NCBI GenBank assembly: GCA_004376575.1
Contig: SOJN01000023.1
Location: forward strand, 1-48,631
Direction: 5' to 3'
DNA length: 48,631 nucleotides
Origin: a candidate division TA06 bacterium
GTDB lineage: Bacteria > Hydrothermota > DG-26 > E44-bin18
Shown here: positions 1 through 48,631 of the stretch, one piece after another
Numbering within the stretch: the first letter of the stretch is position 1
How the letters are laid out: every line of letters starts with the position of its first letter
Made by a program: the position numbers and the translations under genes
Notes under the pieces: generated by a model
The model's database searches: none
What the model was told of the DNA's origin: nothing
Seen by the model: only the letters and a program-made list of their open reading frames with translations

Positions 1-74
1 AAAACTAACATTTTCACTTAGTAATAAAAGCTATCATTTCGACATAGTAACCACAAATGAACGCCCCGGAGACG

Positions 75-374
75 TTAGCCTCGAAAGGTCCTCAGAACCT
101 TATCCGCTTCCTTCTTGGACACAATCCTTAGAATCAGCACCACCTGGTTCTGCATCCCATAGAAAATACGAAAGCTGTTTGATGGGGTGTTGACCCGAAG
201 CCGGAACAGGGGATATTTCACCCCTTTAATCTTTTTCTTGATTTTGCCACGGGGGTATGGATTCTGCTCAAGGATCTTGGTTCTTCTTAAAATGATATCT
301 CGCGTTTGTTCCGGTAGTTTCAACAGGTCTTTCCGTGCCCGTGAGATGAACTCAACACGGAACCTATCGGCCAC
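75..374 (-). CDS. RelE/ParE-family toxin
   Basis: A 99-residue basic protein of the RelE/ParE type. It opens with the family's beta strand (FRVEFISRARKDLLKLP), continues with a helix pair, and carries the C-terminal beta-sheet segment (residues 60-90: FRLRVN, FRIFYG, VVLILRIVSKKEADK) with the scattered Arg/Lys residues used by RelE RNases. By family knowledge it would cleave mRNA on the ribosome, or poison gyrase if ParE-like; I cannot tell which. It overlaps the upstream antitoxin by 11 nt on the same strand, the usual antitoxin-first order with translational coupling. Length is normal and nothing looks broken. Confidence 0.85.
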   Translation of the reverse strand: MADRFRVEFISRARKDLLKLPEQTRDIILRRTKILEQNPYPRGKIKKKIKGVKYPLFRLRVNTPSNSFRIFYGMQNQVVLILRIVSKKEADKVLRTFRG

Positions 375-630
375 GCCGTACTCCTTTTCCGAGAAGGGCA
401 GCCCTGCTCCTTGTCTTTCCTTTTCTCAGCTCCTCTCGTGCTTTCTCGAACTCCTTCTCAAGTCCGTAATGCTTCGCCAGGATGAAATCCTCTATCTCGT
501 CCTCGCTGATCTCCACGAGGAGATATCTAGGCTTTCCAAACTTGGTGATGATAACTGCATCATTCTTCTCAACCTCTTTGAGCAGTTGCGATGTGCCCAA
601 ACTCAATTCTCGAACTGTCGCGAACTTCAT
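364..630 (-). CDS. Phd/YefM-like antitoxin
   Basis: An 88-residue protein with the Phd/YefM N-terminal DNA-binding pattern: VRELSLGTSQLLKEVEKNDAVIITKFGKPRYLLVEI without a break in the fold, ending in a basic, probably disordered tail (RRGR) that would wrap the toxin. By family knowledge it neutralises the toxin and represses the operon. The ATG at 630 has AGGAGG seven bases upstream. A consensus promoter lies at 670-698, and an inverted repeat (TATGAAC/GTTCATA, 641-667) covers the predicted transcription start, a plausible autoregulatory operator. Confidence 0.8.
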   Translation of the reverse strand: MKFATVRELSLGTSQLLKEVEKNDAVIITKFGKPRYLLVEISEDEIEDFILAKHYGLEKEFEKAREELRKGKTRSRAALLGKGVRRGR

Positions 631-640
631 GTATGCCTCC

Positions 641-667
641 TATGAACTGTAGGCTCAAGTGTTCATA
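641..667 (-). promoter_or_regulatory. Inverted repeat over the TA transcription start (candidate operator)
   Basis: TATGAAC (641-647) and GTTCATA (661-667) form a perfect 7-bp inverted repeat with a 13-nt spacer, between the -10 box and the ribosome binding site. This is where a Phd-type antitoxin would bind. As RNA it could also form a leader hairpin. Confidence 0.4.
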
Positions 668-669
668 CA

Positions 670-698
670 ATAATACTACGCTGGGTCGAGTTTGTCAA
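670..698 (-). promoter_or_regulatory. Promoter of the toxin-antitoxin operon
   Basis: On the minus strand TTGACA (698-693), a 17-nt spacer, and TATTAT (675-670). The predicted start is near 663, giving a 33-nt leader to the antitoxin ATG. Confidence 0.75.
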
Positions 699-951
699 CC
701 CGTCTTCGCCAGTCTACGCTCAGGTAGCTTCCCCACTTCGCCCTCCGTGGCTCCGTCGGGCACGGCCCTGGTGGTCCATCTGCGCCTTAGTGGCTCCGGT
801 GGGCGGCTGCCTTGGCCTCCGAGACTGGTTGTTGGCATTGTGTGGTGGAGAGGCGTAGGGGGCTCCGGAGCGCAGGCATTTCAAACGCAAAAGACCCAGC
901 TTCACGTGTGTCGACATAGTGAGCTGACGGCTGACAGCTTGTCAATTTCCC
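699..951. other. Intergenic stretch with no supported gene
   Basis: About 250 nt between two outward-facing promoters (antitoxin leftward, tRNA rightward). Open frames here have composition bias but no recognisable protein, no ribosome binding site and no partner. A short AGCTGAC-type repeat (about 920-940) recurs in other spacers of the window. Confidence 0.5.
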
Positions 952-980
952 TTGACAACCCAATGCCTCCTAACTAGAAT
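952..980 (+). promoter_or_regulatory. Promoter of the CAT tRNA
   Basis: TTGACA (952-957), 17-nt spacer, TAGAAT (975-980). The start is expected near 987, just before the tRNA at 993. Confidence 0.85.
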
Positions 981-992
981 TCTAGCGTAGAC

Positions 993-1066
993 GGGCCCGT
1001 AGCTCAGTCGGTTAGAGCAACTGACTCATAATCAGTCGGTCGTCCGTTCGAGTCGGACCGGGCCCA
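993..1066 (+). tRNA. tRNA with CAT anticodon (elongator Met, or Ile2 if lysidine-modified)
   Basis: A complete cloverleaf can be drawn: acceptor GGGCCCG/CGGGCCC, D stem GCTC/GAGC, anticodon stem ACTGA/TCAGT with loop CTCATAA (anticodon CAT at 1027-1029), T stem GTCCG/CGGAC with loop TTCGAGT, discriminator A. CCA is not encoded. The acceptor starts with G1-C72, so it is not an initiator. Choosing between elongator Met and Ile2 needs a model-based search. Its last 35 nt recur at 2894-2928. Confidence 0.95.
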
Positions 1067-1223
1067 CTACGAGGCGCACATCCATGTCAAGATTAGATGG
1101 AGTTTTTCCGTCAATAGATGCAGACCCGTATCTCACATGATTGCGGATCTCATCTGCAGCATTCTTGTGGAATTTGTGCACTTGCCAGCAGATTCCTAAA
1201 AGGGCCTAACAAAGGAGGCAGAA

Positions 1224-2873
1224 ATGAGGAGCAAAATTGGAATGGTAGTTTTGGTCGTCTGGATTCTAGTCCTATCATCTGAGATTTCCGCTCAGGAGCG
1301 GTGGGTTTACAACTACCGTGGACCTGGTATCTGGTCTAACGGCGCCTACTCGGTTGTGATGGGGGCAGATGGTAATGTGTATGCGGCTGGATTCAGTTTC
1401 GGAACCGGACTCGATGATGATTTCACCGTTGTGAGCCTGACTTCCTGGGGAGGGGAGCGCTGGGTCTATCGTCATAACGGGCCTGGAAACGGCGATGACG
1501 GCGCCCGCTCGGTTGTGATGGGAGCAGACAGTAATCTCTATGCTGCGGGATATAGCAGGGGAATCGGAACTTATAGTGACTTCACTGTAGTGAGCATAAC
1601 TTCCTGGGGAGGAGAGCGCTGGGTTTACAGGTACAACGGCCCTGCAAATGCCAGTGATATGGCTTACTCGATTCTGATGGGAACAGATGGAAACCTCTAT
1701 GCGGCAGGAACGAGCGATGGAAGCGGGACGGACAAAGATTTTACATTAGTCAGCCTTGACACCGGAGGGGTAGAACGGTGGGTGTATCGATACGACGGCC
1801 CTGACGGTGACTATGATGTAGCTTACTCGATTGTGATGGGAACAGATGGCAACCTGTATGCTGCAGGTCTAAGCTCTGGAAGTGGAACCTCGTGGGATTT
1901 CACCGTTGTCAGCGTCACTCCGTCGGGCGGAGAGCGTTGGGTATACAGGAACAGCGGGCCCGGAGGCAACCAGGACAGGGCTTACTCGATTGTGGCCGGG
2001 GCTAATGGTGATCTTTATGCAGCAGGACATATCCAGACAAACGGTACTTTTTGGGATCTTAGCGTTATCAGCCTTGATTCTTTGGGGACTGAACGCTGGG
2101 TGTACCAGTACGACGGCCCTGGAAATGGCAGTGATGTGGCCTACTCGATTGTGGTGGGAACAGATGGAAACCTCTATGCAGCGGGAGGGAGTGCGGGAAG
2201 CGGGACCAACGCTGACTTCATTGTGGCGAGCCTTGATTCTTCTGGGACCGGGCGCTGGGTCTACCGATACAACGGGCCTGGAAACCGCGATGATGAGGCT
2301 AAGTCGATTGCTTTGGGCTCGGACGGTAACCTCTATGCCGCAGGATATAGTTATGGAAGCGGGACTGTTCGTGATTTCACGGTGGTGAGCCTGACTCCAT
2401 CAGGAGACGAGCGCTGGGTACACAACTATGATGGTACCGCAAGCGAAAATGATGAGGCCAACTCGGTTGTAATGGGCACAGACGGCAATATCTATGCTGC
2501 AGGAAAGACCGACGGAATCATAGGTAATTGGGGTTTCACCGTCATCAGCCTCAATCCTGATGTGGGAGTTGTTGAGGCTGAGCTTAGACCGTCTCAATCC
2601 CCAAAGTTGAAACTATCAGTCTCTCCCGTCCCTGCTATGTCTGGGATGAAGATATACTATTCTCTTCCGAAACCCTATGAAGTCAGACTTTCTGTGTACG
2701 ACGTCTCAGGAAAACTGGTCAAAGAGCTGGCCAACGCCAAGGAGGAAAGTGGTTCAAAGGTTCTGTTCTGGGAGGGTAAGAATGACACAGGCGAGAGGGT
2801 AGCCTCGGGGACATACTTCATCCAGCTCAAAGCAGGTAATTCCTACGCATCTGCAAAAATCATCGTGTTATAG
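1224..2873 (+). CDS. Secreted eight-repeat beta-propeller-like protein with C-terminal FlgD-like cap
   Basis: 549 residues. Residues 1-23 are a signal peptide ending in SAQ. Residues about 25-445 hold eight tandem units of about 53 residues, each with a core like ERWVYRYNGP, then YSIVMG(T/A)DGNLYAAG and DFTVVSL; this resembles SBBP/beta-propeller repeats. Residues about 462-549 form a FlgD-like or type-IX-sorting-like domain (YDVSGKLVKEL, then ERVASGTYFIQL). The ATG is preceded by AAAGGAGG at good spacing. The function is unknown; it is probably exported and surface-attached. The repeats are also similar as DNA, so copy number could change by slippage or recombination. The gene sits between a tRNA and a copy of that tRNA's 3' end, which may mean it was acquired by site-specific integration. 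Confidence 0.85.
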   Translation: MRSKIGMVVLVVWILVLSSEISAQERWVYNYRGPGIWSNGAYSVVMGADGNVYAAGFSFGTGLDDDFTVVSLTSWGGERWVYRHNGPGNGDDGARSVVMGADSNLYAAGYSRGIGTYSDFTVVSITSWGGERWVYRYNGPANASDMAYSILMGTDGNLYAAGTSDGSGTDKDFTLVSLDTGGVERWVYRYDGPDGDYDVAYSIVMGTDGNLYAAGLSSGSGTSWDFTVVSVTPSGGERWVYRNSGPGGNQDRAYSIVAGANGDLYAAGHIQTNGTFWDLSVISLDSLGTERWVYQYDGPGNGSDVAYSIVVGTDGNLYAAGGSAGSGTNADFIVASLDSSGTGRWVYRYNGPGNRDDEAKSIALGSDGNLYAAGYSYGSGTVRDFTVVSLTPSGDERWVHNYDGTASENDEANSVVMGTDGNIYAAGKTDGIIGNWGFTVISLNPDVGVVEAELRPSQSPKLKLSVSPVPAMSGMKIYYSLPKPYEVRLSVYDVSGKLVKELANAKEESGSKVLFWEGKNDTGERVASGTYFIQLKAGNSYASAKIIVL

Positions 2874-2893
2874 AGCTCGACTACAAACACAGT

Positions 2894-2928
2894 TCAGTTG
2901 GTCGTCCGTTCGAGTCGGACCAGGCCCA
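2894..2928 (+). repeat. 35-nt copy of the tRNA 3' end (possible att site)
   Basis: Matches tRNA positions 1032-1066 at 33 of 35 bases, from the 3' anticodon stem through the T arm to the discriminator base. The two differences are C to T at 2899 and G to A at 2922. There is no 5' half, so it is not a functional tRNA. A direct repeat of a tRNA 3' half is the usual footprint of a tyrosine-recombinase integration, but no integrase gene lies between the two copies. Confidence 0.8.
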
Positions 2929-3349
2929 ACCTATATCTCAGATCTGAGAACTAAGATCTGAGATCGAAGAGACGAAATTACACAAGATTCCAAAACCCGA
3001 AAATCGAAGATCGAAGATCGAAAATCGAGAACGAAATAGGTTTGCGCAGTCTTCTGACGGCGTGAGGCATATTGCGTACAGGTGATTTGGGGGCTGAGAG
3101 CTGTGGTAGTGTGAACGGGGGGCGATTTAGCAATTTCGAAGGTGTTGGGAAGGGTTGGGAGGAATTTCGCAGTTTCGTGGGTGCAGGGTGGGCAGATGGG
3201 AATTTCGGCGGATGGGTGTGGAGTCGAGTGGAATTTGGAAGGCGCAGGGCGGGTAGGTGGGAATTTCGAAGGTGGGGGACGGGACGACGGGAATTTCGTG
3301 TTCTCAAGTCAGAGGTGACAGCCGTCTTGTGTCTGTGGAGAGGGATTTC
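2929..3349. repeat. Repeat-rich spacer: palindrome, GATCGAA tandem, hairpin copy D, GGAATTTCG array
   Basis: There is no supported gene. From left to right: a perfect 12-nt palindrome CTCAGATCTGAG (2937-2948) with a nearby AGATCTGAGA direct repeat; a short tandem of ATCGAAG-like units (about 2998-3030); the hairpin of the dispersed element, copy D, with arms ACGAAATA (3031-3038) and TATTGCGT (3070-3077, one mismatch); and about 3120-3300 an array of degenerate units of about 30 nt built on GGGAATTTCG plus a G-rich tail. The same array type lies next to the hairpin in copies A and B. Confidence 0.7.
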
Positions 3350-3378
3350 TTGACTATCAGTCAGAGACGCGTTAGAAT
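3350..3378 (+). promoter_or_regulatory. Promoter of the SHMT-like gene
   Basis: TTGACT (3350-3355), 17-nt spacer, TAGAAT (3373-3378). The start is expected near 3385, giving a leader of about 48 nt to the ATG at 3433. Confidence 0.8.
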
Positions 3379-3432
3379 TCCACTGCAATTTGATCCCGAA
3401 CAGCCATTTATTTATTGGAAGGAGTTAAGAGG

Positions 3433-4866
3433 ATGTCCGAACTCTCTAAGCAAGTCAATGACCTTGTCAAGAGAATCTGCGAGAACAACAACTGGCGCCA
3501 GAACGAATGCATCAACCTCATCCCTTCTGAGACCACACCCAGTCTTCTGGTGAAGATGTGTGAGATCTCTGATCCCGCTGGCAGGTATGCTGAACACAGG
3601 ACCATGAAAGGAAAGGAGATATATTTCTACCAGGGTGTCGACTTCATAACTGACGTGGAAGAAGAGGCCAGAAAAGAGATCTGTAATTACTTCGGCTGCA
3701 GCCGGGCCGAAATCAGAACGATCAGTGGACAGATGGCGAATGAGGTCGTGTTTAAAGGGGTGGTTAAGTTTGTGAATAGGGGCAGAGCAAAGGGGACTCC
3801 TTTGAGAAAGCTGCGAGCTGTGATGAACAATGCATTGACTGCCGGTGGACACCTCAGTTCACAGCCCATGGGCGCTCTCTTCAATTATGTGGAGGAAGAT
3901 AAGGAAGCTGGCGGGGAAAAGGTCCATAACTTCCCGGTGCTAAAGCAGAATCCCTACAAAATTGATACGGACAGGCTGGGGGAGATGCTGGAAGACGTAC
4001 GACCCGAGCTTGTCATCTTCGGCAAGAGCATGTTTCTATATCCGGAGCCAGTAGGTTTCGTTCATGACCTGATTAAGGATTGGGATGCGAAACCCGTGGT
4101 AATGTTCGACATGGCGCATGTCTTAGGCCTCTATGGAGTCTTTCAGGAGCCATTGAGTGAAGGGGCCGATATCATTACCGGAAGCACACACAAGACATTT
4201 TTCGGCCCACAACGCGGATTGGTGGTCAGCAATATGGACAAGAGTTCACCATATACGAAGCTCTGGATTGATATCAAGGGAAGAGCATTCCCCGGGTCAA
4301 CGAGCAACCACCATCTGGGTACTCTTTTGGCTCTCTTGATGGCGGCCTATGAGATGAACCATTTCAGGAAGGACTACCAGGAGCAGGTGAGGAAGAACGC
4401 GAAGGCCTGGGCAAAGGCACTCCACGCAGACGGGATGAAGGTAGAAGGAGATGAGTCAGAGGGGTTTACTCAAACCCATCAAGTGCTCATCAGGGTCAAA
4501 GAGTATGGTCTGGGCACAGAAATCGCAAGACGACTGGAGGAAAGCAACATAGTCTGCAACTATCAAGCCCTTCCCGATGACGAGACTTTTCTTGAGCCGA
4601 GCGGAATCAGAACCGGTGTTCAGGAGATGACAAGATTTGGAATGAAGGAGAAGGCTTTTGAACCACTTGCCGCTCTGTTCGCTGACTGTGTCAGGGACAA
4701 CAAAAATGTAAAAGGACAAGTCAAGAAACTAAGGGCAGACTTCCTTGAAATGAAATACTGCCTTCCAAAGGAAGAAGCAGTTCCACTGGCTGCAAAAGTC
4801 CTTGCCACCATGGTGCCCGGCTCTGAGTACGGGAAGTTCTTTGCAGATGCAATGAGCACGTTGTAA
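3433..4866 (+). CDS. Serine hydroxymethyltransferase-like PLP enzyme (divergent)
   Basis: 477 residues from the ATG at 3433, chosen because GGAAGGAG lies nine bases upstream; an in-frame TTG at 3415 would overlap that site. It belongs to the fold-type I PLP family near GlyA: INLIPSETTPS matches the SHMT LIASEN segment, ISGQMANEVVF matches the SGSQAN segment, FDMAHVLGLY the D-x-A-H motif, and GSTHKTFFGPQRG carries the PLP lysine. Family enzymes interconvert serine and glycine with tetrahydrofolate. Several core motifs are altered compared with standard GlyA, so the substrate could be another beta-hydroxy amino acid. It is a monocistronic gene with its own promoter, and no folate genes adjoin it. 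Confidence 0.8.
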   Translation: MSELSKQVNDLVKRICENNNWRQNECINLIPSETTPSLLVKMCEISDPAGRYAEHRTMKGKEIYFYQGVDFITDVEEEARKEICNYFGCSRAEIRTISGQMANEVVFKGVVKFVNRGRAKGTPLRKLRAVMNNALTAGGHLSSQPMGALFNYVEEDKEAGGEKVHNFPVLKQNPYKIDTDRLGEMLEDVRPELVIFGKSMFLYPEPVGFVHDLIKDWDAKPVVMFDMAHVLGLYGVFQEPLSEGADIITGSTHKTFFGPQRGLVVSNMDKSSPYTKLWIDIKGRAFPGSTSNHHLGTLLALLMAAYEMNHFRKDYQEQVRKNAKAWAKALHADGMKVEGDESEGFTQTHQVLIRVKEYGLGTEIARRLEESNIVCNYQALPDDETFLEPSGIRTGVQEMTRFGMKEKAFEPLAALFADCVRDNKNVKGQVKKLRADFLEMKYCLPKEEAVPLAAKVLATMVPGSEYGKFFADAMSTL

Positions 4867-4920
4867 GCCGTACGCTGTAGGTTGAAGACAAAAACCTTTC
4901 TGGTGATGCACTTTGATCGC

Positions 4921-5664
4921 CTAGGCCTTTACACCGAGACTCACAAGGTCTAGCAGTGTTTTTGCGTTCTTCACAGCATACCCTTTCACGTCGTTATTGA
5001 AATAGATGTAGACGTCCTTTCCGTCCTTCAGCCATTTAAGTACGTTTTTTGTGTCTCTTCCAAGATGTTTCTTGGTGTAGTTGCCTTCATATAGACCAGA
5101 AGGGCCGTGTCTTCTCACGTACACGTAGTCCGCGGTAATGGGCTCGTGGATGTCTTGAGGCGCGTCTGCCAGACAGAGTGAAAAATTGTGTTTGAAGAGA
5201 ATGTCGTACACCTCATCTGTGAACCATGACTCATTCCTGAACTCGAATGCCTGCCGTTTGCAAATGGTCTTTTCGGCCTGTCTGCAAAACTGATCAAACC
5301 TCTTGAGGTCAATCTTCATGCTCGGTGGAAGCTGCCAGAGAACGACAGAGCATTTCTCCTTCAAAAGCTTAAGTCTCTTGGCGAGAGTCTCCAGAGAGTC
5401 ACCGAGATTGGCGAGCCTCTTGATGTGGGTTATGTATCTGCTCCCCTTTACCGCGAACCTGAATGCATCCGGAGTCTTTTCACACCAACCTGTGAAAACC
5501 TTCTCCTGAGGAAGTCTATAGAAGGTTACGTTCAATTCAACCGTTTGAAAGTGTTCAGAGTAGTATTCGAGCCATTTGCTCTTCGGAAGGCGAGGAGGGT
5601 AGAAGACACCATTTGACCAATGGTCATAGCTGTAGCCACTCGTGCCTATGAAAACCTCACTCAC
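4921..5664 (-). CDS. DUF72 family protein
   Basis: 247 residues of the DUF72 TIM-barrel-like family. The family opening (FIGTSGYSYDHW, then FYP and LEYYSEHFQTVELNVTFYRLP) is clear, followed by FRFAVKGSRYITH, a conserved LWQLPPS segment and a C-terminal YIYFNNDVKGYAVKNA segment. The molecular role is unknown; a nuclease or metal-dependent hydrolase has been suggested for the fold. The promoter at 5671-5699 places transcription start on or next to the GTG start codon, so translation may be leaderless. No partner gene is on this strand nearby. Confidence 0.9.
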   Translation of the reverse strand: MSEVFIGTSGYSYDHWSNGVFYPPRLPKSKWLEYYSEHFQTVELNVTFYRLPQEKVFTGWCEKTPDAFRFAVKGSRYITHIKRLANLGDSLETLAKRLKLLKEKCSVVLWQLPPSMKIDLKRFDQFCRQAEKTICKRQAFEFRNESWFTDEVYDILFKHNFSLCLADAPQDIHEPITADYVYVRRHGPSGLYEGNYTKKHLGRDTKNVLKWLKDGKDVYIYFNNDVKGYAVKNAKTLLDLVSLGVKA

Positions 5665-5670
5665 GTCCTC

Positions 5671-5699
5671 ATTCTAACGACATGAATTCAAGGTGTCAA
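5671..5699 (-). promoter_or_regulatory. Promoter of the DUF72 gene (leaderless candidate)
   Basis: On the minus strand TTGACA (699-694 of the 5 kb block), 17-nt spacer, TAGAAT (5676-5671). Six bases separate the -10 box from the GTG at 5664, so the start codon falls at about +1. Confidence 0.8.
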
Positions 5700-5776
5700 C
5701 CAACTATCGCTTTGCGAGCCTACGGCGTACAGCAAGCTCAAGCTGACGTCTGACAGCTGACAGGTATCTTTGATTG

Positions 5777-5805
5777 TTGACACTCTACATATCATGTGTT
5801 ACAAG
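5777..5805 (+). promoter_or_regulatory. Promoter of the lipoprotein-nuclease pair
   Basis: TTGACA (5777-5782), 17-nt spacer, TACAAG (5800-5805; matches four of six -10 positions). The start is expected near 5812, only a few bases before the ATG at 5818 or 5824. Confidence 0.6.
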
Positions 5806-5817
5806 ACAGGATGAGGC

Positions 5818-6744
5818 ATGGCGATGAGATACGGATTTCTTGGAATCATACTGGTCGCGGTCGTTGCTACGGGCTGCGGCAGGAAAGGCTATTTGTCAGG
5901 GGGCCAGGAACAGGTCTACCTGATTCTCGAAGACAGCACGAGAGCCACGGATGTATCATGGAACCCGGACGGCTCCAAGGTCGCCTACTCCACAGGGAAC
6001 GAGATAAGGTACTTAACGCTCCCGTCCACGCAAGGCACAAAGGTTGCGGACACTCAGTCGGGCATTCTGACGACACCGAACTGGTCCCCCGTCGATCCGG
6101 CAAGAATAGCGTACGTCAAGATTGACTCTGTCGGTACGACCGCTACGATCATCGAATGCGATACCCTGGGACAAGGACTCGAGACCGTTTTCACCTACAC
6201 CTCGGGTCAACTGGGTATAGGTTTCGTCAGTCCTGAGAGTCTGTGTCTAGATTTTGTCAGACCCAAGTATGGGACCAGGATCTATGTCAGCGCTGTAGGT
6301 AGTATTCCAGGGATATGGGCAATAGACACAATCTCGGGCACAATCTCATTTCTGCTGGAGGGCCGCTGGCCCGACGTGGAAGATTCAGAAACTTACCTTG
6401 CTTATGCGGCCAAGAATGGTGGAATAAGAATTCGTAACCTTGACTCACTCACCACGGACAGTATTTCTGCATCTGGACTCTATCCCAGTTGGTCTCCTGA
6501 TGGAGAATACCTGGCTTACTCCCGCGATAATAGAGTTTATGTCTGGCCGCGAAGACAAGGTCAACTCCGGGGATTTCCTATGACCGAGAATATCTCAAAT
6601 CTCTCCTGGCGAAACCCGCCTAACCAATACCACATTGCGGTCCGGTTCCCCTCCGATGGCACAGTCTGGATCCTGAGCACTCTGTCACCCGGATTTACAG
6701 GCAGAGCGTCAGCCAGACAGGTGCCTCTTGAATATACGAAGTAA
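5818..6744 (+). CDS. Lipoprotein with TolB/WD40-like beta-propeller repeats
   Basis: 308 residues. The N-terminus is a lipoprotein signal: a basic start, hydrophobic GIILVAVV, and lipobox ATGC at residues 17-20. The rest contains propeller-type strands such as DVSWNPDGSKVAYST, TTPNWSPVDPARIAYV and YPSWSPDGEYLAYSRD, the W-(N/S)-P-D-G pattern of TolB-like blades. It is probably anchored in a membrane and exposed outside the cytoplasm. The start could be ATG 5824, which has GAGG seven bases upstream; both starts give a valid signal. A thermonuclease-like gene follows 32 nt later. The function is unknown. Confidence 0.8.
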   Translation: MAMRYGFLGIILVAVVATGCGRKGYLSGGQEQVYLILEDSTRATDVSWNPDGSKVAYSTGNEIRYLTLPSTQGTKVADTQSGILTTPNWSPVDPARIAYVKIDSVGTTATIIECDTLGQGLETVFTYTSGQLGIGFVSPESLCLDFVRPKYGTRIYVSAVGSIPGIWAIDTISGTISFLLEGRWPDVEDSETYLAYAAKNGGIRIRNLDSLTTDSISASGLYPSWSPDGEYLAYSRDNRVYVWPRRQGQLRGFPMTENISNLSWRNPPNQYHIAVRFPSDGTVWILSTLSPGFTGRASARQVPLEYTK

Positions 6745-6776
6745 GCCACACTTTTCTTTGATGTTTGGAAGAAGAT

Positions 6777-7583
6777 ATGAAAAAGAACAGAGATCTCCCG
6801 CGTCCATTCTATTTCCTGGTGGTTATCGCGATAGTCCTTCTTCTCCTCGGAATGGGGAAGAGGAGGAAGGCTCCCCCACAGCGTGAAGAACGGAAACCCA
6901 CAGTAGAAAGAGTCATAGACGGTGACACGTTTGTCTTGACGACAGGCGAGAGGGTGCGGCTGATCGGAGTGGATGCTCCTGAGCTTCAAAGAGAAGACAT
7001 GCCGGTGCAGTACTACGCCGAGGAGGCGCGCCGGTTCCTAAAAAGGATGGTTGAAGGAAAACAGGTCAGTCTCAAGTCTGACTGGCAGAGTAAGGATCAA
7101 TATGAGAGGACCCTTGCCTATGTCTATCTCGAAGATACCATATTCGTCAATCTGGAGATCGTGAAGCAAGGATATGGATTCGTCTATACCAGATACCCCT
7201 TCGAATATATGGAGAGCTTCAGGAAATGTCAAAGGCAAGCCATGGCAGACTCCACAGGCCTGTGGGGAAGAAAGCTCTCACAAGATACGACCAGGACAAT
7301 CGATCCCTCTGATGCCCATGGATATTACGGCGAAAAAGTCATTGTCGAGCGAAAGATCGTCAGAACTTACAATTCAGGCAAGGCCTGCTTCCTGAACTTC
7401 CACCAGGATTGGAAAAATCATCTGACTGCAGTCATCTTTGCCACAGATTTCGAAAACTTTCCGGACTCACCTGAAAAGCATTACCTGGGCAAACGAGTGA
7501 GAATCATAGGAAAGATAAAGAGATACAAAGGTGCGCCCGAGATTGTGCTGAACGACGCCACAGAGATTGAAATTCTCGAGTGA
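6777..7583 (+). CDS. Membrane-anchored thermonuclease (SNase)-like protein with C-terminal OB-type domain
   Basis: 268 residues from the ATG at 6777 (GGAAGA just upstream). Residues about 9-27 are a hydrophobic segment that anchors or exports it. Residues about 43-165 form a staphylococcal-nuclease domain: VERVIDGDTFVL, RLIGVDAPE, an E-A-R-R helix start and YERTLAYVYL, which supply the calcium and catalytic Arg/Glu positions of the family. Residues about 185-268 look like an added OB-fold nucleic-acid-binding segment (GKACFLNFHQDWKN, GKRVRIIGKIKRYKG). It likely hydrolyses DNA or RNA outside the cytoplasm. It is probably co-transcribed with the preceding lipoprotein. Confidence 0.85.
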   Translation: MKKNRDLPRPFYFLVVIAIVLLLLGMGKRRKAPPQREERKPTVERVIDGDTFVLTTGERVRLIGVDAPELQREDMPVQYYAEEARRFLKRMVEGKQVSLKSDWQSKDQYERTLAYVYLEDTIFVNLEIVKQGYGFVYTRYPFEYMESFRKCQRQAMADSTGLWGRKLSQDTTRTIDPSDAHGYYGEKVIVERKIVRTYNSGKACFLNFHQDWKNHLTAVIFATDFENFPDSPEKHYLGKRVRIIGKIKRYKGAPEIVLNDATEIEILE

Positions 7584-7614
7584 CCATTACAACAATAGCT
7601 ATCAGCGAATACAT

Positions 7615-8190
7615 GAAACTACGAAATTCCCATCGCCCCGTCCCCCCGCCTTCGAAATTCCCGCCTACCCACCCTGCACCTTCGAAAATGGAAACGAAAT
7701 AGGCCCAGCCCGCCTGTTGGCGGGATGAGGTATATTTCGTCGTGTTTAGTCTTTGTTAGAGGTCACAAGCGAAGCTCAGTGAGCTCGTTACAAAGAGTTA
7801 ATCCTGAGGAGGCGGAAGCCGACGAAGGGCTTACTCGGATCGAAGATCACTGCCGAGCGATGGCGAAGGTTGAGTTTTAGAAAGTCTCGATCCCGAGCGT
7901 AGCCCCGAGTCTATCGAGGGGCGAAGTCTAGGGAAGTTAATCCTGCTTAGTCTCTCTTGCTGAGACGGAGTCGAAGCTTAGAGAGAATTAGTCCTGAGGC
8001 GGGGCCGAAGGGAGCCGCAGGCGAAGGGAGCGAAGCCGAGGGATCTGCTTTTCGCCGGGCCAACAACCCGACTTCTCATTGCACGTCGACAGGCTCCCTT
8101 CGGATAGCCTCAGGACAGGCGGGATAGACTCCCAGACCGCAGACTGGCAAAGTCCTCTCGGATTTCAATTTCGTAATTTCGTGTTTTGGG
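7615..8190 (+). repeat. Dispersed structured repeat, copy A (long)
   Basis: About 580 nt, in order: GGAATTTCG-type units (7615-7690, here as CGAAATTCCC), a hairpin with outer arms ACGAAATA (7694-7701) and TATTTCGT (7733-7740) and inner arms CCCGCC (7709-7714) and GGCGGG (7719-7724), a GAAG-rich body with several imperfect hairpins, and an end rich in AATTTCG (about 8164-8186). It is the inverted counterpart of 41261-41848; the main difference is a block of about 30 nt near 8091-8122 found only here. It starts about 30 nt after the nuclease stop codon and ends at the tRNA-Val. Confidence 0.85.
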
Positions 8191-8200
8191 TGGGAAGGAA

Positions 8201-8274
8201 TGGGCGGTAGAGGACTCGAACCTCCGACCTCCTGTATGTGAGACAGGCGCTCTAACCGACTGAGCTAACCGCCC
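8201..8274 (-). tRNA. tRNA-Val (CAC)
   Basis: Full cloverleaf on the minus strand: acceptor GGGCGGT pairing with ACCGCCC, D stem GCTC/GAGC, anticodon stem CCTGT/ACAGG with loop CTCACAT (anticodon CAC, bases 8240-8238), T stem CGGAG/CTCCT-type with loop TTCGAGT, discriminator A. CCA is not encoded. It has its own consensus promoter. Confidence 0.95.
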
Positions 8275-8304
8275 AGATCGTGCAGGCAAGAACGAGCAAA
8301 GCGG

Positions 8305-8333
8305 ATTCTACTCGACATCCAGACAGGTGTCAA
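8305..8333 (-). promoter_or_regulatory. Promoter of tRNA-Val
   Basis: On the minus strand TTGACA (8333-8328), 17-nt spacer, TAGAAT (8310-8305). It has the same -35, spacing and -10 as the other tRNA promoter. Confidence 0.85.
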
Positions 8334-8372
8334 GCCGAAAGCGGATTCCTCAAAGGCCCAAAATCGAACCAC

Positions 8373-8474
8373 TAACCACAGATTACACAGATTTGTACAG
8401 ATTCGAAACGCATCCTCATGGCTTGACCCGAGCCAGAACAAAATCTTGTGAAAATCCGTGCCAATCTGTGGTTA
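8373..8474. repeat. CCACAGATT-type inverted repeat
   Basis: Perfect 12-nt arms TAACCACAGATT (8373-8384) and AATCTGTGGTTA (8463-8474), with further related CACAGATT units inside, enclose about 78 nt. It is noncoding and belongs to a type of intergenic repeat I recognise from other environmental genomes. Confidence 0.6.
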
Positions 8475-8745
8475 CAGGGTTTGAGTCTGTGGGGCCTGTA
8501 AGCTCAAGGTGGGGGAGAGGCCTCTACATTGAAGATCGCAGATGTAAGATTGATGATTGCGGGTTGAGCAAGAGCTGGCAGAATGCTTCGCCCTGTCAAT
8601 GGCAAGGCGAGTTTATGCCGCCTCTCCTGCTTGTCCCGAGAGAAGTCGAGGGGAGGGTACCCGAAGCGAGAGAATCGAGGCGCAACGAAATGTTTTGTTT
8701 TTGTACTTTGTAATGAGTACTCCGTACTTCGGGAGGAGTAGAGCG
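8475..8745. other. Spacer without a supported gene
   Basis: Holds GATCGCAGATGTAAGATTG-like simple sequence and an open frame with no ribosome binding site or recognisable protein. It lies between the repeat and the 3' end of the dehydrogenase gene. Confidence 0.5.
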
Positions 8746-9771
8746 CTATCGTTGCGGTTCAATGATTATTTTTATGGAATCTTTTGCCTGCGCAACCAGC
8801 TGGAATCCGAGAGGAGCCTCCCCAAGGCCAAACCTGTGGGTAATCATGTCCACAACATTAACTCTTTTGGAGTGAATCAGTTCAATTGCTCTGGTAATGT
8901 CAATGGGGCTGCCAGCATAGGAATGGGTTATTGTCACTCCATCGCACCAGAGCTCCCAGATGGGGTAGGGGACAGTCACCCCAGGCTCAGTAGGAGCAAA
9001 GAGAAGGATCATACCGCCCCTGTCCACGCATTTGAAGGACTGCTCTATTGCTCTAGTGGCTGCCGTAGATACGATGACAAGGTCGGCACCGAGCCCATTG
9101 TTTACGTTTCTTACCCTTGCCGGGATGTCCTCTCTTGCATTGATTGCTGTGTCAGCACCAAACCTCTTCGCCGCATCCAACCTGTAGTCGACAATGTCGG
9201 TGGCAATGATTCTTCCTGCCCCGAGTGCTTTTGCCAGATTGATGTGCAGCAGACCTGAGATACCGCTGCCAGTTACGAGAACAGTCTGCCCCGGCTGAAG
9301 ACCTGCAATTCTTTGCCCTCGAACAACACACGCCAGCGGTTCGATGAACGCGCCCTCTTCAAAAGACATGCTCTCTGGAAGGAGATAAGTACCCCGGTCA
9401 ACGTTTATCTGGGGGACCCGGACATACTCTGAGAAACCTCCCGGGTCAAAGTTCGTGGATCTGAGTGTATCGCACACAGAAAAGTGACCATTCAAACAGT
9501 ATTTGCACGTGTTACATGGCACATGGTGAGACACAAACACCCTGTCACCTTTTTTGAAGCGTTTCACTCCACTGCCCACTTCAGTAATCACTCCCGCAAT
9601 CTCGTGGCCCAGTACGCGAGGAGCCTTCTTTGCCCGATACCACTCCATGACGTCGCTTCCACAGATGCCGCTGGCTTCTATCCTTACAAGAAGCTCACCG
9701 TTTCCTATTTTGGGAACCGGCACGTCCTCGATTCGAACATCCCGGTTGTTGTAGTACATTGCTACTCGCAT
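8746..9771 (-). CDS. Zinc-dependent medium-chain alcohol/polyol dehydrogenase
   Basis: 341 residues of the MDR superfamily, nearest in style to threonine/sorbitol dehydrogenases. The catalytic zinc Cys is in ASGICGSD with the following GHE motif (VLGHEIAG). The structural zinc lobe shows the spacing CNTCKYCLNGHFSVC. The Rossmann motif is VLVTGSGISGLLHINLAKALGA, with IATDIVDYRL after it, suggesting an acidic residue that favours NAD over NADP. It would oxidise a secondary alcohol on a small polyol or amino acid; the substrate cannot be read. It follows the LsrF-like aldolase by about 20 nt on the same strand, so the two may act in one short pathway. Confidence 0.9.
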   Translation of the reverse strand: MRVAMYYNNRDVRIEDVPVPKIGNGELLVRIEASGICGSDVMEWYRAKKAPRVLGHEIAGVITEVGSGVKRFKKGDRVFVSHHVPCNTCKYCLNGHFSVCDTLRSTNFDPGGFSEYVRVPQINVDRGTYLLPESMSFEEGAFIEPLACVVRGQRIAGLQPGQTVLVTGSGISGLLHINLAKALGAGRIIATDIVDYRLDAAKRFGADTAINAREDIPARVRNVNNGLGADLVIVSTAATRAIEQSFKCVDRGGMILLFAPTEPGVTVPYPIWELWCDGVTITHSYAGSPIDITRAIELIHSKRVNVVDMITHRFGLGEAPLGFQLVAQAKDSIKIIIEPQR

Positions 9772-9792
9772 TTTGAATCTACTTCCTGCGGG

Positions 9793-10578
9793 TCACGCTG
9801 AACTCTTCAGATCCATGAACATCTCGTATGCGCTCTCTACAGACGCGCTCTTATGCACAACCTCACGCACGGCCTGAATCATTGCAGTCGGATGTTCGGA
9901 CTGGAAGATGTTTCTGCCCATGTCTACACCCACGGCGCCGTCCTTTATCGCATTGTACGCAAGTTGCAGTGCATCTTTTTCCGGAATCTTCTTACCCCCG
10001 GCCATGACAAGAGGAACTGGACAAGACTTCGCCATTTCTTCAAAGCCTTCGACATAATATGTCTTCACGAGGTGGGCGCCCAGTTCTGCAGCTATCCGGC
10101 AGCATAGGCCCAGATAGCGGGCATCTCTAGTCATTTCCTTCCCGACTGCCGTGACGGCAAGCACTGGGATGCCGTGTTTCTCGCCTTCATCTACGAGTTT
10201 CGTCAGGTTCAAAAGGGTCTGCTTCTCGTGCTCGGTTCCAACAAAAATAGAAAGCGCGACACCCGACACGTTAAGCCGAACCGCATCCTCCATAGCTACG
10301 GCCAAACCTTCATCAGAAAGTGTTCCCAGGATGCTTGTTCCACCTGAAACTCTGAGCACTATCGGTATGTCGGCCTTGGGTGTGACAGAGGTGCGTAGAA
10401 CACCTCTTGTCAGCATTAGACTGTCAGCATAGGGGAGAAGGGGCTCAATCGTTTTTGATGGCTGTTCAAGGCCAGTAGTCGGTCCAAGAAAATATCCATG
10501 GTCCACTGCAAGCATGACAGTCCGGCCAGTGTCTGCCTTTATGATTCTCGAGATACGATTCTGCAATCCCCAGTCCAT
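9793..10578 (-). CDS. LsrF-like class I aldolase/thiolase
   Basis: 261 residues from the ATG at 10578. This start is chosen because GAGGAGG lies eight bases upstream, and because the promoter at 10634-10662 rules out a longer frame beginning at 10662. It is close to LsrF of the DeoC/FbaB TIM-barrel family: MDWGLQNRISRI, VMLAVDHGYFLGPTTGLE, MLTRGVLR, VKTYYVEGFE with the Schiff-base Lys, PLVMAGGKK, and GAVGVDMGRNIFQSEHP. LsrF itself acts on phosphorylated autoinducer-2 products; close relatives make aromatic-pathway precursors or act as FBP aldolases. No lsr transporter or kinase is nearby. The dehydrogenase that follows suggests a sugar-phosphate or polyol route. Confidence 0.85.
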   Translation of the reverse strand: MDWGLQNRISRIIKADTGRTVMLAVDHGYFLGPTTGLEQPSKTIEPLLPYADSLMLTRGVLRTSVTPKADIPIVLRVSGGTSILGTLSDEGLAVAMEDAVRLNVSGVALSIFVGTEHEKQTLLNLTKLVDEGEKHGIPVLAVTAVGKEMTRDARYLGLCCRIAAELGAHLVKTYYVEGFEEMAKSCPVPLVMAGGKKIPEKDALQLAYNAIKDGAVGVDMGRNIFQSEHPTAMIQAVREVVHKSASVESAYEMFMDLKSSA

Positions 10579-10633
10579 AAGCGGAACCTCCTCTTTTGGG
10601 TTGCGACTCCACTCGTTTCCAGCGGCGGATTCC

Positions 10634-10662
10634 ATTCTAGGTTCGCAGGTAATACCTGTCAA
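10634..10662 (-). promoter_or_regulatory. Promoter of the LsrF-like/dehydrogenase pair
   Basis: On the minus strand TTGACA (10662-10657), 17-nt spacer, TAGAAT (10639-10634). The start is near 10627, with a leader of about 49 nt. Confidence 0.85.
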
Positions 10663-10739
10663 CCCCTAACTGGTGGCTGTACAGAGAGAGCGGAGCACCG
10701 CCTGCTTTCTGGGTCTCCGGCCCAACAACAACTTTGTCC

Positions 10740-10769
10740 TTGACTCTCGTGCCGAAGTTCTGCTAATAT
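10740..10769 (+). promoter_or_regulatory. Probable promoter of the TPR gene
   Basis: TTGACT (10740-10745), 18-nt spacer, TAATAT (10764-10769). The start is near 10776. The -10 matches four of six positions. Confidence 0.6.
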
Positions 10770-10828
10770 CGGGCTTCGCAACGGGCTGAGGCCCAACCTG
10801 AGGCTTCAAGTCCGTCGGCTATATTTAT

Positions 10829-11524
10829 ATGGTAAAGAAAAGAAGACATAGGCTTACCAGGCACGATCTCAAGACGGACAGGTTTGTGGAATCGACCATG
10901 GAGCTGGTTAGCACAGCCCGGCACCACGCTCCCACGCTCATCTTTTCTGTAATCGCCTTCATAGTACTCCTACTGGTAGTTACATATGTCGTAAACGGAA
11001 GGAAAAAAGCGAGAATCCAGGCTGACCGGTATCTTTCCTCAGCCACCGCCTCATTCATGAACGGTGACTTCGAAACCGCGCGAGACGGGCTTGAGGATAT
11101 TAGCAGGAGATTCTGGGGTACCCGCGCAGCCCGTGAGGCTCTCTTCTACCTGGGGAACACATACTACGCGCTCAACGACTATGACAAGGCTGAGAGTAAC
11201 TTCGAGCGGTTTCTGAGGGCAAGAGGTGGGTGGCCCCTTCTGAAAGCGTCTGCCGCCATGGGAATCGCAAACTGTCACGAACAGAAGCAACAGTTCCTGG
11301 TGGCAGCTGAGGGGTACGAGAGAGTCGCGGACAACTACGGAGATTCCCCTATTGCACCTGAAGCACTCATTTCGGCTGCTCGTTGCTACGAAATTATGGG
11401 CCAAGCAATGGCCGCCAGGCCCCTGTACGAAAGACTAAGACACAACTATCCCGAGTCCGAGCTGGCCGCTGTGGCTGACTTTCATCTCAAAATTATCTCT
11501 GGTATCGAGCAGGTCTCAAGGTAG
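10829..11524 (+). CDS. Single-pass membrane protein with TPR repeats
   Basis: 231 residues. A basic N-terminal tail (VKKRRHRLTRHDLK) is followed by one membrane helix at about 35-57 (TLIFSVIAFIVLLLVVTYVV). Residues about 65-225 form TPR-like repeats: ADRYLSSATASFMNGDFETARDGL, ALFYLGNTYYALNDYDKAESNF, AAMGIANCHEQKQQFLVAAEGY and ALISAARCYEIMGQAMAARPLY (each part of a longer helix pair). The layout resembles YfgM-type or BamD/YbgF-like periplasmic scaffolds. It likely binds partner proteins outside the cytoplasmic membrane. No good ribosome binding site precedes the ATG. A small membrane protein follows in the same direction. Confidence 0.75.
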   Translation: MVKKRRHRLTRHDLKTDRFVESTMELVSTARHHAPTLIFSVIAFIVLLLVVTYVVNGRKKARIQADRYLSSATASFMNGDFETARDGLEDISRRFWGTRAAREALFYLGNTYYALNDYDKAESNFERFLRARGGWPLLKASAAMGIANCHEQKQQFLVAAEGYERVADNYGDSPIAPEALISAARCYEIMGQAMAARPLYERLRHNYPESELAAVADFHLKIISGIEQVSR

Positions 11525-11564
11525 GATCAGATTCTTTGGGCCAGTGGGAACTGTCCGAATAGAT

Positions 11565-11933
11565 ATGGAAAACTACAAGTACACTGCCATAGATATTGGC
11601 GAAGTCGATAGGGTTGAGGTGGATGAGGCCCGGCCTCTCGCCTGGCTCTCTTACCTCTCAATCCTCTTTCTCATCCCTCTGCTTGCAATGAGGGGCAACC
11701 GTTTCGCCCTGTTCCATGCGCGCCAAGGGATGATTCTCTTTGCCTACAAGGTTGGTCTGGGTAAGGTAAGTCTTATCCTTGCAGCAGCGGGGATCGGTAT
11801 CATCACTCTGTTTGTAGGAGAGGCAATCCTCTTGGTCCTTTCTATCATAGGAATCGTGAAATCGGCCCAGGGTCAATTCTGGAGGTGTCCGCTCTGGGTT
11901 CATGAGCTTGCGCAAAAGGTGCCGATAGGTTGA
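11565..11933 (+). CDS. Small membrane protein, DUF4870/Tic20-like
   Basis: About 122 residues with three hydrophobic segments (about 28-42, 62-80 and 83-100) and the pattern FALFHARQGMILFAYK, which resembles the R-F-H-A-x-Q-x motif of DUF4870/Tic20-like proteins. Function is unknown. The start is uncertain: ATG 11565 is used, and a GTG at 11544 is also in frame; neither has a convincing ribosome binding site. It probably shares a transcript with the TPR gene 40 nt upstream. Confidence 0.6.
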   Translation: MENYKYTAIDIGEVDRVEVDEARPLAWLSYLSILFLIPLLAMRGNRFALFHARQGMILFAYKVGLGKVSLILAAAGIGIITLFVGEAILLVLSIIGIVKSAQGQFWRCPLWVHELAQKVPIG

Positions 11934-12062
11934 GGTAGGAGTGATGTTGGTGAGGGTGGCGTATTTTGATTCGTTTGGGTAACGTCTGATAAGATATATT
12001 ATGTTTACTTGGCAAAATAACACAACCACCGCCCTTAGCTACAACGAACCAACTATAGACAA

Positions 12063-12080
12063 TATTGGTGATTACCAATA
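12063..12080. repeat. Short perfect inverted repeat
   Basis: TATTGGT (12063-12069) and ACCAATA (12074-12080) with a 4-nt loop, in the AT-rich spacer between convergent genes. Role unknown. Confidence 0.4.
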
Positions 12081-12111
12081 GACAATAAGTTGCTTGACTC
12101 TCCTCGACCAC

Positions 12112-12135
12112 GGGGCTCCCTTGTCTGGGAGCCCC
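12112..12135. terminator. Strong stem-loop between convergent genes
   Basis: GGGGCTCCC (12112-12120), loop TTGTCT, GGGAGCCCC (12127-12135): a perfect 9-bp stem 37 nt beyond the leuS stop codon and also downstream of the plus-strand membrane protein gene. There is no T-run on either side, so it would be an imperfect, possibly bidirectional, terminator or 3' end stabiliser. Confidence 0.5.
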
Positions 12136-12172
12136 CTACGGTTTCATATGATAATATCAAATAGGGCCCGCC

Positions 12173-14629
12173 CTAGGCCACAATGCTCACAATTTTCCCT
12201 GGGACGACCACCACCCTCTTCGGGCGGCGACCGGAAAGGAGCTTTTTCACGTTCTCAGCGGCAAGTGCAGCCTCCTTCACCTCATCCGTTGAAGCCCCCG
12301 AAGGAACTTCTATTCTGGCTCTCACCTTCCCATTCACCTGCACAGGAATGGTCACGGTCTCCTCTTTCAGAACTGCTGCATCAACCTTTGGCCATAGGGT
12401 TTTGAAGACCGAATCCCTGGCGCCTGCCGCCTGCTCCCAGAGCTCCTCGCAGATGTGCGGAGCGAATGGACTGAGAAGCTTGATCACGCCCCTTGCAGCA
12501 ATTGCATAGACTGGAGACGACCTGGGCTCAAAAGGCTGCATCTCGTTCATCAGCTCCATAATGGCAGCTATGGCTGTGTTGTGCCCATAATCGTGGATAT
12601 CCTGCGTGACCCTCTCTATGCACCAGTTGTACTTGCGAAGAAGGCTTAGCTCATCTGGCCTAAGACATTCCACCGCAAGCTCTTGGGATGCCTTGAAGTC
12701 TGCCTGCCAGACAAGCCTCCATACCCTCTTAAGGAGTCTGTGAGCTCCTCGCGTACCGCGTTCAGACCAGGCGGACTCTTTGCCTGGGGGACCTATGAAG
12801 AGCATTGCTATCCTTCCTGTGTCCGCCCCCCACTTTTCCACAAATGGCCCGGCTGGAAGGGCGTTCCCCTTGGACTTAGACATGACATTTCCCTCGTCAT
12901 CCGTCACCATACCGTGGTTGAACATGCGTATACAGGGCTCGTCAAAGGGAACAAGGCCCGCGTCGTGGAACACTTTTGTAATGAACCGAAAGTATATCAG
13001 GTGGCCGCAGGCATGCTCTATGCCCCCGATGTACTCATCTATGGGCAGCCACGACGCAGCCTCTTCCTGACCGAAGGGCCTCGTGTCGTTGTTGGGATCT
13101 GAGTACCTGAGGTGGTACCAGGAAGAGCATACAAACGTATCCATGGTATCTGGGTCCCGCTGAGCCTCTCCCCCACACTTCGGGCATGTAGTGTTCATGA
13201 AAGACGGCACGGAAGCGAGAGGAGATTTCCCTTTTGGGGTGAAATCTACGCCCTTCTTTGGGAGAAGAACAGGCAGGTCGGTCTCTGGTACCGGAACCAC
13301 TCCACACGCCGCGCAGTGGATCATCGGAATTGGTGCTCCCCAGTATCTTTGCCTTGATATGAGCCAGTCCCTCAGCCTGTAGTTCGTTTTTCTTCTCCCT
13401 ATACCCTTTTCTATGCAGTATTCTATGATGCTATCAATCGCCTCTTCAGAGTTGCGGCCATTGAAGACGTCAGAGTCCACCATGGTTCCCGGTTCTATGT
13501 AGGCCTCGTTCATGGTCTCAGGTTCCAACTTGTGATCAGGAGGACTTATCACGACCTTGATAGGGATTCCATACTTTCTGGCAAACTCGAAGTCGCGCTG
13601 GTCATGGGCAGGAACACCCATGACCATTCCAGTTCCATAGGATGCAAGAACATAATCCGCGACCCACAGTTGCACTTCTTCGCCGGAAAATGGATTGATG
13701 CAATTGGTGCCAGTGTAGACTCCATCCTTCTCTCTGACTGTAGAGGTTCTTTCTACTTCCGAGATTTTCATTGAATGGTCTACATAGTTCCTGACCTGGT
13801 CTTCTCTCCCACCGCGTTTGGCGAGTGCCATCGATAGTGGATTCTCGGGAGCGACTGCCATGAAAGTCACACCAAAGACGGTGTCAGGCCTTGTGGTAAA
13901 GACGCTGATGTTTCTTTCCATACCCTGGAGAGGAAAGTCTATTTCACATCCTTCACTTTTTCCGATCCAGTTTCTCTGTAGAGCTTTGACGGGTTCTGGC
14001 CACTCCTTCAGCCTGTCAATTCCCTCCAGAAGCCTTTCAGCGTAGTCTGTGATTCTAAGAAACCACTGCTCAAGATCGGCTTTTGTTACCTGCGTTTTGC
14101 ATCTCTCACATATGCCGTCAACGACCTGTTCATTTGCAAGGACAGTGCGGCAACCCGGACACCAGTTGACATATGCTTTCTTCCTGTAGGCCAGGTTTCG
14201 CTTGTGGAGTAAGAGGAAGACCCACTGTGTCCACTTGTAGTAGTCAGGCATGCAGGTGGTAATCTCCCTGCCCCAGTCGTAGGATATCCCCATGAGTTTA
14301 ATCGTATTCCTGGAGACCTCTATGTTGTCCATCGTCCATGTTTCGGGATCGATACCGCGTTTTATTGCAGCATTCTCTGCAGGCAGGCCGAATGCGTCCC
14401 ACCCCATCGGATGGAGAACATCATACCCGTTCATCATTCTGTAGCGTGCGATTACATCACCAATGAGGTAGTTCCTGAACTGGCCCATGTGGAGGTCCCC
14501 GGATGGATACGGATACATCTCCAGGACGTAGTACTTCTTTCGGGCAATCTCGGGCACGCTGTAGATCTCTTTGTCGCTCCATATCTTTTGCCATTTCTTT
14601 TCTATTCTTCTAAAGTCATAATCTCTCAT
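12173..14629 (-). CDS. leuS: Leucyl-tRNA synthetase
   Basis: 818 residues, the normal bacterial LeuRS length. The class I signature region is MYPYPSGDLHMGQFRNY near residue 40 (HMGQ form of HIGH), followed by HPMGWDAFGLPAENAA. A zinc-type cysteine insert (CPGCRTVLANEQVVDGICERC) precedes the editing CP1 domain (TTRPDTVFGVTFMAVAPE, GTGMVMGVPAHDQRDFEF). The KMSKS loop is VMSKSKGN. The C-terminal anticodon-binding and appendix region ends with VQVNGKVRARIEVP. It charges tRNA-Leu and edits mischarged norvaline or isoleucine. The gene stands alone; I see no T-box or clear promoter upstream. Confidence 0.98.
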   Translation of the reverse strand: MRDYDFRRIEKKWQKIWSDKEIYSVPEIARKKYYVLEMYPYPSGDLHMGQFRNYLIGDVIARYRMMNGYDVLHPMGWDAFGLPAENAAIKRGIDPETWTMDNIEVSRNTIKLMGISYDWGREITTCMPDYYKWTQWVFLLLHKRNLAYRKKAYVNWCPGCRTVLANEQVVDGICERCKTQVTKADLEQWFLRITDYAERLLEGIDRLKEWPEPVKALQRNWIGKSEGCEIDFPLQGMERNISVFTTRPDTVFGVTFMAVAPENPLSMALAKRGGREDQVRNYVDHSMKISEVERTSTVREKDGVYTGTNCINPFSGEEVQLWVADYVLASYGTGMVMGVPAHDQRDFEFARKYGIPIKVVISPPDHKLEPETMNEAYIEPGTMVDSDVFNGRNSEEAIDSIIEYCIEKGIGRRKTNYRLRDWLISRQRYWGAPIPMIHCAACGVVPVPETDLPVLLPKKGVDFTPKGKSPLASVPSFMNTTCPKCGGEAQRDPDTMDTFVCSSWYHLRYSDPNNDTRPFGQEEAASWLPIDEYIGGIEHACGHLIYFRFITKVFHDAGLVPFDEPCIRMFNHGMVTDDEGNVMSKSKGNALPAGPFVEKWGADTGRIAMLFIGPPGKESAWSERGTRGAHRLLKRVWRLVWQADFKASQELAVECLRPDELSLLRKYNWCIERVTQDIHDYGHNTAIAAIMELMNEMQPFEPRSSPVYAIAARGVIKLLSPFAPHICEELWEQAAGARDSVFKTLWPKVDAAVLKEETVTIPVQVNGKVRARIEVPSGASTDEVKEAALAAENVKKLLSGRRPKRVVVVPGKIVSIVA

Positions 14630-14738
14630 CCAAACTCCTCTTCCATCAATTGAATTCGATGCGTCTTTTGGTTTCTGAATTTCCTAATTTTCAGTTTCAT
14701 CCCTTTCCTTCACAGCTCATTACCACCATCTATAAGAA

Positions 14739-14759
14739 CGCCTCCGTCTTGCGGAGGCG
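14739..14759 (-). terminator. Stem-loop terminator after the zinc-ribbon gene
   Basis: CGCCTCCG/CGGAGGCG, a perfect 8-bp stem with a 5-nt loop, 22 nt beyond the stop codon at 14781. On the minus strand it is followed by TTCTTATAG, a short T-rich stretch. It separates the holA operon from leuS. Confidence 0.6.
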
Positions 14760-14780
14760 CGAACTGGGAGAGTGAAGTGG

Positions 14781-15647
14781 TCATGCACCTCCGCCTTTAG
14801 ATTCCTGCACCAACTCTGCTCCGCACTTCTCGCAGTACCAAGAGTCTAGCATGTTAGTAAAACCGCAGTTTGGACACTTCAACTCCTTTTCCTCTTTGGA
14901 TTCGGATACCAACTTAGACCCAATCTCTTCTGACTCCGAGTCAAACAGGCTTACCTTTTGATCAGAAGCAAGCTCTTCCGTCTCCGGTTCCTTCATCTCT
15001 GCCTCTAGCTCGCCTGCTATGTCATTAAGGGGAGTCTGTGTGTGCGGTACTTCAGTTTCAGGTTTGGAGACCTGAGAAATGGCGGGCTCAGGAGCAATCG
15101 TAACTCCAGCCTCCACGTCAGGCGCAGCTCCTTCAGCCTCGACGTCAGGCGCAGCCCCTTCAGCCGTCACCCCGGCCGACTCTTCCCTGGGGCCGAGTGC
15201 TCCGTCTATCCTGGAGAGAATATCAGAAAGAAACCGGGAACTCTCCTCCAGCGTGGCTTTCTCCTTCCCCATTGTCTTGATAACGCTCATTTTCTCCTTG
15301 GAGAGTCTGTCATGGTCTTCCTGTGAATACTCCCCAAGTTCGTAGCGGAACTTGATCTCCTCTAGCTCATCCTGGAGAGCAGCGCTCTTGTCTTTCACCT
15401 TCGCTTCGCTGCGCCTTGTACGCTCAAACTCGCTCCTCAGGGCGTCTGACCTTTTCGCAAGTTTGTTGATAATCTTGTTCATTTTTGCTTCGTAGTCCGT
15501 TTTCACCTTCGTGTATATTTCCGGCTTCACAGCAGTCTTCTTCTGTTCCGCGAGCTCTATCCTGGAAGTGAGTTCATCCAGTTCCTCTCGAAGAGAAAGG
15601 ACTTCCTCGATATCTAACCCCTGTTTCTTAGTATCAGCCTTGGTCAT
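14781..15647 (-). CDS. Coiled-coil protein with C-terminal zinc ribbon
   Basis: 288 residues from the ATG at 15647, inside the end of holA (14-nt overlap). Residues about 10-150 are predicted coiled coil, rich in E, K and R in heptad-like order. The middle (about 165-230) is acidic and proline-rich with a short duplicated GAAPDVEAE segment. The C-terminus is a zinc ribbon with CPNCGFTNMLDSWYCEKCG. I do not recognise a specific family; zinc-ribbon coiled-coil proteins often act as adaptors. Coupling to holA is clear from the overlap but says little about its role. A terminator hairpin follows. Confidence 0.65.
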   Translation of the reverse strand: MTKADTKKQGLDIEEVLSLREELDELTSRIELAEQKKTAVKPEIYTKVKTDYEAKMNKIINKLAKRSDALRSEFERTRRSEAKVKDKSAALQDELEEIKFRYELGEYSQEDHDRLSKEKMSVIKTMGKEKATLEESSRFLSDILSRIDGALGPREESAGVTAEGAAPDVEAEGAAPDVEAGVTIAPEPAISQVSKPETEVPHTQTPLNDIAGELEAEMKEPETEELASDQKVSLFDSESEEIGSKLVSESKEEKELKCPNCGFTNMLDSWYCEKCGAELVQESKGGGA

Positions 15648-16656
15648 GCTGGTTGATGTCCTCCATGCACATCTCATAGATCAGGGATTCAAGCTCGAAG
15701 GTCTTCGCTGAATGTGAAGACTTCAGCCGCGCTTCTGTGAGTTGTATTAGTCTTATTCTTTTCCGCAGTACGGTTTCAGTGAACATGGCAGATTGCCTTA
15801 GATACCCGCCTAGATAATAAGGCATAAGATTGAATCTTCGACACATCTCCGCCTGACTCGCGTTCCTCTTCTTGAGACACTTCAGGCTAAGGAGAATTAA
15901 CATGTGCCTCAGTATGAGGGCAAGTATGTGGGATGGCCGCTGTCCCCACGCAAGCAGATTGTTGACTAGAGCAATGCTCTGGTGGCAATCCAGTCTTCCG
16001 ATAGCATCGGTGAGGTCAAAGATTGAGTTTGCTCTAGACTTTCCTGCCACTGCTGCAACATCTCCGGCCGTTATCTTTGTCTTCTCTCCTGCACATATTG
16101 TCAGTTTATCTATCTCATTTGCCAGATAGGATTGGTCGCTGCCGATCGAGTTATATAGCATTCTTGCACCTTCACTGTCAATTGACCACCCCAGCGAGGA
16201 AACACGCTCTCTTATCCAAACCACTGCATCCCTCTCATTTAGGTTGCTCAAACGTACTGGAGTAGTCCTCAACGTCAACTTCCTATAGAAACCTTTATTT
16301 GTCTTCACCTTCGGAGCAGTAACTATGAGGAGAGTGGTTGGTGCAGGGTGCTCTAGATAGTCGAGTAATATTCCCCTCATTTTTTCAGAGAGCTTATGAA
16401 CACCGCTCAGCACAACAACCCTTTTGGCTGAGGCCATCGGCGGCGTCTCCACAGCATTCAGAATTCCTTCTGGCGTGATTTCGTCTCCGTGAAGAATGCT
16501 TCTGTCGAAAGAGACAAACTCTGGAGTCACAATCGCTGAAGTAATTGTCTGGACAAGCTCATCTATGAGGAACTGGTTATCCCCATAGAAAAAGTAGGCC
16601 GGATCAAACCTCCTCTTTTTAATCCTCCCTCTCAGCACTGTGTAAGTCACTGGCAT
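15634..16656 (-). CDS. holA: DNA polymerase III delta subunit
   Basis: 340 residues from ATG 16656. The delta-subunit opening (FDPAYFFYGDNQFLIDELV), the KRVVVLSGVHKL region, LLDYLEHPAPTTLLIVTAP, the SLGWSIDSEGARML segment, and the clamp-loader helices near 235-290 (LVNNLLAWGQRPSHILALI) match HolA. It opens the sliding clamp as part of the clamp loader. The promoter at 16662-16690 puts transcription start within a base or so of the ATG, so this mRNA may be leaderless. The next gene overlaps its end. Confidence 0.9.
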   Translation of the reverse strand: MPVTYTVLRGRIKKRRFDPAYFFYGDNQFLIDELVQTITSAIVTPEFVSFDRSILHGDEITPEGILNAVETPPMASAKRVVVLSGVHKLSEKMRGILLDYLEHPAPTTLLIVTAPKVKTNKGFYRKLTLRTTPVRLSNLNERDAVVWIRERVSSLGWSIDSEGARMLYNSIGSDQSYLANEIDKLTICAGEKTKITAGDVAAVAGKSRANSIFDLTDAIGRLDCHQSIALVNNLLAWGQRPSHILALILRHMLILLSLKCLKKRNASQAEMCRRFNLMPYYLGGYLRQSAMFTETVLRKRIRLIQLTEARLKSSHSAKTFELESLIYEMCMEDINQHDQG

Positions 16657-16661
16657 CAATA

Positions 16662-16690
16662 ATGCTACACTGACTCAGCCATTAAGTCAA
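16662..16690 (-). promoter_or_regulatory. Promoter of holA (leaderless candidate)
   Basis: On the minus strand TTGACT (16690-16685), 17-nt spacer, TAGCAT (16667-16662). Only five bases separate the -10 box from the ATG at 16656. Confidence 0.65.
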
Positions 16691-16712
16691 GCAAAAAGCA
16701 CCTCATTACAAG

Positions 16713-16935
16713 CAAATCACAATCACCAAGCACCAAATTACAGATAAATCACACTCCAGATGTAAGATGTAAGACATTGGCATCCCCATGGAACGGAGGC
16801 TCGTGAAATGAGACTGGTATGCAGGTTTGAAACGTTGTTCGTGTCTGGCACCTGTTTGGAGATTCGAATTTGGTGCTTGGGATTTATTTGGACATTGTGA
16901 TTTGGAGATTGGGTTTCATTTGGTGCTTGGGATTT
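16713..16935. repeat. CACCAAAT-type inverted and direct repeats
   Basis: CCAAGCACCAAATT (16726-16739) is inverted as AATTTGGTGCTTGG (16867-16880), a perfect 14-nt match. ATTTGGTGCTTGGGATTT occurs twice in direct orientation (16868-16885 and 16918-16935), 50 nt apart. Related CAAATCAC/GTGATTTG units fill the rest. It is noncoding and fills most of the 330-nt spacer between holA and the aldolase gene. Confidence 0.65.
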
Positions 16936-16987
16936 GCCTCTAGTTTGAGATTTGCAATTTGAGTCTGCTATCGATTCCGCCTACCTG

Positions 16988-18166
16988 TTACGTTTCTAGA
17001 TATTCCCTCACCTTATCCGCGGTGCCCACTGCACTAAAGGCTTTGAAGAATAGCAAGGCTTCTGCATATGTTCTGGCTTCGAGCGCGTGTTTTGTCTCTT
17101 CAGAAAGGTCATCCATTCTGGTCTTGAATTCTTTTATTGCATACTTGCTGTACTTGCCAATGATTTCATTGTTTCTCGTTATGCCTTTTTGGGCCGCTTC
17201 ATCTCTGTATTTGCCCAAAGTCCAATTGTGTATGTCTCCCAGCAATTCTGGCTCAAATACTGAAAACACCTCCCATGCCAGATTTTGCCATAGCGTGCCA
17301 ACGTTTCCTTTTATGATTAAGCCCTTGGGGAATTGGGTGTTTATCAATCTAAGCGGTGTGCCTGTAATACCATGTTGTGCAATTCTTACCTTAAAAGGTT
17401 CAATCGCCTTGGCTACTTCTACAGTTCGTTCTATGTTTATTGAAACTTGCTCAATCAGGTTACCATGCTGGTCGTAGATATTTCCATGAGTCGACCCGTT
17501 GGCGATTGCCAATACCTGGGGGAAGACCTTCCTCTTCTGTAGCTGGTCAATAAATGTGGTCGCCTCCTCGACCGTTGTGAGAACTAATCCACCCTTATCC
17601 TTCTTCCCAATCTCCCCAACTTCAACTTCTAATCCGAACTCTCTTCCACCCATCTTCTCCTTGATGAAGTGTGCAAGTTCTGCTGTGACATCGATATTCT
17701 TCTGAAGTTGGCCTAATACTGTCGTGTCGCTCAAGTCAAAAAGAAAGGAAGCATCTATTGCAAAGGAGGTATACCCTGCGGAAATGTGGGCCTTCAGCAA
17801 CTCCTTTATTCTCTTTACTTCATCTTCGGTTCCCTTCTTGACTGTTGTGTGGTCTGCGTGGAGAGCCCATTGACCAAAACCGACATCGTCGGCGATAGCG
17901 CGGACTGTCTTTGAGAACTCATGGGGAGTCAGGCCAGTATATCCGCCGTCCAAATCGCTCTCTGACATTGCGAGCTCGAAAATAACTGCTGCCCTCAGGT
18001 CCCTGGCAGCACTAAATATCCCTCTGGCAACACCAGGAAGGATTCTGGTGTTTACGGCCATTATGACGCCTTCTTCATTGTACAGTGCTTCGAACATTTT
18101 GTTTCCGGGGATCGGGTCAAATCTGCCCCACCCTTTCATGATATCACCGCCACTGTTTCTTGTCAT
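16988..18166 (-). CDS. Class II (zinc) fructose-bisphosphate aldolase family protein
   Basis: 392 residues. The start is the ATG at 18166, which overlaps the fbp stop as TGATG. Class II aldolase landmarks: WALHADHTTVKKG (catalytic Asp and zinc His), LEVEVGEIG (zinc Glu region), RIAQHGITGTPL (zinc His and phosphate loop) and GLIIKGNVGTLW (phosphate-binding Asn/Thr). It would join triose phosphates to fructose-1,6-bisphosphate. Motifs differ from E. coli FbaA (GITGT instead of GGSGS) and the protein is longer, so tagatose- or other ketose-bisphosphate activity is possible. Tight coupling to fructose-bisphosphatase argues for gluconeogenesis. Confidence 0.8.
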   Translation of the reverse strand: MTRNSGGDIMKGWGRFDPIPGNKMFEALYNEEGVIMAVNTRILPGVARGIFSAARDLRAAVIFELAMSESDLDGGYTGLTPHEFSKTVRAIADDVGFGQWALHADHTTVKKGTEDEVKRIKELLKAHISAGYTSFAIDASFLFDLSDTTVLGQLQKNIDVTAELAHFIKEKMGGREFGLEVEVGEIGKKDKGGLVLTTVEEATTFIDQLQKRKVFPQVLAIANGSTHGNIYDQHGNLIEQVSINIERTVEVAKAIEPFKVRIAQHGITGTPLRLINTQFPKGLIIKGNVGTLWQNLAWEVFSVFEPELLGDIHNWTLGKYRDEAAQKGITRNNEIIGKYSKYAIKEFKTRMDDLSEETKHALEARTYAEALLFFKAFSAVGTADKVREYLET

Positions 18167-19047
18167 CACAGTGCCCCCTCCAATTTCTTGATTAGATCCT
18201 TGTTTCCGACATATGTTGCAGTTCTTTGATCTATGTGCTCTGGTTCAATTTCTAGTATTGAATGCTTGCCATCAGTGGAAGCCCCTCCTGCCTGTCTCAC
18301 TATGAATGCCATGGGGTTGCTTTCAAATAGTAATCTCAGCTTCCCATTTGGATTCGTCGTGAGTGCGGGATAGGCAAAGATCCCACCATAGTGAAGGACC
18401 TGATTGAAGTCTCCAACGAACGACCCGCCGTATCTTAGCTTGTAGCCTTGTTTTTCTAGTTCTTCAACATACTTCCTGAATGCTGGCAGCCAGTCTTTTC
18501 GCAGTCCTCCAATACCATACAATTTTCCTGGCTCAGGAAGTCTTATGTTCTCTTTTCTCAAAATGAACCCCTTCGTTGTCAGCAGAAATTCGTGGACACC
18601 GTTCTGTGCCGCATAGACCAAGGTTGTCACTGGACCATACAAAATGTACATAGCAGCTACCTGATTCTTTCCTTCTGTTGGCAGATCTTCCTTGTATATC
18701 CCCACAATTGTCCCGACTGAGTTGTTGCTCTCGATATTTGATGAACCATCTAATGGATCCAACGTGATGTTGAACATTCCTTTGTCGTTGAGTCTTACCA
18801 GATCAGGCTGTTCCTCTGATGCTACAGTTCTAACCATGCCCCATTTTCTGAATTCATCAATCAAGAACTCGTCTGCCCATTTGTCCATGACTAATTGAAC
18901 CTCACCAAACACGTTTTTCGTTTTGGCCTTACCTCTTCTGAATTGAAATTGGCTATTTATCGTATTCACCAGGCGGCTTATTCTGAGTATGAGAGAGGCT
19001 ACATCGCTGTTGATTCCTTTCAGATGTTCCTCTAGAGTCTTCTCCAT
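18166..19047 (-). CDS. fbp: Class I fructose-1,6-bisphosphatase
   Basis: 293 residues. The metal-binding core DPLDGSSNIESNNSVGTIVGIY is intact (two Asp plus the GSSN loop), preceded by the FGEVQLVMDKWAD segment, with the substrate-binding stretch LRYGGSFVGDFNQVLHYGG and the C-terminal GGASTDGKHSILEIEPEHIDQRT. It is slightly shorter than the typical 330 residues, mostly at the N-terminus, where the AMP-regulation region of animal enzymes sits. It removes the 1-phosphate of fructose-1,6-bisphosphate, the committed gluconeogenic step. GGGAGGG precedes the ATG. It lies 38 nt after the lipoprotein gene and overlaps the aldolase. Confidence 0.93.
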   Translation of the reverse strand: MEKTLEEHLKGINSDVASLILRISRLVNTINSQFQFRRGKAKTKNVFGEVQLVMDKWADEFLIDEFRKWGMVRTVASEEQPDLVRLNDKGMFNITLDPLDGSSNIESNNSVGTIVGIYKEDLPTEGKNQVAAMYILYGPVTTLVYAAQNGVHEFLLTTKGFILRKENIRLPEPGKLYGIGGLRKDWLPAFRKYVEELEKQGYKLRYGGSFVGDFNQVLHYGGIFAYPALTTNPNGKLRLLFESNPMAFIVRQAGGASTDGKHSILEIEPEHIDQRTATYVGNKDLIKKLEGAL

Positions 19048-19085
19048 CGTTCCCTCCCGATGTTGGCAGGTTGGATGTGTGTCTT

Positions 19086-19700
19086 TTAGTGCAGCTCCAT
19101 GCTCGTCAGCCTCATCTCCCAGACCTGTCCTCTTACTTCAACTCTGGTCATCACCCTTCCCACGTTTTCCACGTACCAGTCAGTCGCCTTCATAACGAGG
19201 CTGTCATTTGGGATTCTTCTGTCCTCACAGTCGACCCGCAGCGCGTTCGCGAAGTTACCATAAGGCGTTTCCACGTTCTCCATTCCGCTGACATGAGCAG
19301 TTCTCAGCACGCCCCTTACCTGACGTACAGCCCACTCTCTGCCATCCCGAAGTGGGTAGTTGAGAACCGTATCTGCGCTAGGGTCAGCTAGATTGTTGTA
19401 TATGAGGAGTAGGTTGGACTTCCACTGGAGATTTATCGAATCCTTGAAAGTCCTTTTTTTCTCGAGCCAGAACCTTTTCTGCGAGACTTTCCAGGCTGAC
19501 TCTCCGGTAGGTCCAACCACCTTATCTTCGATCTCCCAGGCTATCGTATCTCCTTGGGACGGGACTACTCCTCCTACCCAGACCCAACGATTGCCTTCTG
19601 CCAGCGGAAAGTAATCTTCATTCGAGCCGGTTCCGATCTTACATCCAGAAAATGGAACAGCGAAAGATACGGCAATTAGCAGAATCACTTTCATGTTCAC
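19086..19700 (-). CDS. Hypothetical lipoprotein
   Basis: About 204 residues with a lipoprotein signal (KVILLIAVSFAVPFSGC, lipobox FSGC near residue 20) and a mature part rich in beta strands (YFPLAEGNRWVWVGG, then AWKVSQKRFW, then WYVENVGRVMTRVEVRGQ). The pattern, which reports on 'untidy' extracellular ligand-type folds, is common in candidate-phylum lipoproteins; I do not recognise a function. It starts at GTG 19700 overlapping the flavoprotein stop as GTGA, or at ATG 19694. An outer-surface lipoprotein between a redox subunit and fbp is unexpected. Confidence 0.6.
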   Translation of the reverse strand: MNMKVILLIAVSFAVPFSGCKIGTGSNEDYFPLAEGNRWVWVGGVVPSQGDTIAWEIEDKVVGPTGESAWKVSQKRFWLEKKRTFKDSINLQWKSNLLLIYNNLADPSADTVLNYPLRDGREWAVRQVRGVLRTAHVSGMENVETPYGNFANALRVDCEDRRIPNDSLVMKATDWYVENVGRVMTRVEVRGQVWEMRLTSMELH

Positions 19701-21313
19701 ATGGCCTGTTTCTTTCTTATTTCTTCCCTTCGATAATCAGGCAGAAGAACCGGCGCCTTTCTGGATGGGTCTATTCCCGCTTCTTTCAGCTCCCGGTGGT
19801 AGTTTTTGACATGCTCGAGCGTAAGTCGGCCCGGAGTGACCGACTTCGCCTTCTCTCCAGCATTTCTTCCTGCTCTTCTTCCAAACACTACGACGTCTAG
19901 TAGCGAGTTACCCATCAGCCGGTTTCTCCCATGAATTCCACCACTCGCTTCCCCAGCCACATAGAGGTTCTCGATTTCCGTCTCGCATCTGTCGTTTATC
20001 ACGAGTCCACCGTTCTGATAGTGCTGGGTGGGATAGATGAGTATCGGTTCTTTGGACATGTCCAGGTTGAATCTCTCATACTGCCTGTACATCGCAGGAA
20101 GGTTCTTCTTTATGGCCCCTTCTCCTTTGAGCGTCTCTATGAGCGGGGAGTCGAGCCATATCCCTTTCATGCCGCTCGGGGTCACCACTCCTTTTTCCCT
20201 TTTTGTGCACTCTCTTATGAGGGCCGCAGCCTCTACATCTCTTGTCTCCAGTTCATAGACGAATCTGTTCCCTTCTACATTGACCAGTTGCGCCCCGAGA
20301 CTCCTCACCTTCTCAGTGACCAGCTGACCGAGGATCTGTTCAGGGAATGCTGCTCCTGTAGGGTGGTATTGTATGGTGTCCAGAAAGATAATTTTACATC
20401 CTGCTCTGTAGGCTATGACTGGCCCGTCACCTGTGGCCCCGTAGTGATTGGTGGTTGGAAACCCCTGGACGTGGAGTCTCCCACTTCCGCCAGTGGCAAT
20501 GATTGTAGTCTTGGCCCTTACATTCACATATTCTTTCGTTTCCAGGTTGTAAAGAATCGCACCGGTGCATTTCTTTCCGTCGATCAAGAGTTCCACCATG
20601 GGCGAGAATTCGATTACGTCTATCGGTCGATTGTTCACTTCGTCCCTGAGGGTTTTCATTATCTCGCCGCCAGTGTAGTCCCTTGCCGAGTGCATCCTCT
20701 TTCTCGACGTGCCTCCTCCGTGAATGGTGATCATCGTTCCGTCCGGTTCCTTGTCATACATCACGCCCAATTGTTCAAGCCATGATAAAATCTCGGGCGC
20801 ATCAATAACCAGAGCTCTGACCAATTCAGGGATGTTGAAAAGCCTTCCGCCGCCGATAACGTCAAGGTAGTGTTGGACCGGGGAATCATTGGGCTTGTCC
20901 GCCCCCTGTATTCCACCCTGGGCCATGTTGGTATTCGCATCCCCCAGTCTTAGCTTGCTTACCAGCAGAACTCGGGCACCAGCCTCCTGTGCTAGTATGG
21001 AAGCGGACGCACCTGCCCCTCCCCCACCTATTACCAGAACATCGGTCTCGTAGTCTATTTGGGAGAGGTCATACTTCTCCGGGTCAATAAGGCTATAAGC
21101 CTCAAACAGGTCGGCAAATTCATGCGGTGTCTTTTCTCCTTTGCTTGGTCCAACCTGGAGGGCTCTCATGGAGCCTTTCTTGAAGTCGGGGTGGAACTCC
21201 TCCAGAAGTTTCTGTCTCTCTTCCGCAGAGAGAAGTGGTATTTCCTGTTTCGTCCTCTCCGGGCGGGTGGCTTCAAGCTTCTTGATAGATTCCTTCATAG
21301 ATTCAGTGTACAC
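19697..21313 (-). CDS. Fumarate reductase/succinate dehydrogenase-type flavoprotein subunit
   Basis: 538 residues of the FrdA/SdhA/NadB family. An extra N-terminal stretch of about 85 residues precedes the FAD motif (VIGGGGAGASAS, Gly 96-101). Dicarboxylate-site residues are present: H317 in QYHPTG, R337 in EKVRS, H431 in QHYQNGG, and R463 in the GEASGGIHGRNRLMGNSLLD block. The position of the covalent-flavin His of FrdA is N127 (ANTNMAQGG), so FAD should be noncovalent, as in NadB and methanogen TfrA. It likely reduces fumarate or a similar enoate, or runs in reverse. It is the last redox subunit of the Hdr/Nuo operon, directly after its iron-sulfur partner. Confidence 0.85.
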   Translation of the reverse strand: MYTESMKESIKKLEATRPERTKQEIPLLSAEERQKLLEEFHPDFKKGSMRALQVGPSKGEKTPHEFADLFEAYSLIDPEKYDLSQIDYETDVLVIGGGGAGASASILAQEAGARVLLVSKLRLGDANTNMAQGGIQGADKPNDSPVQHYLDVIGGGRLFNIPELVRALVIDAPEILSWLEQLGVMYDKEPDGTMITIHGGGTSRKRMHSARDYTGGEIMKTLRDEVNNRPIDVIEFSPMVELLIDGKKCTGAILYNLETKEYVNVRAKTTIIATGGSGRLHVQGFPTTNHYGATGDGPVIAYRAGCKIIFLDTIQYHPTGAAFPEQILGQLVTEKVRSLGAQLVNVEGNRFVYELETRDVEAAALIRECTKREKGVVTPSGMKGIWLDSPLIETLKGEGAIKKNLPAMYRQYERFNLDMSKEPILIYPTQHYQNGGLVINDRCETEIENLYVAGEASGGIHGRNRLMGNSLLDVVVFGRRAGRNAGEKAKSVTPGRLTLEHVKNYHRELKEAGIDPSRKAPVLLPDYRREEIRKKQAM

Positions 21314-21322
21314 CTTGACCCC

Positions 21323-22003
21323 CTATCGAGGTTCCATATCTCTGTCTTTGTAAAGCTGCTTGAGCTTGTCCTGGTCTGCAGACATGAGTTCTCCGAGCTC
21401 GTCATCGAACTTGCTCGCTCCCACGGCAGCAACCATCTCTTGCAGGTGCTTTGCCTTCTTGGCAACGTACTTGCCGTAAAGCCTTCTGCACAGGACGGCA
21501 ATATTGTACTGTACAATTTCAGCGGGACATCTTACGGCACATAACCCGCACATGATACAGTCGAAAGAAAGGTCTGCAACCCTTGCGATATCTCCCCTCA
21601 GCGCAGCCTGAACATAATCCATTACCTGAATATCCTGAGGACAAATCTTTGTACAGGTATTACATGCGACACATCTGGCTAGCTCTGGATATTCCTTGAG
21701 TACCTGTTCGCCAGTAGGCTTCATCTTCTCTATGTCGTAGACCGCCTTGTTGGCAGGGAAGAACGGTATCTGAGTAAGATACATCCCATCCTCCACCATC
21801 GCCTGACAGGCAAGACCGACCTTTATCTTGTAATCGTCTGTAGTTCTGTACACCGTTCCGCATGCACCACAGAATCCACCTCTGCAACCGCATCCTCTCA
21901 CCAGCATGTAGCCAGCGTATTCCATTGCCTTCATGATGGTCAAGCTCTTGGGCACACTGTATTTCTTGCCCATTATGTAGATGTCAATATTCTCTTCGGC
22001 CAT
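21323..22003 (-). CDS. Fumarate reductase/succinate dehydrogenase-type iron-sulfur subunit
   Basis: 226 residues. The N-terminal domain is a [2Fe-2S] ferredoxin-like fold with C38/C40/C45/C48 and C66. The C-terminal domain carries two cluster motifs, C111-x2-C-x2-C-x3-C121 and C149-x2-C-x2-C-x3-C159. This is the FrdB/SdhB layout, though the spacing of the last cluster looks like [4Fe-4S]. Unlike methanogen TfrB it has no HdrB-like CCG domains; separate hdrB and hdrC genes lie 15 kb away. It would pass electrons between the HdrA/MvhD part and the flavoprotein. It sits 14 nt after the FrhB-like gene and 10 nt before the flavoprotein gene. Confidence 0.85.
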   Translation of the reverse strand: MAEENIDIYIMGKKYSVPKSLTIMKAMEYAGYMLVRGCGCRGGFCGACGTVYRTTDDYKIKVGLACQAMVEDGMYLTQIPFFPANKAVYDIEKMKPTGEQVLKEYPELARCVACNTCTKICPQDIQVMDYVQAALRGDIARVADLSFDCIMCGLCAVRCPAEIVQYNIAVLCRRLYGKYVAKKAKHLQEMVAAVGASKFDDELGELMSADQDKLKQLYKDRDMEPR

Positions 22004-22016
22004 ACTTCACCTCCCC

Positions 22017-23162
22017 TCAACGCGGCTCCAGCTCATCTTCCCGAAAGGTAGCAAGAGGAAGCTCCTCGTCAAATGCTCTTCCCGGAACATATTCGAAAAC
22101 CTTCTGGACTTCATTGCCCACCGTCTTGAAAACCTTGAGGAGTTCAACACCATTGGGGCACGCCTCCTCGCAAGATCCGCATCCAACACAAGATGAGGAC
22201 ATATGATTCAGCCGGCCAAGGTGAAAAAGTAGTGTGTCAGAAGGCATTCTGAGAGCACCCTTCTTCTGTGCCCTGCTCAGATACTTCCCAGGCTCAGCCT
22301 CGAAGGTGGCGGAGTCAAAAAAGCACTCTTTGCAATAGCATATGGGACAGGCTCTCATACAGTTATGGCAGTTGACGCAGTTAGCCAGAAGACTGAGAAG
22401 GTTATCCAGTCCAGCCACGTTTTCTGCCACATCCTGAAACATCTTCTTTTTCGCTTCTTCCCTCTTTTCAGTTACCTCAACAACGGTCTTTTCGTGGGCC
22501 TCGAAGGATGAAACAGATTCCAGTCCAAGTTCACCAAGTATCTTCTCGCCCTTTTCGGTGTTCGCTTCCAGGACCAGCTCGCCAGACAGATCAGAGCCCA
22601 TGAAGCAGATGATCACATCAGAACTGCTCACTGTAGGATGCTCACACACAAGACATGCTGACCTCATCTCTTCATCAAAGTCGCCAGATCTCACCTTGTC
22701 ATAAGCCTGCTTCGACTCAACACCTTGTCGCCTCTCGTCAGTGTAGGTCTTTGCCGGAAGGGCCCCATAGCAGTCGCTGGTGAAGATGATTGTCCCGTTC
22801 AGGTTTATCTGCTTGAGCTTGGTGAGCTCTACCGAGGCTCTCCACTCACATGGTCTAAGTACGGCAGCTATTGGGACTGGTTCTGTCTCAGCGTCTTCAC
22901 CCTCTGGCAGGGGCCGGGCCAATCTGGTCACATCAGAAAGGAGACTCGCGGCATTCAACGGCATTACCGGAGCGAGGATATCAATAGATTCGGTCTCAGA
23001 GGGAGCAGAAACGAGAGCGTACAACACGGAGGTTCCATTCGCTGAAACCTTTGGCGCAAGTATTGACTTAACCATGCCTTTTTCCAGCAGGGACTTTAGA
23101 AGACGGTTGATAGCTCCTGACACGTTCTCATTTTCGATTTTCAGCTTGAAGAACTTTCCCAT
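22017..23162 (-). CDS. FrhB/FdhB-like iron-sulfur protein of Hdr complexes
   Basis: 381 residues. The N-terminal two thirds resembles the FrhB/FdhB (F420 hydrogenase/formate dehydrogenase beta) family, with the RPCEWRASVELTKLKQ segment and a following SDCYG. Residues 262-280 hold C-x2-C-x2-C-x3-C plus three more Cys (CPICYCKEC), and residues 325-335 hold a second C-x2-C-x2-C-x3-C. Such proteins accompany HdrA and MvhD in Flox-Hdr and related clusters, where they link a flavin/iron-sulfur relay. Whether it binds its own flavin cannot be read. It lies between mvhD and the fumarate-reductase-type subunits, so I infer a relay role. Confidence 0.75.
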   Translation of the reverse strand: MGKFFKLKIENENVSGAINRLLKSLLEKGMVKSILAPKVSANGTSVLYALVSAPSETESIDILAPVMPLNAASLLSDVTRLARPLPEGEDAETEPVPIAAVLRPCEWRASVELTKLKQINLNGTIIFTSDCYGALPAKTYTDERRQGVESKQAYDKVRSGDFDEEMRSACLVCEHPTVSSSDVIICFMGSDLSGELVLEANTEKGEKILGELGLESVSSFEAHEKTVVEVTEKREEAKKKMFQDVAENVAGLDNLLSLLANCVNCHNCMRACPICYCKECFFDSATFEAEPGKYLSRAQKKGALRMPSDTLLFHLGRLNHMSSSCVGCGSCEEACPNGVELLKVFKTVGNEVQKVFEYVPGRAFDEELPLATFREDELEPR

Positions 23163-23177
23163 AGCATTTTCTCCTTG

Positions 23178-23600
23178 CTATACTGACCATTGTGTAGCCA
23201 GGGGGTTTCGACCCGAGGTTTTTATCTCATCTACAAGTTCCTGCACCGTCTCCGCGAACTTCCTTCCTTCACTCGCGCTAATCCACCTCACCCAGAACCT
23301 CTCATCACCGAGCCCCAGTGTCTTAAGCACGGTCTTCATGATGGTTGCCCTTCTTCTGGCTTTGTAGTTCCCGGATACATAATGACAGTCACCCGGGTGG
23401 CAACCGCCCAGGAGGACAGCATCTGCTCCTTCCAAGAAAGCTTTCAATATATAGCTGGAATCAACCGAACCACTGCACATCACTCTTATTGGCCTTATGT
23501 TTGTGGGATATTGAATGCGGGACGTGCCTGCCAGGTCTGCAGCGTTAGAAGTGCACCAGTTGCAGAGAAATCCCACTATCTTGGGTTCATAGTCAGCCAT
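23178..23600 (-). CDS. mvhD: MvhD-like [2Fe-2S] electron-transfer subunit
   Basis: 140 residues, the usual size of MvhD. The five cysteines fit the family: C13 and C16 (FLCNWC), C42 (MCSGSVD), C67 and C72 (GGCHPGDCHY). In methanogens MvhD carries electrons from the MvhAG hydrogenase to HdrA. No hydrogenase is encoded in the window, so here it more likely links HdrA to the FrhB-like or fumarate-reductase-type subunits, as in Flox-Hdr systems. It is 40 nt after the double-HdrA gene and 16 nt before the FrhB-like gene. Confidence 0.9.
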   Translation of the reverse strand: MADYEPKIVGFLCNWCTSNAADLAGTSRIQYPTNIRPIRVMCSGSVDSSYILKAFLEGADAVLLGGCHPGDCHYVSGNYKARRRATIMKTVLKTLGLGDERFWVRWISASEGRKFAETVQELVDEIKTSGRNPLATQWSV

Positions 23601-23639
23601 ATAATCCTCCGGTTTTCTATCTCATCGTTTGGCGATTCG

Positions 23640-26600
23640 TCAAGTCAAAACCTCGAGCATGGCAAAGATGTCCTTCTCTTCGTATCTTCTCAGTGTTGAC
23701 GCACCATTCGGGCAGACCGCCGTGCATGTACCACAGCCCTGACATATGTGTTCTCTCACTTGGGCGATCATCTCATCGTAATCCATGTATCTTGCTTCGA
23801 AAGGACAGGCGGTTATGCACAGCTCACACGCAGAACACCTTCTCTTGTTCACTTCAGCGACTCCTGAACGCGCGGGCAGGTAGTCCTTTGACAAAAGAGT
23901 GCCTGCGCGGGCCGCTGCGGCATGTGCCGATGTTATCGCTTCGGATATGGACATGGGTGAATGAGCCGTGCCGCAAACATACATCCCATCTTTAGGAAGG
24001 TCCACTGGTCTGAACTTGACGTTTGCCTCCTCCAGGAAGAGGTCCTCAGTGATGCGCAGGTTCAGCGTCTTGGCTATTGCCACAGCAGGAGAAGGATCCA
24101 TGCCAAAAGCCAGAACCAGGTAGTCTGGTCTGAGACAAAAAGCCTCGTTCAGTAGAGGATCTCTTACGGTTATCTTCGGTCTTGAATCCACGACCTCCAC
24201 CTTCGGATAAGTTTCCAGATCATATCTAACAAATATCACACCTGCATCTCGTGCCTTCGTGTAAAGCTCTTCGTTGAACCCATACGTCATTATGTCTCTG
24301 TACAGGACAAAGACGTCGGAATCAGGATTTATCTCCTTCACCTTCAGAGCGTTCAGCAGCGCGTCCGAGCAGCATACCCTGCTACAAAACGGTCTTTCTT
24401 CTGTCCTTGAGCCTACGCACAGGATAAATACGAAGCTCTTCCCTTTTGCGACTAGAGAATCGGGCTTGAACAGGTCTTTTTCGAAGTCTGAGAGGGCAAT
24501 GATCCTTTCTGAGGTCTCATGGCCTGTCCGTTCTTCCTGAGCACCCACTGCGATTATTATGGCACCTGCGGCTATCGTTTCCTCTTTCCCCTTGGCTGCC
24601 ACAGTCACCTGGAAATCGCCGGCACAGCCTTCGACCTGCTTGATTTCAGAGTTGAACCTTACATGGATTTTCTTACTATCCCTGACGGCCTTCATCTTCT
24701 TATTCAGAAGAGAAGACAGATCTTCTGCTTCATAACTGACACGCTTATCCAACACCCTGCCACCAAGGCTTTCAGTTTTCTCTATGAGCTCCACCTGCAA
24801 CCCGCTGTCTGCAAGGTCAATGGCCGCTGTGATGCCTGCGATTCCACCTCCTATGACTACGGCTCGCTTCACCACTTTTTGTCTCAGGGTCGGATAGGAT
24901 CTAACTACTGCAGCCTTTTCCACTGCTCCTTCTATGAGAGCTTTGGCTTTCTCAGTGGCTGCAACAGATTTCTCATGCACCCACGAGAGCTGTTCCCTTA
25001 TGTTCACGACAGTCAGCATTTCAGGGTCGATTCCCGCTGCATCTGCTGCCTTGCGGAAGAGCATCTCATATGGGTGTATGCTGCAAGCTGCCACCACTAC
25101 TCTGTTGAGGTCTTGCTCCTTTATCGCGTCAGTCAGTTTCATCAGCCCCTCAGTAACGCAGAGAAAATTGACATCACTGACAGTCTTCACATACGGTAGG
25201 TTCTTAATCTCTTCGGCAATCCTGGGCAGATCAACCACATTCGAAACGTCCTCTCCGCAGCTACACAGAAACACACCTATGACAGGCTCGGCTACTGCTT
25301 CTTCTTGGTCAGAGACGGCTGCAGTTCCAGGAGATTCAGGAAGAAACTTAAGTGCTTCGCACGCAGCAGCGCTTGCCCTGACCACTGTGTCGGGTATGTC
25401 CGCAGGCGAAGAGAAAGATCCACAGACGAAGATGCCGTCTCTGCTCGTTGCGACCTGATCAAAGGGAAGCCCTCCGCAGAAACCGTAGGGGTTTAACTCG
25501 ATGCCCAACTTCTTGGCAAGGTCTATTGTTGAGGCCGGCTCTGTCTGGCCAACAGAAAGGACCACCATGTCGAACTTGTCATCGATCAACTTACCGGATT
25601 CATCCTCATAGGAAACGATGAGTTCCTTTGAATCGGTTACACCCTCAACAGCGGGGACTCTCGAACGGACGAACTTCACGCCACGTTTCGCAGCATCCTG
25701 GTAGTATCTGTGATACCCCTTGCCAAACGCCCTCATGTCCATGAAGAATATTGTCGGTTCAGAGTCGGGAAACTTGTCTTTCACCAGATTCGCCTCTTTT
25801 ATCGCATACATACAACACGCTGAGGAGCAGTATGGTCTTTTCTCATCTCTTGAGCCGACACATTGGAAAAAAGCAACCTTCTTTGGAATCTTCTCCAGCT
25901 CTTTCGGTGAAGTGCCGCTGAGCATTCTCTCAAACTCGGTGCTTGTCACGACGTTGGGATATCTGCTATGGCCAAATTCGTCTAGTTCATCAGCAGCAAA
26001 GGTCTTAAACCCGGGGTCTGCAACAATAGCCCCTACTGAGAGGACCAGAGTCTCTTCTTTTGCATCCAGATTTATCGCGTCGGTCGGACAAACTTCAACA
26101 CACTTTCCGCACTTATCGCAGGCATCTACATCTATGCAATAGTTATTGGGAACGGCATTGGGATGGGAGAGGTATATGGCCTTTCTCTTTATGAGACCTT
26201 CGTTGAAATCATCCTCAGCCTCTATTGGACAAATCTCTATACACTTGTTGCACCCCACACACTTTGATTTATCAACCATCCGGGGTCTCCGTACCACTGT
26301 CACCTCAAAGGCCCCGGCTTCGCCATCCACCTTCGCGAGTTCAGAAGATGTGAGTATTTCAATATTGGGGTGAATAAGAGTTCTTCTTAAACAGAACTCA
26401 CCCGCTCCCCTCGTATAGAAGGGCGGGAGTAACTTGCAGAGGGAGCAGTCGTCTGTTGGGAACCACTTGTCGAGTTGAGATGCCGTGCCCCCAACCTTGG
26501 GACTCCTGTCTAGCAGATAGACTTTGCGCCCGGACTCGGCAATGTCCAGGGCTGCTCTCATGCCGCCGACGCCCGCGCCGATGACGAGTGCTGCAGGTTC

Positions 26601-26669
26601 AGGCGTTCCTTTCTTCTTCGATTTTCTCTTTTTGGATTTTTTCTTCTTGCTGGTCTTCCGCTCTGCCAT
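23640..26669 (-). CDS. Double HdrA (tandem heterodisulfide reductase A-like flavoprotein)
   Basis: 1009 residues made of two HdrA-like units. The N-terminal 20 residues are almost all Lys, Arg and Ser. Unit 1 (about 25-445) has the FAD motif GAGVGG (31-36), DDCSLC, ferredoxin motifs at C137-C147 and C184-C194, and CVGSRDEKRPYCSSACC; it lacks the usual HdrA N-terminal domain. Unit 2 (about 462-930) has that domain (VFLCSCG, VVVAACSIHPYE, NIREQLSWVH), FAD motif GGGIAG (607-612) and a second CVGSR block, but no ferredoxin insert. Two [4Fe-4S] motifs close the protein (CSACELC, CQGCGTC). It would be the flavin hub of the complex, followed by mvhD. Confidence 0.88.
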   Translation of the reverse strand: MAERKTSKKKKSKKRKSKKKGTPEPAALVIGAGVGGMRAALDIAESGRKVYLLDRSPKVGGTASQLDKWFPTDDCSLCKLLPPFYTRGAGEFCLRRTLIHPNIEILTSSELAKVDGEAGAFEVTVVRRPRMVDKSKCVGCNKCIEICPIEAEDDFNEGLIKRKAIYLSHPNAVPNNYCIDVDACDKCGKCVEVCPTDAINLDAKEETLVLSVGAIVADPGFKTFAADELDEFGHSRYPNVVTSTEFERMLSGTSPKELEKIPKKVAFFQCVGSRDEKRPYCSSACCMYAIKEANLVKDKFPDSEPTIFFMDMRAFGKGYHRYYQDAAKRGVKFVRSRVPAVEGVTDSKELIVSYEDESGKLIDDKFDMVVLSVGQTEPASTIDLAKKLGIELNPYGFCGGLPFDQVATSRDGIFVCGSFSSPADIPDTVVRASAAACEALKFLPESPGTAAVSDQEEAVAEPVIGVFLCSCGEDVSNVVDLPRIAEEIKNLPYVKTVSDVNFLCVTEGLMKLTDAIKEQDLNRVVVAACSIHPYEMLFRKAADAAGIDPEMLTVVNIREQLSWVHEKSVAATEKAKALIEGAVEKAAVVRSYPTLRQKVVKRAVVIGGGIAGITAAIDLADSGLQVELIEKTESLGGRVLDKRVSYEAEDLSSLLNKKMKAVRDSKKIHVRFNSEIKQVEGCAGDFQVTVAAKGKEETIAAGAIIIAVGAQEERTGHETSERIIALSDFEKDLFKPDSLVAKGKSFVFILCVGSRTEERPFCSRVCCSDALLNALKVKEINPDSDVFVLYRDIMTYGFNEELYTKARDAGVIFVRYDLETYPKVEVVDSRPKITVRDPLLNEAFCLRPDYLVLAFGMDPSPAVAIAKTLNLRITEDLFLEEANVKFRPVDLPKDGMYVCGTAHSPMSISEAITSAHAAAARAGTLLSKDYLPARSGVAEVNKRRCSACELCITACPFEARYMDYDEMIAQVREHICQGCGTCTAVCPNGASTLRRYEEKDIFAMLEVLT

Positions 26670-26677
26670 CTTCCCCC

Positions 26678-28444
26678 CTAGAAGTCCTCGGTCGCAACAT
26701 GAACCATGTCCAAAACCTGTTTTCTGGTGAAGTTCCTATGCTGTATCGCACCTGACGGACAGGTTGCCGCACACCCACCGCAGCCTTCGCAGAGGACCTC
26801 ATTCACCACGGCCACATTTCTCTTGGGGTCCAGCTGAATCGCGTCATAGGCGCACGCATTTACACAGTATCCACATCCTGCGCAGAGTTCTTCATCCACC
26901 TCTGAGACTGTTGGATCGTGCTCCAGCTCGTCACTTGAGAAAAGGGAAATAACCTTCGCAGCAGCCCCGGAAGCCTGAGCAACCGTCTCCGGTATGTCCC
27001 TTGGCGCCTGGGCGGTGCCTGCCAGATAGATCCCCGTGGTCAAACTCTCAACAGGTCTCAGCTTCGGGTGAGCTTCTGAAAGAAATCCATGCTCATCTGT
27101 ACTGATCTTCAGCTTCTTAGCAACTTCGCCGGCACCTACAGATGGCAAGATGGCTGTGGCCAGAACCACCATGTCGGCATATATCTCTATTTTCTTTCCG
27201 GTCAGGGTATCGGCGCCCCAGACCACAACTCGCCCATCTTCTTGGAATATCTTGGAAACCTTTCCTCTGAAATAAAGGACCCCGTCCTCGTCCGTGGCTC
27301 TCTGAACGAACTCTTCATATCCTTTTCCGCCTGAGCGGATGTCTATGTAGAAGATGTATGGCTGCCCATCGTGGACTCTGTGTTTGTAGAGCATTGCATG
27401 TTTGACAGTGTACATGCAGCATATCTTTGAACAGTACGGCTGGTACCTTTCAGGCTCCCTTGAACCCGCGCACTGAACAAAAACAACCTCTTTCGGCACT
27501 TTGCCGTCCGATGGTCTCTTCACCTCTCCTCCCGTTGGTCCGGAGGCTGAAAGCAATCTCTCGAACTGGAGGCCAGTTATGACATCCGGGCAAGAGTCGT
27601 AATTGTACTCCTCGATAACCTCCTTGTTCATCACGTCGTAACCGGTGGCCACCACAATTGCGCCCACATCTTCCTCAACGATGGTGTCTTCCTCATCATA
27701 GACAATCGCCTTGGGCTGGCATACGGTTTCACATACTTTGCAGTTTCCCGTTTTGAAATACATGCAATTCTCTCTGTCTATGACTGGCGTGTTGGGGACC
27801 GCTTGGGGGAATGGAATGTAGATACATGGCCTCGTTTCAAGGCCTTCATTGAATTCAGAGAGTAGCGGGTTCACCGTTCTCTCTGAAATCTCCTCAACAG
27901 TGATCGCCCCGGTGGGACATGAATAGGCACATGCTCCGCAGGTCGTGCACACTTCCGAAAACTCCTTGTACGGTGGGGTAACCTCCATTTTTGCTCCACG
28001 GTTGGCAAAGCCAATGGCACCCACCCTCATCACCTCGTTGCATACCCTTACACACAAACCGCATAGCACGCACTTCTCTTCTTCATCCTTTGTTTTGAAT
28101 CTCGGGGCCTCAATACCCACCTTCTTCGCCAAATCCTGTATCACCTCAGAGCCGGGCGCCCTGGCCAATAGTAACTCCACAGTCACCTTACGAGCGTTCA
28201 TGGCTTTCTCTGAATCAGTTTTCACTTCCATGCCTTCTGCTACCATCTGGCCGCATGACGCAACCAGCTTGGATCGACCATTTTGAATCACCTCTACCAG
28301 ACAAACCCGACAAGCCTGATAGGGCTCGAGAGCAGGATGATAGCAGAGGGTCGGTATCTCAATACCCAGTTCCTTCGCGGCCTTCAAGATGGTCGTTCCT
28401 TCTTCGACTTCGACCTTCTGACCGTCAATGGTTAGATTTACCAT
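26678..28444 (-). CDS. NuoG(N-part)-HdrA(C-half) fusion
   Basis: 588 residues. Residues 1-95 are a NuoG/HydA-type [2Fe-2S] domain (C34, C45, C48, C64). Residues 125-135 and 166-176 are two C-x2-C-x2-C-x3-C ferredoxin motifs. From about 198 the sequence becomes the C-terminal half of HdrA: FNEGLETRPCIYIPFPQAVP, an AI-x-ATGYD motif, VITGLQFERLLSASGPTGG, CAGSREPERYQPYCSKICC, RSGGKGYEEF, HPKLRPVE, then two ferredoxin motifs at 521-531 and 552-562. The HdrA Rossmann FAD motif is absent; it occurs instead on the HdrA-NuoE fusion at 35142. No molybdopterin or H-cluster domain is present. The ATG overlaps the NuoF-GltD stop by 20 nt. Confidence 0.88.
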   Translation of the reverse strand: MVNLTIDGQKVEVEEGTTILKAAKELGIEIPTLCYHPALEPYQACRVCLVEVIQNGRSKLVASCGQMVAEGMEVKTDSEKAMNARKVTVELLLARAPGSEVIQDLAKKVGIEAPRFKTKDEEEKCVLCGLCVRVCNEVMRVGAIGFANRGAKMEVTPPYKEFSEVCTTCGACAYSCPTGAITVEEISERTVNPLLSEFNEGLETRPCIYIPFPQAVPNTPVIDRENCMYFKTGNCKVCETVCQPKAIVYDEEDTIVEEDVGAIVVATGYDVMNKEVIEEYNYDSCPDVITGLQFERLLSASGPTGGEVKRPSDGKVPKEVVFVQCAGSREPERYQPYCSKICCMYTVKHAMLYKHRVHDGQPYIFYIDIRSGGKGYEEFVQRATDEDGVLYFRGKVSKIFQEDGRVVVWGADTLTGKKIEIYADMVVLATAILPSVGAGEVAKKLKISTDEHGFLSEAHPKLRPVESLTTGIYLAGTAQAPRDIPETVAQASGAAAKVISLFSSDELEHDPTVSEVDEELCAGCGYCVNACAYDAIQLDPKRNVAVVNEVLCEGCGGCAATCPSGAIQHRNFTRKQVLDMVHVATEDF

Positions 28445-31400
28445 GCTTACTCTCTTCTAGAAATTTCTTGGCATCTTCTGTTCCCAGATCACACCGGAGA
28501 CAGCGTCTTGCTTCCTTTATTGCGATCTCCTCAGTGAATCCAAGGGTCACTTCTTTGAAATTCTTCATTCTCTCCTCGGCAGATAGAGCAGGCATTTCAG
28601 GACGTTGGGCCTGTTCTATCTCTTCGTCAGTCAGCTTAACCGATTCAACATACATTGATGGTCTGGTCACTTCATACTCTCGGGCCAGACTTTGTCCTCT
28701 TAGAAACTTATTTATTGATTCAGCAGCCGTTTTTCCTGCGCTAATAGCCTCCACAACCGTGCCAGGCCCGGTCACCACATCTCCACCAGCAAAGACCCCC
28801 GCTCGACTTGTCGTCAGTGTTTCTTCATCGACCACGACGGTATCCCACTTCGAGGTCTTGAGTTGGTCTTTCTCTGTCATGAAGGAAATATCCGGTCGTT
28901 CGCTGATGGCGGGTATCAAAGTATCTAACTCAACCGTAAACTCTGAACCTTTAATCGGAACAGGTCTTCTTCTTCCACTCTTATCTATGTCTCCCAACTT
29001 CATCCTGATACACTCAATCCCTGTCACTTTGCCGTCTTTTGTCAGTACTTTGACAGGAGCGGCAAGGAACTGTATGTCTATCCCTTCTTCAATTCCCTCA
29101 TCAACCTCTTCCTTGAAAGCAGGCATCTCTGCTCTCGTCCTTCTGTAGACAATAGTAACCTTTTCACAGTCTGGCAAACGGTTAGCAACTCTGGCTGCGT
29201 CCACCGCAGCATTTCCGCCGCCAATTATGCCCACCTTCTTTCCTATCTTGACTTCCTTGCCCAGATTAACAGCCTTCAAAAACTCTATTGAGTCAAGCAC
29301 GCCCTCTGCGTCTTCGTTGGGGATATTAAGCTTCAGGCTTTTGTGAGCTCCGATGGCAATAAATATTGCCTTAAACCCTTCTTCAAGCAAACCATCGATG
29401 GATATGTCCTCGCCCAATGCAGTATTCGTTTCTATCTTGACTCCTGCATTCTTGATTGACTCTACATCAAAACTGAGAACCTCTCTTGGTAGACGGTGGT
29501 GTGGTATTGCTATGGCCAGCATCCCTCCGACTTCGGGGAGAGCTTCGAAGACCGTAGTACCATATCCGTTGAGAGTGAGATAGTAGGCGCAGGTAAGGCC
29601 GGCTGGACCAGATCCTATAACAGCGACTCTTTCCTCTTTGGAACGTTCAGGTTTGGCAACGCTTTCTATATTCGATTCCATCGCGAAATCAGTAAGAAAT
29701 CGCTTTATCGTCCTGATCGCAATTGGATCCCCTCCTTCGCTTGCCTTGCATCTGTATTCACAAGGGTGATGGCAAACACGTCCACAGACACTTGGGAGGG
29801 GATTGTCCTTTCGGACTACGTCAAAAGCTTCCTTAAACTTCCCCTGGGCGGCTAGAGCTATATAGACAGCCGCTTCTGTGTCTATGGGGCAAGTGTGTTG
29901 ACAGGGGGAGGACACTATTTCCGTACACACTGCTGCGGAACATCTTTTTTGTCTTATGTGTGCTTCGTATTCGTTTCTGAAATACCGAATGGTGCTCAGC
30001 ACTGGATTGGGAGCAGTACTGCCAAGGCCGCAAAGGGAGCCATCAACTATGGCGTGTCCTAATTCTTCAAGTAGGTCGACGTCACCGTTCTTGCCTCGTC
30101 CCTCGCATATCTCAGTCAATATGTCCAACATTCTCTCAATACCTTCCCGACAAGGGGTGCATTGCCCGCAAGACTCGTCCAGGGTGAAGGTAAGAAAATA
30201 CCTGGCTACGTCAACCATGCAGGTGGTTTCATCCATCACTACCATTCCGCCTGAACCCATTATGGATCCTATTTTCGCCAGCTCTTCATAGTCCACTTGT
30301 AGGTCTAACAGGTCCGAAGGAATGCAGCCTCCAGATGGCCCGCCTGTCTGCACAGCCTTAAACTTCTTGTTGTCCGGAATTCCACCACCAATATCGTAAA
30401 TGATCTCACGAAGAGGTATGCCCATGGGAACTTCCACCAGCCCTGTATTGTTTATCTTCCCCACCAAAGAGAAAACCTTCGTTCCCTTACTGGTCTCAGT
30501 GCCGATATCTGAGAACCATTTGGCTTTCCTGAGAATTATGGGGGGAACATTTGCCCAGGTCTCCACATTATTGATGTTGGTGGGCTTGCCCCAGAGCCCC
30601 TTCTCTGCCGGATAAGGCGGACGAGGACGAGGACGACCCGCCCTACCCTCAATCGATGCCATGAGTGCCGTCTCCTCACCGCAAACAAATGCTCCGGCGC
30701 CTCTATGGATACTGACTTCGAAATCGAAATCGGTGCCAAGCATATTCTTCCCCAAGAGGCCGTAGTCCCTTGCCTGCTCAACTGCCCTGGTCAGCCTTTC
30801 CAATGCCAGAGGATACTCATTTCTTATGTATACGAAACCATGAGAAGAGCCAATAGCCTTGGCCCCAATTGTCATGCCCTCCAAGACGGAGTGTGGATCA
30901 GATTCAATAATACAGCGATCCATATATGCACCTGGATCACCCTCATCCGCGTTGCAGATTATGTATTTCTCGTCTCCAGGAGAACTTCTGGCCAGTTCCC
31001 ATTTTCTCCCAGTTGGAAAACCAGCTCCTCCTCTTCCCCGCAAGCCGGAATCCTTGACCTCTTGTACTATCTCCTCCGGGCTCATCGAAGTGAGGGCTTT
31101 AGCCAGGGCCCTATATCCGTCTCGAGCAATATATTCTTCGATGTTCTCGGGATCTATCAATCCCCGGTTTCGCAAAACAATCAATCTCTGCTTTGCGAAG
31201 AAACCAATGTCACTCATCTTCGGAATCGGCATCTCCCACTCCGAAGGAGTGTACATCAACCTTTTTACAGGTCTACCCTTGAGCAGATGCTCTTCCACCA
31301 AGTGAGGGATATCCTCCTTGGTAAACAACTGGTAGAATATGCCATCAGGCTGTACTATCATAATGGGGCCTTGCGCACACACACCCATACAACCAATGGA

Positions 31401-31532
31401 GGCAACCAGAACCTCATCTTCCAGGTCAAATCGTCTGATCTCGTTCTCCAGAGCCCCCCTCACATCGAAACCCGCATTGGAGGCGCACCCAGAGCCCGAA
31501 CAAACCATGACATGAGTCCTATATCTTTCCAT
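28425..31532 (-). CDS. NuoF-GltD fusion (NADH-binding subunit joined to a glutamate-synthase-small-chain-like FAD domain)
   Basis: 1035 residues. Residues 1-90 are a thioredoxin-like [2Fe-2S] domain (C11, C16, C48, C52). Residues about 110-520 are NuoF/HydB/HndC: GRGGAGFPTGRKW (FMN/NADH), CNADEGDPGAYMDR, GAGAFVCGEETAL, GKPTNINNVET, and a [4Fe-4S] site at C455, C458, C461 and C501. Residues about 530-1020 are GltD/NfnB-like: a cysteine-rich Fe-S lead (C531 to C595), FAD motif GSGPAG (640-645) and a second dinucleotide motif GGGNAAVDAAR. By family knowledge NuoF-type subunits of bifurcating enzymes oxidise or reduce NAD(H), and the GltD part could bind a second NAD(P)H. It is the entry point for nicotinamide electrons. 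Confidence 0.9.
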   Translation of the reverse strand: MERYRTHVMVCSGSGCASNAGFDVRGALENEIRRFDLEDEVLVASIGCMGVCAQGPIMIVQPDGIFYQLFTKEDIPHLVEEHLLKGRPVKRLMYTPSEWEMPIPKMSDIGFFAKQRLIVLRNRGLIDPENIEEYIARDGYRALAKALTSMSPEEIVQEVKDSGLRGRGGAGFPTGRKWELARSSPGDEKYIICNADEGDPGAYMDRCIIESDPHSVLEGMTIGAKAIGSSHGFVYIRNEYPLALERLTRAVEQARDYGLLGKNMLGTDFDFEVSIHRGAGAFVCGEETALMASIEGRAGRPRPRPPYPAEKGLWGKPTNINNVETWANVPPIILRKAKWFSDIGTETSKGTKVFSLVGKINNTGLVEVPMGIPLREIIYDIGGGIPDNKKFKAVQTGGPSGGCIPSDLLDLQVDYEELAKIGSIMGSGGMVVMDETTCMVDVARYFLTFTLDESCGQCTPCREGIERMLDILTEICEGRGKNGDVDLLEELGHAIVDGSLCGLGSTAPNPVLSTIRYFRNEYEAHIRQKRCSAAVCTEIVSSPCQHTCPIDTEAAVYIALAAQGKFKEAFDVVRKDNPLPSVCGRVCHHPCEYRCKASEGGDPIAIRTIKRFLTDFAMESNIESVAKPERSKEERVAVIGSGPAGLTCAYYLTLNGYGTTVFEALPEVGGMLAIAIPHHRLPREVLSFDVESIKNAGVKIETNTALGEDISIDGLLEEGFKAIFIAIGAHKSLKLNIPNEDAEGVLDSIEFLKAVNLGKEVKIGKKVGIIGGGNAAVDAARVANRLPDCEKVTIVYRRTRAEMPAFKEEVDEGIEEGIDIQFLAAPVKVLTKDGKVTGIECIRMKLGDIDKSGRRRPVPIKGSEFTVELDTLIPAISERPDISFMTEKDQLKTSKWDTVVVDEETLTTSRAGVFAGGDVVTGPGTVVEAISAGKTAAESINKFLRGQSLAREYEVTRPSMYVESVKLTDEEIEQAQRPEMPALSAEERMKNFKEVTLGFTEEIAIKEARRCLRCDLGTEDAKKFLEESKHGKSNH

Positions 31533-31916
31533 TTACGACACTCGCTCGCTTCCTATGGCTATTGCATGCTCTGTAACTATCTTCCCCCCGATTACATGCT
31601 CAGAAAAAATCTTCTGAATCTTCTCCTCTGTCAAATCAACATACTTCACAGGCGCTTCGCCCTTTAGTTCAACTGTAGCCATGGGCTCCCTACTGCACAG
31701 CCCAGCACAGCCAGATGTGGTAAGAATGATGTCCTTTGCATCACTCTCTTCAAGCAGTGCCATCAAGGTGCTCATTATCTTCCTCGCCCCAGCAGCTATC
31801 CCGCAGGTCCCCATGTGAACTGTAATCTTTGCCTTGCCTGCCCCCTCACGCAGCATGGTCATCTTCCTCATTCTCTCTCTAATCTTTTCCAAATCTTCGG
31901 GTCTCAGCTTAGGCAT
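31533..31916 (-). CDS. HndB-like thioredoxin-fold [2Fe-2S] ferredoxin, copy 1
   Basis: 127 residues from ATG 31916 (an in-frame TTG lies one codon earlier). The fold is that of HndB/NuoE-C-terminal ferredoxins: VHMGTCGIAAGARK with C38, then LTTSGCAGLCSREP with C70 and C74. The three-cysteine set is as I remember HndB. It lies directly before the NuoF-GltD gene, where HndB-type subunits normally sit. It is nearly identical to the protein at 34752, with a stretch of 246 identical nucleotides (31641-31886). Divergence is limited to both ends, which looks like gene conversion or recent duplication. Confidence 0.88.
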   Translation of the reverse strand: MPKLRPEDLEKIRERMRKMTMLREGAGKAKITVHMGTCGIAAGARKIMSTLMALLEESDAKDIILTTSGCAGLCSREPMATVELKGEAPVKYVDLTEEKIQKIFSEHVIGGKIVTEHAIAIGSERVS

Positions 31917-31922
31917 CAATGC

Positions 31923-32357
31923 TCACTCGTTTTTGCTATCTTCGATTTTCTCGTACTTGTATACGAACTCAATGTCAGGATTGCCGGCCCTCAAGATCCT
32001 CATAGTCTCAGGAATATCGCCCAGAGGCTTGCGATCAGGGTGGCTGTGCTGGAACGTAGCCTTGACTCTGGTCCCTATGCCGACCTTTGACTCTATCTCA
32101 ATATCTCCACCGCTCTGTCTTGCCGCTTGGGCTAGAAGGGGAAGTCCCAGTCCCACTTTTCTAACGCTCTTGGTAGTGAAGAATGGATCTAGCACTTTCT
32201 CGAGCCTCTCTTCGCTCATACCCTGGCCATTGTCTTTAATCTCAACCAAAAGCAGGTCTTTCTCCATGTCTTCGACAACCGTTATTTCAACCCTACTTGC
32301 AGAAACAGCGATTGAATTCTCCACAATGTCAAGAATATGCAAGGATATGTCCTCCAC
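31923..32357 (-). CDS. Small HATPase_c (anti-sigma/histidine-kinase-type ATPase)
   Basis: 144 residues consisting of a single GHKL ATPase domain: N-box (LDIVENSI), DNGQGM (G1), the lid region PFFTTKSVRKVGLGLPLL (G2), and GIGTRVKATF. There is no dimerisation or phosphoacceptor domain, so it is not a full histidine kinase; SpoIIAB/RsbW-type kinases look like this. The GTG at 32357 is three bases after the PHP stop, but GGAGG inside codons 1-3 would better serve a TTG at 32342. Genes of this type recur next to HydABC/Nuo-type iron-sulfur flavoproteins; their target is unknown. Confidence 0.8.
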   Translation of the reverse strand: MEDISLHILDIVENSIAVSASRVEITVVEDMEKDLLLVEIKDNGQGMSEERLEKVLDPFFTTKSVRKVGLGLPLLAQAARQSGGDIEIESKVGIGTRVKATFQHSHPDRKPLGDIPETMRILRAGNPDIEFVYKYEKIEDSKNE

Positions 32358-32360
32358 AAG

Positions 32361-33101
32361 TTAGTGGGTCACCGCCTTTCTCCCGTCTCTGTTCAGCAAG
32401 GCCTTGCTTAACTCATCAACGCTAAGATTTTCAGTAAAGAAAGAAGTATACGTTTCTCCTATGTCTTCCAAATAGTGCGCATCAGAGAACCTAACTATCG
32501 GAAAATCATTCACCTGAGGTAACCTTGCTTTCACCTCTTTCACGGGATTCCGCGGCGACACTTCCAGAGCGTCTATGTTCAACCCGTCAGGGATGAATCC
32601 AAGCTGGCCGATGATGCTGAAGGCTTCGCGGTCAACATGCGATGCAATTGCTATGCCGCCGGATTTGTGGACGATATCGACAATCTGTTCAATCAGAAGT
32701 GTGGTCGCCCCGATCAATAGCCTATCATTGATGCCCATTATACTGTCATTTTCATCTACGACCAGCTGTTCTCCAAAGTAGTCTTGATCATTTACTCCAG
32801 ATAAATGTTTGTAGACTATATCTTGAACACGGAGTAAATCTGCATCGTTTTCGAACAGAGCTAATACATGTACCTCTTCTTGCGACGTTATTTCAATTCC
32901 ACCAATGACTACAACGCCTACCCTTTCCCCTGCTTTCTTCACTGCCGGAACATTCTCCGCTGAATTATGATCACAGATAGCGATCACATCCAGGTTCTTT
33001 TTCTTGGCTTGTCCGACTATCAGAGTGGGTAGCATATTGTTGTCACCACAAGGAGAAAGGCACGTATGAATGTGTAGATCCCCCTTAAACTGATCCACCA
33101 T
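32361..33101 (-). CDS. PHP-domain phosphoesterase
   Basis: 246 residues from ATG 33101, which overlaps the DRTGG gene stop. A longer frame starting at 33149 would add a hydrophobic lead but overlap the DRTGG gene by 65 nt. PHP motifs are clear: GDLHIHTCLSPCGDN, AICDHNSAENV, GGIEITSQEEVHVLALF, and ASHVDREAFS. The family uses two or three metal ions to hydrolyse phosphoesters, often nucleotides. In this five-gene set it may turn over a signalling nucleotide, but that is inference. Confidence 0.85.
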   Translation of the reverse strand: MVDQFKGDLHIHTCLSPCGDNNMLPTLIVGQAKKKNLDVIAICDHNSAENVPAVKKAGERVGVVVIGGIEITSQEEVHVLALFENDADLLRVQDIVYKHLSGVNDQDYFGEQLVVDENDSIMGINDRLLIGATTLLIEQIVDIVHKSGGIAIASHVDREAFSIIGQLGFIPDGLNIDALEVSPRNPVKEVKARLPQVNDFPIVRFSDAHYLEDIGETYTSFFTENLSVDELSKALLNRDGRKAVTH

Positions 33102-33444
33102 CACCGACCCCGCGAACACCAAGATCATGCAGCCTACCAATAATCTCAAAGGCAGGCAGCTTACTCACCAGGATCGGGATGCCTTCGGTTTCAGCCTTCC
33201 TAATAGTTTCTTCCTCCGGATGCCTTCCGTTGACCAACAAAATTCCAGACACACGATTCAAGGAGGCGACGGCAACTATGTTCAGATGAATCTGAAGGGT
33301 AACCCAGATATTTCCCTCTCTACTATTGGCAATGACATCGCTCAGAAGATCGCTCGCATATCCTCCCCTTACTTCATTGTCGAGTTTGCTCGATCCGCAC
33401 ATGACTTCCAGATTCAGCTTATCGACTATCTCATTCAGTTTCAT
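33085..33444 (-). CDS. DRTGG-domain protein 1
   Basis: 119 residues. The DRTGG domain is seen in VRGGYASDLLSDVIANSREGNIWVTLQIHLNIVAVA when read in two parts: the A/G-SDLLSDV core and the following V-T-x-Q strand, then IPILVSKLPAFEIIGRLHDLG. DRTGG domains occur with CBS pairs and in phosphotransacetylase and are thought to bind small ligands. A second, diverged family member lies two genes upstream. The product is small and soluble and overlaps the PHP gene. Confidence 0.8.
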   Translation of the reverse strand: MKLNEIVDKLNLEVMCGSSKLDNEVRGGYASDLLSDVIANSREGNIWVTLQIHLNIVAVASLNRVSGILLVNGRHPEEETIRKAETEGIPILVSKLPAFEIIGRLHDLGVRGVGDGGSV

Positions 33445-33447
33445 GTC

Positions 33448-34371
33448 TCAATCCTTACGGTGTATGTTGATAGTGACCTTCAGACGCGTCCCCTTACCTA
33501 CGGTTGAAGTAAGGTCCATGACATCGGCACATTTCTTGATATTGCTTAGCCCCATGCCTGCCCCAAATCCCATTTCTCTGATCCATTCAGTTGCAGTTGA
33601 GTAGCCGGGTTGCATAGCTTTCTCAACATCGGGAATGCCGGGACCCGAATCTATAGCTTCGATCTGTATTCGATGTGGTTCTATGTTGACCAGAATCTCC
33701 CCACCTTCGCCATAGATGACCATGTTCATCTCTGCTTCGTAGGTAGCAACTGCCGCCCTGCGTATGATTCGAGGATGGACATTGAGGTGCTTTAAAGCCC
33801 TTTTGAGTCCGCTTGCGCTTGCACCGGCATTCTGGAAATCCCGGCCCGCTATGCGGAACTCCAACACAAGGCTAACCTTATTGGCAACTATCTCCTCAAA
33901 GATGCGACTCACTGAGTGATTCTGATCCTCCTCTTCGCGCCGAATAATGGCCAGCTTTTCCAGTAACCCTTGCACAATTGTACCTTTGGTGATGATCCCT
34001 ATTACTCTTCTATCTTTGCGTGTAATCACCGGGAATCGGCCAAATCCGTGTTTCTCAAACTTCTCAACAGCACTAACAAGCGAATCATCTACGTACACGC
34101 CTTCCACATCGCTGGTCATCCTCTGCGCAACCGAAGTGTCTGGCTGCCCTTCAGCTAACCAATCGATGAAGTCTTGAAGGCTAATGATCCCAACTAACTC
34201 ATCTCCGTCTACAACGGGCGCTCCTGAAATATGACCGGACCGGAGTATGTCTCTGAGTTCGCTCATTTTCGTCTCTACCGGAATCGAAATCACAACATGC
34301 TTCATCACATCGCTCACGGTCAGTTCATACAGTAACTCTTGAACCTTCGTGACTCTCTTCTCTTCAGCCAA
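33448..34371 (-). CDS. CBS-pair plus HATPase_c regulatory protein
   Basis: 307 residues from a TTG start that directly abuts the upstream stop. Residues about 18-70 and 80-137 form a CBS pair (VVISIPVETKMSEL, GAPVVDGDELVGIISLQDF, then RFPVITRKDRRVIGIITKG). Residues about 160-305 are a GHKL ATPase (NMVIYGEGG region, DSGPGI, GFGAGMGLSNIKKCADVM, GKGTRLKVTI) of the RsbW/SpoIIAB type. CBS pairs commonly sense adenine nucleotides or NAD(H), so this may be an energy- or redox-gated protein kinase. It lies between the two DRTGG genes in a tight run. Confidence 0.85.
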   Translation of the reverse strand: MAEEKRVTKVQELLYELTVSDVMKHVVISIPVETKMSELRDILRSGHISGAPVVDGDELVGIISLQDFIDWLAEGQPDTSVAQRMTSDVEGVYVDDSLVSAVEKFEKHGFGRFPVITRKDRRVIGIITKGTIVQGLLEKLAIIRREEEDQNHSVSRIFEEIVANKVSLVLEFRIAGRDFQNAGASASGLKRALKHLNVHPRIIRRAAVATYEAEMNMVIYGEGGEILVNIEPHRIQIEAIDSGPGIPDVEKAMQPGYSTATEWIREMGFGAGMGLSNIKKCADVMDLTSTVGKGTRLKVTINIHRKD

Positions 34372-34734
34372 CTAGAAACCTTTCTCAAAGTCGGAGCAGC
34401 CGGGCAACCCAGCCTTATACAACCTCCCGCAGGACTCATACATGAGAAGGTCGGTTGAGAGCAGCACAATCTTCTTTTCCTCAGCTAACCTTTTCGTATC
34501 CTCAGGGGGTTTCTTGCCTCTTGCGAAGCAGATTGCTATTATGCCGGCCACCTCTGCCGTGCGAACGCACTGAGGATTTACCAATCCAGTTAGGAGTATC
34601 GAGTCCGATTTGATGAAGGCCAGTACGTCACTCATCAGATCAGAGCCGCATGCCATCTTCACTTCCTTCTGAAGGTCTTCCGCTCCGACAATCACCTTTG
34701 CTTCAAGAATCTGTTTTATCTTCTCTAATCTCAT
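34372..34734 (-). CDS. DRTGG-domain protein 2
   Basis: 120 residues, a diverged paralogue of the DRTGG protein at 33085. The core reads KMACGSDLMSDVLAFIKSDSILLTG, where ACGSDLMSDV replaces the family's G-G-x-x-SDLLSDV, followed by IAICFARGKKPPE and ending VLLSTDLLMYESCGRLYKAGL. It likely binds a small ligand. It begins 17 nt after the second HndB-like ferredoxin gene and abuts the CBS-HATPase gene. Confidence 0.75.
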   Translation of the reverse strand: MRLEKIKQILEAKVIVGAEDLQKEVKMACGSDLMSDVLAFIKSDSILLTGLVNPQCVRTAEVAGIIAICFARGKKPPEDTKRLAEEKKIVLLSTDLLMYESCGRLYKAGLPGCSDFEKGF

Positions 34735-34751
34735 TCGGATGCTCCTCCTGC

Positions 34752-35135
34752 CTATGACACCTGCTCGCTTCCTATGGCTAAGGCGTGTTCAGTGACTATC
34801 TTCCCCCCAATTACGTGCTCAGAAAAAATCTTCCGAATCTTCTCCTCTGTCAAATCAATATACTTCACAGGCGCTTCGCCCTTTAGTTCAACTGTAGCCA
34901 TGGGCTCCCTACTGCACAGCCCAGCACAGCCAGATGTGGTAAGAATGATGTCCTTTGCATCACTCTCTTCAAGCAGTGCCATCAAGGTGCTCATTATCTT
35001 CCTCGCCCCAGCAGCTATCCCGCAGGTCCCCATGTGAACTGTAATCTTTGCCTTGCCTGCCCCCTCACGCAGCATGGTCATCTTCCTCATTCTCTCTCTA
35101 ATCTTCTCCAGGTCTTCAGGTTTCAGCTTCGGCAT
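34752..35135 (-). CDS. HndB-like thioredoxin-fold [2Fe-2S] ferredoxin, copy 2
   Basis: 127 residues with C38, C70 and C74 as in copy 1 at 31533. The two proteins differ at only a handful of positions (R/K5, V/I93, Q/R98-region and near the C-terminus). Bases 34860-35105 are identical to 31641-31886. It follows the HdrA-NuoE fusion by 6 nt, so each Nuo-type fusion has its own HndB-like ferredoxin next to it. The two copies bracket the five-gene signalling module as direct repeats. Confidence 0.88.
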   Translation of the reverse strand: MPKLKPEDLEKIRERMRKMTMLREGAGKAKITVHMGTCGIAAGARKIMSTLMALLEESDAKDIILTTSGCAGLCSREPMATVELKGEAPVKYIDLTEEKIRKIFSEHVIGGKIVTEHALAIGSEQVS

Positions 35136-35141
35136 CGATAG

Positions 35142-36419
35142 TTACCCGCCTTTGTACTTTTTCAGTATTGTGGGAATCTTTACCTGTCTTACCTTACCGT
35201 ACAAGTCGTCTCCAACTGTGACCACTGGTGCCAGGCCGCAGCAACCAAGACAGCGAACAGTCTCCAAGCTGAAATTCATGTCTTCTGTAGTCTGGCCTGC
35301 TTCAATGTTCAAGTCCTCCTCGACTCTCTCCAGCAATCTAGCTCCCCCCTGTACGTGGCAGGCAGTGCCGAGACAGACATTTATTGTGTATTTTCCCCTC
35401 GGCTCTAAGCTGAAAGCGTTGTAGAACGTAGCTATTTCGTACAGCTTGGACACAGGTATATCCAGCCTCTCGGCCACATAGAGAAGGGTTTCTTTGGGTA
35501 GGTAGTTGAACTCAGAGTTTATGTCCTCGAGAATGGGTATTTCGACCCCTTCTCCACCTTCGTATTTTCCTATTATCTCATCTAGCCTTGCCAGCAACTC
35601 TTTCTCTATGGCTGGAGCAATCGAAGGGACTTCAGGAATCTCAGGCCTGTTCCTCACAAGACAGTTGGTCCAGCAGTCTCCGCAGCCTGTGCACTTCTCC
35701 ATATCTACTGATCTCGCCTTTTTCTTAATCTTCGCCTTGAAATTGCCCACATAGCCTGAGATCTCCTCGAGTTCAGAGTACGTATGCAGTTTGATCAAGG
35801 GATTCTGGGCCACCTCGACCATCTTTGGGGTCATTATGCATTGAGAGCAGTCAAGGGTGGGAAATGTCTCTGAGAGCTGAGCCATGTGCCCGCCAATTGA
35901 AGGGTCCTTTTCAACGAGCAGGGTTTCATAGCCGCTGTTGGCGATGTCTAGTGCAGCCTGCATCCCAGCGATGCCGGCCCCGACTACAAGGGCTTTCTTG
36001 GTAACAGGGACCTTCACCGGTATCAAAGGTATATTCCTGCTCGCCTTCTCCACCATGGCCTGTATCAACTTGATCGCCTTGGCAGTCGCTTTCTCTCTGT
36101 CGTCATGGACCCAGCTGCACTGCTCTCTTATGTTAGCTTCTTCTAGGAGATATGGATTCAGCCCCGCGGACTGGGCAGCGCGCCGAAAAGTCGTCAGGTG
36201 GAGGTTAGGCGAACATGCCGCCACAACTACAGCGTCAAGCTCGTCATCTTCAATCGATTTTTTGATGAGGTTCTGTCCGGGATCCGAACACATGTATTGG
36301 TAGTGCTCGGCCCTCACAACTCCCGGATACTCGGCCAACTGTCGAGCTGCATGCGCAACATCAACGTTGGTCGCGATATTTATCCCGCAGTGGCATACAA
36401 AAACACCAATTTTCTTCAA
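35142..36419 (-). CDS. HdrA(N-half)-NuoE fusion
   Basis: 425 residues. Residues 1-130 are the HdrA N-terminal domain (VFVCHCGINIAT, MCSDPGQ, VVVAACSPNLHLTTFR, ANIREQCSWVHDD). FAD motif GAGIAG is at 147-152, then SIGGHMAQLSETFPTLDCSQC and one ferredoxin motif C243-x2-C-x2-C-x3-C253. The HdrA part stops there. Residues about 270-425 are NuoE: a helical bundle (FNYLPKETLLYVAERL, VSKLYEIATFYNAFSL), then C349-x4-C354 and C390-x3-C394 for [2Fe-2S]. The missing HdrA C-half is on the fusion at 26678. The start is TTG with AAAGGA about six bases upstream. It has its own promoter and is the first gene of the main redox operon. Confidence 0.9.
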   Translation of the reverse strand: MKKIGVFVCHCGINIATNVDVAHAARQLAEYPGVVRAEHYQYMCSDPGQNLIKKSIEDDELDAVVVAACSPNLHLTTFRRAAQSAGLNPYLLEEANIREQCSWVHDDREKATAKAIKLIQAMVEKASRNIPLIPVKVPVTKKALVVGAGIAGMQAALDIANSGYETLLVEKDPSIGGHMAQLSETFPTLDCSQCIMTPKMVEVAQNPLIKLHTYSELEEISGYVGNFKAKIKKKARSVDMEKCTGCGDCWTNCLVRNRPEIPEVPSIAPAIEKELLARLDEIIGKYEGGEGVEIPILEDINSEFNYLPKETLLYVAERLDIPVSKLYEIATFYNAFSLEPRGKYTINVCLGTACHVQGGARLLERVEEDLNIEAGQTTEDMNFSLETVRCLGCCGLAPVVTVGDDLYGKVRQVKIPTILKKYKGG

Positions 36420-36460
36420 TTCCGAGGTCCTTTTCCGTTACTACACAGTGTCCGGCTTCT

Positions 36461-36491
36461 GTTCGCTGTGTTGCGGAACACCACAGCGAAT
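36461..36491 (-). promoter_or_regulatory. Inverted repeat in the leader of the redox operon (candidate operator)
   Basis: TTCGCTGTG (36462-36470) and CACAGCGAA (36482-36490) form a perfect 9-bp inverted repeat around 11 nt; a nested GTGTT/AACAC pair (36468-36472, 36477-36481) is the alternative fold. It starts at about +1 of the promoter at 36498-36525, a position suited to a repressor site or a leader hairpin. I do not recognise the regulator; a Rex-like or other redox sensor is only a guess. Confidence 0.5.
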
Positions 36492-36497
36492 CAGGAC

Positions 36498-36525
36498 ATT
36501 TTACGATAATAGGCAATCCAGTCAA
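36498..36525 (-). promoter_or_regulatory. Promoter of the main redox operon
   Basis: On the minus strand TTGACT (36525-36520), 16-nt spacer, TAAAAT (36503-36498). The start is expected near 36491, leaving a leader of about 70 nt. Confidence 0.7.
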
Positions 36526-36628
36526 GGCTATTCTTTTTGGAAATGTAGGAATTTTGGGCATTTAGCCCATCTGCCCTGTACGCTATACGATAGCTATCAG
36601 CCCCCACGAAGTCCGAAGGTCGAAAATC

Positions 36629-36648
36629 GGGGCCTCTTTTTAGGCCCC
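36629..36648. repeat. GGGGCCT/AGGCCCC stem-loop
   Basis: A perfect 7-bp stem (36629-36635, 36642-36648) with a CTTTTT loop, in the spacer between hdrB and the redox operon promoter. It may end hdrB transcription but lacks a T-run; role uncertain. Confidence 0.4.
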
Positions 36649-36774
36649 CTACACTTCTCCGTCAACCAATCTCAACAGCTAAGTTCACGGGTCAGGGCGG
36701 GAGCGCATCAGTGCCACCCGGGGCGGAGATGGGCCACCCCGGCGCGAGCGCCCTGAAGGTATGTAATAGCAAAG

Positions 36775-37094
36775 GGCGCAGCAATCTCGGATTTCAATTT
36801 CGCAATTTCGTGTTCTTGGCTCGATTTTCGGCCGACCGGGGGGTGATGACGCCCTACTCACCACACGATAAAGAAGCGTGTCATTGCGAGGAGCGTTAGC
36901 GACGAAGCAATCTGGCACAAGCAGATCCTTCGGCTCCGTCCTTCGGACTCCGCTCCCTTCGGCGTTGCCTCAGGACTAATTCTTTCTAAAACTCGACCTT
37001 CGCCGACACTCGGTCTCGTTAAGAAAGACTAAGCACGACGAAATATGCCTCACTCCGTCCAAGGACGGATTGGCCCTATTTCGTTTTCGATTTT
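36775..37094 (-). repeat. Dispersed structured repeat, copy C (rearranged)
   Basis: Same orientation as copy B. The hairpin has outer arms ACGAAATA (37038-37045) and TATTTCGT (37077-37084) and inner arms CCGTCC (37055-37060) and GGACGG (37063-37068). It lies 27 nt past the hdrB stop codon. One stem module follows: TCTTTCT (36981-36987) and AGAAAGA (37022-37028). Much of the body is missing, and a different repeat (36878-36912, ATTGC/GCAAT palindrome of the CATTGCGAGGAGC type) sits inside. The AATTTCG-rich far end (about 36780-36815) is kept. Confidence 0.75.
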
Positions 37095-37110
37095 CGATGT
37101 ACAGGGGGTG

Positions 37111-38046
37111 TTACAGGAGATGCTTTTCCGCAAGCAGTGATCGGGGATCCACGTAATGGAGCTCGAAATTGCAGGGCTCCTCACCAAGGCCCAGGGCAAT
37201 GCAGAGCAACTGGGTGAAATAGAAAACTGGAATTGGCTTGAAGTCGCCGTACCTCTTCCCCACCTCTTTCTGTCTTCTGTCCAGGTTGAAGTGGCACAGA
37301 GGACACGTGGTGGATATTGCATCGGCTCCACGTTTGACCGCGGAGGAAAGAATCCTGTAGGCGTGTTCGACGACCAGGTCTACATCCACCACCGTGTGAT
37401 AGGTGCCACAGCACTCAGTCTTGTATGGGTCGTCAACCACCTGGGCTCCCGTAGCGCTTAACAGCTCCTCCATTATCGTGGGATTCTCCTGACTGTCGAG
37501 TGCTATCTCTTTCGGCCTCAGAAGAAGGCACCCATAGTAGGGAGCTATTTTCAAAGAGGAAAGAGGCTTGGATATTTTCTCGGCCATATTACCGAACCCA
37601 ACCTCATCTCTTATCGCCTCCAGAAGGTGGAGAACCGCCACGTCCCCTTCATAGTCAGGTTCCTCATACATGAAGCTGTTTATCTTGCCCTTCTTCTCTT
37701 CATCATTCCTGATTATGTTGTTGACCGACTTTTGAGTATTGTAACAGATCGAACAGAGAGTCACAAAACGGTCGTACCCACTCTCCTTTGCTCTTATGAG
37801 GTTTCTCACTGCGGCCAGGTTGTTGATTATGTTATCGTTTGCCAGAGAGTGGACTGTACCGCAGCAGTTCCATCTCTCGAGTTCGACGAGTTCCAGACCA
37901 AGGGCTTTTGCTGCTGCTATGGCCGACATTTCAAGCCCTGTGCCTGTAGTCTTGAGAGTGCATCCGGGGTAGTATGCGATTTTGATACTTGATTGTTTAG
38001 CTTCTGTCTCCTGCTGGGGAGTCTGAAGTGTTGATTCCGGGCTCAT
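37111..38046 (-). CDS. hdrB: Heterodisulfide reductase subunit B-like protein
   Basis: 311 residues with two CCG domains (C-x31/39-CC-x35/36-C-x2-C). The first reads YYPGCTLKTTG, ERWNCCGTVHS, TLCSICYN; the second reads YYGCLLLRP, KTECCGTYHT, TTCPLCHFN. In methanogens HdrB holds the noncubane [4Fe-4S] clusters that reduce the CoM-S-S-CoB disulfide; bacterial versions act on unknown disulfides or simply relay electrons. It has an unusual hydrophilic lead of about 20 residues. It is 4 nt or so after hdrC. The main HdrA-containing block starts about 690 nt further on, under its own promoter. Confidence 0.92.
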   Translation of the reverse strand: MSPESTLQTPQQETEAKQSSIKIAYYPGCTLKTTGTGLEMSAIAAAKALGLELVELERWNCCGTVHSLANDNIINNLAAVRNLIRAKESGYDRFVTLCSICYNTQKSVNNIIRNDEEKKGKINSFMYEEPDYEGDVAVLHLLEAIRDEVGFGNMAEKISKPLSSLKIAPYYGCLLLRPKEIALDSQENPTIMEELLSATGAQVVDDPYKTECCGTYHTVVDVDLVVEHAYRILSSAVKRGADAISTTCPLCHFNLDRRQKEVGKRYGDFKPIPVFYFTQLLCIALGLGEEPCNFELHYVDPRSLLAEKHLL

Positions 38047-38049
38047 GGC

Positions 38050-38457
38050 TTATCCTGTGAACTTTCTAAGGCAGCTCACTATTCCGGCCTGTGGAAGGCC
38101 CTCAAAGGTCTTCTCATCAATCTCATACGGTTTCACCTTGTCCACGTTCGCCCTGAGGATTATCTGCCTGGCTGCCTCCATCACTTTTGCAACATCAATC
38201 CCCTTGGGACACCTCGACTCGCAAGTGAAACAACTGTCACACACCCAGATGGTCCTGCTGGCAAGGACTTCATCCTTCTCGCCTATCTGGAGAAGCCTTA
38301 TTATCTGGTTCGGCAGTATGTCCATCGAATCGACACTGGGGCAACCCGCTGAGCACTTTCCACACTGGAAGCACTTAGAAATCTGCTCACCACTGATTTC
38401 TTCAATCCTGGCTATGACTTCATCTCTCAGCTTTTTGCGTGATATCCTTACTCTCAT
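38050..38457 (-). CDS. hdrC: Heterodisulfide reductase subunit C-like protein
   Basis: 135 residues with the two HdrC ferredoxin motifs CFQCGKCSAGCP (about residue 29-40) and CDSCFTCESRCP (about 73-84). By family knowledge HdrC passes electrons from HdrA to HdrB. No membrane segment is present, so the complex should be soluble. It begins 41 nt after the MBL-fold gene, with no promoter I can see in between, so it may be read through from the tpiA operon. Confidence 0.92.
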   Translation of the reverse strand: MRVRISRKKLRDEVIARIEEISGEQISKCFQCGKCSAGCPSVDSMDILPNQIIRLLQIGEKDEVLASRTIWVCDSCFTCESRCPKGIDVAKVMEAARQIILRANVDKVKPYEIDEKTFEGLPQAGIVSCLRKFTG

Positions 38458-38498
38458 AGTCTTTCGGTCCTGCCCGCATCCCTGTAGACCAAGGTCAC

Positions 38499-39149
38499 CT
38501 ACATGGCATGGTCTAGAACAACGATCTGGCTCTCGTCTTCCAGGTGCGCAAACTCCATTTCCGGGGAACCCTGTCTCTTCACCCCTTCTTTCCCCTCGAG
38601 AAACTTCTCCACACCGTCGATGTCAAAACCAAGCTTCTCAGTCTTGTAGTGCATGGGTATCACGAGCTTCGGCTGAAGGGCTTTGACGACCGTGGTTGCT
38701 TGCTCGGCATCTATCGTATAGAGGCCACCCACAGGAACGAACAGAATATCGACTTTCCCGATATCTGCGATCTCTTCCTCTGAGAGCGTGTGGCCCAGAT
38801 CCCCAAGATGGCAGACTGTCAGGCCATCTGCTTCGAAGAGGAAAATGGTGTTGTCCCCTCTTTCTCTGCCCCGACATTCGTCGTGATACGTGGCAACGCC
38901 CTTGAACTTGAATCCTTTTGCCTCATTGTCTCCTGCGCCCTTCAGAACCACAGGATCGCCGGGCAGGGAACTCACGTCGTTGTGATCCTCGTGGTCATGG
39001 CTGATGAGCACAATGTCTGCATGTTCATGTATTTTCTTGTAGCGCACGGCGCCGCCGTATGAACCGGATTTGTACGGATCTGTCAGAATTTTGTGTCCCG
39101 ACTTTGGCGTAATCAGGAACGAGGCATGTCCGAGCCACTTTATCTTCAT
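38499..39149 (-). CDS. Metallo-beta-lactamase-fold hydrolase (UPF0173/YtkL-like)
   Basis: 216 residues. It opens with MKIKWLGHASFLI, as UPF0173 proteins do, and carries the zinc motif SHDHEDHND, a His in YHDE, GDLGH with the bridging Asp, and PMHY near residue 180. This family hydrolyses undefined small substrates. It is 9 nt after rpmA and 41 nt before hdrC, in the same direction, so it links the ribosomal and Hdr gene groups physically. Confidence 0.88.
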   Translation of the reverse strand: MKIKWLGHASFLITPKSGHKILTDPYKSGSYGGAVRYKKIHEHADIVLISHDHEDHNDVSSLPGDPVVLKGAGDNEAKGFKFKGVATYHDECRGRERGDNTIFLFEADGLTVCHLGDLGHTLSEEEIADIGKVDILFVPVGGLYTIDAEQATTVVKALQPKLVIPMHYKTEKLGFDIDGVEKFLEGKEGVKRQGSPEMEFAHLEDESQIVVLDHAM

Positions 39150-39158
39150 CGCCCCCCC

Positions 39159-39416
39159 CTATAGATCTGACAGTACAGAGACCCTCTTTCTCTTTCTATC
39201 CATTCGCCCGTACTGGACGTATCCATCTATTTTGGCAAACAGCGTGTCGTCGCCGCCCTTACCTACGTTTGTCCCTGGATGAATTCTTGTTCCCCTCTGT
39301 CTCACCAGGATAGAACCGGCCGTAACAAACTCGCCGCCATAGGCCTTAACACCCAGCATCTTTGCATTGCTGTCCCGGCCATTTCTGCTGGACCCCATTC
39401 CTTTTTTGTGTGCCAT
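39159..39416 (-). CDS. rpmA: Ribosomal protein bL27
   Basis: 85 residues of bL27: [33 protein letters not shown] and [14 protein letters not shown] are textbook L27. There is no N-terminal extension of the type cleaved in Firmicutes. It contributes to the peptidyl-transferase centre of the 50S subunit. It follows rplU by 7 nt, as in most bacteria. Confidence 0.98.
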
Positions 39417-39423
39417 GTGACTA

Positions 39424-40023
39424 TCACTCCTTTTCTTTTTTTCTTCTCAGCCGACCGATTACCCGTCTTGTCGTCTTCTTCTTCGCTTTGGTAGCCGGCT
39501 TAGCAGCCACCTTCCTGCGAGACCGTACCTTCTTTGCAACCTTCTTTTTCCTCACAGGTTTTGCTCTTGCCGTGGCAGGCTTGGTTTTCTCAGCCGCAAC
39601 TGCTGCTATCTTTTTTCTTGTTACTTTCTTCTTAGGAGCCTTCTTCTTCTCCACCTTGGGTACAGTCTTTTCTTTCAGGACCTTTGGTGCAGCTTCTTCT
39701 TTTAAGATCTTTGGCGCAAGGATTTCCGTGATGAGTAATTCCGAATAGTCCTGCCTGTGACCTCTTTTCCTCCTGTAATTCTTTCTTCTCTTGAATTTAT
39801 AGACTATGATCTTTTCGTGTTTGGCATGAATCAACAGCTTGGCCTTTACCTGAGCCTCCTTCACATAAGGTGAACCTACGTGAAAGTTGCCTCCGTCACT
39901 CAAGGCCAGAACTTTGTCCAGACGGACCTCAGATCCAGGCTCGGCATCCAGCTTCGGGATACGGATGCGCGAGTCCTTCTCGACCTTGAACTGCATACCT
40001 CCTGATTCCACAATAGCATACAC
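39424..40023 (-). CDS. rplU: Ribosomal protein bL21 with long basic C-terminal tail
   Basis: 199 residues, about twice the usual length. Residues 1-103 are normal bL21 ([19 protein letters not shown], then [33 protein letters not shown]). Residues about 112-199 are a low-complexity tail of Lys, Ala, Arg, Thr and Val, resembling histone H1/AlgP-type tails ([19 protein letters not shown]). The reading frame is open and ends 7 nt before rpmA, so the tail looks real. It may bind RNA or DNA. The start is GTG, 2 nt after secG. Confidence 0.95.
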
Positions 40024-40025
40024 TG

Positions 40026-40373
40026 TTATTCTCCGGTTGATTCTGGTTCTTCTTGTATGGGCTCAAGGGGCACCAGTCCCTCCTCAGCAGGGGCAAAGGG
40101 ACCTCTTTGCATTTCTCCTTCCACTGCGCTGCGTGGAGCCCTCCTGGACGCGGATATCAAAGTAAGAGACAAAGAAGTCAGCATAAACAAGACTGCGAAC
40201 ACGACAGTCGCCTTGGCAAGCACGGGTGTTGCACCTCTGCCCCCGAACACCGACTGCGAACCTCCGCCTCCAAATACGCCGGAGAGGCCTCCACCTTTTC
40301 CGCGCTGCAGTAGAGTGACTATGACCAGACATGCGGACACCAGAATATGGATTGGAAGCACGATAGAAAACAC
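40026..40373 (-). CDS. secG: Preprotein translocase subunit SecG
   Basis: 115 residues with two membrane helices (about 3-20 and 52-72) and the SecG core VTLLQRGKGGGLSGVFGGGGSQSVFG between them. The tail (about 80-115) is longer than usual and acidic. It supports the SecYE channel. The GTG start overlaps the tpiA stop codon by one base, the common tpiA-secG pairing. Confidence 0.92.
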   Translation of the reverse strand: MFSIVLPIHILVSACLVIVTLLQRGKGGGLSGVFGGGGSQSVFGGRGATPVLAKATVVFAVLFMLTSLSLTLISASRRAPRSAVEGEMQRGPFAPAEEGLVPLEPIQEEPESTGE

Positions 40374-41137
40374 TATGCAATGACCTCCAACGACTTCTCG
40401 ATTATTTCAAGAAATGACTCGGCCTCAAGGCTTGCTCCTCCAACGAGAAAACCATCTATATCGGCCTCTTTCATCAGGATAGAGGCATTGTCTCGTTTCA
40501 CGCTCCCACCGTATTGGATTCTCAGCAATTGTGATATCTCCTCATCATAGAGTTCCTTGAGAAGAGACCTTATGAACGAATGAACCTCCTGGGCCTGTCC
40601 AGGTGTTGCCGTCTTCCCGGTCCCGATTGCCCAAACAGGTTCATAAGCAACCACTACAGACCTTACTTCACTGGTGGAGATCCCAACCATACATTCTCTG
40701 ATTTGCCCTCCCACCACAGCTTCCATCTTCCCCGCTTCTCTCTGCTTGAGAAGTTCACCGACACAGAGAATCGTCTTCAACCCGACTGAGAGAGAACTCT
40801 TTAGCTTTTTGTTTACGGTGTGGTTGGTCTCTCCGAAGTATTGTCTCCTTTCGGAGTGCCCGATTATAGCATAGTCGCAACCACTGTCAACAGCAAACTT
40901 CGGCGAAATCTCGCCTGTGAAGGCACCTTCCATCTCCCAGTAAACATTCTGTGCGGCAAGATGAATAGAGCTGCCTTTGATGGAGTCTCTGACTGCAGTG
41001 AGAGATGTGAAAGGAGGTGCCACGCCGATCTCTATTCTGTCAGTGGCTATTTTCCTGGCAATTGAACCAGCCAGCTCTCTTGCCTCGCCAATAGTCTTGT
41101 TCATCTTCCAGTTGCCAAATATGATGGGTGTTCTCAT
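40373..41137 (-). CDS. tpiA: Triosephosphate isomerase
   Basis: 254 residues, normal length. Active-site elements are intact: FGNWKMNKT (Asn, Lys), IIGHSERR (His), VVAYEPVWAIGTGKTA (Glu and loop 6), then IQYGGSVKRDN and FLVGGASL. It interconverts dihydroxyacetone phosphate and glyceraldehyde 3-phosphate. GGAGAAGGA precedes the ATG. It is the first gene of the run tpiA-secG-rplU-rpmA-MBL-hdrC-hdrB. Confidence 0.98.
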   Translation of the reverse strand: MRTPIIFGNWKMNKTIGEARELAGSIARKIATDRIEIGVAPPFTSLTAVRDSIKGSSIHLAAQNVYWEMEGAFTGEISPKFAVDSGCDYAIIGHSERRQYFGETNHTVNKKLKSSLSVGLKTILCVGELLKQREAGKMEAVVGGQIRECMVGISTSEVRSVVVAYEPVWAIGTGKTATPGQAQEVHSFIRSLLKELYDEEISQLLRIQYGGSVKRDNASILMKEADIDGFLVGGASLEAESFLEIIEKSLEVIA

Positions 41138-41164
41138 TACACATCCTTCTCCGTGCCGTGATTC

Positions 41165-41192
41165 ATAATAGCCATAATTGCGAATATGTCAA
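41165..41192 (-). promoter_or_regulatory. Promoter of tpiA-secG-rplU-rpmA
   Basis: On the minus strand TTGACA (41192-41187), 16-nt spacer, TATTAT (41170-41165). The start is near 41158, with a leader of about 21 nt carrying the ribosome binding site. Confidence 0.8.
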
Positions 41193-41260
41193 GACCTTAC
41201 ACGGCTGTAACATGGCTGTCAGCTCTCAGCTTAAGCATTGAAACCACAAGATTTCTGACA

Positions 41261-41848
41261 CAAAATACGAAACTACGAAACTGCGAAATTGAAATCCAAG
41301 AGGACTTTGCCAGTCTTCGGTCTGGGAGTTTATGCCCAGCCTGTCGACGTGCAAAGAGAAGTCGGGTTGTTGGCCCGGCGATAAGCAGATCCTTCGGCTT
41401 CGCTCCCTTCGCCTGCGGCTCCCTTCGGCCCCGCCTCAGGACTAATTCTCTCTAAGCTTCGACTCCGTCTCAGCAAGAGAGACTAAGCAGGATTAACTTC
41501 CCTAGACTTCGCCCCTCGATAGACTCGGGGCTACGCTCGGGATCGAGACTTTCTAAAACTCAACCTTCGCCATCGCTCGGCAGTGATCTTCGATCCGAGT
41601 AAGCCCTTCGTCGGCTTCCGCCTCCTCAGGATTAACTCTTTGTAACGAGCTCACTGAGCTTCGCTTGTGACCTCTAACAAAGACTAAACACGACGAAATA
41701 TGCCTCATCCCGCCAACAGGCGGGGGGGGCCTATTTCGTTTCTATTTTCGAAGGTGGGTGGAAGGGTTGAGCGGAATTTCGAGGGTGCGCGCTGGGAAGA
41801 TGGAAATTTCTGAGGTGGGGGGACGGGTCGATGGGAATTTCGTAGTTG
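41261..41848 (-). repeat. Dispersed structured repeat, copy B (long), inverted relative to copy A
   Basis: Reverse complement of copy A (7615-8190) over nearly its whole length. On the minus strand the order is: GGAATTTCG-type units (41848-41745), hairpin with outer arms 41732-41739 and 41693-41700 and inner arms CCCGCC (41709-41714) and GGCGGG (41719-41724), then the GAAG-rich body. The body holds stem modules TCTTTGT/ACAAAGA (41637-41643, 41677-41683) and TCTCTCT/AGAGAGA (41447-41453, 41476-41482). It ends with the AATTTCG-rich end (about 41261-41296). It fills the spacer between gpsA and tpiA. Confidence 0.85.
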
Positions 41849-41894
41849 CATCTATTAGCTGACAGCTGGACGCTGATAGCTGTCACATGGCGTG

Positions 41895-42896
41895 CTAGGT
41901 CCAGAATTCCGGCTTCTGTTCTCTCGACATCAAAGCGTCGATCGCGTCGAGCGGAGACTTCGAGTTGTATAGAACTTGATAGATCTGCTCGGTTATGGGC
42001 ATCTCGACGGAGTAGTCCTCGGAGAGTCTTCTCACACACTCCGTTGTATTTACTCCTTCTGCCACCATGACCATCTCGTCAAGAGCCGTCTGAAGAGTCT
42101 TGCCCTTACCAATCTCTTCGCCCACGTGTCTGTTCCTGGAGTGCTCACTGAAACAGGTGGTTATCATGTCCCCCATTCCAGAAAGGCCCCAGACAGTGAG
42201 CGGATCTGCTCCCATAGCAACTGCCAGACGGGCTATCTCCGCTGCACCTCTCGTAAGAAGCGCACCTTTAGAATTGGTACCCAGCCCGAGACCGTCGCAA
42301 ATCCCCGCCGCTATGGCCACCACGTTCTTGAGTGCTCCTCCAAGCTCAACGCCCAACATGTCTTCAGAGGTGTAGACGCGGAGTCTGCGCGTTCCGAGGA
42401 TTTTCTGCACTATTTCTGCGACTGACCTCGGCCCGGCTGCAACGACGGATGTGGGAACCCCCTTTGCCACTTCATTTGCTATGCACGGCCCTGAGACTGC
42501 GACAATTTTCTCTCTGAGTTCATCCGGCAATTCCTCTCGGAGGACTTCAGACACCCTGCTCAGGGATTCCTTGTCCAGACCTTTCATCATCGTTACGACA
42601 GCTTTGGCAGAGCTCAGGTGTTTTCCGGCAGCCTGAGCGAACTTTCTAACCAGATGTGAGGGATGGACAAAGATGACCATCTCAGGCTTGACCAGGCACT
42701 TCTCAATGTCCGAATCCACGAATATCGATCTGGGGATTTTGTAGCCTCGCAGAAATTCTTTGTTCTCTCTCGTTTCTTTCATCCTCTCTGCCCTAGCGGG
42801 GATCGGTTCCCACAGTTTTACACTGTGCCCCTCTTCGGAAAGGATAAGCGCAAGAACAGTACCCCAGTTGCCTGCAGTAAGAATGGATATTTCCAT
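41895..42896 (-). CDS. gpsA: Glycerol-3-phosphate dehydrogenase [NAD(P)+]
   Basis: 333 residues from ATG 42896; a longer frame reaching 43148 only runs back into plsY. Family motifs are clear: VSGPCIANEVAKGVPTSVV, the catalytic Lys region LGGALKNVVAIAAGICDGL, GLSGMGDMITTCFSEHSRNR and GVNTTECV. It makes sn-glycerol 3-phosphate for phospholipid synthesis. An oddity is the nucleotide motif ILTAGNWGTVLA, where Thr replaces the first Gly of GxGxxG. It follows plsY by 2 nt, so acyl-acceptor supply and acylation are co-expressed. Confidence 0.95.
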   Translation of the reverse strand: MEISILTAGNWGTVLALILSEEGHSVKLWEPIPARAERMKETRENKEFLRGYKIPRSIFVDSDIEKCLVKPEMVIFVHPSHLVRKFAQAAGKHLSSAKAVVTMMKGLDKESLSRVSEVLREELPDELREKIVAVSGPCIANEVAKGVPTSVVAAGPRSVAEIVQKILGTRRLRVYTSEDMLGVELGGALKNVVAIAAGICDGLGLGTNSKGALLTRGAAEIARLAVAMGADPLTVWGLSGMGDMITTCFSEHSRNRHVGEEIGKGKTLQTALDEMVMVAEGVNTTECVRRLSEDYSVEMPITEQIYQVLYNSKSPLDAIDALMSREQKPEFWT

Positions 42897-42898
42897 GT

Positions 42899-43525
42899 TT
42901 AACCTCTGTCTTGCTGGAGTTTCTTTTCCCAGGAGAACTTGGGCTCCTTGCCCCTGCAGAGTCTTTTGATGTTGGCTGAATGCCTCATGATGACGACGAG
43001 AGTGGCTACCAATGCAAAAACCAGCAGACCTGGAGAGAACTCGGAGAAAGCCAAGCTTCGTGAAATATAAAGAAACACTGGCAAGGATATTGCTCCGGCA
43101 ACTGAGGCGAGCGAAACCCACCGAAAGCTCAGGAAAACAATGAGCCACACCCCAAAAGCCACAGCTGAAGCGATTGGCGCCAGACCGATGAAGACCCCGA
43201 GGCTCGTTGCAACCCCCTTTCCTCCCTTGAACTTGAGGATTGGCGTGAACATGTGTCCTGCAATTGCACCAACACCAGCAGCGATCCCTGCGTTCGTGTT
43301 GAACAGCAGTTTGAAAATGAGTGCCGGCAAAAGCCCTTTCATGACATCAAAGAAAAACACAAAAATCCCGGGGCCTTTACCCACAACTCTTATTACGTTG
43401 GTGGCACCTATGTTTCCGGAACCGTGCTCCCTGATGTCAGTCCGCCGCAGCAGTTTGACCACGATAAAACCGAAGGGTATGGAGCCGGGAATGAATCCTG
43501 CTATGAAGGCGATGATGTATATCAC
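42899..43525 (-). CDS. plsY: Glycerol-3-phosphate acyltransferase PlsY
   Basis: 208 residues, an integral membrane protein with about five helices. The three PlsY motifs are present: SIPFGFIVVKLLRRTDIREHGSGNIGATN in two adjoining parts (S-I-P-F-G and GSGNIGATN), KGGKGVATSLGVFIG, and the RHSANIKRLCRGKEPK end. It transfers an acyl group from acyl phosphate to glycerol 3-phosphate. It overlaps der by 4 nt (ATGA) and precedes gpsA by 2 nt. Confidence 0.96.
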   Translation of the reverse strand: MIYIIAFIAGFIPGSIPFGFIVVKLLRRTDIREHGSGNIGATNVIRVVGKGPGIFVFFFDVMKGLLPALIFKLLFNTNAGIAAGVGAIAGHMFTPILKFKGGKGVATSLGVFIGLAPIASAVAFGVWLIVFLSFRWVSLASVAGAISLPVFLYISRSLAFSEFSPGLLVFALVATLVVIMRHSANIKRLCRGKEPKFSWEKKLQQDRG

Positions 43526-44826
43526 TTTTTCCTCGCTACCGACAATCTGATGGGCGTTCCCACAAACCCAAAGTCATGTCTGATGTTCTTCTCGAGGTAT
43601 CTAAGGTAACCTTTTGAAATGCCTGCTGGCAGATTTGAGAAGAGGAGAAATCTGGGAGGAGAGACGCCCTTCTGTTCGCATCCGGTTATTCTCACCCACT
43701 TCCCACCATAAGCCGGTGGCTTGGACCTCTCGACGGCCCGCTCAATAGTTTCCGCCAGCCTTTTCTTCTTCACCCTGGCACTACTCTCTACGGCCGCTTC
43801 AATTGCAGCCTCAAGCACCCTCTCCAGTCCGGATCCAAGTAAGGCCGACGTGGGAATCACTGACGCATATGGGACAAAAGAAAATCCGTTGTGATAGGCT
43901 TTCGACAGGTCCCTTTTTTTTGCACTCTTAAGAAGATCAATCTTGTTGGCGACAACGACCAGACATTTGCCGTAGTGCCTTGAACTGACTGCTATCCTCT
44001 TGTCCTGTTTGGTGGGGCCTTCACTCGCATCTGTTATCAGAACCGTCACGTCGCTCTCCTGTATGGACCTGAGAGTTCTTATGGTACAGAAGTATTCCAA
44101 GGACTCCTTGACTTTGGTCCTTTTCCTCAGACCGGCTGTGTCAACCAAGACCAGTTTCTTCCCGTCAAAATAGAGAGAGGTGTCGATGCTGTCCCTTGTG
44201 GTCCCTGGTTTTTCATCCACTATTAGTCTCTCCTCCTGCACGAGGTGATTGACAAAGGATGACTTGCCAACGTTCGGCCTCCCGACGACTGCGATCCTTA
44301 TTCCAGCCACAACTGGCCCTACTTCTCTCCTGGGAATTTTGGAGACGAGGATATCGAGAAAGTCCCCAACTCCCAGGCCATGGGCAGCACTGACAGGGAT
44401 GGGATCTGATAGACCAAGCTGATAGAACTCATCCACCAGTCTCGTGTCCTGCATCCTGTCAACTTTGTTCACCACCAGAAGACAGGGTTTGTCCGACTTT
44501 CTCAGGCTGGTTGCTATCTCCTTCTCTATGGGATTCGCACCTTCACGACCATCTGTTAGAAAGACGACCAGGTCTGACTCACCTATCGCCAGTTCAACCT
44601 GACGTTTGACCCTGGCCTCCATGCCCGTGACACTGCTGGGTATGAAACCTCCTGTATCTGCAACCAGGAATCTTGTTCCCGCCCAATCGGCCTCAGCGTA
44701 CTTTCTGTCTCTTGTCACACCGGGGAGATCGTCCACAACCGCCTCTCGCTTCTTCACAATTCGATTGAAGAGCGTGGACTTCCCCACATTAGGCCTGCCC
44801 ACAATAGCCACTACTGGAAGACTCAT
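43522..44826 (-). CDS. der: Ribosome-assembly GTPase Der (EngA)
   Basis: 434 residues with two tandem GTPase domains and a C-terminal KH-like domain. Domain 1: GRPNVGKSTLFNRI, a T in LPGVTRDRKY, DTGGFI, NKVD. Domain 2: GRPNVGKSSFVNHL, PGTTRDSIDT, DTAGLRKRTKVKESLEYF, NKIDLL. The KH part ends KNIRHDFGFVGTPIRL. It acts in late 50S maturation. It is the first gene of der-plsY-gpsA, 56 nt after the large secreted protein gene, with no clear promoter in the gap. Confidence 0.97.
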   Translation of the reverse strand: MSLPVVAIVGRPNVGKSTLFNRIVKKREAVVDDLPGVTRDRKYAEADWAGTRFLVADTGGFIPSSVTGMEARVKRQVELAIGESDLVVFLTDGREGANPIEKEIATSLRKSDKPCLLVVNKVDRMQDTRLVDEFYQLGLSDPIPVSAAHGLGVGDFLDILVSKIPRREVGPVVAGIRIAVVGRPNVGKSSFVNHLVQEERLIVDEKPGTTRDSIDTSLYFDGKKLVLVDTAGLRKRTKVKESLEYFCTIRTLRSIQESDVTVLITDASEGPTKQDKRIAVSSRHYGKCLVVVANKIDLLKSAKKRDLSKAYHNGFSFVPYASVIPTSALLGSGLERVLEAAIEAAVESSARVKKKRLAETIERAVERSKPPAYGGKWVRITGCEQKGVSPPRFLLFSNLPAGISKGYLRYLEKNIRHDFGFVGTPIRLSVARKK

Positions 44827-44882
44827 CTTCAGGGTTCACCCCCGGGGACAATTTTACCGGGCACTAAATAGGATCCTATCTC

Positions 44883-47810
44883 TTATTTTCGGCGGTTTAG
44901 GCGGACCATCTTTATGGTCCTGGCTTCTTTGCCTGAAGAAGGTTTGCAGAAATAGATCCCGCTTGAGACCATTCGGCCACTTCTATCAGTTCCATCCCAG
45001 ACCAATCTCGCAACAGCGCCTCCACCACTCCCATTGGGTTCAGACAATTCAGCCACCAGGCGACCAGAGAGGTCATACACCTTCAGTATCGTCTTCTCGC
45101 CGGGGCTTATGCCAATGGCACTAATCGTGGTCTCCGTGTAGAATGGGTTTGGGCGATTCTGAAGAATACGAAAACGGTCACCGGCACTAGATGGCCTCTC
45201 CACAGAGATGCCAACTTCTGGTTCTCCCCCTGACAGTGCCAAAATCATCCCCTCTCTTGTGCCTATTAGCACGTCGTCATATCCATTTTGGTCGATAGAA
45301 GGGATGGGCCAGCCGGTCTCCACCGCACTCGCAGAAGGTTTCGTCCACAAAGTATCCCCGGTTACGCCGTCAAGACAGAAGATGGTGTTCACGCTGAAGC
45401 CAGACCCGGCTATGCAATCGCTGATCAGATCTCCTGTCACATCACCCATGGGGACATTGACGAAAGCCATGTGCCCGCTGGGAGTAAGCCAGATCGTGTT
45501 CCCGCTATCACCCTGCAGACAATACATGGCTCCCATCAGCCCACCAGGGAGCACGTCGTCGTATCCATCTCCGTCAACATCTTCTGTGACCCAGACATGT
45601 TCGACAATGCCTCCTACCGATTTTCGCCACAGCTCTGCCCCAGATACACCATCCAGAGCATAGACCGTGCCATCCATTGCCCCTGCTATAACATCACCGA
45701 TGCTGTCACCGTTTATGTCTTCTATGGGACAGACAGACCACATGGCGTCACCTGTATTGTTGTACCAGATAGTGTCTCCTGTCAGACCATCCAGGCAATA
45801 TACACCTTTGACAGAAGGACTTGTGTTTCCTGTTCCGCAGGCAACATCCGGGATCAAGTCTCCGTTTACGTCGTCTATCTCTCTTATGCCGAAAACCGCG
45901 GCACCTACATGTTGCTCCCATATTTTTGTTCCGTCAACACCACTCAACGCGAATGCTCTTTCCGGCCCGGTGTGACCTCCATCATCTCCTGCTCCTGCAA
46001 GTATGTCCACCACATCGTCACCATCTAGGTCGACTACGGCTGAGACCTCGTACACCCATCCCCCACCGCCGTACTCGTGTGTGTCGTATCTCCAGATTGA
46101 ATCGCCGTCAGCTCCTGATATCGCTCTGACAGACCTGTCACCTCCTGCTGTCCCAATCACCACGTCGGGAACTGAATCGCCATCTATATCGGGGACAACT
46201 ATCATCGCTCTGTCACTGTACACGTATGACACCTCGTAGATCCACAAGACGTCACCTGTCCCTGAACCGTTGCCGTGAATGCAATAAAGCGTGTCGTTCT
46301 CTGAGACGGCTATCACATCAGCAACAGAGTCTCCGTTAATGTCAGGTATCCACCTAATGGACCTTACATGTCTGAATATGTCCCCGGGTGCTTCATAGTG
46401 CCAGAACTCTCTTCCACCTGGATAGGGCGATGGATCCCCTGTCCCCTGAAGAACTATGGGAATGGCGGACTCGTCAGGATCATCAGAATAAACGGTGAGT
46501 GAACCAGCATACGTCGTCCCACCTTGCGGTGAAAACCAGACTGGGATGAATGCCGAGTCTGTCGAATCGACAACTATCGGGAACATTTCCTCCCACAGGA
46601 AGAAGTTTGAATCAGTAAATGAGAGACTATCCAGGGTGAGTGGGGCCGCTCCCTGGTTTACTACTGGTAGAAACCACCTCGTGCTCGCGCGAACCCTTAT
46701 GTCTCCCCAGTTGTGAAGCGTATTAGCGATGTCTATCTCTGCATCAGCATAAACGCCAAAGCCTACAAGATACACAGACTGCACGGGATTTATTGGATCT
46801 GAATGATAAACATAGAGACTCCCGGAAGTTGAGCCATAAACTGTTGGATCGAAGTCGACATCCACAGTGTATGTGGAACCCGGAAGAATGGTTTCGGGAT
46901 AGACGCCACTAAACCCAAATACATTGTTATCAACTGAGAGGCTATCTACAACCAGGTCGGCAGTTCCCACATTGCCTATGATCAACTGCCAGGAGTCGCC
47001 GACACCGATGATCGTGTGTCTATAGTCGTGAGAGTGGGCTGAGAGATTGATGATCGGATAGCCGGCTCCCCCGGGATCTATCTTATATATATACTGAGGT
47101 GGGCTCGGCCCACCAGGCCCCCTGGAGACTATCCAGAGATACTGGCCATCCCAGGCAAGACCCCTTGGCCTCTTGTCTGAGAATGTATCTGGTACAGGAA
47201 ATGATAGAAGCGTCTCTCCTGTCATCGCATTGAACTTCCATATCAGTTCCGGGTCACCGTCATTGTTGTCCATGCAGTTCCAGAGGTAGGGCCCTGTTGG
47301 ATCCCATGCCAACCCCTGCGGTTGTTCGCCTTGAGGTCGGATGGAATCGAGAATCGTTCCATCCAGTGTGTCAACCTTGTATATTTGGGCTGGATGGCTG
47401 AAGTAGATCGATACCCACAGGTATGAACCGTCCCATGTCAATCCACCAGGATAAGGAGAAGTTCCTCTCTTGGGACATAGTATGGAATCGACAACGACGC
47501 CCGCTGTGGTTATCCTGTGTATGTACTTCGACTCAACCGAGCTTGTGGCGACCCAGAGACAGGTTCCATCCCACGCAAGGGCGTGGTTATCGTCCGTGGG
47601 CCCAGGGATAGATTCAATCACTGCCCCGCTCGCCGTGTCCACCCTGTATATCTTTCCATCGAGAAGCTCTCCGCACCAGAGATCAGTTCCATCAAACGTC
47701 AGACCGTATGCATAATAACCGCCAGGAGCAGGGAAACTCTTGACAACCTCTTCGCCAAAAGAACTGGTGGCAGCTATTGCCGCCACCAAAACAAGTATAC
47801 AAAATCTCAT
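44883..47810 (-). CDS. Large secreted protein: propeller-like N-part, choice-of-anchor-D domains, FG-GAP/PQQ-like repeats, FlgD-like cap
   Basis: 975 residues. Signal peptide 1-19. Residues about 25-235 hold repeated LAWDG-x-x-LW segments (GLTFDGTDLWCGE, ALAWDGTCLWVAT, GLTWDGSYLWVS), propeller-like. Residues about 245-460 hold two choice-of-anchor-D/ASH-type Ig-like domains (VDFDPTVYGSTSGSLYVYHS, then SFTDSNFFLWEE). Residues about 470-865 hold FG-GAP/PQQ-like repeats with D-x-(D/N)-G-D calcium-type loops (PDINGDSVADVIA, DVDGDGYDDVLPG). Residues about 890-975 are a FlgD-like cap (KVYDLSGRLVAEL, SGIYFCK). It is likely exported and surface-anchored through that cap. Function is unknown. It follows the partial gene at the edge by 4 nt. 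Confidence 0.85.
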   Translation of the reverse strand: MRFCILVLVAAIAATSSFGEEVVKSFPAPGGYYAYGLTFDGTDLWCGELLDGKIYRVDTASGAVIESIPGPTDDNHALAWDGTCLWVATSSVESKYIHRITTAGVVVDSILCPKRGTSPYPGGLTWDGSYLWVSIYFSHPAQIYKVDTLDGTILDSIRPQGEQPQGLAWDPTGPYLWNCMDNNDGDPELIWKFNAMTGETLLSFPVPDTFSDKRPRGLAWDGQYLWIVSRGPGGPSPPQYIYKIDPGGAGYPIINLSAHSHDYRHTIIGVGDSWQLIIGNVGTADLVVDSLSVDNNVFGFSGVYPETILPGSTYTVDVDFDPTVYGSTSGSLYVYHSDPINPVQSVYLVGFGVYADAEIDIANTLHNWGDIRVRASTRWFLPVVNQGAAPLTLDSLSFTDSNFFLWEEMFPIVVDSTDSAFIPVWFSPQGGTTYAGSLTVYSDDPDESAIPIVLQGTGDPSPYPGGREFWHYEAPGDIFRHVRSIRWIPDINGDSVADVIAVSENDTLYCIHGNGSGTGDVLWIYEVSYVYSDRAMIVVPDIDGDSVPDVVIGTAGGDRSVRAISGADGDSIWRYDTHEYGGGGWVYEVSAVVDLDGDDVVDILAGAGDDGGHTGPERAFALSGVDGTKIWEQHVGAAVFGIREIDDVNGDLIPDVACGTGNTSPSVKGVYCLDGLTGDTIWYNNTGDAMWSVCPIEDINGDSIGDVIAGAMDGTVYALDGVSGAELWRKSVGGIVEHVWVTEDVDGDGYDDVLPGGLMGAMYCLQGDSGNTIWLTPSGHMAFVNVPMGDVTGDLISDCIAGSGFSVNTIFCLDGVTGDTLWTKPSASAVETGWPIPSIDQNGYDDVLIGTREGMILALSGGEPEVGISVERPSSAGDRFRILQNRPNPFYTETTISAIGISPGEKTILKVYDLSGRLVAELSEPNGSGGGAVARLVWDGTDRSGRMVSSGIYFCKPSSGKEARTIKMVRLNRRK

Positions 47811-47814
47811 TTGT

Positions 47815-48631
47815 CTACCTCACAATTATGATCTTAGCATCAACACGCCCACCTCGCGAATGGCCGCTGACGATGTAGACACCTGTTGGAAGCAGTCTGC
47901 CATCATCGTCCGTCCCGTCCCAAACAAAACTCCGCAAGGCAATTCCATCTGAGTGGAGATCAAAACCCCTAACCTTCCTTCCTGTACAGTCGTAGACTTT
48001 CAACTCTTCCAGAGAGCTCACCTGTTCTGAATTTGAGCTGAACACGATTGTTGTCCTCGTCGAAAACGGATTGGGCATGGCGGACAAGGACCAGGACTTC
48101 ACTCTTTTTGCTGGTTTTTCATTCTCATAGATCCCTATGAGACCAGCCAACTGACACCTGAAGTTGTTGTAGTCGACCCAGTTCGGAGACTCAACTCTGG
48201 GAAGAGAGCCGTCGTCATTCACATTGGTGATGTGATAGGTGTGCTGGTTCCACACCCTTCTTGCTTCCACCCAGGGTATACCACCCTCGTCCAACCCATA
48301 TGCAAAAAGCCCGTTGTAGGACTTGTCACCATAAGGGCTGCTTACAGTGAGGAGTTCAGCATGACCGTCTTTGTCAATGTCTGCAATCACCGGAAATTCC
48401 ATAGCAGTATGCGTTGAGTGTTCTTTCGACCACAGAAGAATCCCACTTAAGGCATCGAATATCCTTATTGAATCCTGATCACAGTGGATCACTTCAGGAA
48501 ATCCATCGCCGTACAGGTCGAAAACTGTAGAACCTGATACGCCTGAGGACGACTCGTTAATGGGATAGGACCAGAGGATGGATCCGTCGCCCTCGAAAAC
48601 AACATACTGCTCGCGGCTGGCGACTCCTATT
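47815..48631 (-). CDS. Secreted FG-GAP-like protein, C-terminal part (cut by window edge)
   Basis: The frame stays open from the stop at 47815 to the right edge, so only the last 272 or so residues are visible. They show FG-GAP-like elements (VFDLYGDGFPEVIHCD, then IADIDKDGHAELLTVSS), a linker, and a FlgD-like C-terminal cap (ELKVYDCTGRKVRGF, FVWDGTDDDGRLLPTGVYIV). The same cap type closes the proteins at 1224 and 44883. A GTG at 48492 is an internal codon, not the start. Probably exported; function unknown. Confidence 0.8.
   Translation of the reverse strand, partial: IGVASREQYVVFEGDGSILWSYPINESSSGVSGSTVFDLYGDGFPEVIHCDQDSIRIFDALSGILLWSKEHSTHTAMEFPVIADIDKDGHAELLTVSSPYGDKSYNGLFAYGLDEGGIPWVEARRVWNQHTYHITNVNDDGSLPRVESPNWVDYNNFRCQLAGLIGIYENEKPAKRVKSWSLSAMPNPFSTRTTIVFSSNSEQVSSLEELKVYDCTGRKVRGFDLHSDGIALRSFVWDGTDDDGRLLPTGVYIVSGHSRGGRVDAKIIIVR

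Follow-up and report, generated by a model that had tools for sequence, protein, structure and literature searches.

NADH dehydrogenases are linked to HdrABC in anaerobic bacteria, as in the FlxABCD-HdrABC system of Desulfovibrio. The Flx proteins are separate subunits and are not known to be of the NuoEFG type. The Bfu family comprises, in the accessible text of PMC9304861, HydABC, NfnABC/StnABC and the Fdh-, F420-, NiFe- and Bam-Bfu enzymes, and that text describes no Hdr-type member with a fused or split HdrA. A search of the open literature for accounts of an HdrA-NuoE or a NuoG-HdrA fusion found none, which does not prove their absence from it; the split-HdrA/NADH-module design is apparently undescribed.

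The window, the whole stretch of 48,631 nucleotides analysed here, encodes such a pair of fusions (the N-fusion and the C-fusion) within the following set of genes.

38050..38457, minus strand: HdrC
37111..38046, minus strand: HdrB with two CCG domains
35142..36419, minus strand: N-fusion, the HdrA N-terminal part (residues 1-259) plus NuoE/HydC (276-425) (sequence and family matches)
35661..35693, minus strand: FdI, first half of the split inserted ferredoxin (C243, C246, C249, C253), the final HdrA element ahead of NuoE
34752..35135, minus strand: thioredoxin-like [2Fe-2S] ferredoxin, copy a
31923..34734, minus strand: five-gene accessory cassette (DRTGG-like, CBS-HATPase, DRTGG-like, PHP, HATPase)
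31533..31919, minus strand: thioredoxin-like [2Fe-2S] ferredoxin, copy b
28425..31532, minus strand: NuoF of HydB/BfuB type (residues 3-541) with a GltD/NfnB-like domain fused at its end
26678..28444, minus strand: C-fusion, with the NuoG/HydA N-terminus as residues 1-190 and, as residues 196-588, the part of HdrA that starts at its residue 262 and runs to the C-terminus
27719..27766, minus strand: FdII, second half of the split inserted ferredoxin (C227, C235, C238, C242)
23640..26669, minus strand: double (type II) HdrA, intact, 1009 aa
23178..23600, minus strand: MvhD/FlpD
22017..23162, minus strand: iron-sulphur subunit, FdhB/FrhB-like by eye only, a name that the family libraries did not confirm
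21323..22003, minus strand: FrdB/TfrB-like iron-sulphur subunit
19697..21313, minus strand: FrdA/TfrA-like flavoprotein

The two thioredoxin-like ferredoxin genes are 95% identical in DNA. Within the accessory cassette, which is also present in locus L017 and many class B loci (see below), CBS-HATPase and HATPase were checked against family libraries, and the DRTGG and PHP names come from reading the sequences. In L017, L128, L129, L164, L165 and L167, the N-fusion likewise has HdrC upstream. A FrdB-like gene adjoins class A operons in L017, L020, L165 and L167, accompanied by a FrdA-like gene in the last three.

Both open reading frames have the coordinates initially annotated. The N-fusion is a 425-aa protein with a TTG start. 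It aligns with residues 5-256/258 of 5odc_A (HdrA, M. thermolithotrophicus numbering; E = 6.6e-92). This part comprises the N-terminal domain of HdrA, the beginning of its thioredoxin-reductase/FAD domain and its first ferredoxin motif. Its residues 280-423 match NuoE/HydC (PF01257, E = 3e-49; HydC matches too), a NuoE-like part with [2Fe-2S] as in BfuC. The C-fusion is 588 aa long. Its first 191 residues match the NuoG/HydA N-terminus, which in BfuA feeds the BfuBC core, with 9mqx_A and HydA1 as best matches, and hold one 2Fe-2S and one 2x[4Fe-4S] ferredoxin (two four-cysteine motifs); residues 196-579 match HdrA 262-644 (E = 2e-104). The initial annotation had read the first protein as the start of HdrA through the first ferredoxin motif followed by NuoE, and the second as the start of NuoG continued from about residue 198 by the remainder of HdrA, each lacking what the other has. 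The alignments confirm both readings, and on full-length HdrA the break points indeed meet: homology stops at 256-258 in one chain and restarts at 262 in the other. With HMMER and BLAST, the match of the C-fusion can also reach as far back as about 246, owing to the resemblance between HdrA FdI and the second ferredoxin motif of NuoG.

The cut falls between FdI and FdII, the two cysteine motifs of the inserted ferredoxin of HdrA, and each chain therefore holds an unpaired motif. Of the four-cysteine motifs, one lies in the N-fusion and five lie in the C-fusion (two in NuoG, FdII and two C-terminal); the sum is even only when the chains are combined. The FAD domain is divided as well. The N-fusion carries the Rossmann GxGxxG part, and the C-fusion carries the ATG-type motif, E356, K409 and the C-terminal stretch that binds FAD. 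Full FAD sites in both halves would have spoken against reassembly; neither half has one. HdrA, normally a single polypeptide, is divided in the window over two genes separated by about 6.7 kb.

Conservation covers both sides of the cut. All four FdI cysteines are kept in 30/30 N-fusions, and C9, C11, C44, C69, G147xG149xxG152 and C191/C194 are invariant in alignment A1 with intact HdrA; the hallmarks of HdrA, namely the cluster cysteines of the N-terminal domain, the Rossmann FAD motif and the DCSxC motif with Cys197, are all present. Each of the 32 C-fusions retains the FdII cysteines, both NuoG ferredoxin motifs, C386/C399/C403/C404, and E356 and K409, residues with roles in the bifurcating FAD of HdrA (PMC12054007). 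Both motifs of the inserted ferredoxin are present, one on each chain. Single-chain AlphaFold models were confident for the HdrA N-domain and NuoE and poor for the two complementary FAD/ferredoxin parts; with alignments of 17-18 sequences and no intact-HdrA control, this result is consistent with a split site and is not proof of one. Foldseek searches with both models matched HdrA and NuoE/HydA chains at large rmsd and added little to the sequence results.

The NADH module had been described initially as NuoEFG-like. Homologues of NuoE, NuoF and the NuoG N-terminus are present, but the partner module differs from an ordinary NuoEFG; as judged from sequence, it is of the bifurcating HydABC/Bfu type. 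Over its full length, the L017 NuoF matches HydB from bifurcating hydrogenases (E = 8e-260), covering all parts of BfuB (the [2Fe-2S] N-domain, the FMN/NADH domain, the NuoF [4Fe-4S] and the C-terminal dicluster), and NuoF of most other loci keeps the HydB/BfuB architecture, judged by the C-terminal ferredoxin match. The window NuoF ends in GltD, which brings its own Fer4_20 and stands where a dicluster ferredoxin usually forms the C-terminus. Bifurcation at this NuoF itself is uncertain, because GltD takes the place of the dicluster of a true BfuB.

The same pair of fusions occurs at a second, independent locus of the host genome (C128). It was found at 13 loci of class A and about 19 of class B, which belong to at least three phyla and usually have the order HdrA-N-NuoE, NuoF, NuoG-HdrA-C. 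The host phylum (WOR-3/Stahlbacteria) was covered with 147 genomes: 21 carry both fusions, one the N-fusion only, two the C-fusion only and 123 neither (Fisher p = 3.8e-22). In all three single-fusion genomes, the fusion lies on a contig that ends within the operon; occurrence of one fusion without the other, which would have counted against reassembly, was not borne out. Each apparent case of a genome with a single fusion was traced to a contig end or to a further genomic location: in G082 the two fusions lie 80 kb from each other, in G137 they are on two contigs, and in G130, G086 and G110 the contigs are truncated. In a second phylum, 6/17 genomes carry the fusions, always paired (nine class A pairs and one class B pair), and the pair occurs as well in one Phycisphaerae genome and in others from its phylum.

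The system has two classes, an observation beyond the initial annotation. In class B, a double (type II) HdrA is split at the same point as in class A. Class B HdrA halves are most closely related to type III HdrA proteins of this phylum, and single-chain type III HdrA with GltD inserted at the same point is found in L144-L147; GltD insertion at this point is also known from archaeal type III HdrA (PMC9012536, PMC12054007). The window fusions differ from type III in having NuoE/NuoG cargo and two chains instead of GltD within one HdrA chain. On the HdrA tree, one shared origin for the HdrA halves of all fusions was rejected (AU p = 9e-10). Because the split recurs at one point in two HdrA lineages and GltD is inserted there too, the inserted ferredoxin stands out as an evolutionary docking site for NAD(P)H modules.

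We propose, with a probability of about 0.72, that a BfuABC-type (HydABC-like) module has been spliced into the inserted ferredoxin of HdrA and that the halves reassemble as one locked Hdr-Bfu complex. This reading is favoured by the meeting break points, the motif sum, the retained cysteines and bifurcation residues and the strict pairing; by the HydB type of the L017 NuoF, the use of the same insertion point by GltD and the split of a second lineage there; and by the poor modelling of the isolated halves where the partner should complete them. Counted against it, L131, L139 and L166 have no nuoF between the two fusions. In the assembly that we infer from the observed architecture and operon, HdrA would be made as two polypeptides, HdrA-N on NuoE (BfuC) and HdrA-C on the end of NuoG (BfuA), with NuoF (BfuB) as third subunit. 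Both halves would reassemble into a single HdrA, and each chain would contribute to its FAD site and to its inserted 2x[4Fe-4S] ferredoxin; if the latter is wired like a standard ferredoxin, each of its clusters would be held by three cysteines of one chain and a fourth supplied by the partner chain. The inserted ferredoxin, which normally hands low-potential electrons to free ferredoxin, would then be hard-wired to the iron-sulphur chain of NuoG. Electrons may pass between NADH/ferredoxin (FMN in NuoF) and the bifurcating FAD of HdrA, and from there to HdrC-HdrB, probably also to the FrdAB-like pair and MvhD.

We hold more tentatively, at somewhat less than even odds, a fuller version: a two-chain HdrA with FAD and two [4Fe-4S] clusters ligated across chains is spliced to BfuBC, placing two bifurcation sites in series via a single internal ferredoxin, and at least two HdrA lineages came to this design through a cut at the same position. 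One competitor concerns mechanism, not assembly, and is compatible with the splice architecture: the complex may be a plain NADH-fed Hdr that bifurcates at the HdrA FAD only, with the reduction of free ferredoxin taking place at another position, such as the C-terminal ferredoxin/MvhD end. One bifurcating site suffices, and the window NuoF is without the C-terminal dicluster typical of BfuB; however, the full HydB/BfuB architecture kept by most relatives makes two sites likely in those, and we consider the single-site mechanism rather unlikely.

Two alternatives to the assembly itself are clearly improbable, and about equally so. The halves could be separate adaptors that dock on an intact HdrA, such as the type II HdrA of the same operon, and merely tether the NADH module. 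Other intact HdrA copies are indeed encoded in the same genome and operon, and HdrA is dimeric in the solved complex, with one cluster common to both protomers (PMC9012536). The residues for FAD, clusters and bifurcation, however, are all kept in 30/30 N-fusions and 32/32 C-fusions, which mere adaptors would not require, and the two fusions nearly always occur together; moreover, a split Rossmann/FAD domain would probably be unstable alone. Alternatively, HdrA-C could complete the inserted ferredoxin in cis with NuoG-II in place of FdI, leaving only the FAD site common to the halves. NuoG-II does lie about 60 residues ahead of FdII and aligns with FdI, but this arrangement would leave NuoG-I unpaired and FdI of the N-fusion without a role despite its conserved cysteines. 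Chance joining of a broken hdrA to nuoE and nuoG in the 150-contig draft assembly found no support and is practically refuted, because the pair recurs in C128 and dozens of loci of several phyla, including the single-contig genomes G082, G094 and G111; the fusion pair is real.

HdrA and Bfu are two known classes of electron-bifurcating enzymes, which in the literature searched had come together only as separate subunits (Bam). In the welded design, the ferredoxin exit of HdrA could not feed free ferredoxin in the usual way. The three-gene module makes testable both the role of the inserted ferredoxin and the operation of two bifurcating sites in series, and annotation pipelines will label its genes HdrA, NuoE or NuoG and overlook the complex.

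The methanogen HdrABC-MvhAGD and HdrABC-Fdh complexes have the HdrA residues, HdrB, HdrC and MvhD in common with the window, but their HdrA is one polypeptide whose inserted ferredoxin serves free ferredoxin, and they are without Nuo-type subunits. Class II benzoyl-CoA reductase also joins an HdrA-type module with BfuABC (BamGHI); there, HdrA (BamE) is a separate subunit and the reductase contains tungstopterin, whereas the window HdrA is split and fused and no tungstopterin BamB gene was found among the scanned proteins of the cluster. NuoE, NuoF and NuoG-N homologues are common to the Bfu family and the fusion system, and the Type 1 Bfu enzymes, as presented in the accessible part of PMC9304861, carry a foreign catalytic domain at the C-terminus of a BfuA-like subunit, as does the C-fusion. 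Here, however, the attached catalytic unit is half an HdrA, with the other half on BfuC, and the window NuoF ends in GltD. Type III HdrA (PMC12054007, PMC9012536) places an NAD(P)H module at the same HdrA insertion point; it does so as one chain with GltD, whereas in the fusions the chain is cut and the gap is filled by NuoE, NuoF and NuoG.

HdrA is divided in the window between two genes on the minus strand. The N-fusion (425 residues) matches residues 5 to 258 of the Methanothermococcus thermolithotrophicus HdrA reference (5odc_A) and continues as NuoE/HydC up to its C-terminus. The C-fusion (588 residues) matches the N-terminus of NuoG/HydA to about residue 191 and then HdrA from 262 to 644. 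These matches confirm the initial annotation, which had placed one HdrA half with NuoE and the other with NuoG, each holding what the other lacks; the break points meet, and only about residues 259-261 are absent between the two fusions. FdI and FdII are the two four-cysteine motifs of the inserted ferredoxin, a domain that in turn is nested in the thioredoxin-reductase/FAD domain (domain order: PMC9012536), and the cut falls between them. As a result, ferredoxin and FAD domain are each divided over two genes.

Both genes belong to a long operon-like run, in which the labels DRTGG, PHP and FdhB/FrhB-like are our own reading of the sequences.

Operon-like gene run of the window, in gene order (minus strand)
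from 38457, minus: HdrC, at the head of the run
minus: HdrB
36420-37110: 690 bp gap with no convincing gene
35142-36419, minus: HdrA-N/NuoE (N-fusion)
34752-35135, minus: thioredoxin-like 2Fe-2S protein
31923-34734, minus: cassette of DRTGG, CBS/ATPase, DRTGG, PHP and ATPase
31533-31919, minus: second thioredoxin-like 2Fe-2S protein
minus: NuoF/GltD
26678-28444, minus: NuoG/HdrA-C (C-fusion)
minus: type II HdrA
minus: MvhD
minus: FdhB/FrhB-like protein
19697-22003, minus: FrdB-like, then FrdA-like protein

The two 2Fe-2S genes flanking the cassette are 95% identical in DNA; the foreign locus L017 has a single copy, and there hdrB and the N-fusion gene adjoin. The cassette, which is likely regulatory in its putative role, is conserved inside operons of both classes described below, in the window and in L125, L133-L135, L140, L142, L151, L159 and L161. 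Separately, 39424-40023 encodes a 199-aa protein that by eye resembles bL21 of the ribosome and whose C-terminal tail is long and rich in lysine and alanine.

Residue counts were made on 30 N-fusions and 32 C-fusions. FdI (C246/249/252/256, 5odc numbering) is complete in all 30 N-fusions, and FdII (C293/296/299/303) in all 32 C-fusions. All C-fusions also keep C386, C399, C403 and C404, both NuoG ferredoxin motifs, and E356 and K409, which PMC12054007 assigns to the bifurcating FAD. None of the 32 has, in its NuoG part, the HxxxCxxC-type motif that would be expected with an N5 cluster. In the window, the N-fusion has one four-cysteine motif and the C-fusion five, an odd number in each chain and an even number only for the pair. 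Because of this, and by analogy with ferredoxin folds, we think that FdI and FdII pair between the chains. AlphaFold2 gave the N-fusion a pLDDT of ~90 in the HdrA N-domain, 70-90 in NuoE and mostly 30-70 over residues 131-262; the C-fusion scored 60-90 over much of its middle and <50 at residues 116-220 and 457-510. The low-confidence regions include parts that must complete each other, which is only consistent with complementing halves, since single fusions were modelled from shallow alignments without an intact HdrA control and the NuoG ferredoxin (116-190) is also weak.

The fusions recur together. Six foreign loci (L017-L022) show the order HdrA-N-NuoE, NuoF, NuoG-HdrA-C, and the own genome (3.0 Mb, 150 contigs, 97% complete) holds a second pair (L131, contig C128), 57% identical. 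This pair, like the class A pairs L139 and L166, has no nuoF between the fusions. The search for co-occurrence proposed in the initial annotation found both fusions in 21 of 147 host-phylum genomes, the N-fusion only in 1, the C-fusion only in 2 and neither in 123. This GTDB phylum includes records named Candidatus Stahlbacteria (WOR-3), as two of its loci have the same DNA as contigs so named. The Fisher p of 3.8e-22 overstates independence because genomes of one phylum are related, and the point is the near-absence of single fusions; in all three single cases the contig ends inside the operon. In G082, a single-contig genome, the two genes lie ~80 kb apart. Fusions also occur in 6 of 17 genomes of a second, small phylum, where both genes share a contig in all nine class A pairs and lie on different contigs in the one class B pair. 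A Phycisphaerae genome (L019) and several others of its phylum have them too.

Two classes can be distinguished. In class A, which comprises the window, L017-L022 and others, a single HdrA is cut. In class B the cut HdrA is a double one: its N-fusion (~300 aa) lacks the HdrA N-domain, and its C-fusion (~1,100 aa) has an additional second HdrA unit with the N-domain present and the DCSxC motif absent where readable, a complementary pattern known from fused and tandem HdrA of archaea (PMC9012536). The HdrA tree has fully supported groupings of class A with type I HdrA and of class B with type II/III. A single clade of all fusions was rejected (AU p 9e-10), and class A as a single clade was disfavoured (p 0.007). 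The NuoG-part tree, unlike the HdrA tree, places the class A sequences together, although support is not strong. Two histories may explain this: the cut at this one point arose repeatedly, or an old fused module had its HdrA halves swapped by recombination with intact hdrA genes.

The same point accepts another insert. Four host-phylum loci (L144-L147) encode single-chain HdrA of 1,485-1,677 residues with GltD inserted at the cut point; in the first FAD part they share up to 83% identity with class B N-fusions. This supports the view that the Nuo-type module, too, was inserted into the ferredoxin domain. These proteins correspond to type III HdrA (PMC12054007) and HdrA-NfnB (PMC9012536), described earlier from archaea; they are bacterial examples with a double HdrA, and one also has MvhD at its end.

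A second sequence feature concerns the DCSxC motif. An in-frame TGA lies exactly at its second cysteine (Cys197, which serves as a ligand in the other HdrA protomer) in several intact HdrA genes, on own-genome contigs C27, C65 and C40 (L156, L137 and L013), and in one class B N-fusion (L163). As the own genome also has a tRNA-Sec above cut-off (C123:23222-23312), selenocysteine is the likely residue.

The NADH module had been described as NuoEFG-like; NuoE, NuoF and NuoG homologues are present, but not of the plain complex I type. Over its whole length, the L017 NuoF matches HydB from the NiFe and FeFe hydrogenases that bifurcate (E 8e-260 and 2e-255), and complex I NuoF far more weakly (E 9e-121). 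By homology, therefore, it belongs to a module of Bfu type, the HydABC-like bifurcating family (PMC9304861). The window NuoF differs from the HydB type in that a GltD unit stands in place of the C-terminal dicluster.

In the proposed path, NuoF would exchange electrons with NADH and ferredoxin, and the NuoG clusters would connect through the two-chain inserted ferredoxin and the HdrA FAD to HdrC-HdrB, an order that implies no direction. An FrdAB-like pair adjoins the class A operons of the window, L020, L165 and L167, in two phyla; L017 has an FrdB-like gene alone, at a contig end. These neighbours make it plausible that the acceptor is of the fumarate or disulfide type, as with TfrAB. The FrdA-like protein is TfrA/NadB-like but scores below family cut-offs, with 335 far under the TfrA cut-off of 718, and it may act on another substrate.

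In the open literature, of which one key review was not covered, we found no HdrA that is split and joined to both NuoE and NuoG. Published systems have GltD inside HdrA, or HdrA together with Bfu, as in Bam. We regard the present fusions as an Hdr-Bfu hybrid: Bam keeps HdrA and Bfu as separate subunits, whereas here both are joined by fusion and HdrA is split.

Follow-up and report, generated by a model that had tools for sequence, protein, structure and literature searches.

A stretch of 246 nt is identical in two small hndB genes that lie on either side of a five-gene module in a candidate division TA06 bacterium. Such a repeat can be read as the mark of a very recent duplication, as the product of gene conversion between older copies, or as a substrate for recombination that would loop out the enclosed module; the original prediction for this locus had left the first two side by side and added the third. 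The window, meaning the whole stretch of DNA analysed here (48,631 nt), is the complete contig C23 (SOJN01000023.1) of a draft genome of 3.0 Mb in 150 contigs, estimated to be about 97% complete. It was compared with 91 other loci, made up of 80 from a genome contig collection together with those from genomes of the same phylum, duplicates removed. A single close relative of the window operon was present in these collections, the locus L033 (SOKM01000310.1, the same contig as G007:C102, from the MAG 'Candidatus Cloacimonadota' E44_bin80). The genomes sampled from the same order and the same class as the window genome carry no close hndB.

The Two hndB Genes and Their Identical Core

The first copy (34752..35135, minus strand; ORF, 127 aa) is located between the fusion gene of the N-terminal half of hdrA with nuoE and the first DRTGG gene, the same position that hndB occupies in L033. 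The second copy (31533..31916, minus strand; ORF, 127 aa from the ATG) lies between the HATPase gene and nuoF, with its TAA stop codon abutting the nuoF ATG; the gene most likely begins with the ATG at 31916, rather than with the TTG at 31919. Both genes look intact, and the window's genome holds no third copy.

The identity between the copies was found to be exact, as originally described: positions 31641-31886 in copy 2 equal 34860-35105 in copy 1 (both on the minus strand), the longest shared run is exactly 246 nt, and the copies are direct repeats with a spacing of 3,219 nt. In copy 1, this run would represent the minimal conversion tract. The claim that both gene ends differ was also borne out, with 6 differences in the 30 nt of the 5′ end and 13 in the 105 nt of the 3′ end, compared with 0 in the 246 nt of the core. 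The differences outside the core (19/135 positions) lie in homologous, in-frame hndB sequence, mostly at third codon positions. When 19 differences were placed randomly on 381 sites, the longest run had a mean of 66 nt and a maximum of 217, and a run of 246 was obtained in none of 200,000 draws. At the sites that vary among both copies and L033, the copies differ from each other at 0 of 34 in the core versus 19 of 32 in the ends (Fisher p = 2e-8). The identity run is thus beyond chance and has diverged homologous sequence on either side, as in a gene-conversion tract.

The label of ferredoxin that had been attached to these proteins is doubtful. HndB matches the thioredoxin-like 2Fe-2S family PF01257 barely over the cut-off of 24.8 bits (26.0 bits for copy 1 and 27.0 for copy 2). 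Thioredoxin-like [2Fe-2S] ferredoxins of the NuoE type have four cysteine ligands, whereas HndB has three cysteines (38, 70 and 74) that are invariant in 93/93 HndB sequences and lacks the fourth ligand. With three cysteines, HndB would be expected to act as a structural subunit or to bind a cluster with unusual ligands. Among solved structures, those closest to HndB are N-terminal portions of HoxF/NfnB/HydB-type subunits (e.g., 8oh5_B), and the HndB subunit of the Hnd hydrogenase has been described as probably lacking a redox centre (PMC10084766).

The Five-Gene Module and Its Placement

The content of the enclosed module agreed with the first description of it, Pfam giving, in order, DRTGG, CBS plus HATPase_c, DRTGG, PHP plus PHP_C, and HATPase_c domains, all encoded on the minus strand. 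The first gene (34372..34734) encodes a DRTGG-domain protein (PF07085, E 2.1e-6) and the second (33448..34371) a protein with two CBS domains and a HATPase (PF00571, PF02518), for which the nearest NCBIfam model is the anti-sigma F factor (TIGR01925), at 48.5 bits, far under the cut-off of 135. A second DRTGG-domain protein (33085..33444; PF07085, E 5.3e-6) is followed by a PHP-domain phosphoesterase-like protein (32361..33110; PF02811, PF13263), whose gene overlaps the end of the preceding one, and by a stand-alone HATPase_c protein (31923..32357; PF02518, E 9.1e-17). In a literature search, no paper was found that brings together at least three of the DRTGG, HATPase, hydrogenase and PHP domains; the only paper retrieved for DRTGG plus hydrogenase was unrelated.

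All 91 other loci carry one hndB each and none carries two. The module stands before hndB in 56 of them, 4 of these without nuoF in the fetched stretch, and after nuoF in 14; L033 is alone in having it between hndB and nuoF. In the remaining 20 loci, several of which are short contigs, the module is absent from the fetched stretch. This varied placement indicates that the module has moved relative to the nuoE–hndB–nuoF core on more than one occasion, and in its gene order the window looks like an intermediate state.

The Enclosing Hdr/Nuo Operon

Domain and profile matches outline the genes around the repeat, also on the minus strand. The nuoF–gltD fusion gene (28425..31532) encodes an N-terminal 2Fe-2S domain, an NADH/FMN-binding 51-kDa domain and a part resembling the small subunit of glutamate synthase. 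The N-terminal third of HdrA (HdrA2 profile 1-257) is fused to NuoE (35142..36419), and the rest of it (HdrA2 profile 259-642) to the N-terminal part of NuoG (26678..28444). Upstream are genes for an HdrB-like protein with two CCG cysteine-rich domains (37111..38046; PF02754, E 4e-22) and an HdrC-like 4Fe-4S dicluster protein (38050..38457; PF13183, E 9e-12). A BfuC-like NuoE (PF01257, E 3e-49) and a BfuB-like NuoF (Complex1_51K, NADH_4Fe-4S, SLBB), the pair that makes up a Bfu-type core, are both present. From its domain content, the operon is predicted to encode a NuoE/NuoF/NuoG-N set, or Bfu-like core, joined to Hdr subunits.

HdrA is split around Nuo-type genes in this operon. The protein is divided between two of its cysteine motifs, at a position that presumably corresponds to the ferredoxin-like insert of HdrA structures, and the same split is found in at least 21 loci from several phyla. 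No description of an HdrA split around Nuo genes was found in the literature, few of the matches having been read closely.

A Probable Remnant of a Second hndB in the Nearest Relative

The order of genes in L033 is hdrA-nuoE, hndB, DRTGG, CBS-HATPase, DRTGG, PHP, HATPase and nuoF, with a single hndB in the first position. In its stand-alone HATPase protein, the C-terminus has been replaced by an HndB remnant: the HATPase gene ends in ...YKYKKTGSERGS and a stop, and HndB proteins usually end in GSE plus R, K, T or Q. The final 24 nt of this gene, ACAGGAAGTGAGCGAGGGTCATAA, then nuoF ATG, show 4 mismatches to the last 24 nt of the second hndB of the window, ATAGGAAGCGAGCGAGTGTCGTAA, then nuoF ATG. 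With hndB itself set aside, the next-best site for the 24-nt end on either strand of the L033 contig has 8 mismatches, and a remnant-like C-terminus occurs in none of the 45 HATPase ends listed. We read the 24-nt end as the leftover of a second hndB that was deleted between the HATPase gene and nuoF, with the stop/start junction of nuoF spared. In principle, the same trace could have been left if the ancestral operon had hndB at the second position alone and the first position acquired the gene in independent events.

Age of the Duplication and of the Identical Core

Compared with the window core of 246 nt, the L033 hndB shows 34 differences (26 at third positions) and the L034 hndB shows 77. 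Change in the core is therefore tolerated, and the identity of the two window copies is due to recent common origin. At codons specifying the same amino acid, third positions differ between the paralogues at 12/40 in the ends and at 0/82 in the cores, while the cores of window and L033 hndB differ at 22/75. Since divergence of the paralogue ends is similar to that of the two operons and the cores show none, the duplication appears to be old and the homogenisation young. By this clock, for which the remnant in one relative and a small number of end sites (45 codons) provide the basis, the separation of the copies would be about as old as the split of the two operons, with the core homogenised only recently. 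The duplication would thus be older than the tract, as expected of gene conversion, a single relative having been compared. At the 3′ end, the L033 hndB has 15 differences to copy 2 versus 23 to copy 1; this comparison, again with a single relative, cannot polarise the core.

What this clock dates depends on the history of the operon. The window and L033 pair in every tree, with SH-aLRT values of 100 for NuoF, 99 for the module and 96 for HndB. Their nearest outside relatives differ by gene, being L034/L138 for HndB and L139 for the module (100% SH-aLRT), with NuoF left without a resolved placement; the operon is possibly a hybrid of two operon types. According to the kinship table, only the phylum is common to the window genome and G007, in agreement with the low identity of their housekeeping proteins: 42% for a Der/EngA-type GTPase (43522-44826), 52% for triosephosphate isomerase (40373-41137) and 61% for ribosomal protein L27 (39159-39416). 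Between the window and L033 (G007), protein identity is 67-89% across the operon from hdrA-nuoE to nuoG-hdrA, where third positions are not saturated, in contrast to 46-51% and near saturation for the upstream hdrC- and hdrB-like proteins. This difference from housekeeping and upstream genes, together with the order and class genomes that carry no close hndB, suggests that the operon core probably moved between lineages. In that case, the age comparison dates the split of operon lineages, not of species.

Another candidate for gene conversion was considered in the NuoG domains of the operon and of a paralogue on C128, which are 77% identical compared with 49-58% for neighbouring domains. It was rejected, the identity between L033 and the paralogue being the same (76%).

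Origin of the Repeat

The best explanation, with a probability of roughly 0.78, is an older duplication of part of the operon, followed by recent gene conversion that overwrote the core of one copy. While its gene order was changing, part of the operon would have been duplicated, so that hndB came to lie upstream of the five-gene module as well as downstream, and the two copies would then have drifted apart. Homologous recombination would recently have overwritten at least 246 nt of one copy from the other, non-reciprocally, making the cores identical and leaving the ends diverged. The event probably took place within the cell, rather than by double crossover with DNA from another cell. The duplication itself may have arisen by tandem duplication and loss. 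As an example of such a route, hdrA-nuoE/hndB/nuoF/module could have undergone tandem duplication of hndB–nuoF–module; if the first nuoF and the second module were then lost, the window state would result, and later loss of the second hndB would give the L033 state. A leftover of a second nuoF or a second module, the trace expected of this route, is absent from the window. Either gene would yield the same HndB subunit for an NAD(H)-linked Hdr/Nuo-type (Bfu-like) complex, and the repeat needs no special function.

The absence of any difference in 246 nt would also fit a fragment of hndB lately copied into the second place, the differing ends being older or gained at the junctions. The ends are, however, homologous, in-frame hndB with mostly third-position changes, from which it follows that full-length copies predate the homogenisation, and L033 retains a remnant at the second position. 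On these two grounds, the gene-conversion half of the original alternative is retained and very recent duplication is disfavoured as unlikely. An assembly artefact is quite unlikely too. A short-read assembly could have joined two populations (hndB–module–nuoF and module–hndB–nuoF) through the 246 nt, or the core could have been mispolished; the assembly is a 150-contig draft, and an exact repeat longer than common k-mer sizes is a classical place for misassembly. Against this, the window contains no N, all four gene-to-gene junctions that flank the copies are tight, and L033 independently shows the hdrA-nuoE/hndB/DRTGG order along with the hndB 3′ remnant between HATPase and nuoF. L033 supports the junctions of the window, the first directly and the second via the remnant, and the worry about misassembly is largely answered. 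Selection at the nucleotide level, through an RNA element or codon constraint, is scarcely credible as the reason for the identity: the core does encode a cysteine-bearing, well conserved part of the protein, but its 34 differences from L033, with 22/75 third positions changed at identical amino acids, and its 77 from L034 refute such a constraint and exclude it, unless only this species is subject to it.

At 246 nt, direct repeats have sufficient length for RecA-dependent recombination, and a deletion between those of the window would leave one intact hndB. A switch in which the repeats are kept identical to delete or multiply the signalling module could draw further support from the module-less operons with hndB near nuoF in distant bacteria (20/91 loci for the fetched stretch, several on short contigs), yet it is highly improbable. 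No deletion or amplification allele of the window operon was found, and neither the 147 phylum genomes nor the 80 loci of the genome contig collection showed a single chimeric hndB with the module missing. What the deletion in L033 removed was the second hndB, with the module left in place, and the distant module-less operons bear no excision signature. The five genes between the copies (DRTGG, CBS-HATPase, DRTGG, PHP and HATPase) include no transposase or site-specific recombinase, as would be looked for in a mobile element with direct-repeat ends. The proposed loop-out of the module is possible in principle for any such direct repeats, but unsupported. It is just as improbable that ongoing recombination in the population keeps the repeats identical, with the module reversibly lost or amplified as a recombination-driven rheostat for an electron-bifurcating operon.

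Significance and Comparison with Known Systems

With an old partial duplication followed by gene conversion as the best explanation, this locus clearly exemplifies a known process, gene conversion; the operon around it has had its genes reordered repeatedly, and there is no sign of a DNA switch. It is a new example of known processes, ordinary evolution that is cleanly documented. The window offers a snapshot of the reordering of a bacterial operon, in which a part was duplicated and the duplicate gene homogenised while both copies exist; its sister operon shows the loss of a copy, of which 24 nt remain as part of the adjacent gene. The locus also carries a warning: the identity of a repeat does not by itself date a duplication, and repeats can bracket other genes without being functional. 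The operon, with its HdrA split around a Nuo-type set and its recurrent, little-studied, regulatory-looking five-gene module, merits more attention than the repeat.

Gene conversion between duplicated bacterial genes has been reported, for example, in Mycobacterium tuberculosis (PMC12046097, PMC1762029); as there, a short identical tract in the window lies within otherwise diverged paralogues. The window paralogues differ in that they are operon-internal and metabolic, bracket a regulatory-looking module and belong to an uncultured bacterium. Like the Hnd hydrogenase of Solidesulfovibrio fructosivorans (PMC10084766), the window has a small NuoE-related subunit beside a NuoF-like one; unlike it, hndB is present in two copies and adjoins Hdr and NuoG-HdrA genes, with no hydrogenase gene. 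The Bfu (HydABC-like) electron-bifurcating family includes types combined with HdrA (PMC9304861), and, like Bam-Bfu there, the window joins a NuoE/NuoF/NuoG-N set to an HdrA-type module. In contrast to that family, HdrA in the window comes in two halves, each fused to a Nuo part, and between these halves stand both hndB genes and the regulatory-looking module of five genes.

Organization of the HdrA–Nuo-type operon

In the operon, HdrA is divided between two genes, with its N-terminal third fused to NuoE (35142-36419) and the remainder of the protein fused to the N-terminal part of NuoG (26678-28444). The NuoF, HndB and five-gene module sequences lie between the two halves. The same split was found in at least 21 loci belonging to several phyla, and no description of HdrA being split around Nuo-type genes was found in the literature searched. 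At positions 1707-4761 of another contig (C128), the genome harbours a second HdrA(N)–NuoE gene and, directly after it, a NuoG–HdrA(C) gene, with no nuoF, hndB or module in between. This pair perhaps encodes a complex that takes its NuoF from another source.

The DRTGG, CBS-HATPase, DRTGG, PHP and HATPase set (31923-34734) recurs in association with Nuo-type operons in many phyla, and is scarcely mentioned in the literature searched. NuoF (28425-31532) carries a fused GltD-like part, as it does in several distant loci; the NuoF of L033 (SOKM01000310.1), the nearest relative of the operon, is without it. This fusion is thus present in some loci and absent from others.

Sequence identity along the operon and intergenic repeats

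The hdrA–nuoE gene (35142-36419) starts out 44-50% identical to its L033 counterpart and climbs to 69-81%, changing at about residues 130-195 of the product. The upstream hdrB/hdrC-like genes are likewise of low identity (just 46-51%). An operon core acquired by horizontal transfer may thus have a recombination breakpoint in this region.

A non-coding stretch at 36820-37110 gives around 60 partial matches dispersed across contigs of its own genome. This stretch and the non-coding ones at 7672-8189 and 41383-41751 are members of an interspersed intergenic repeat family.
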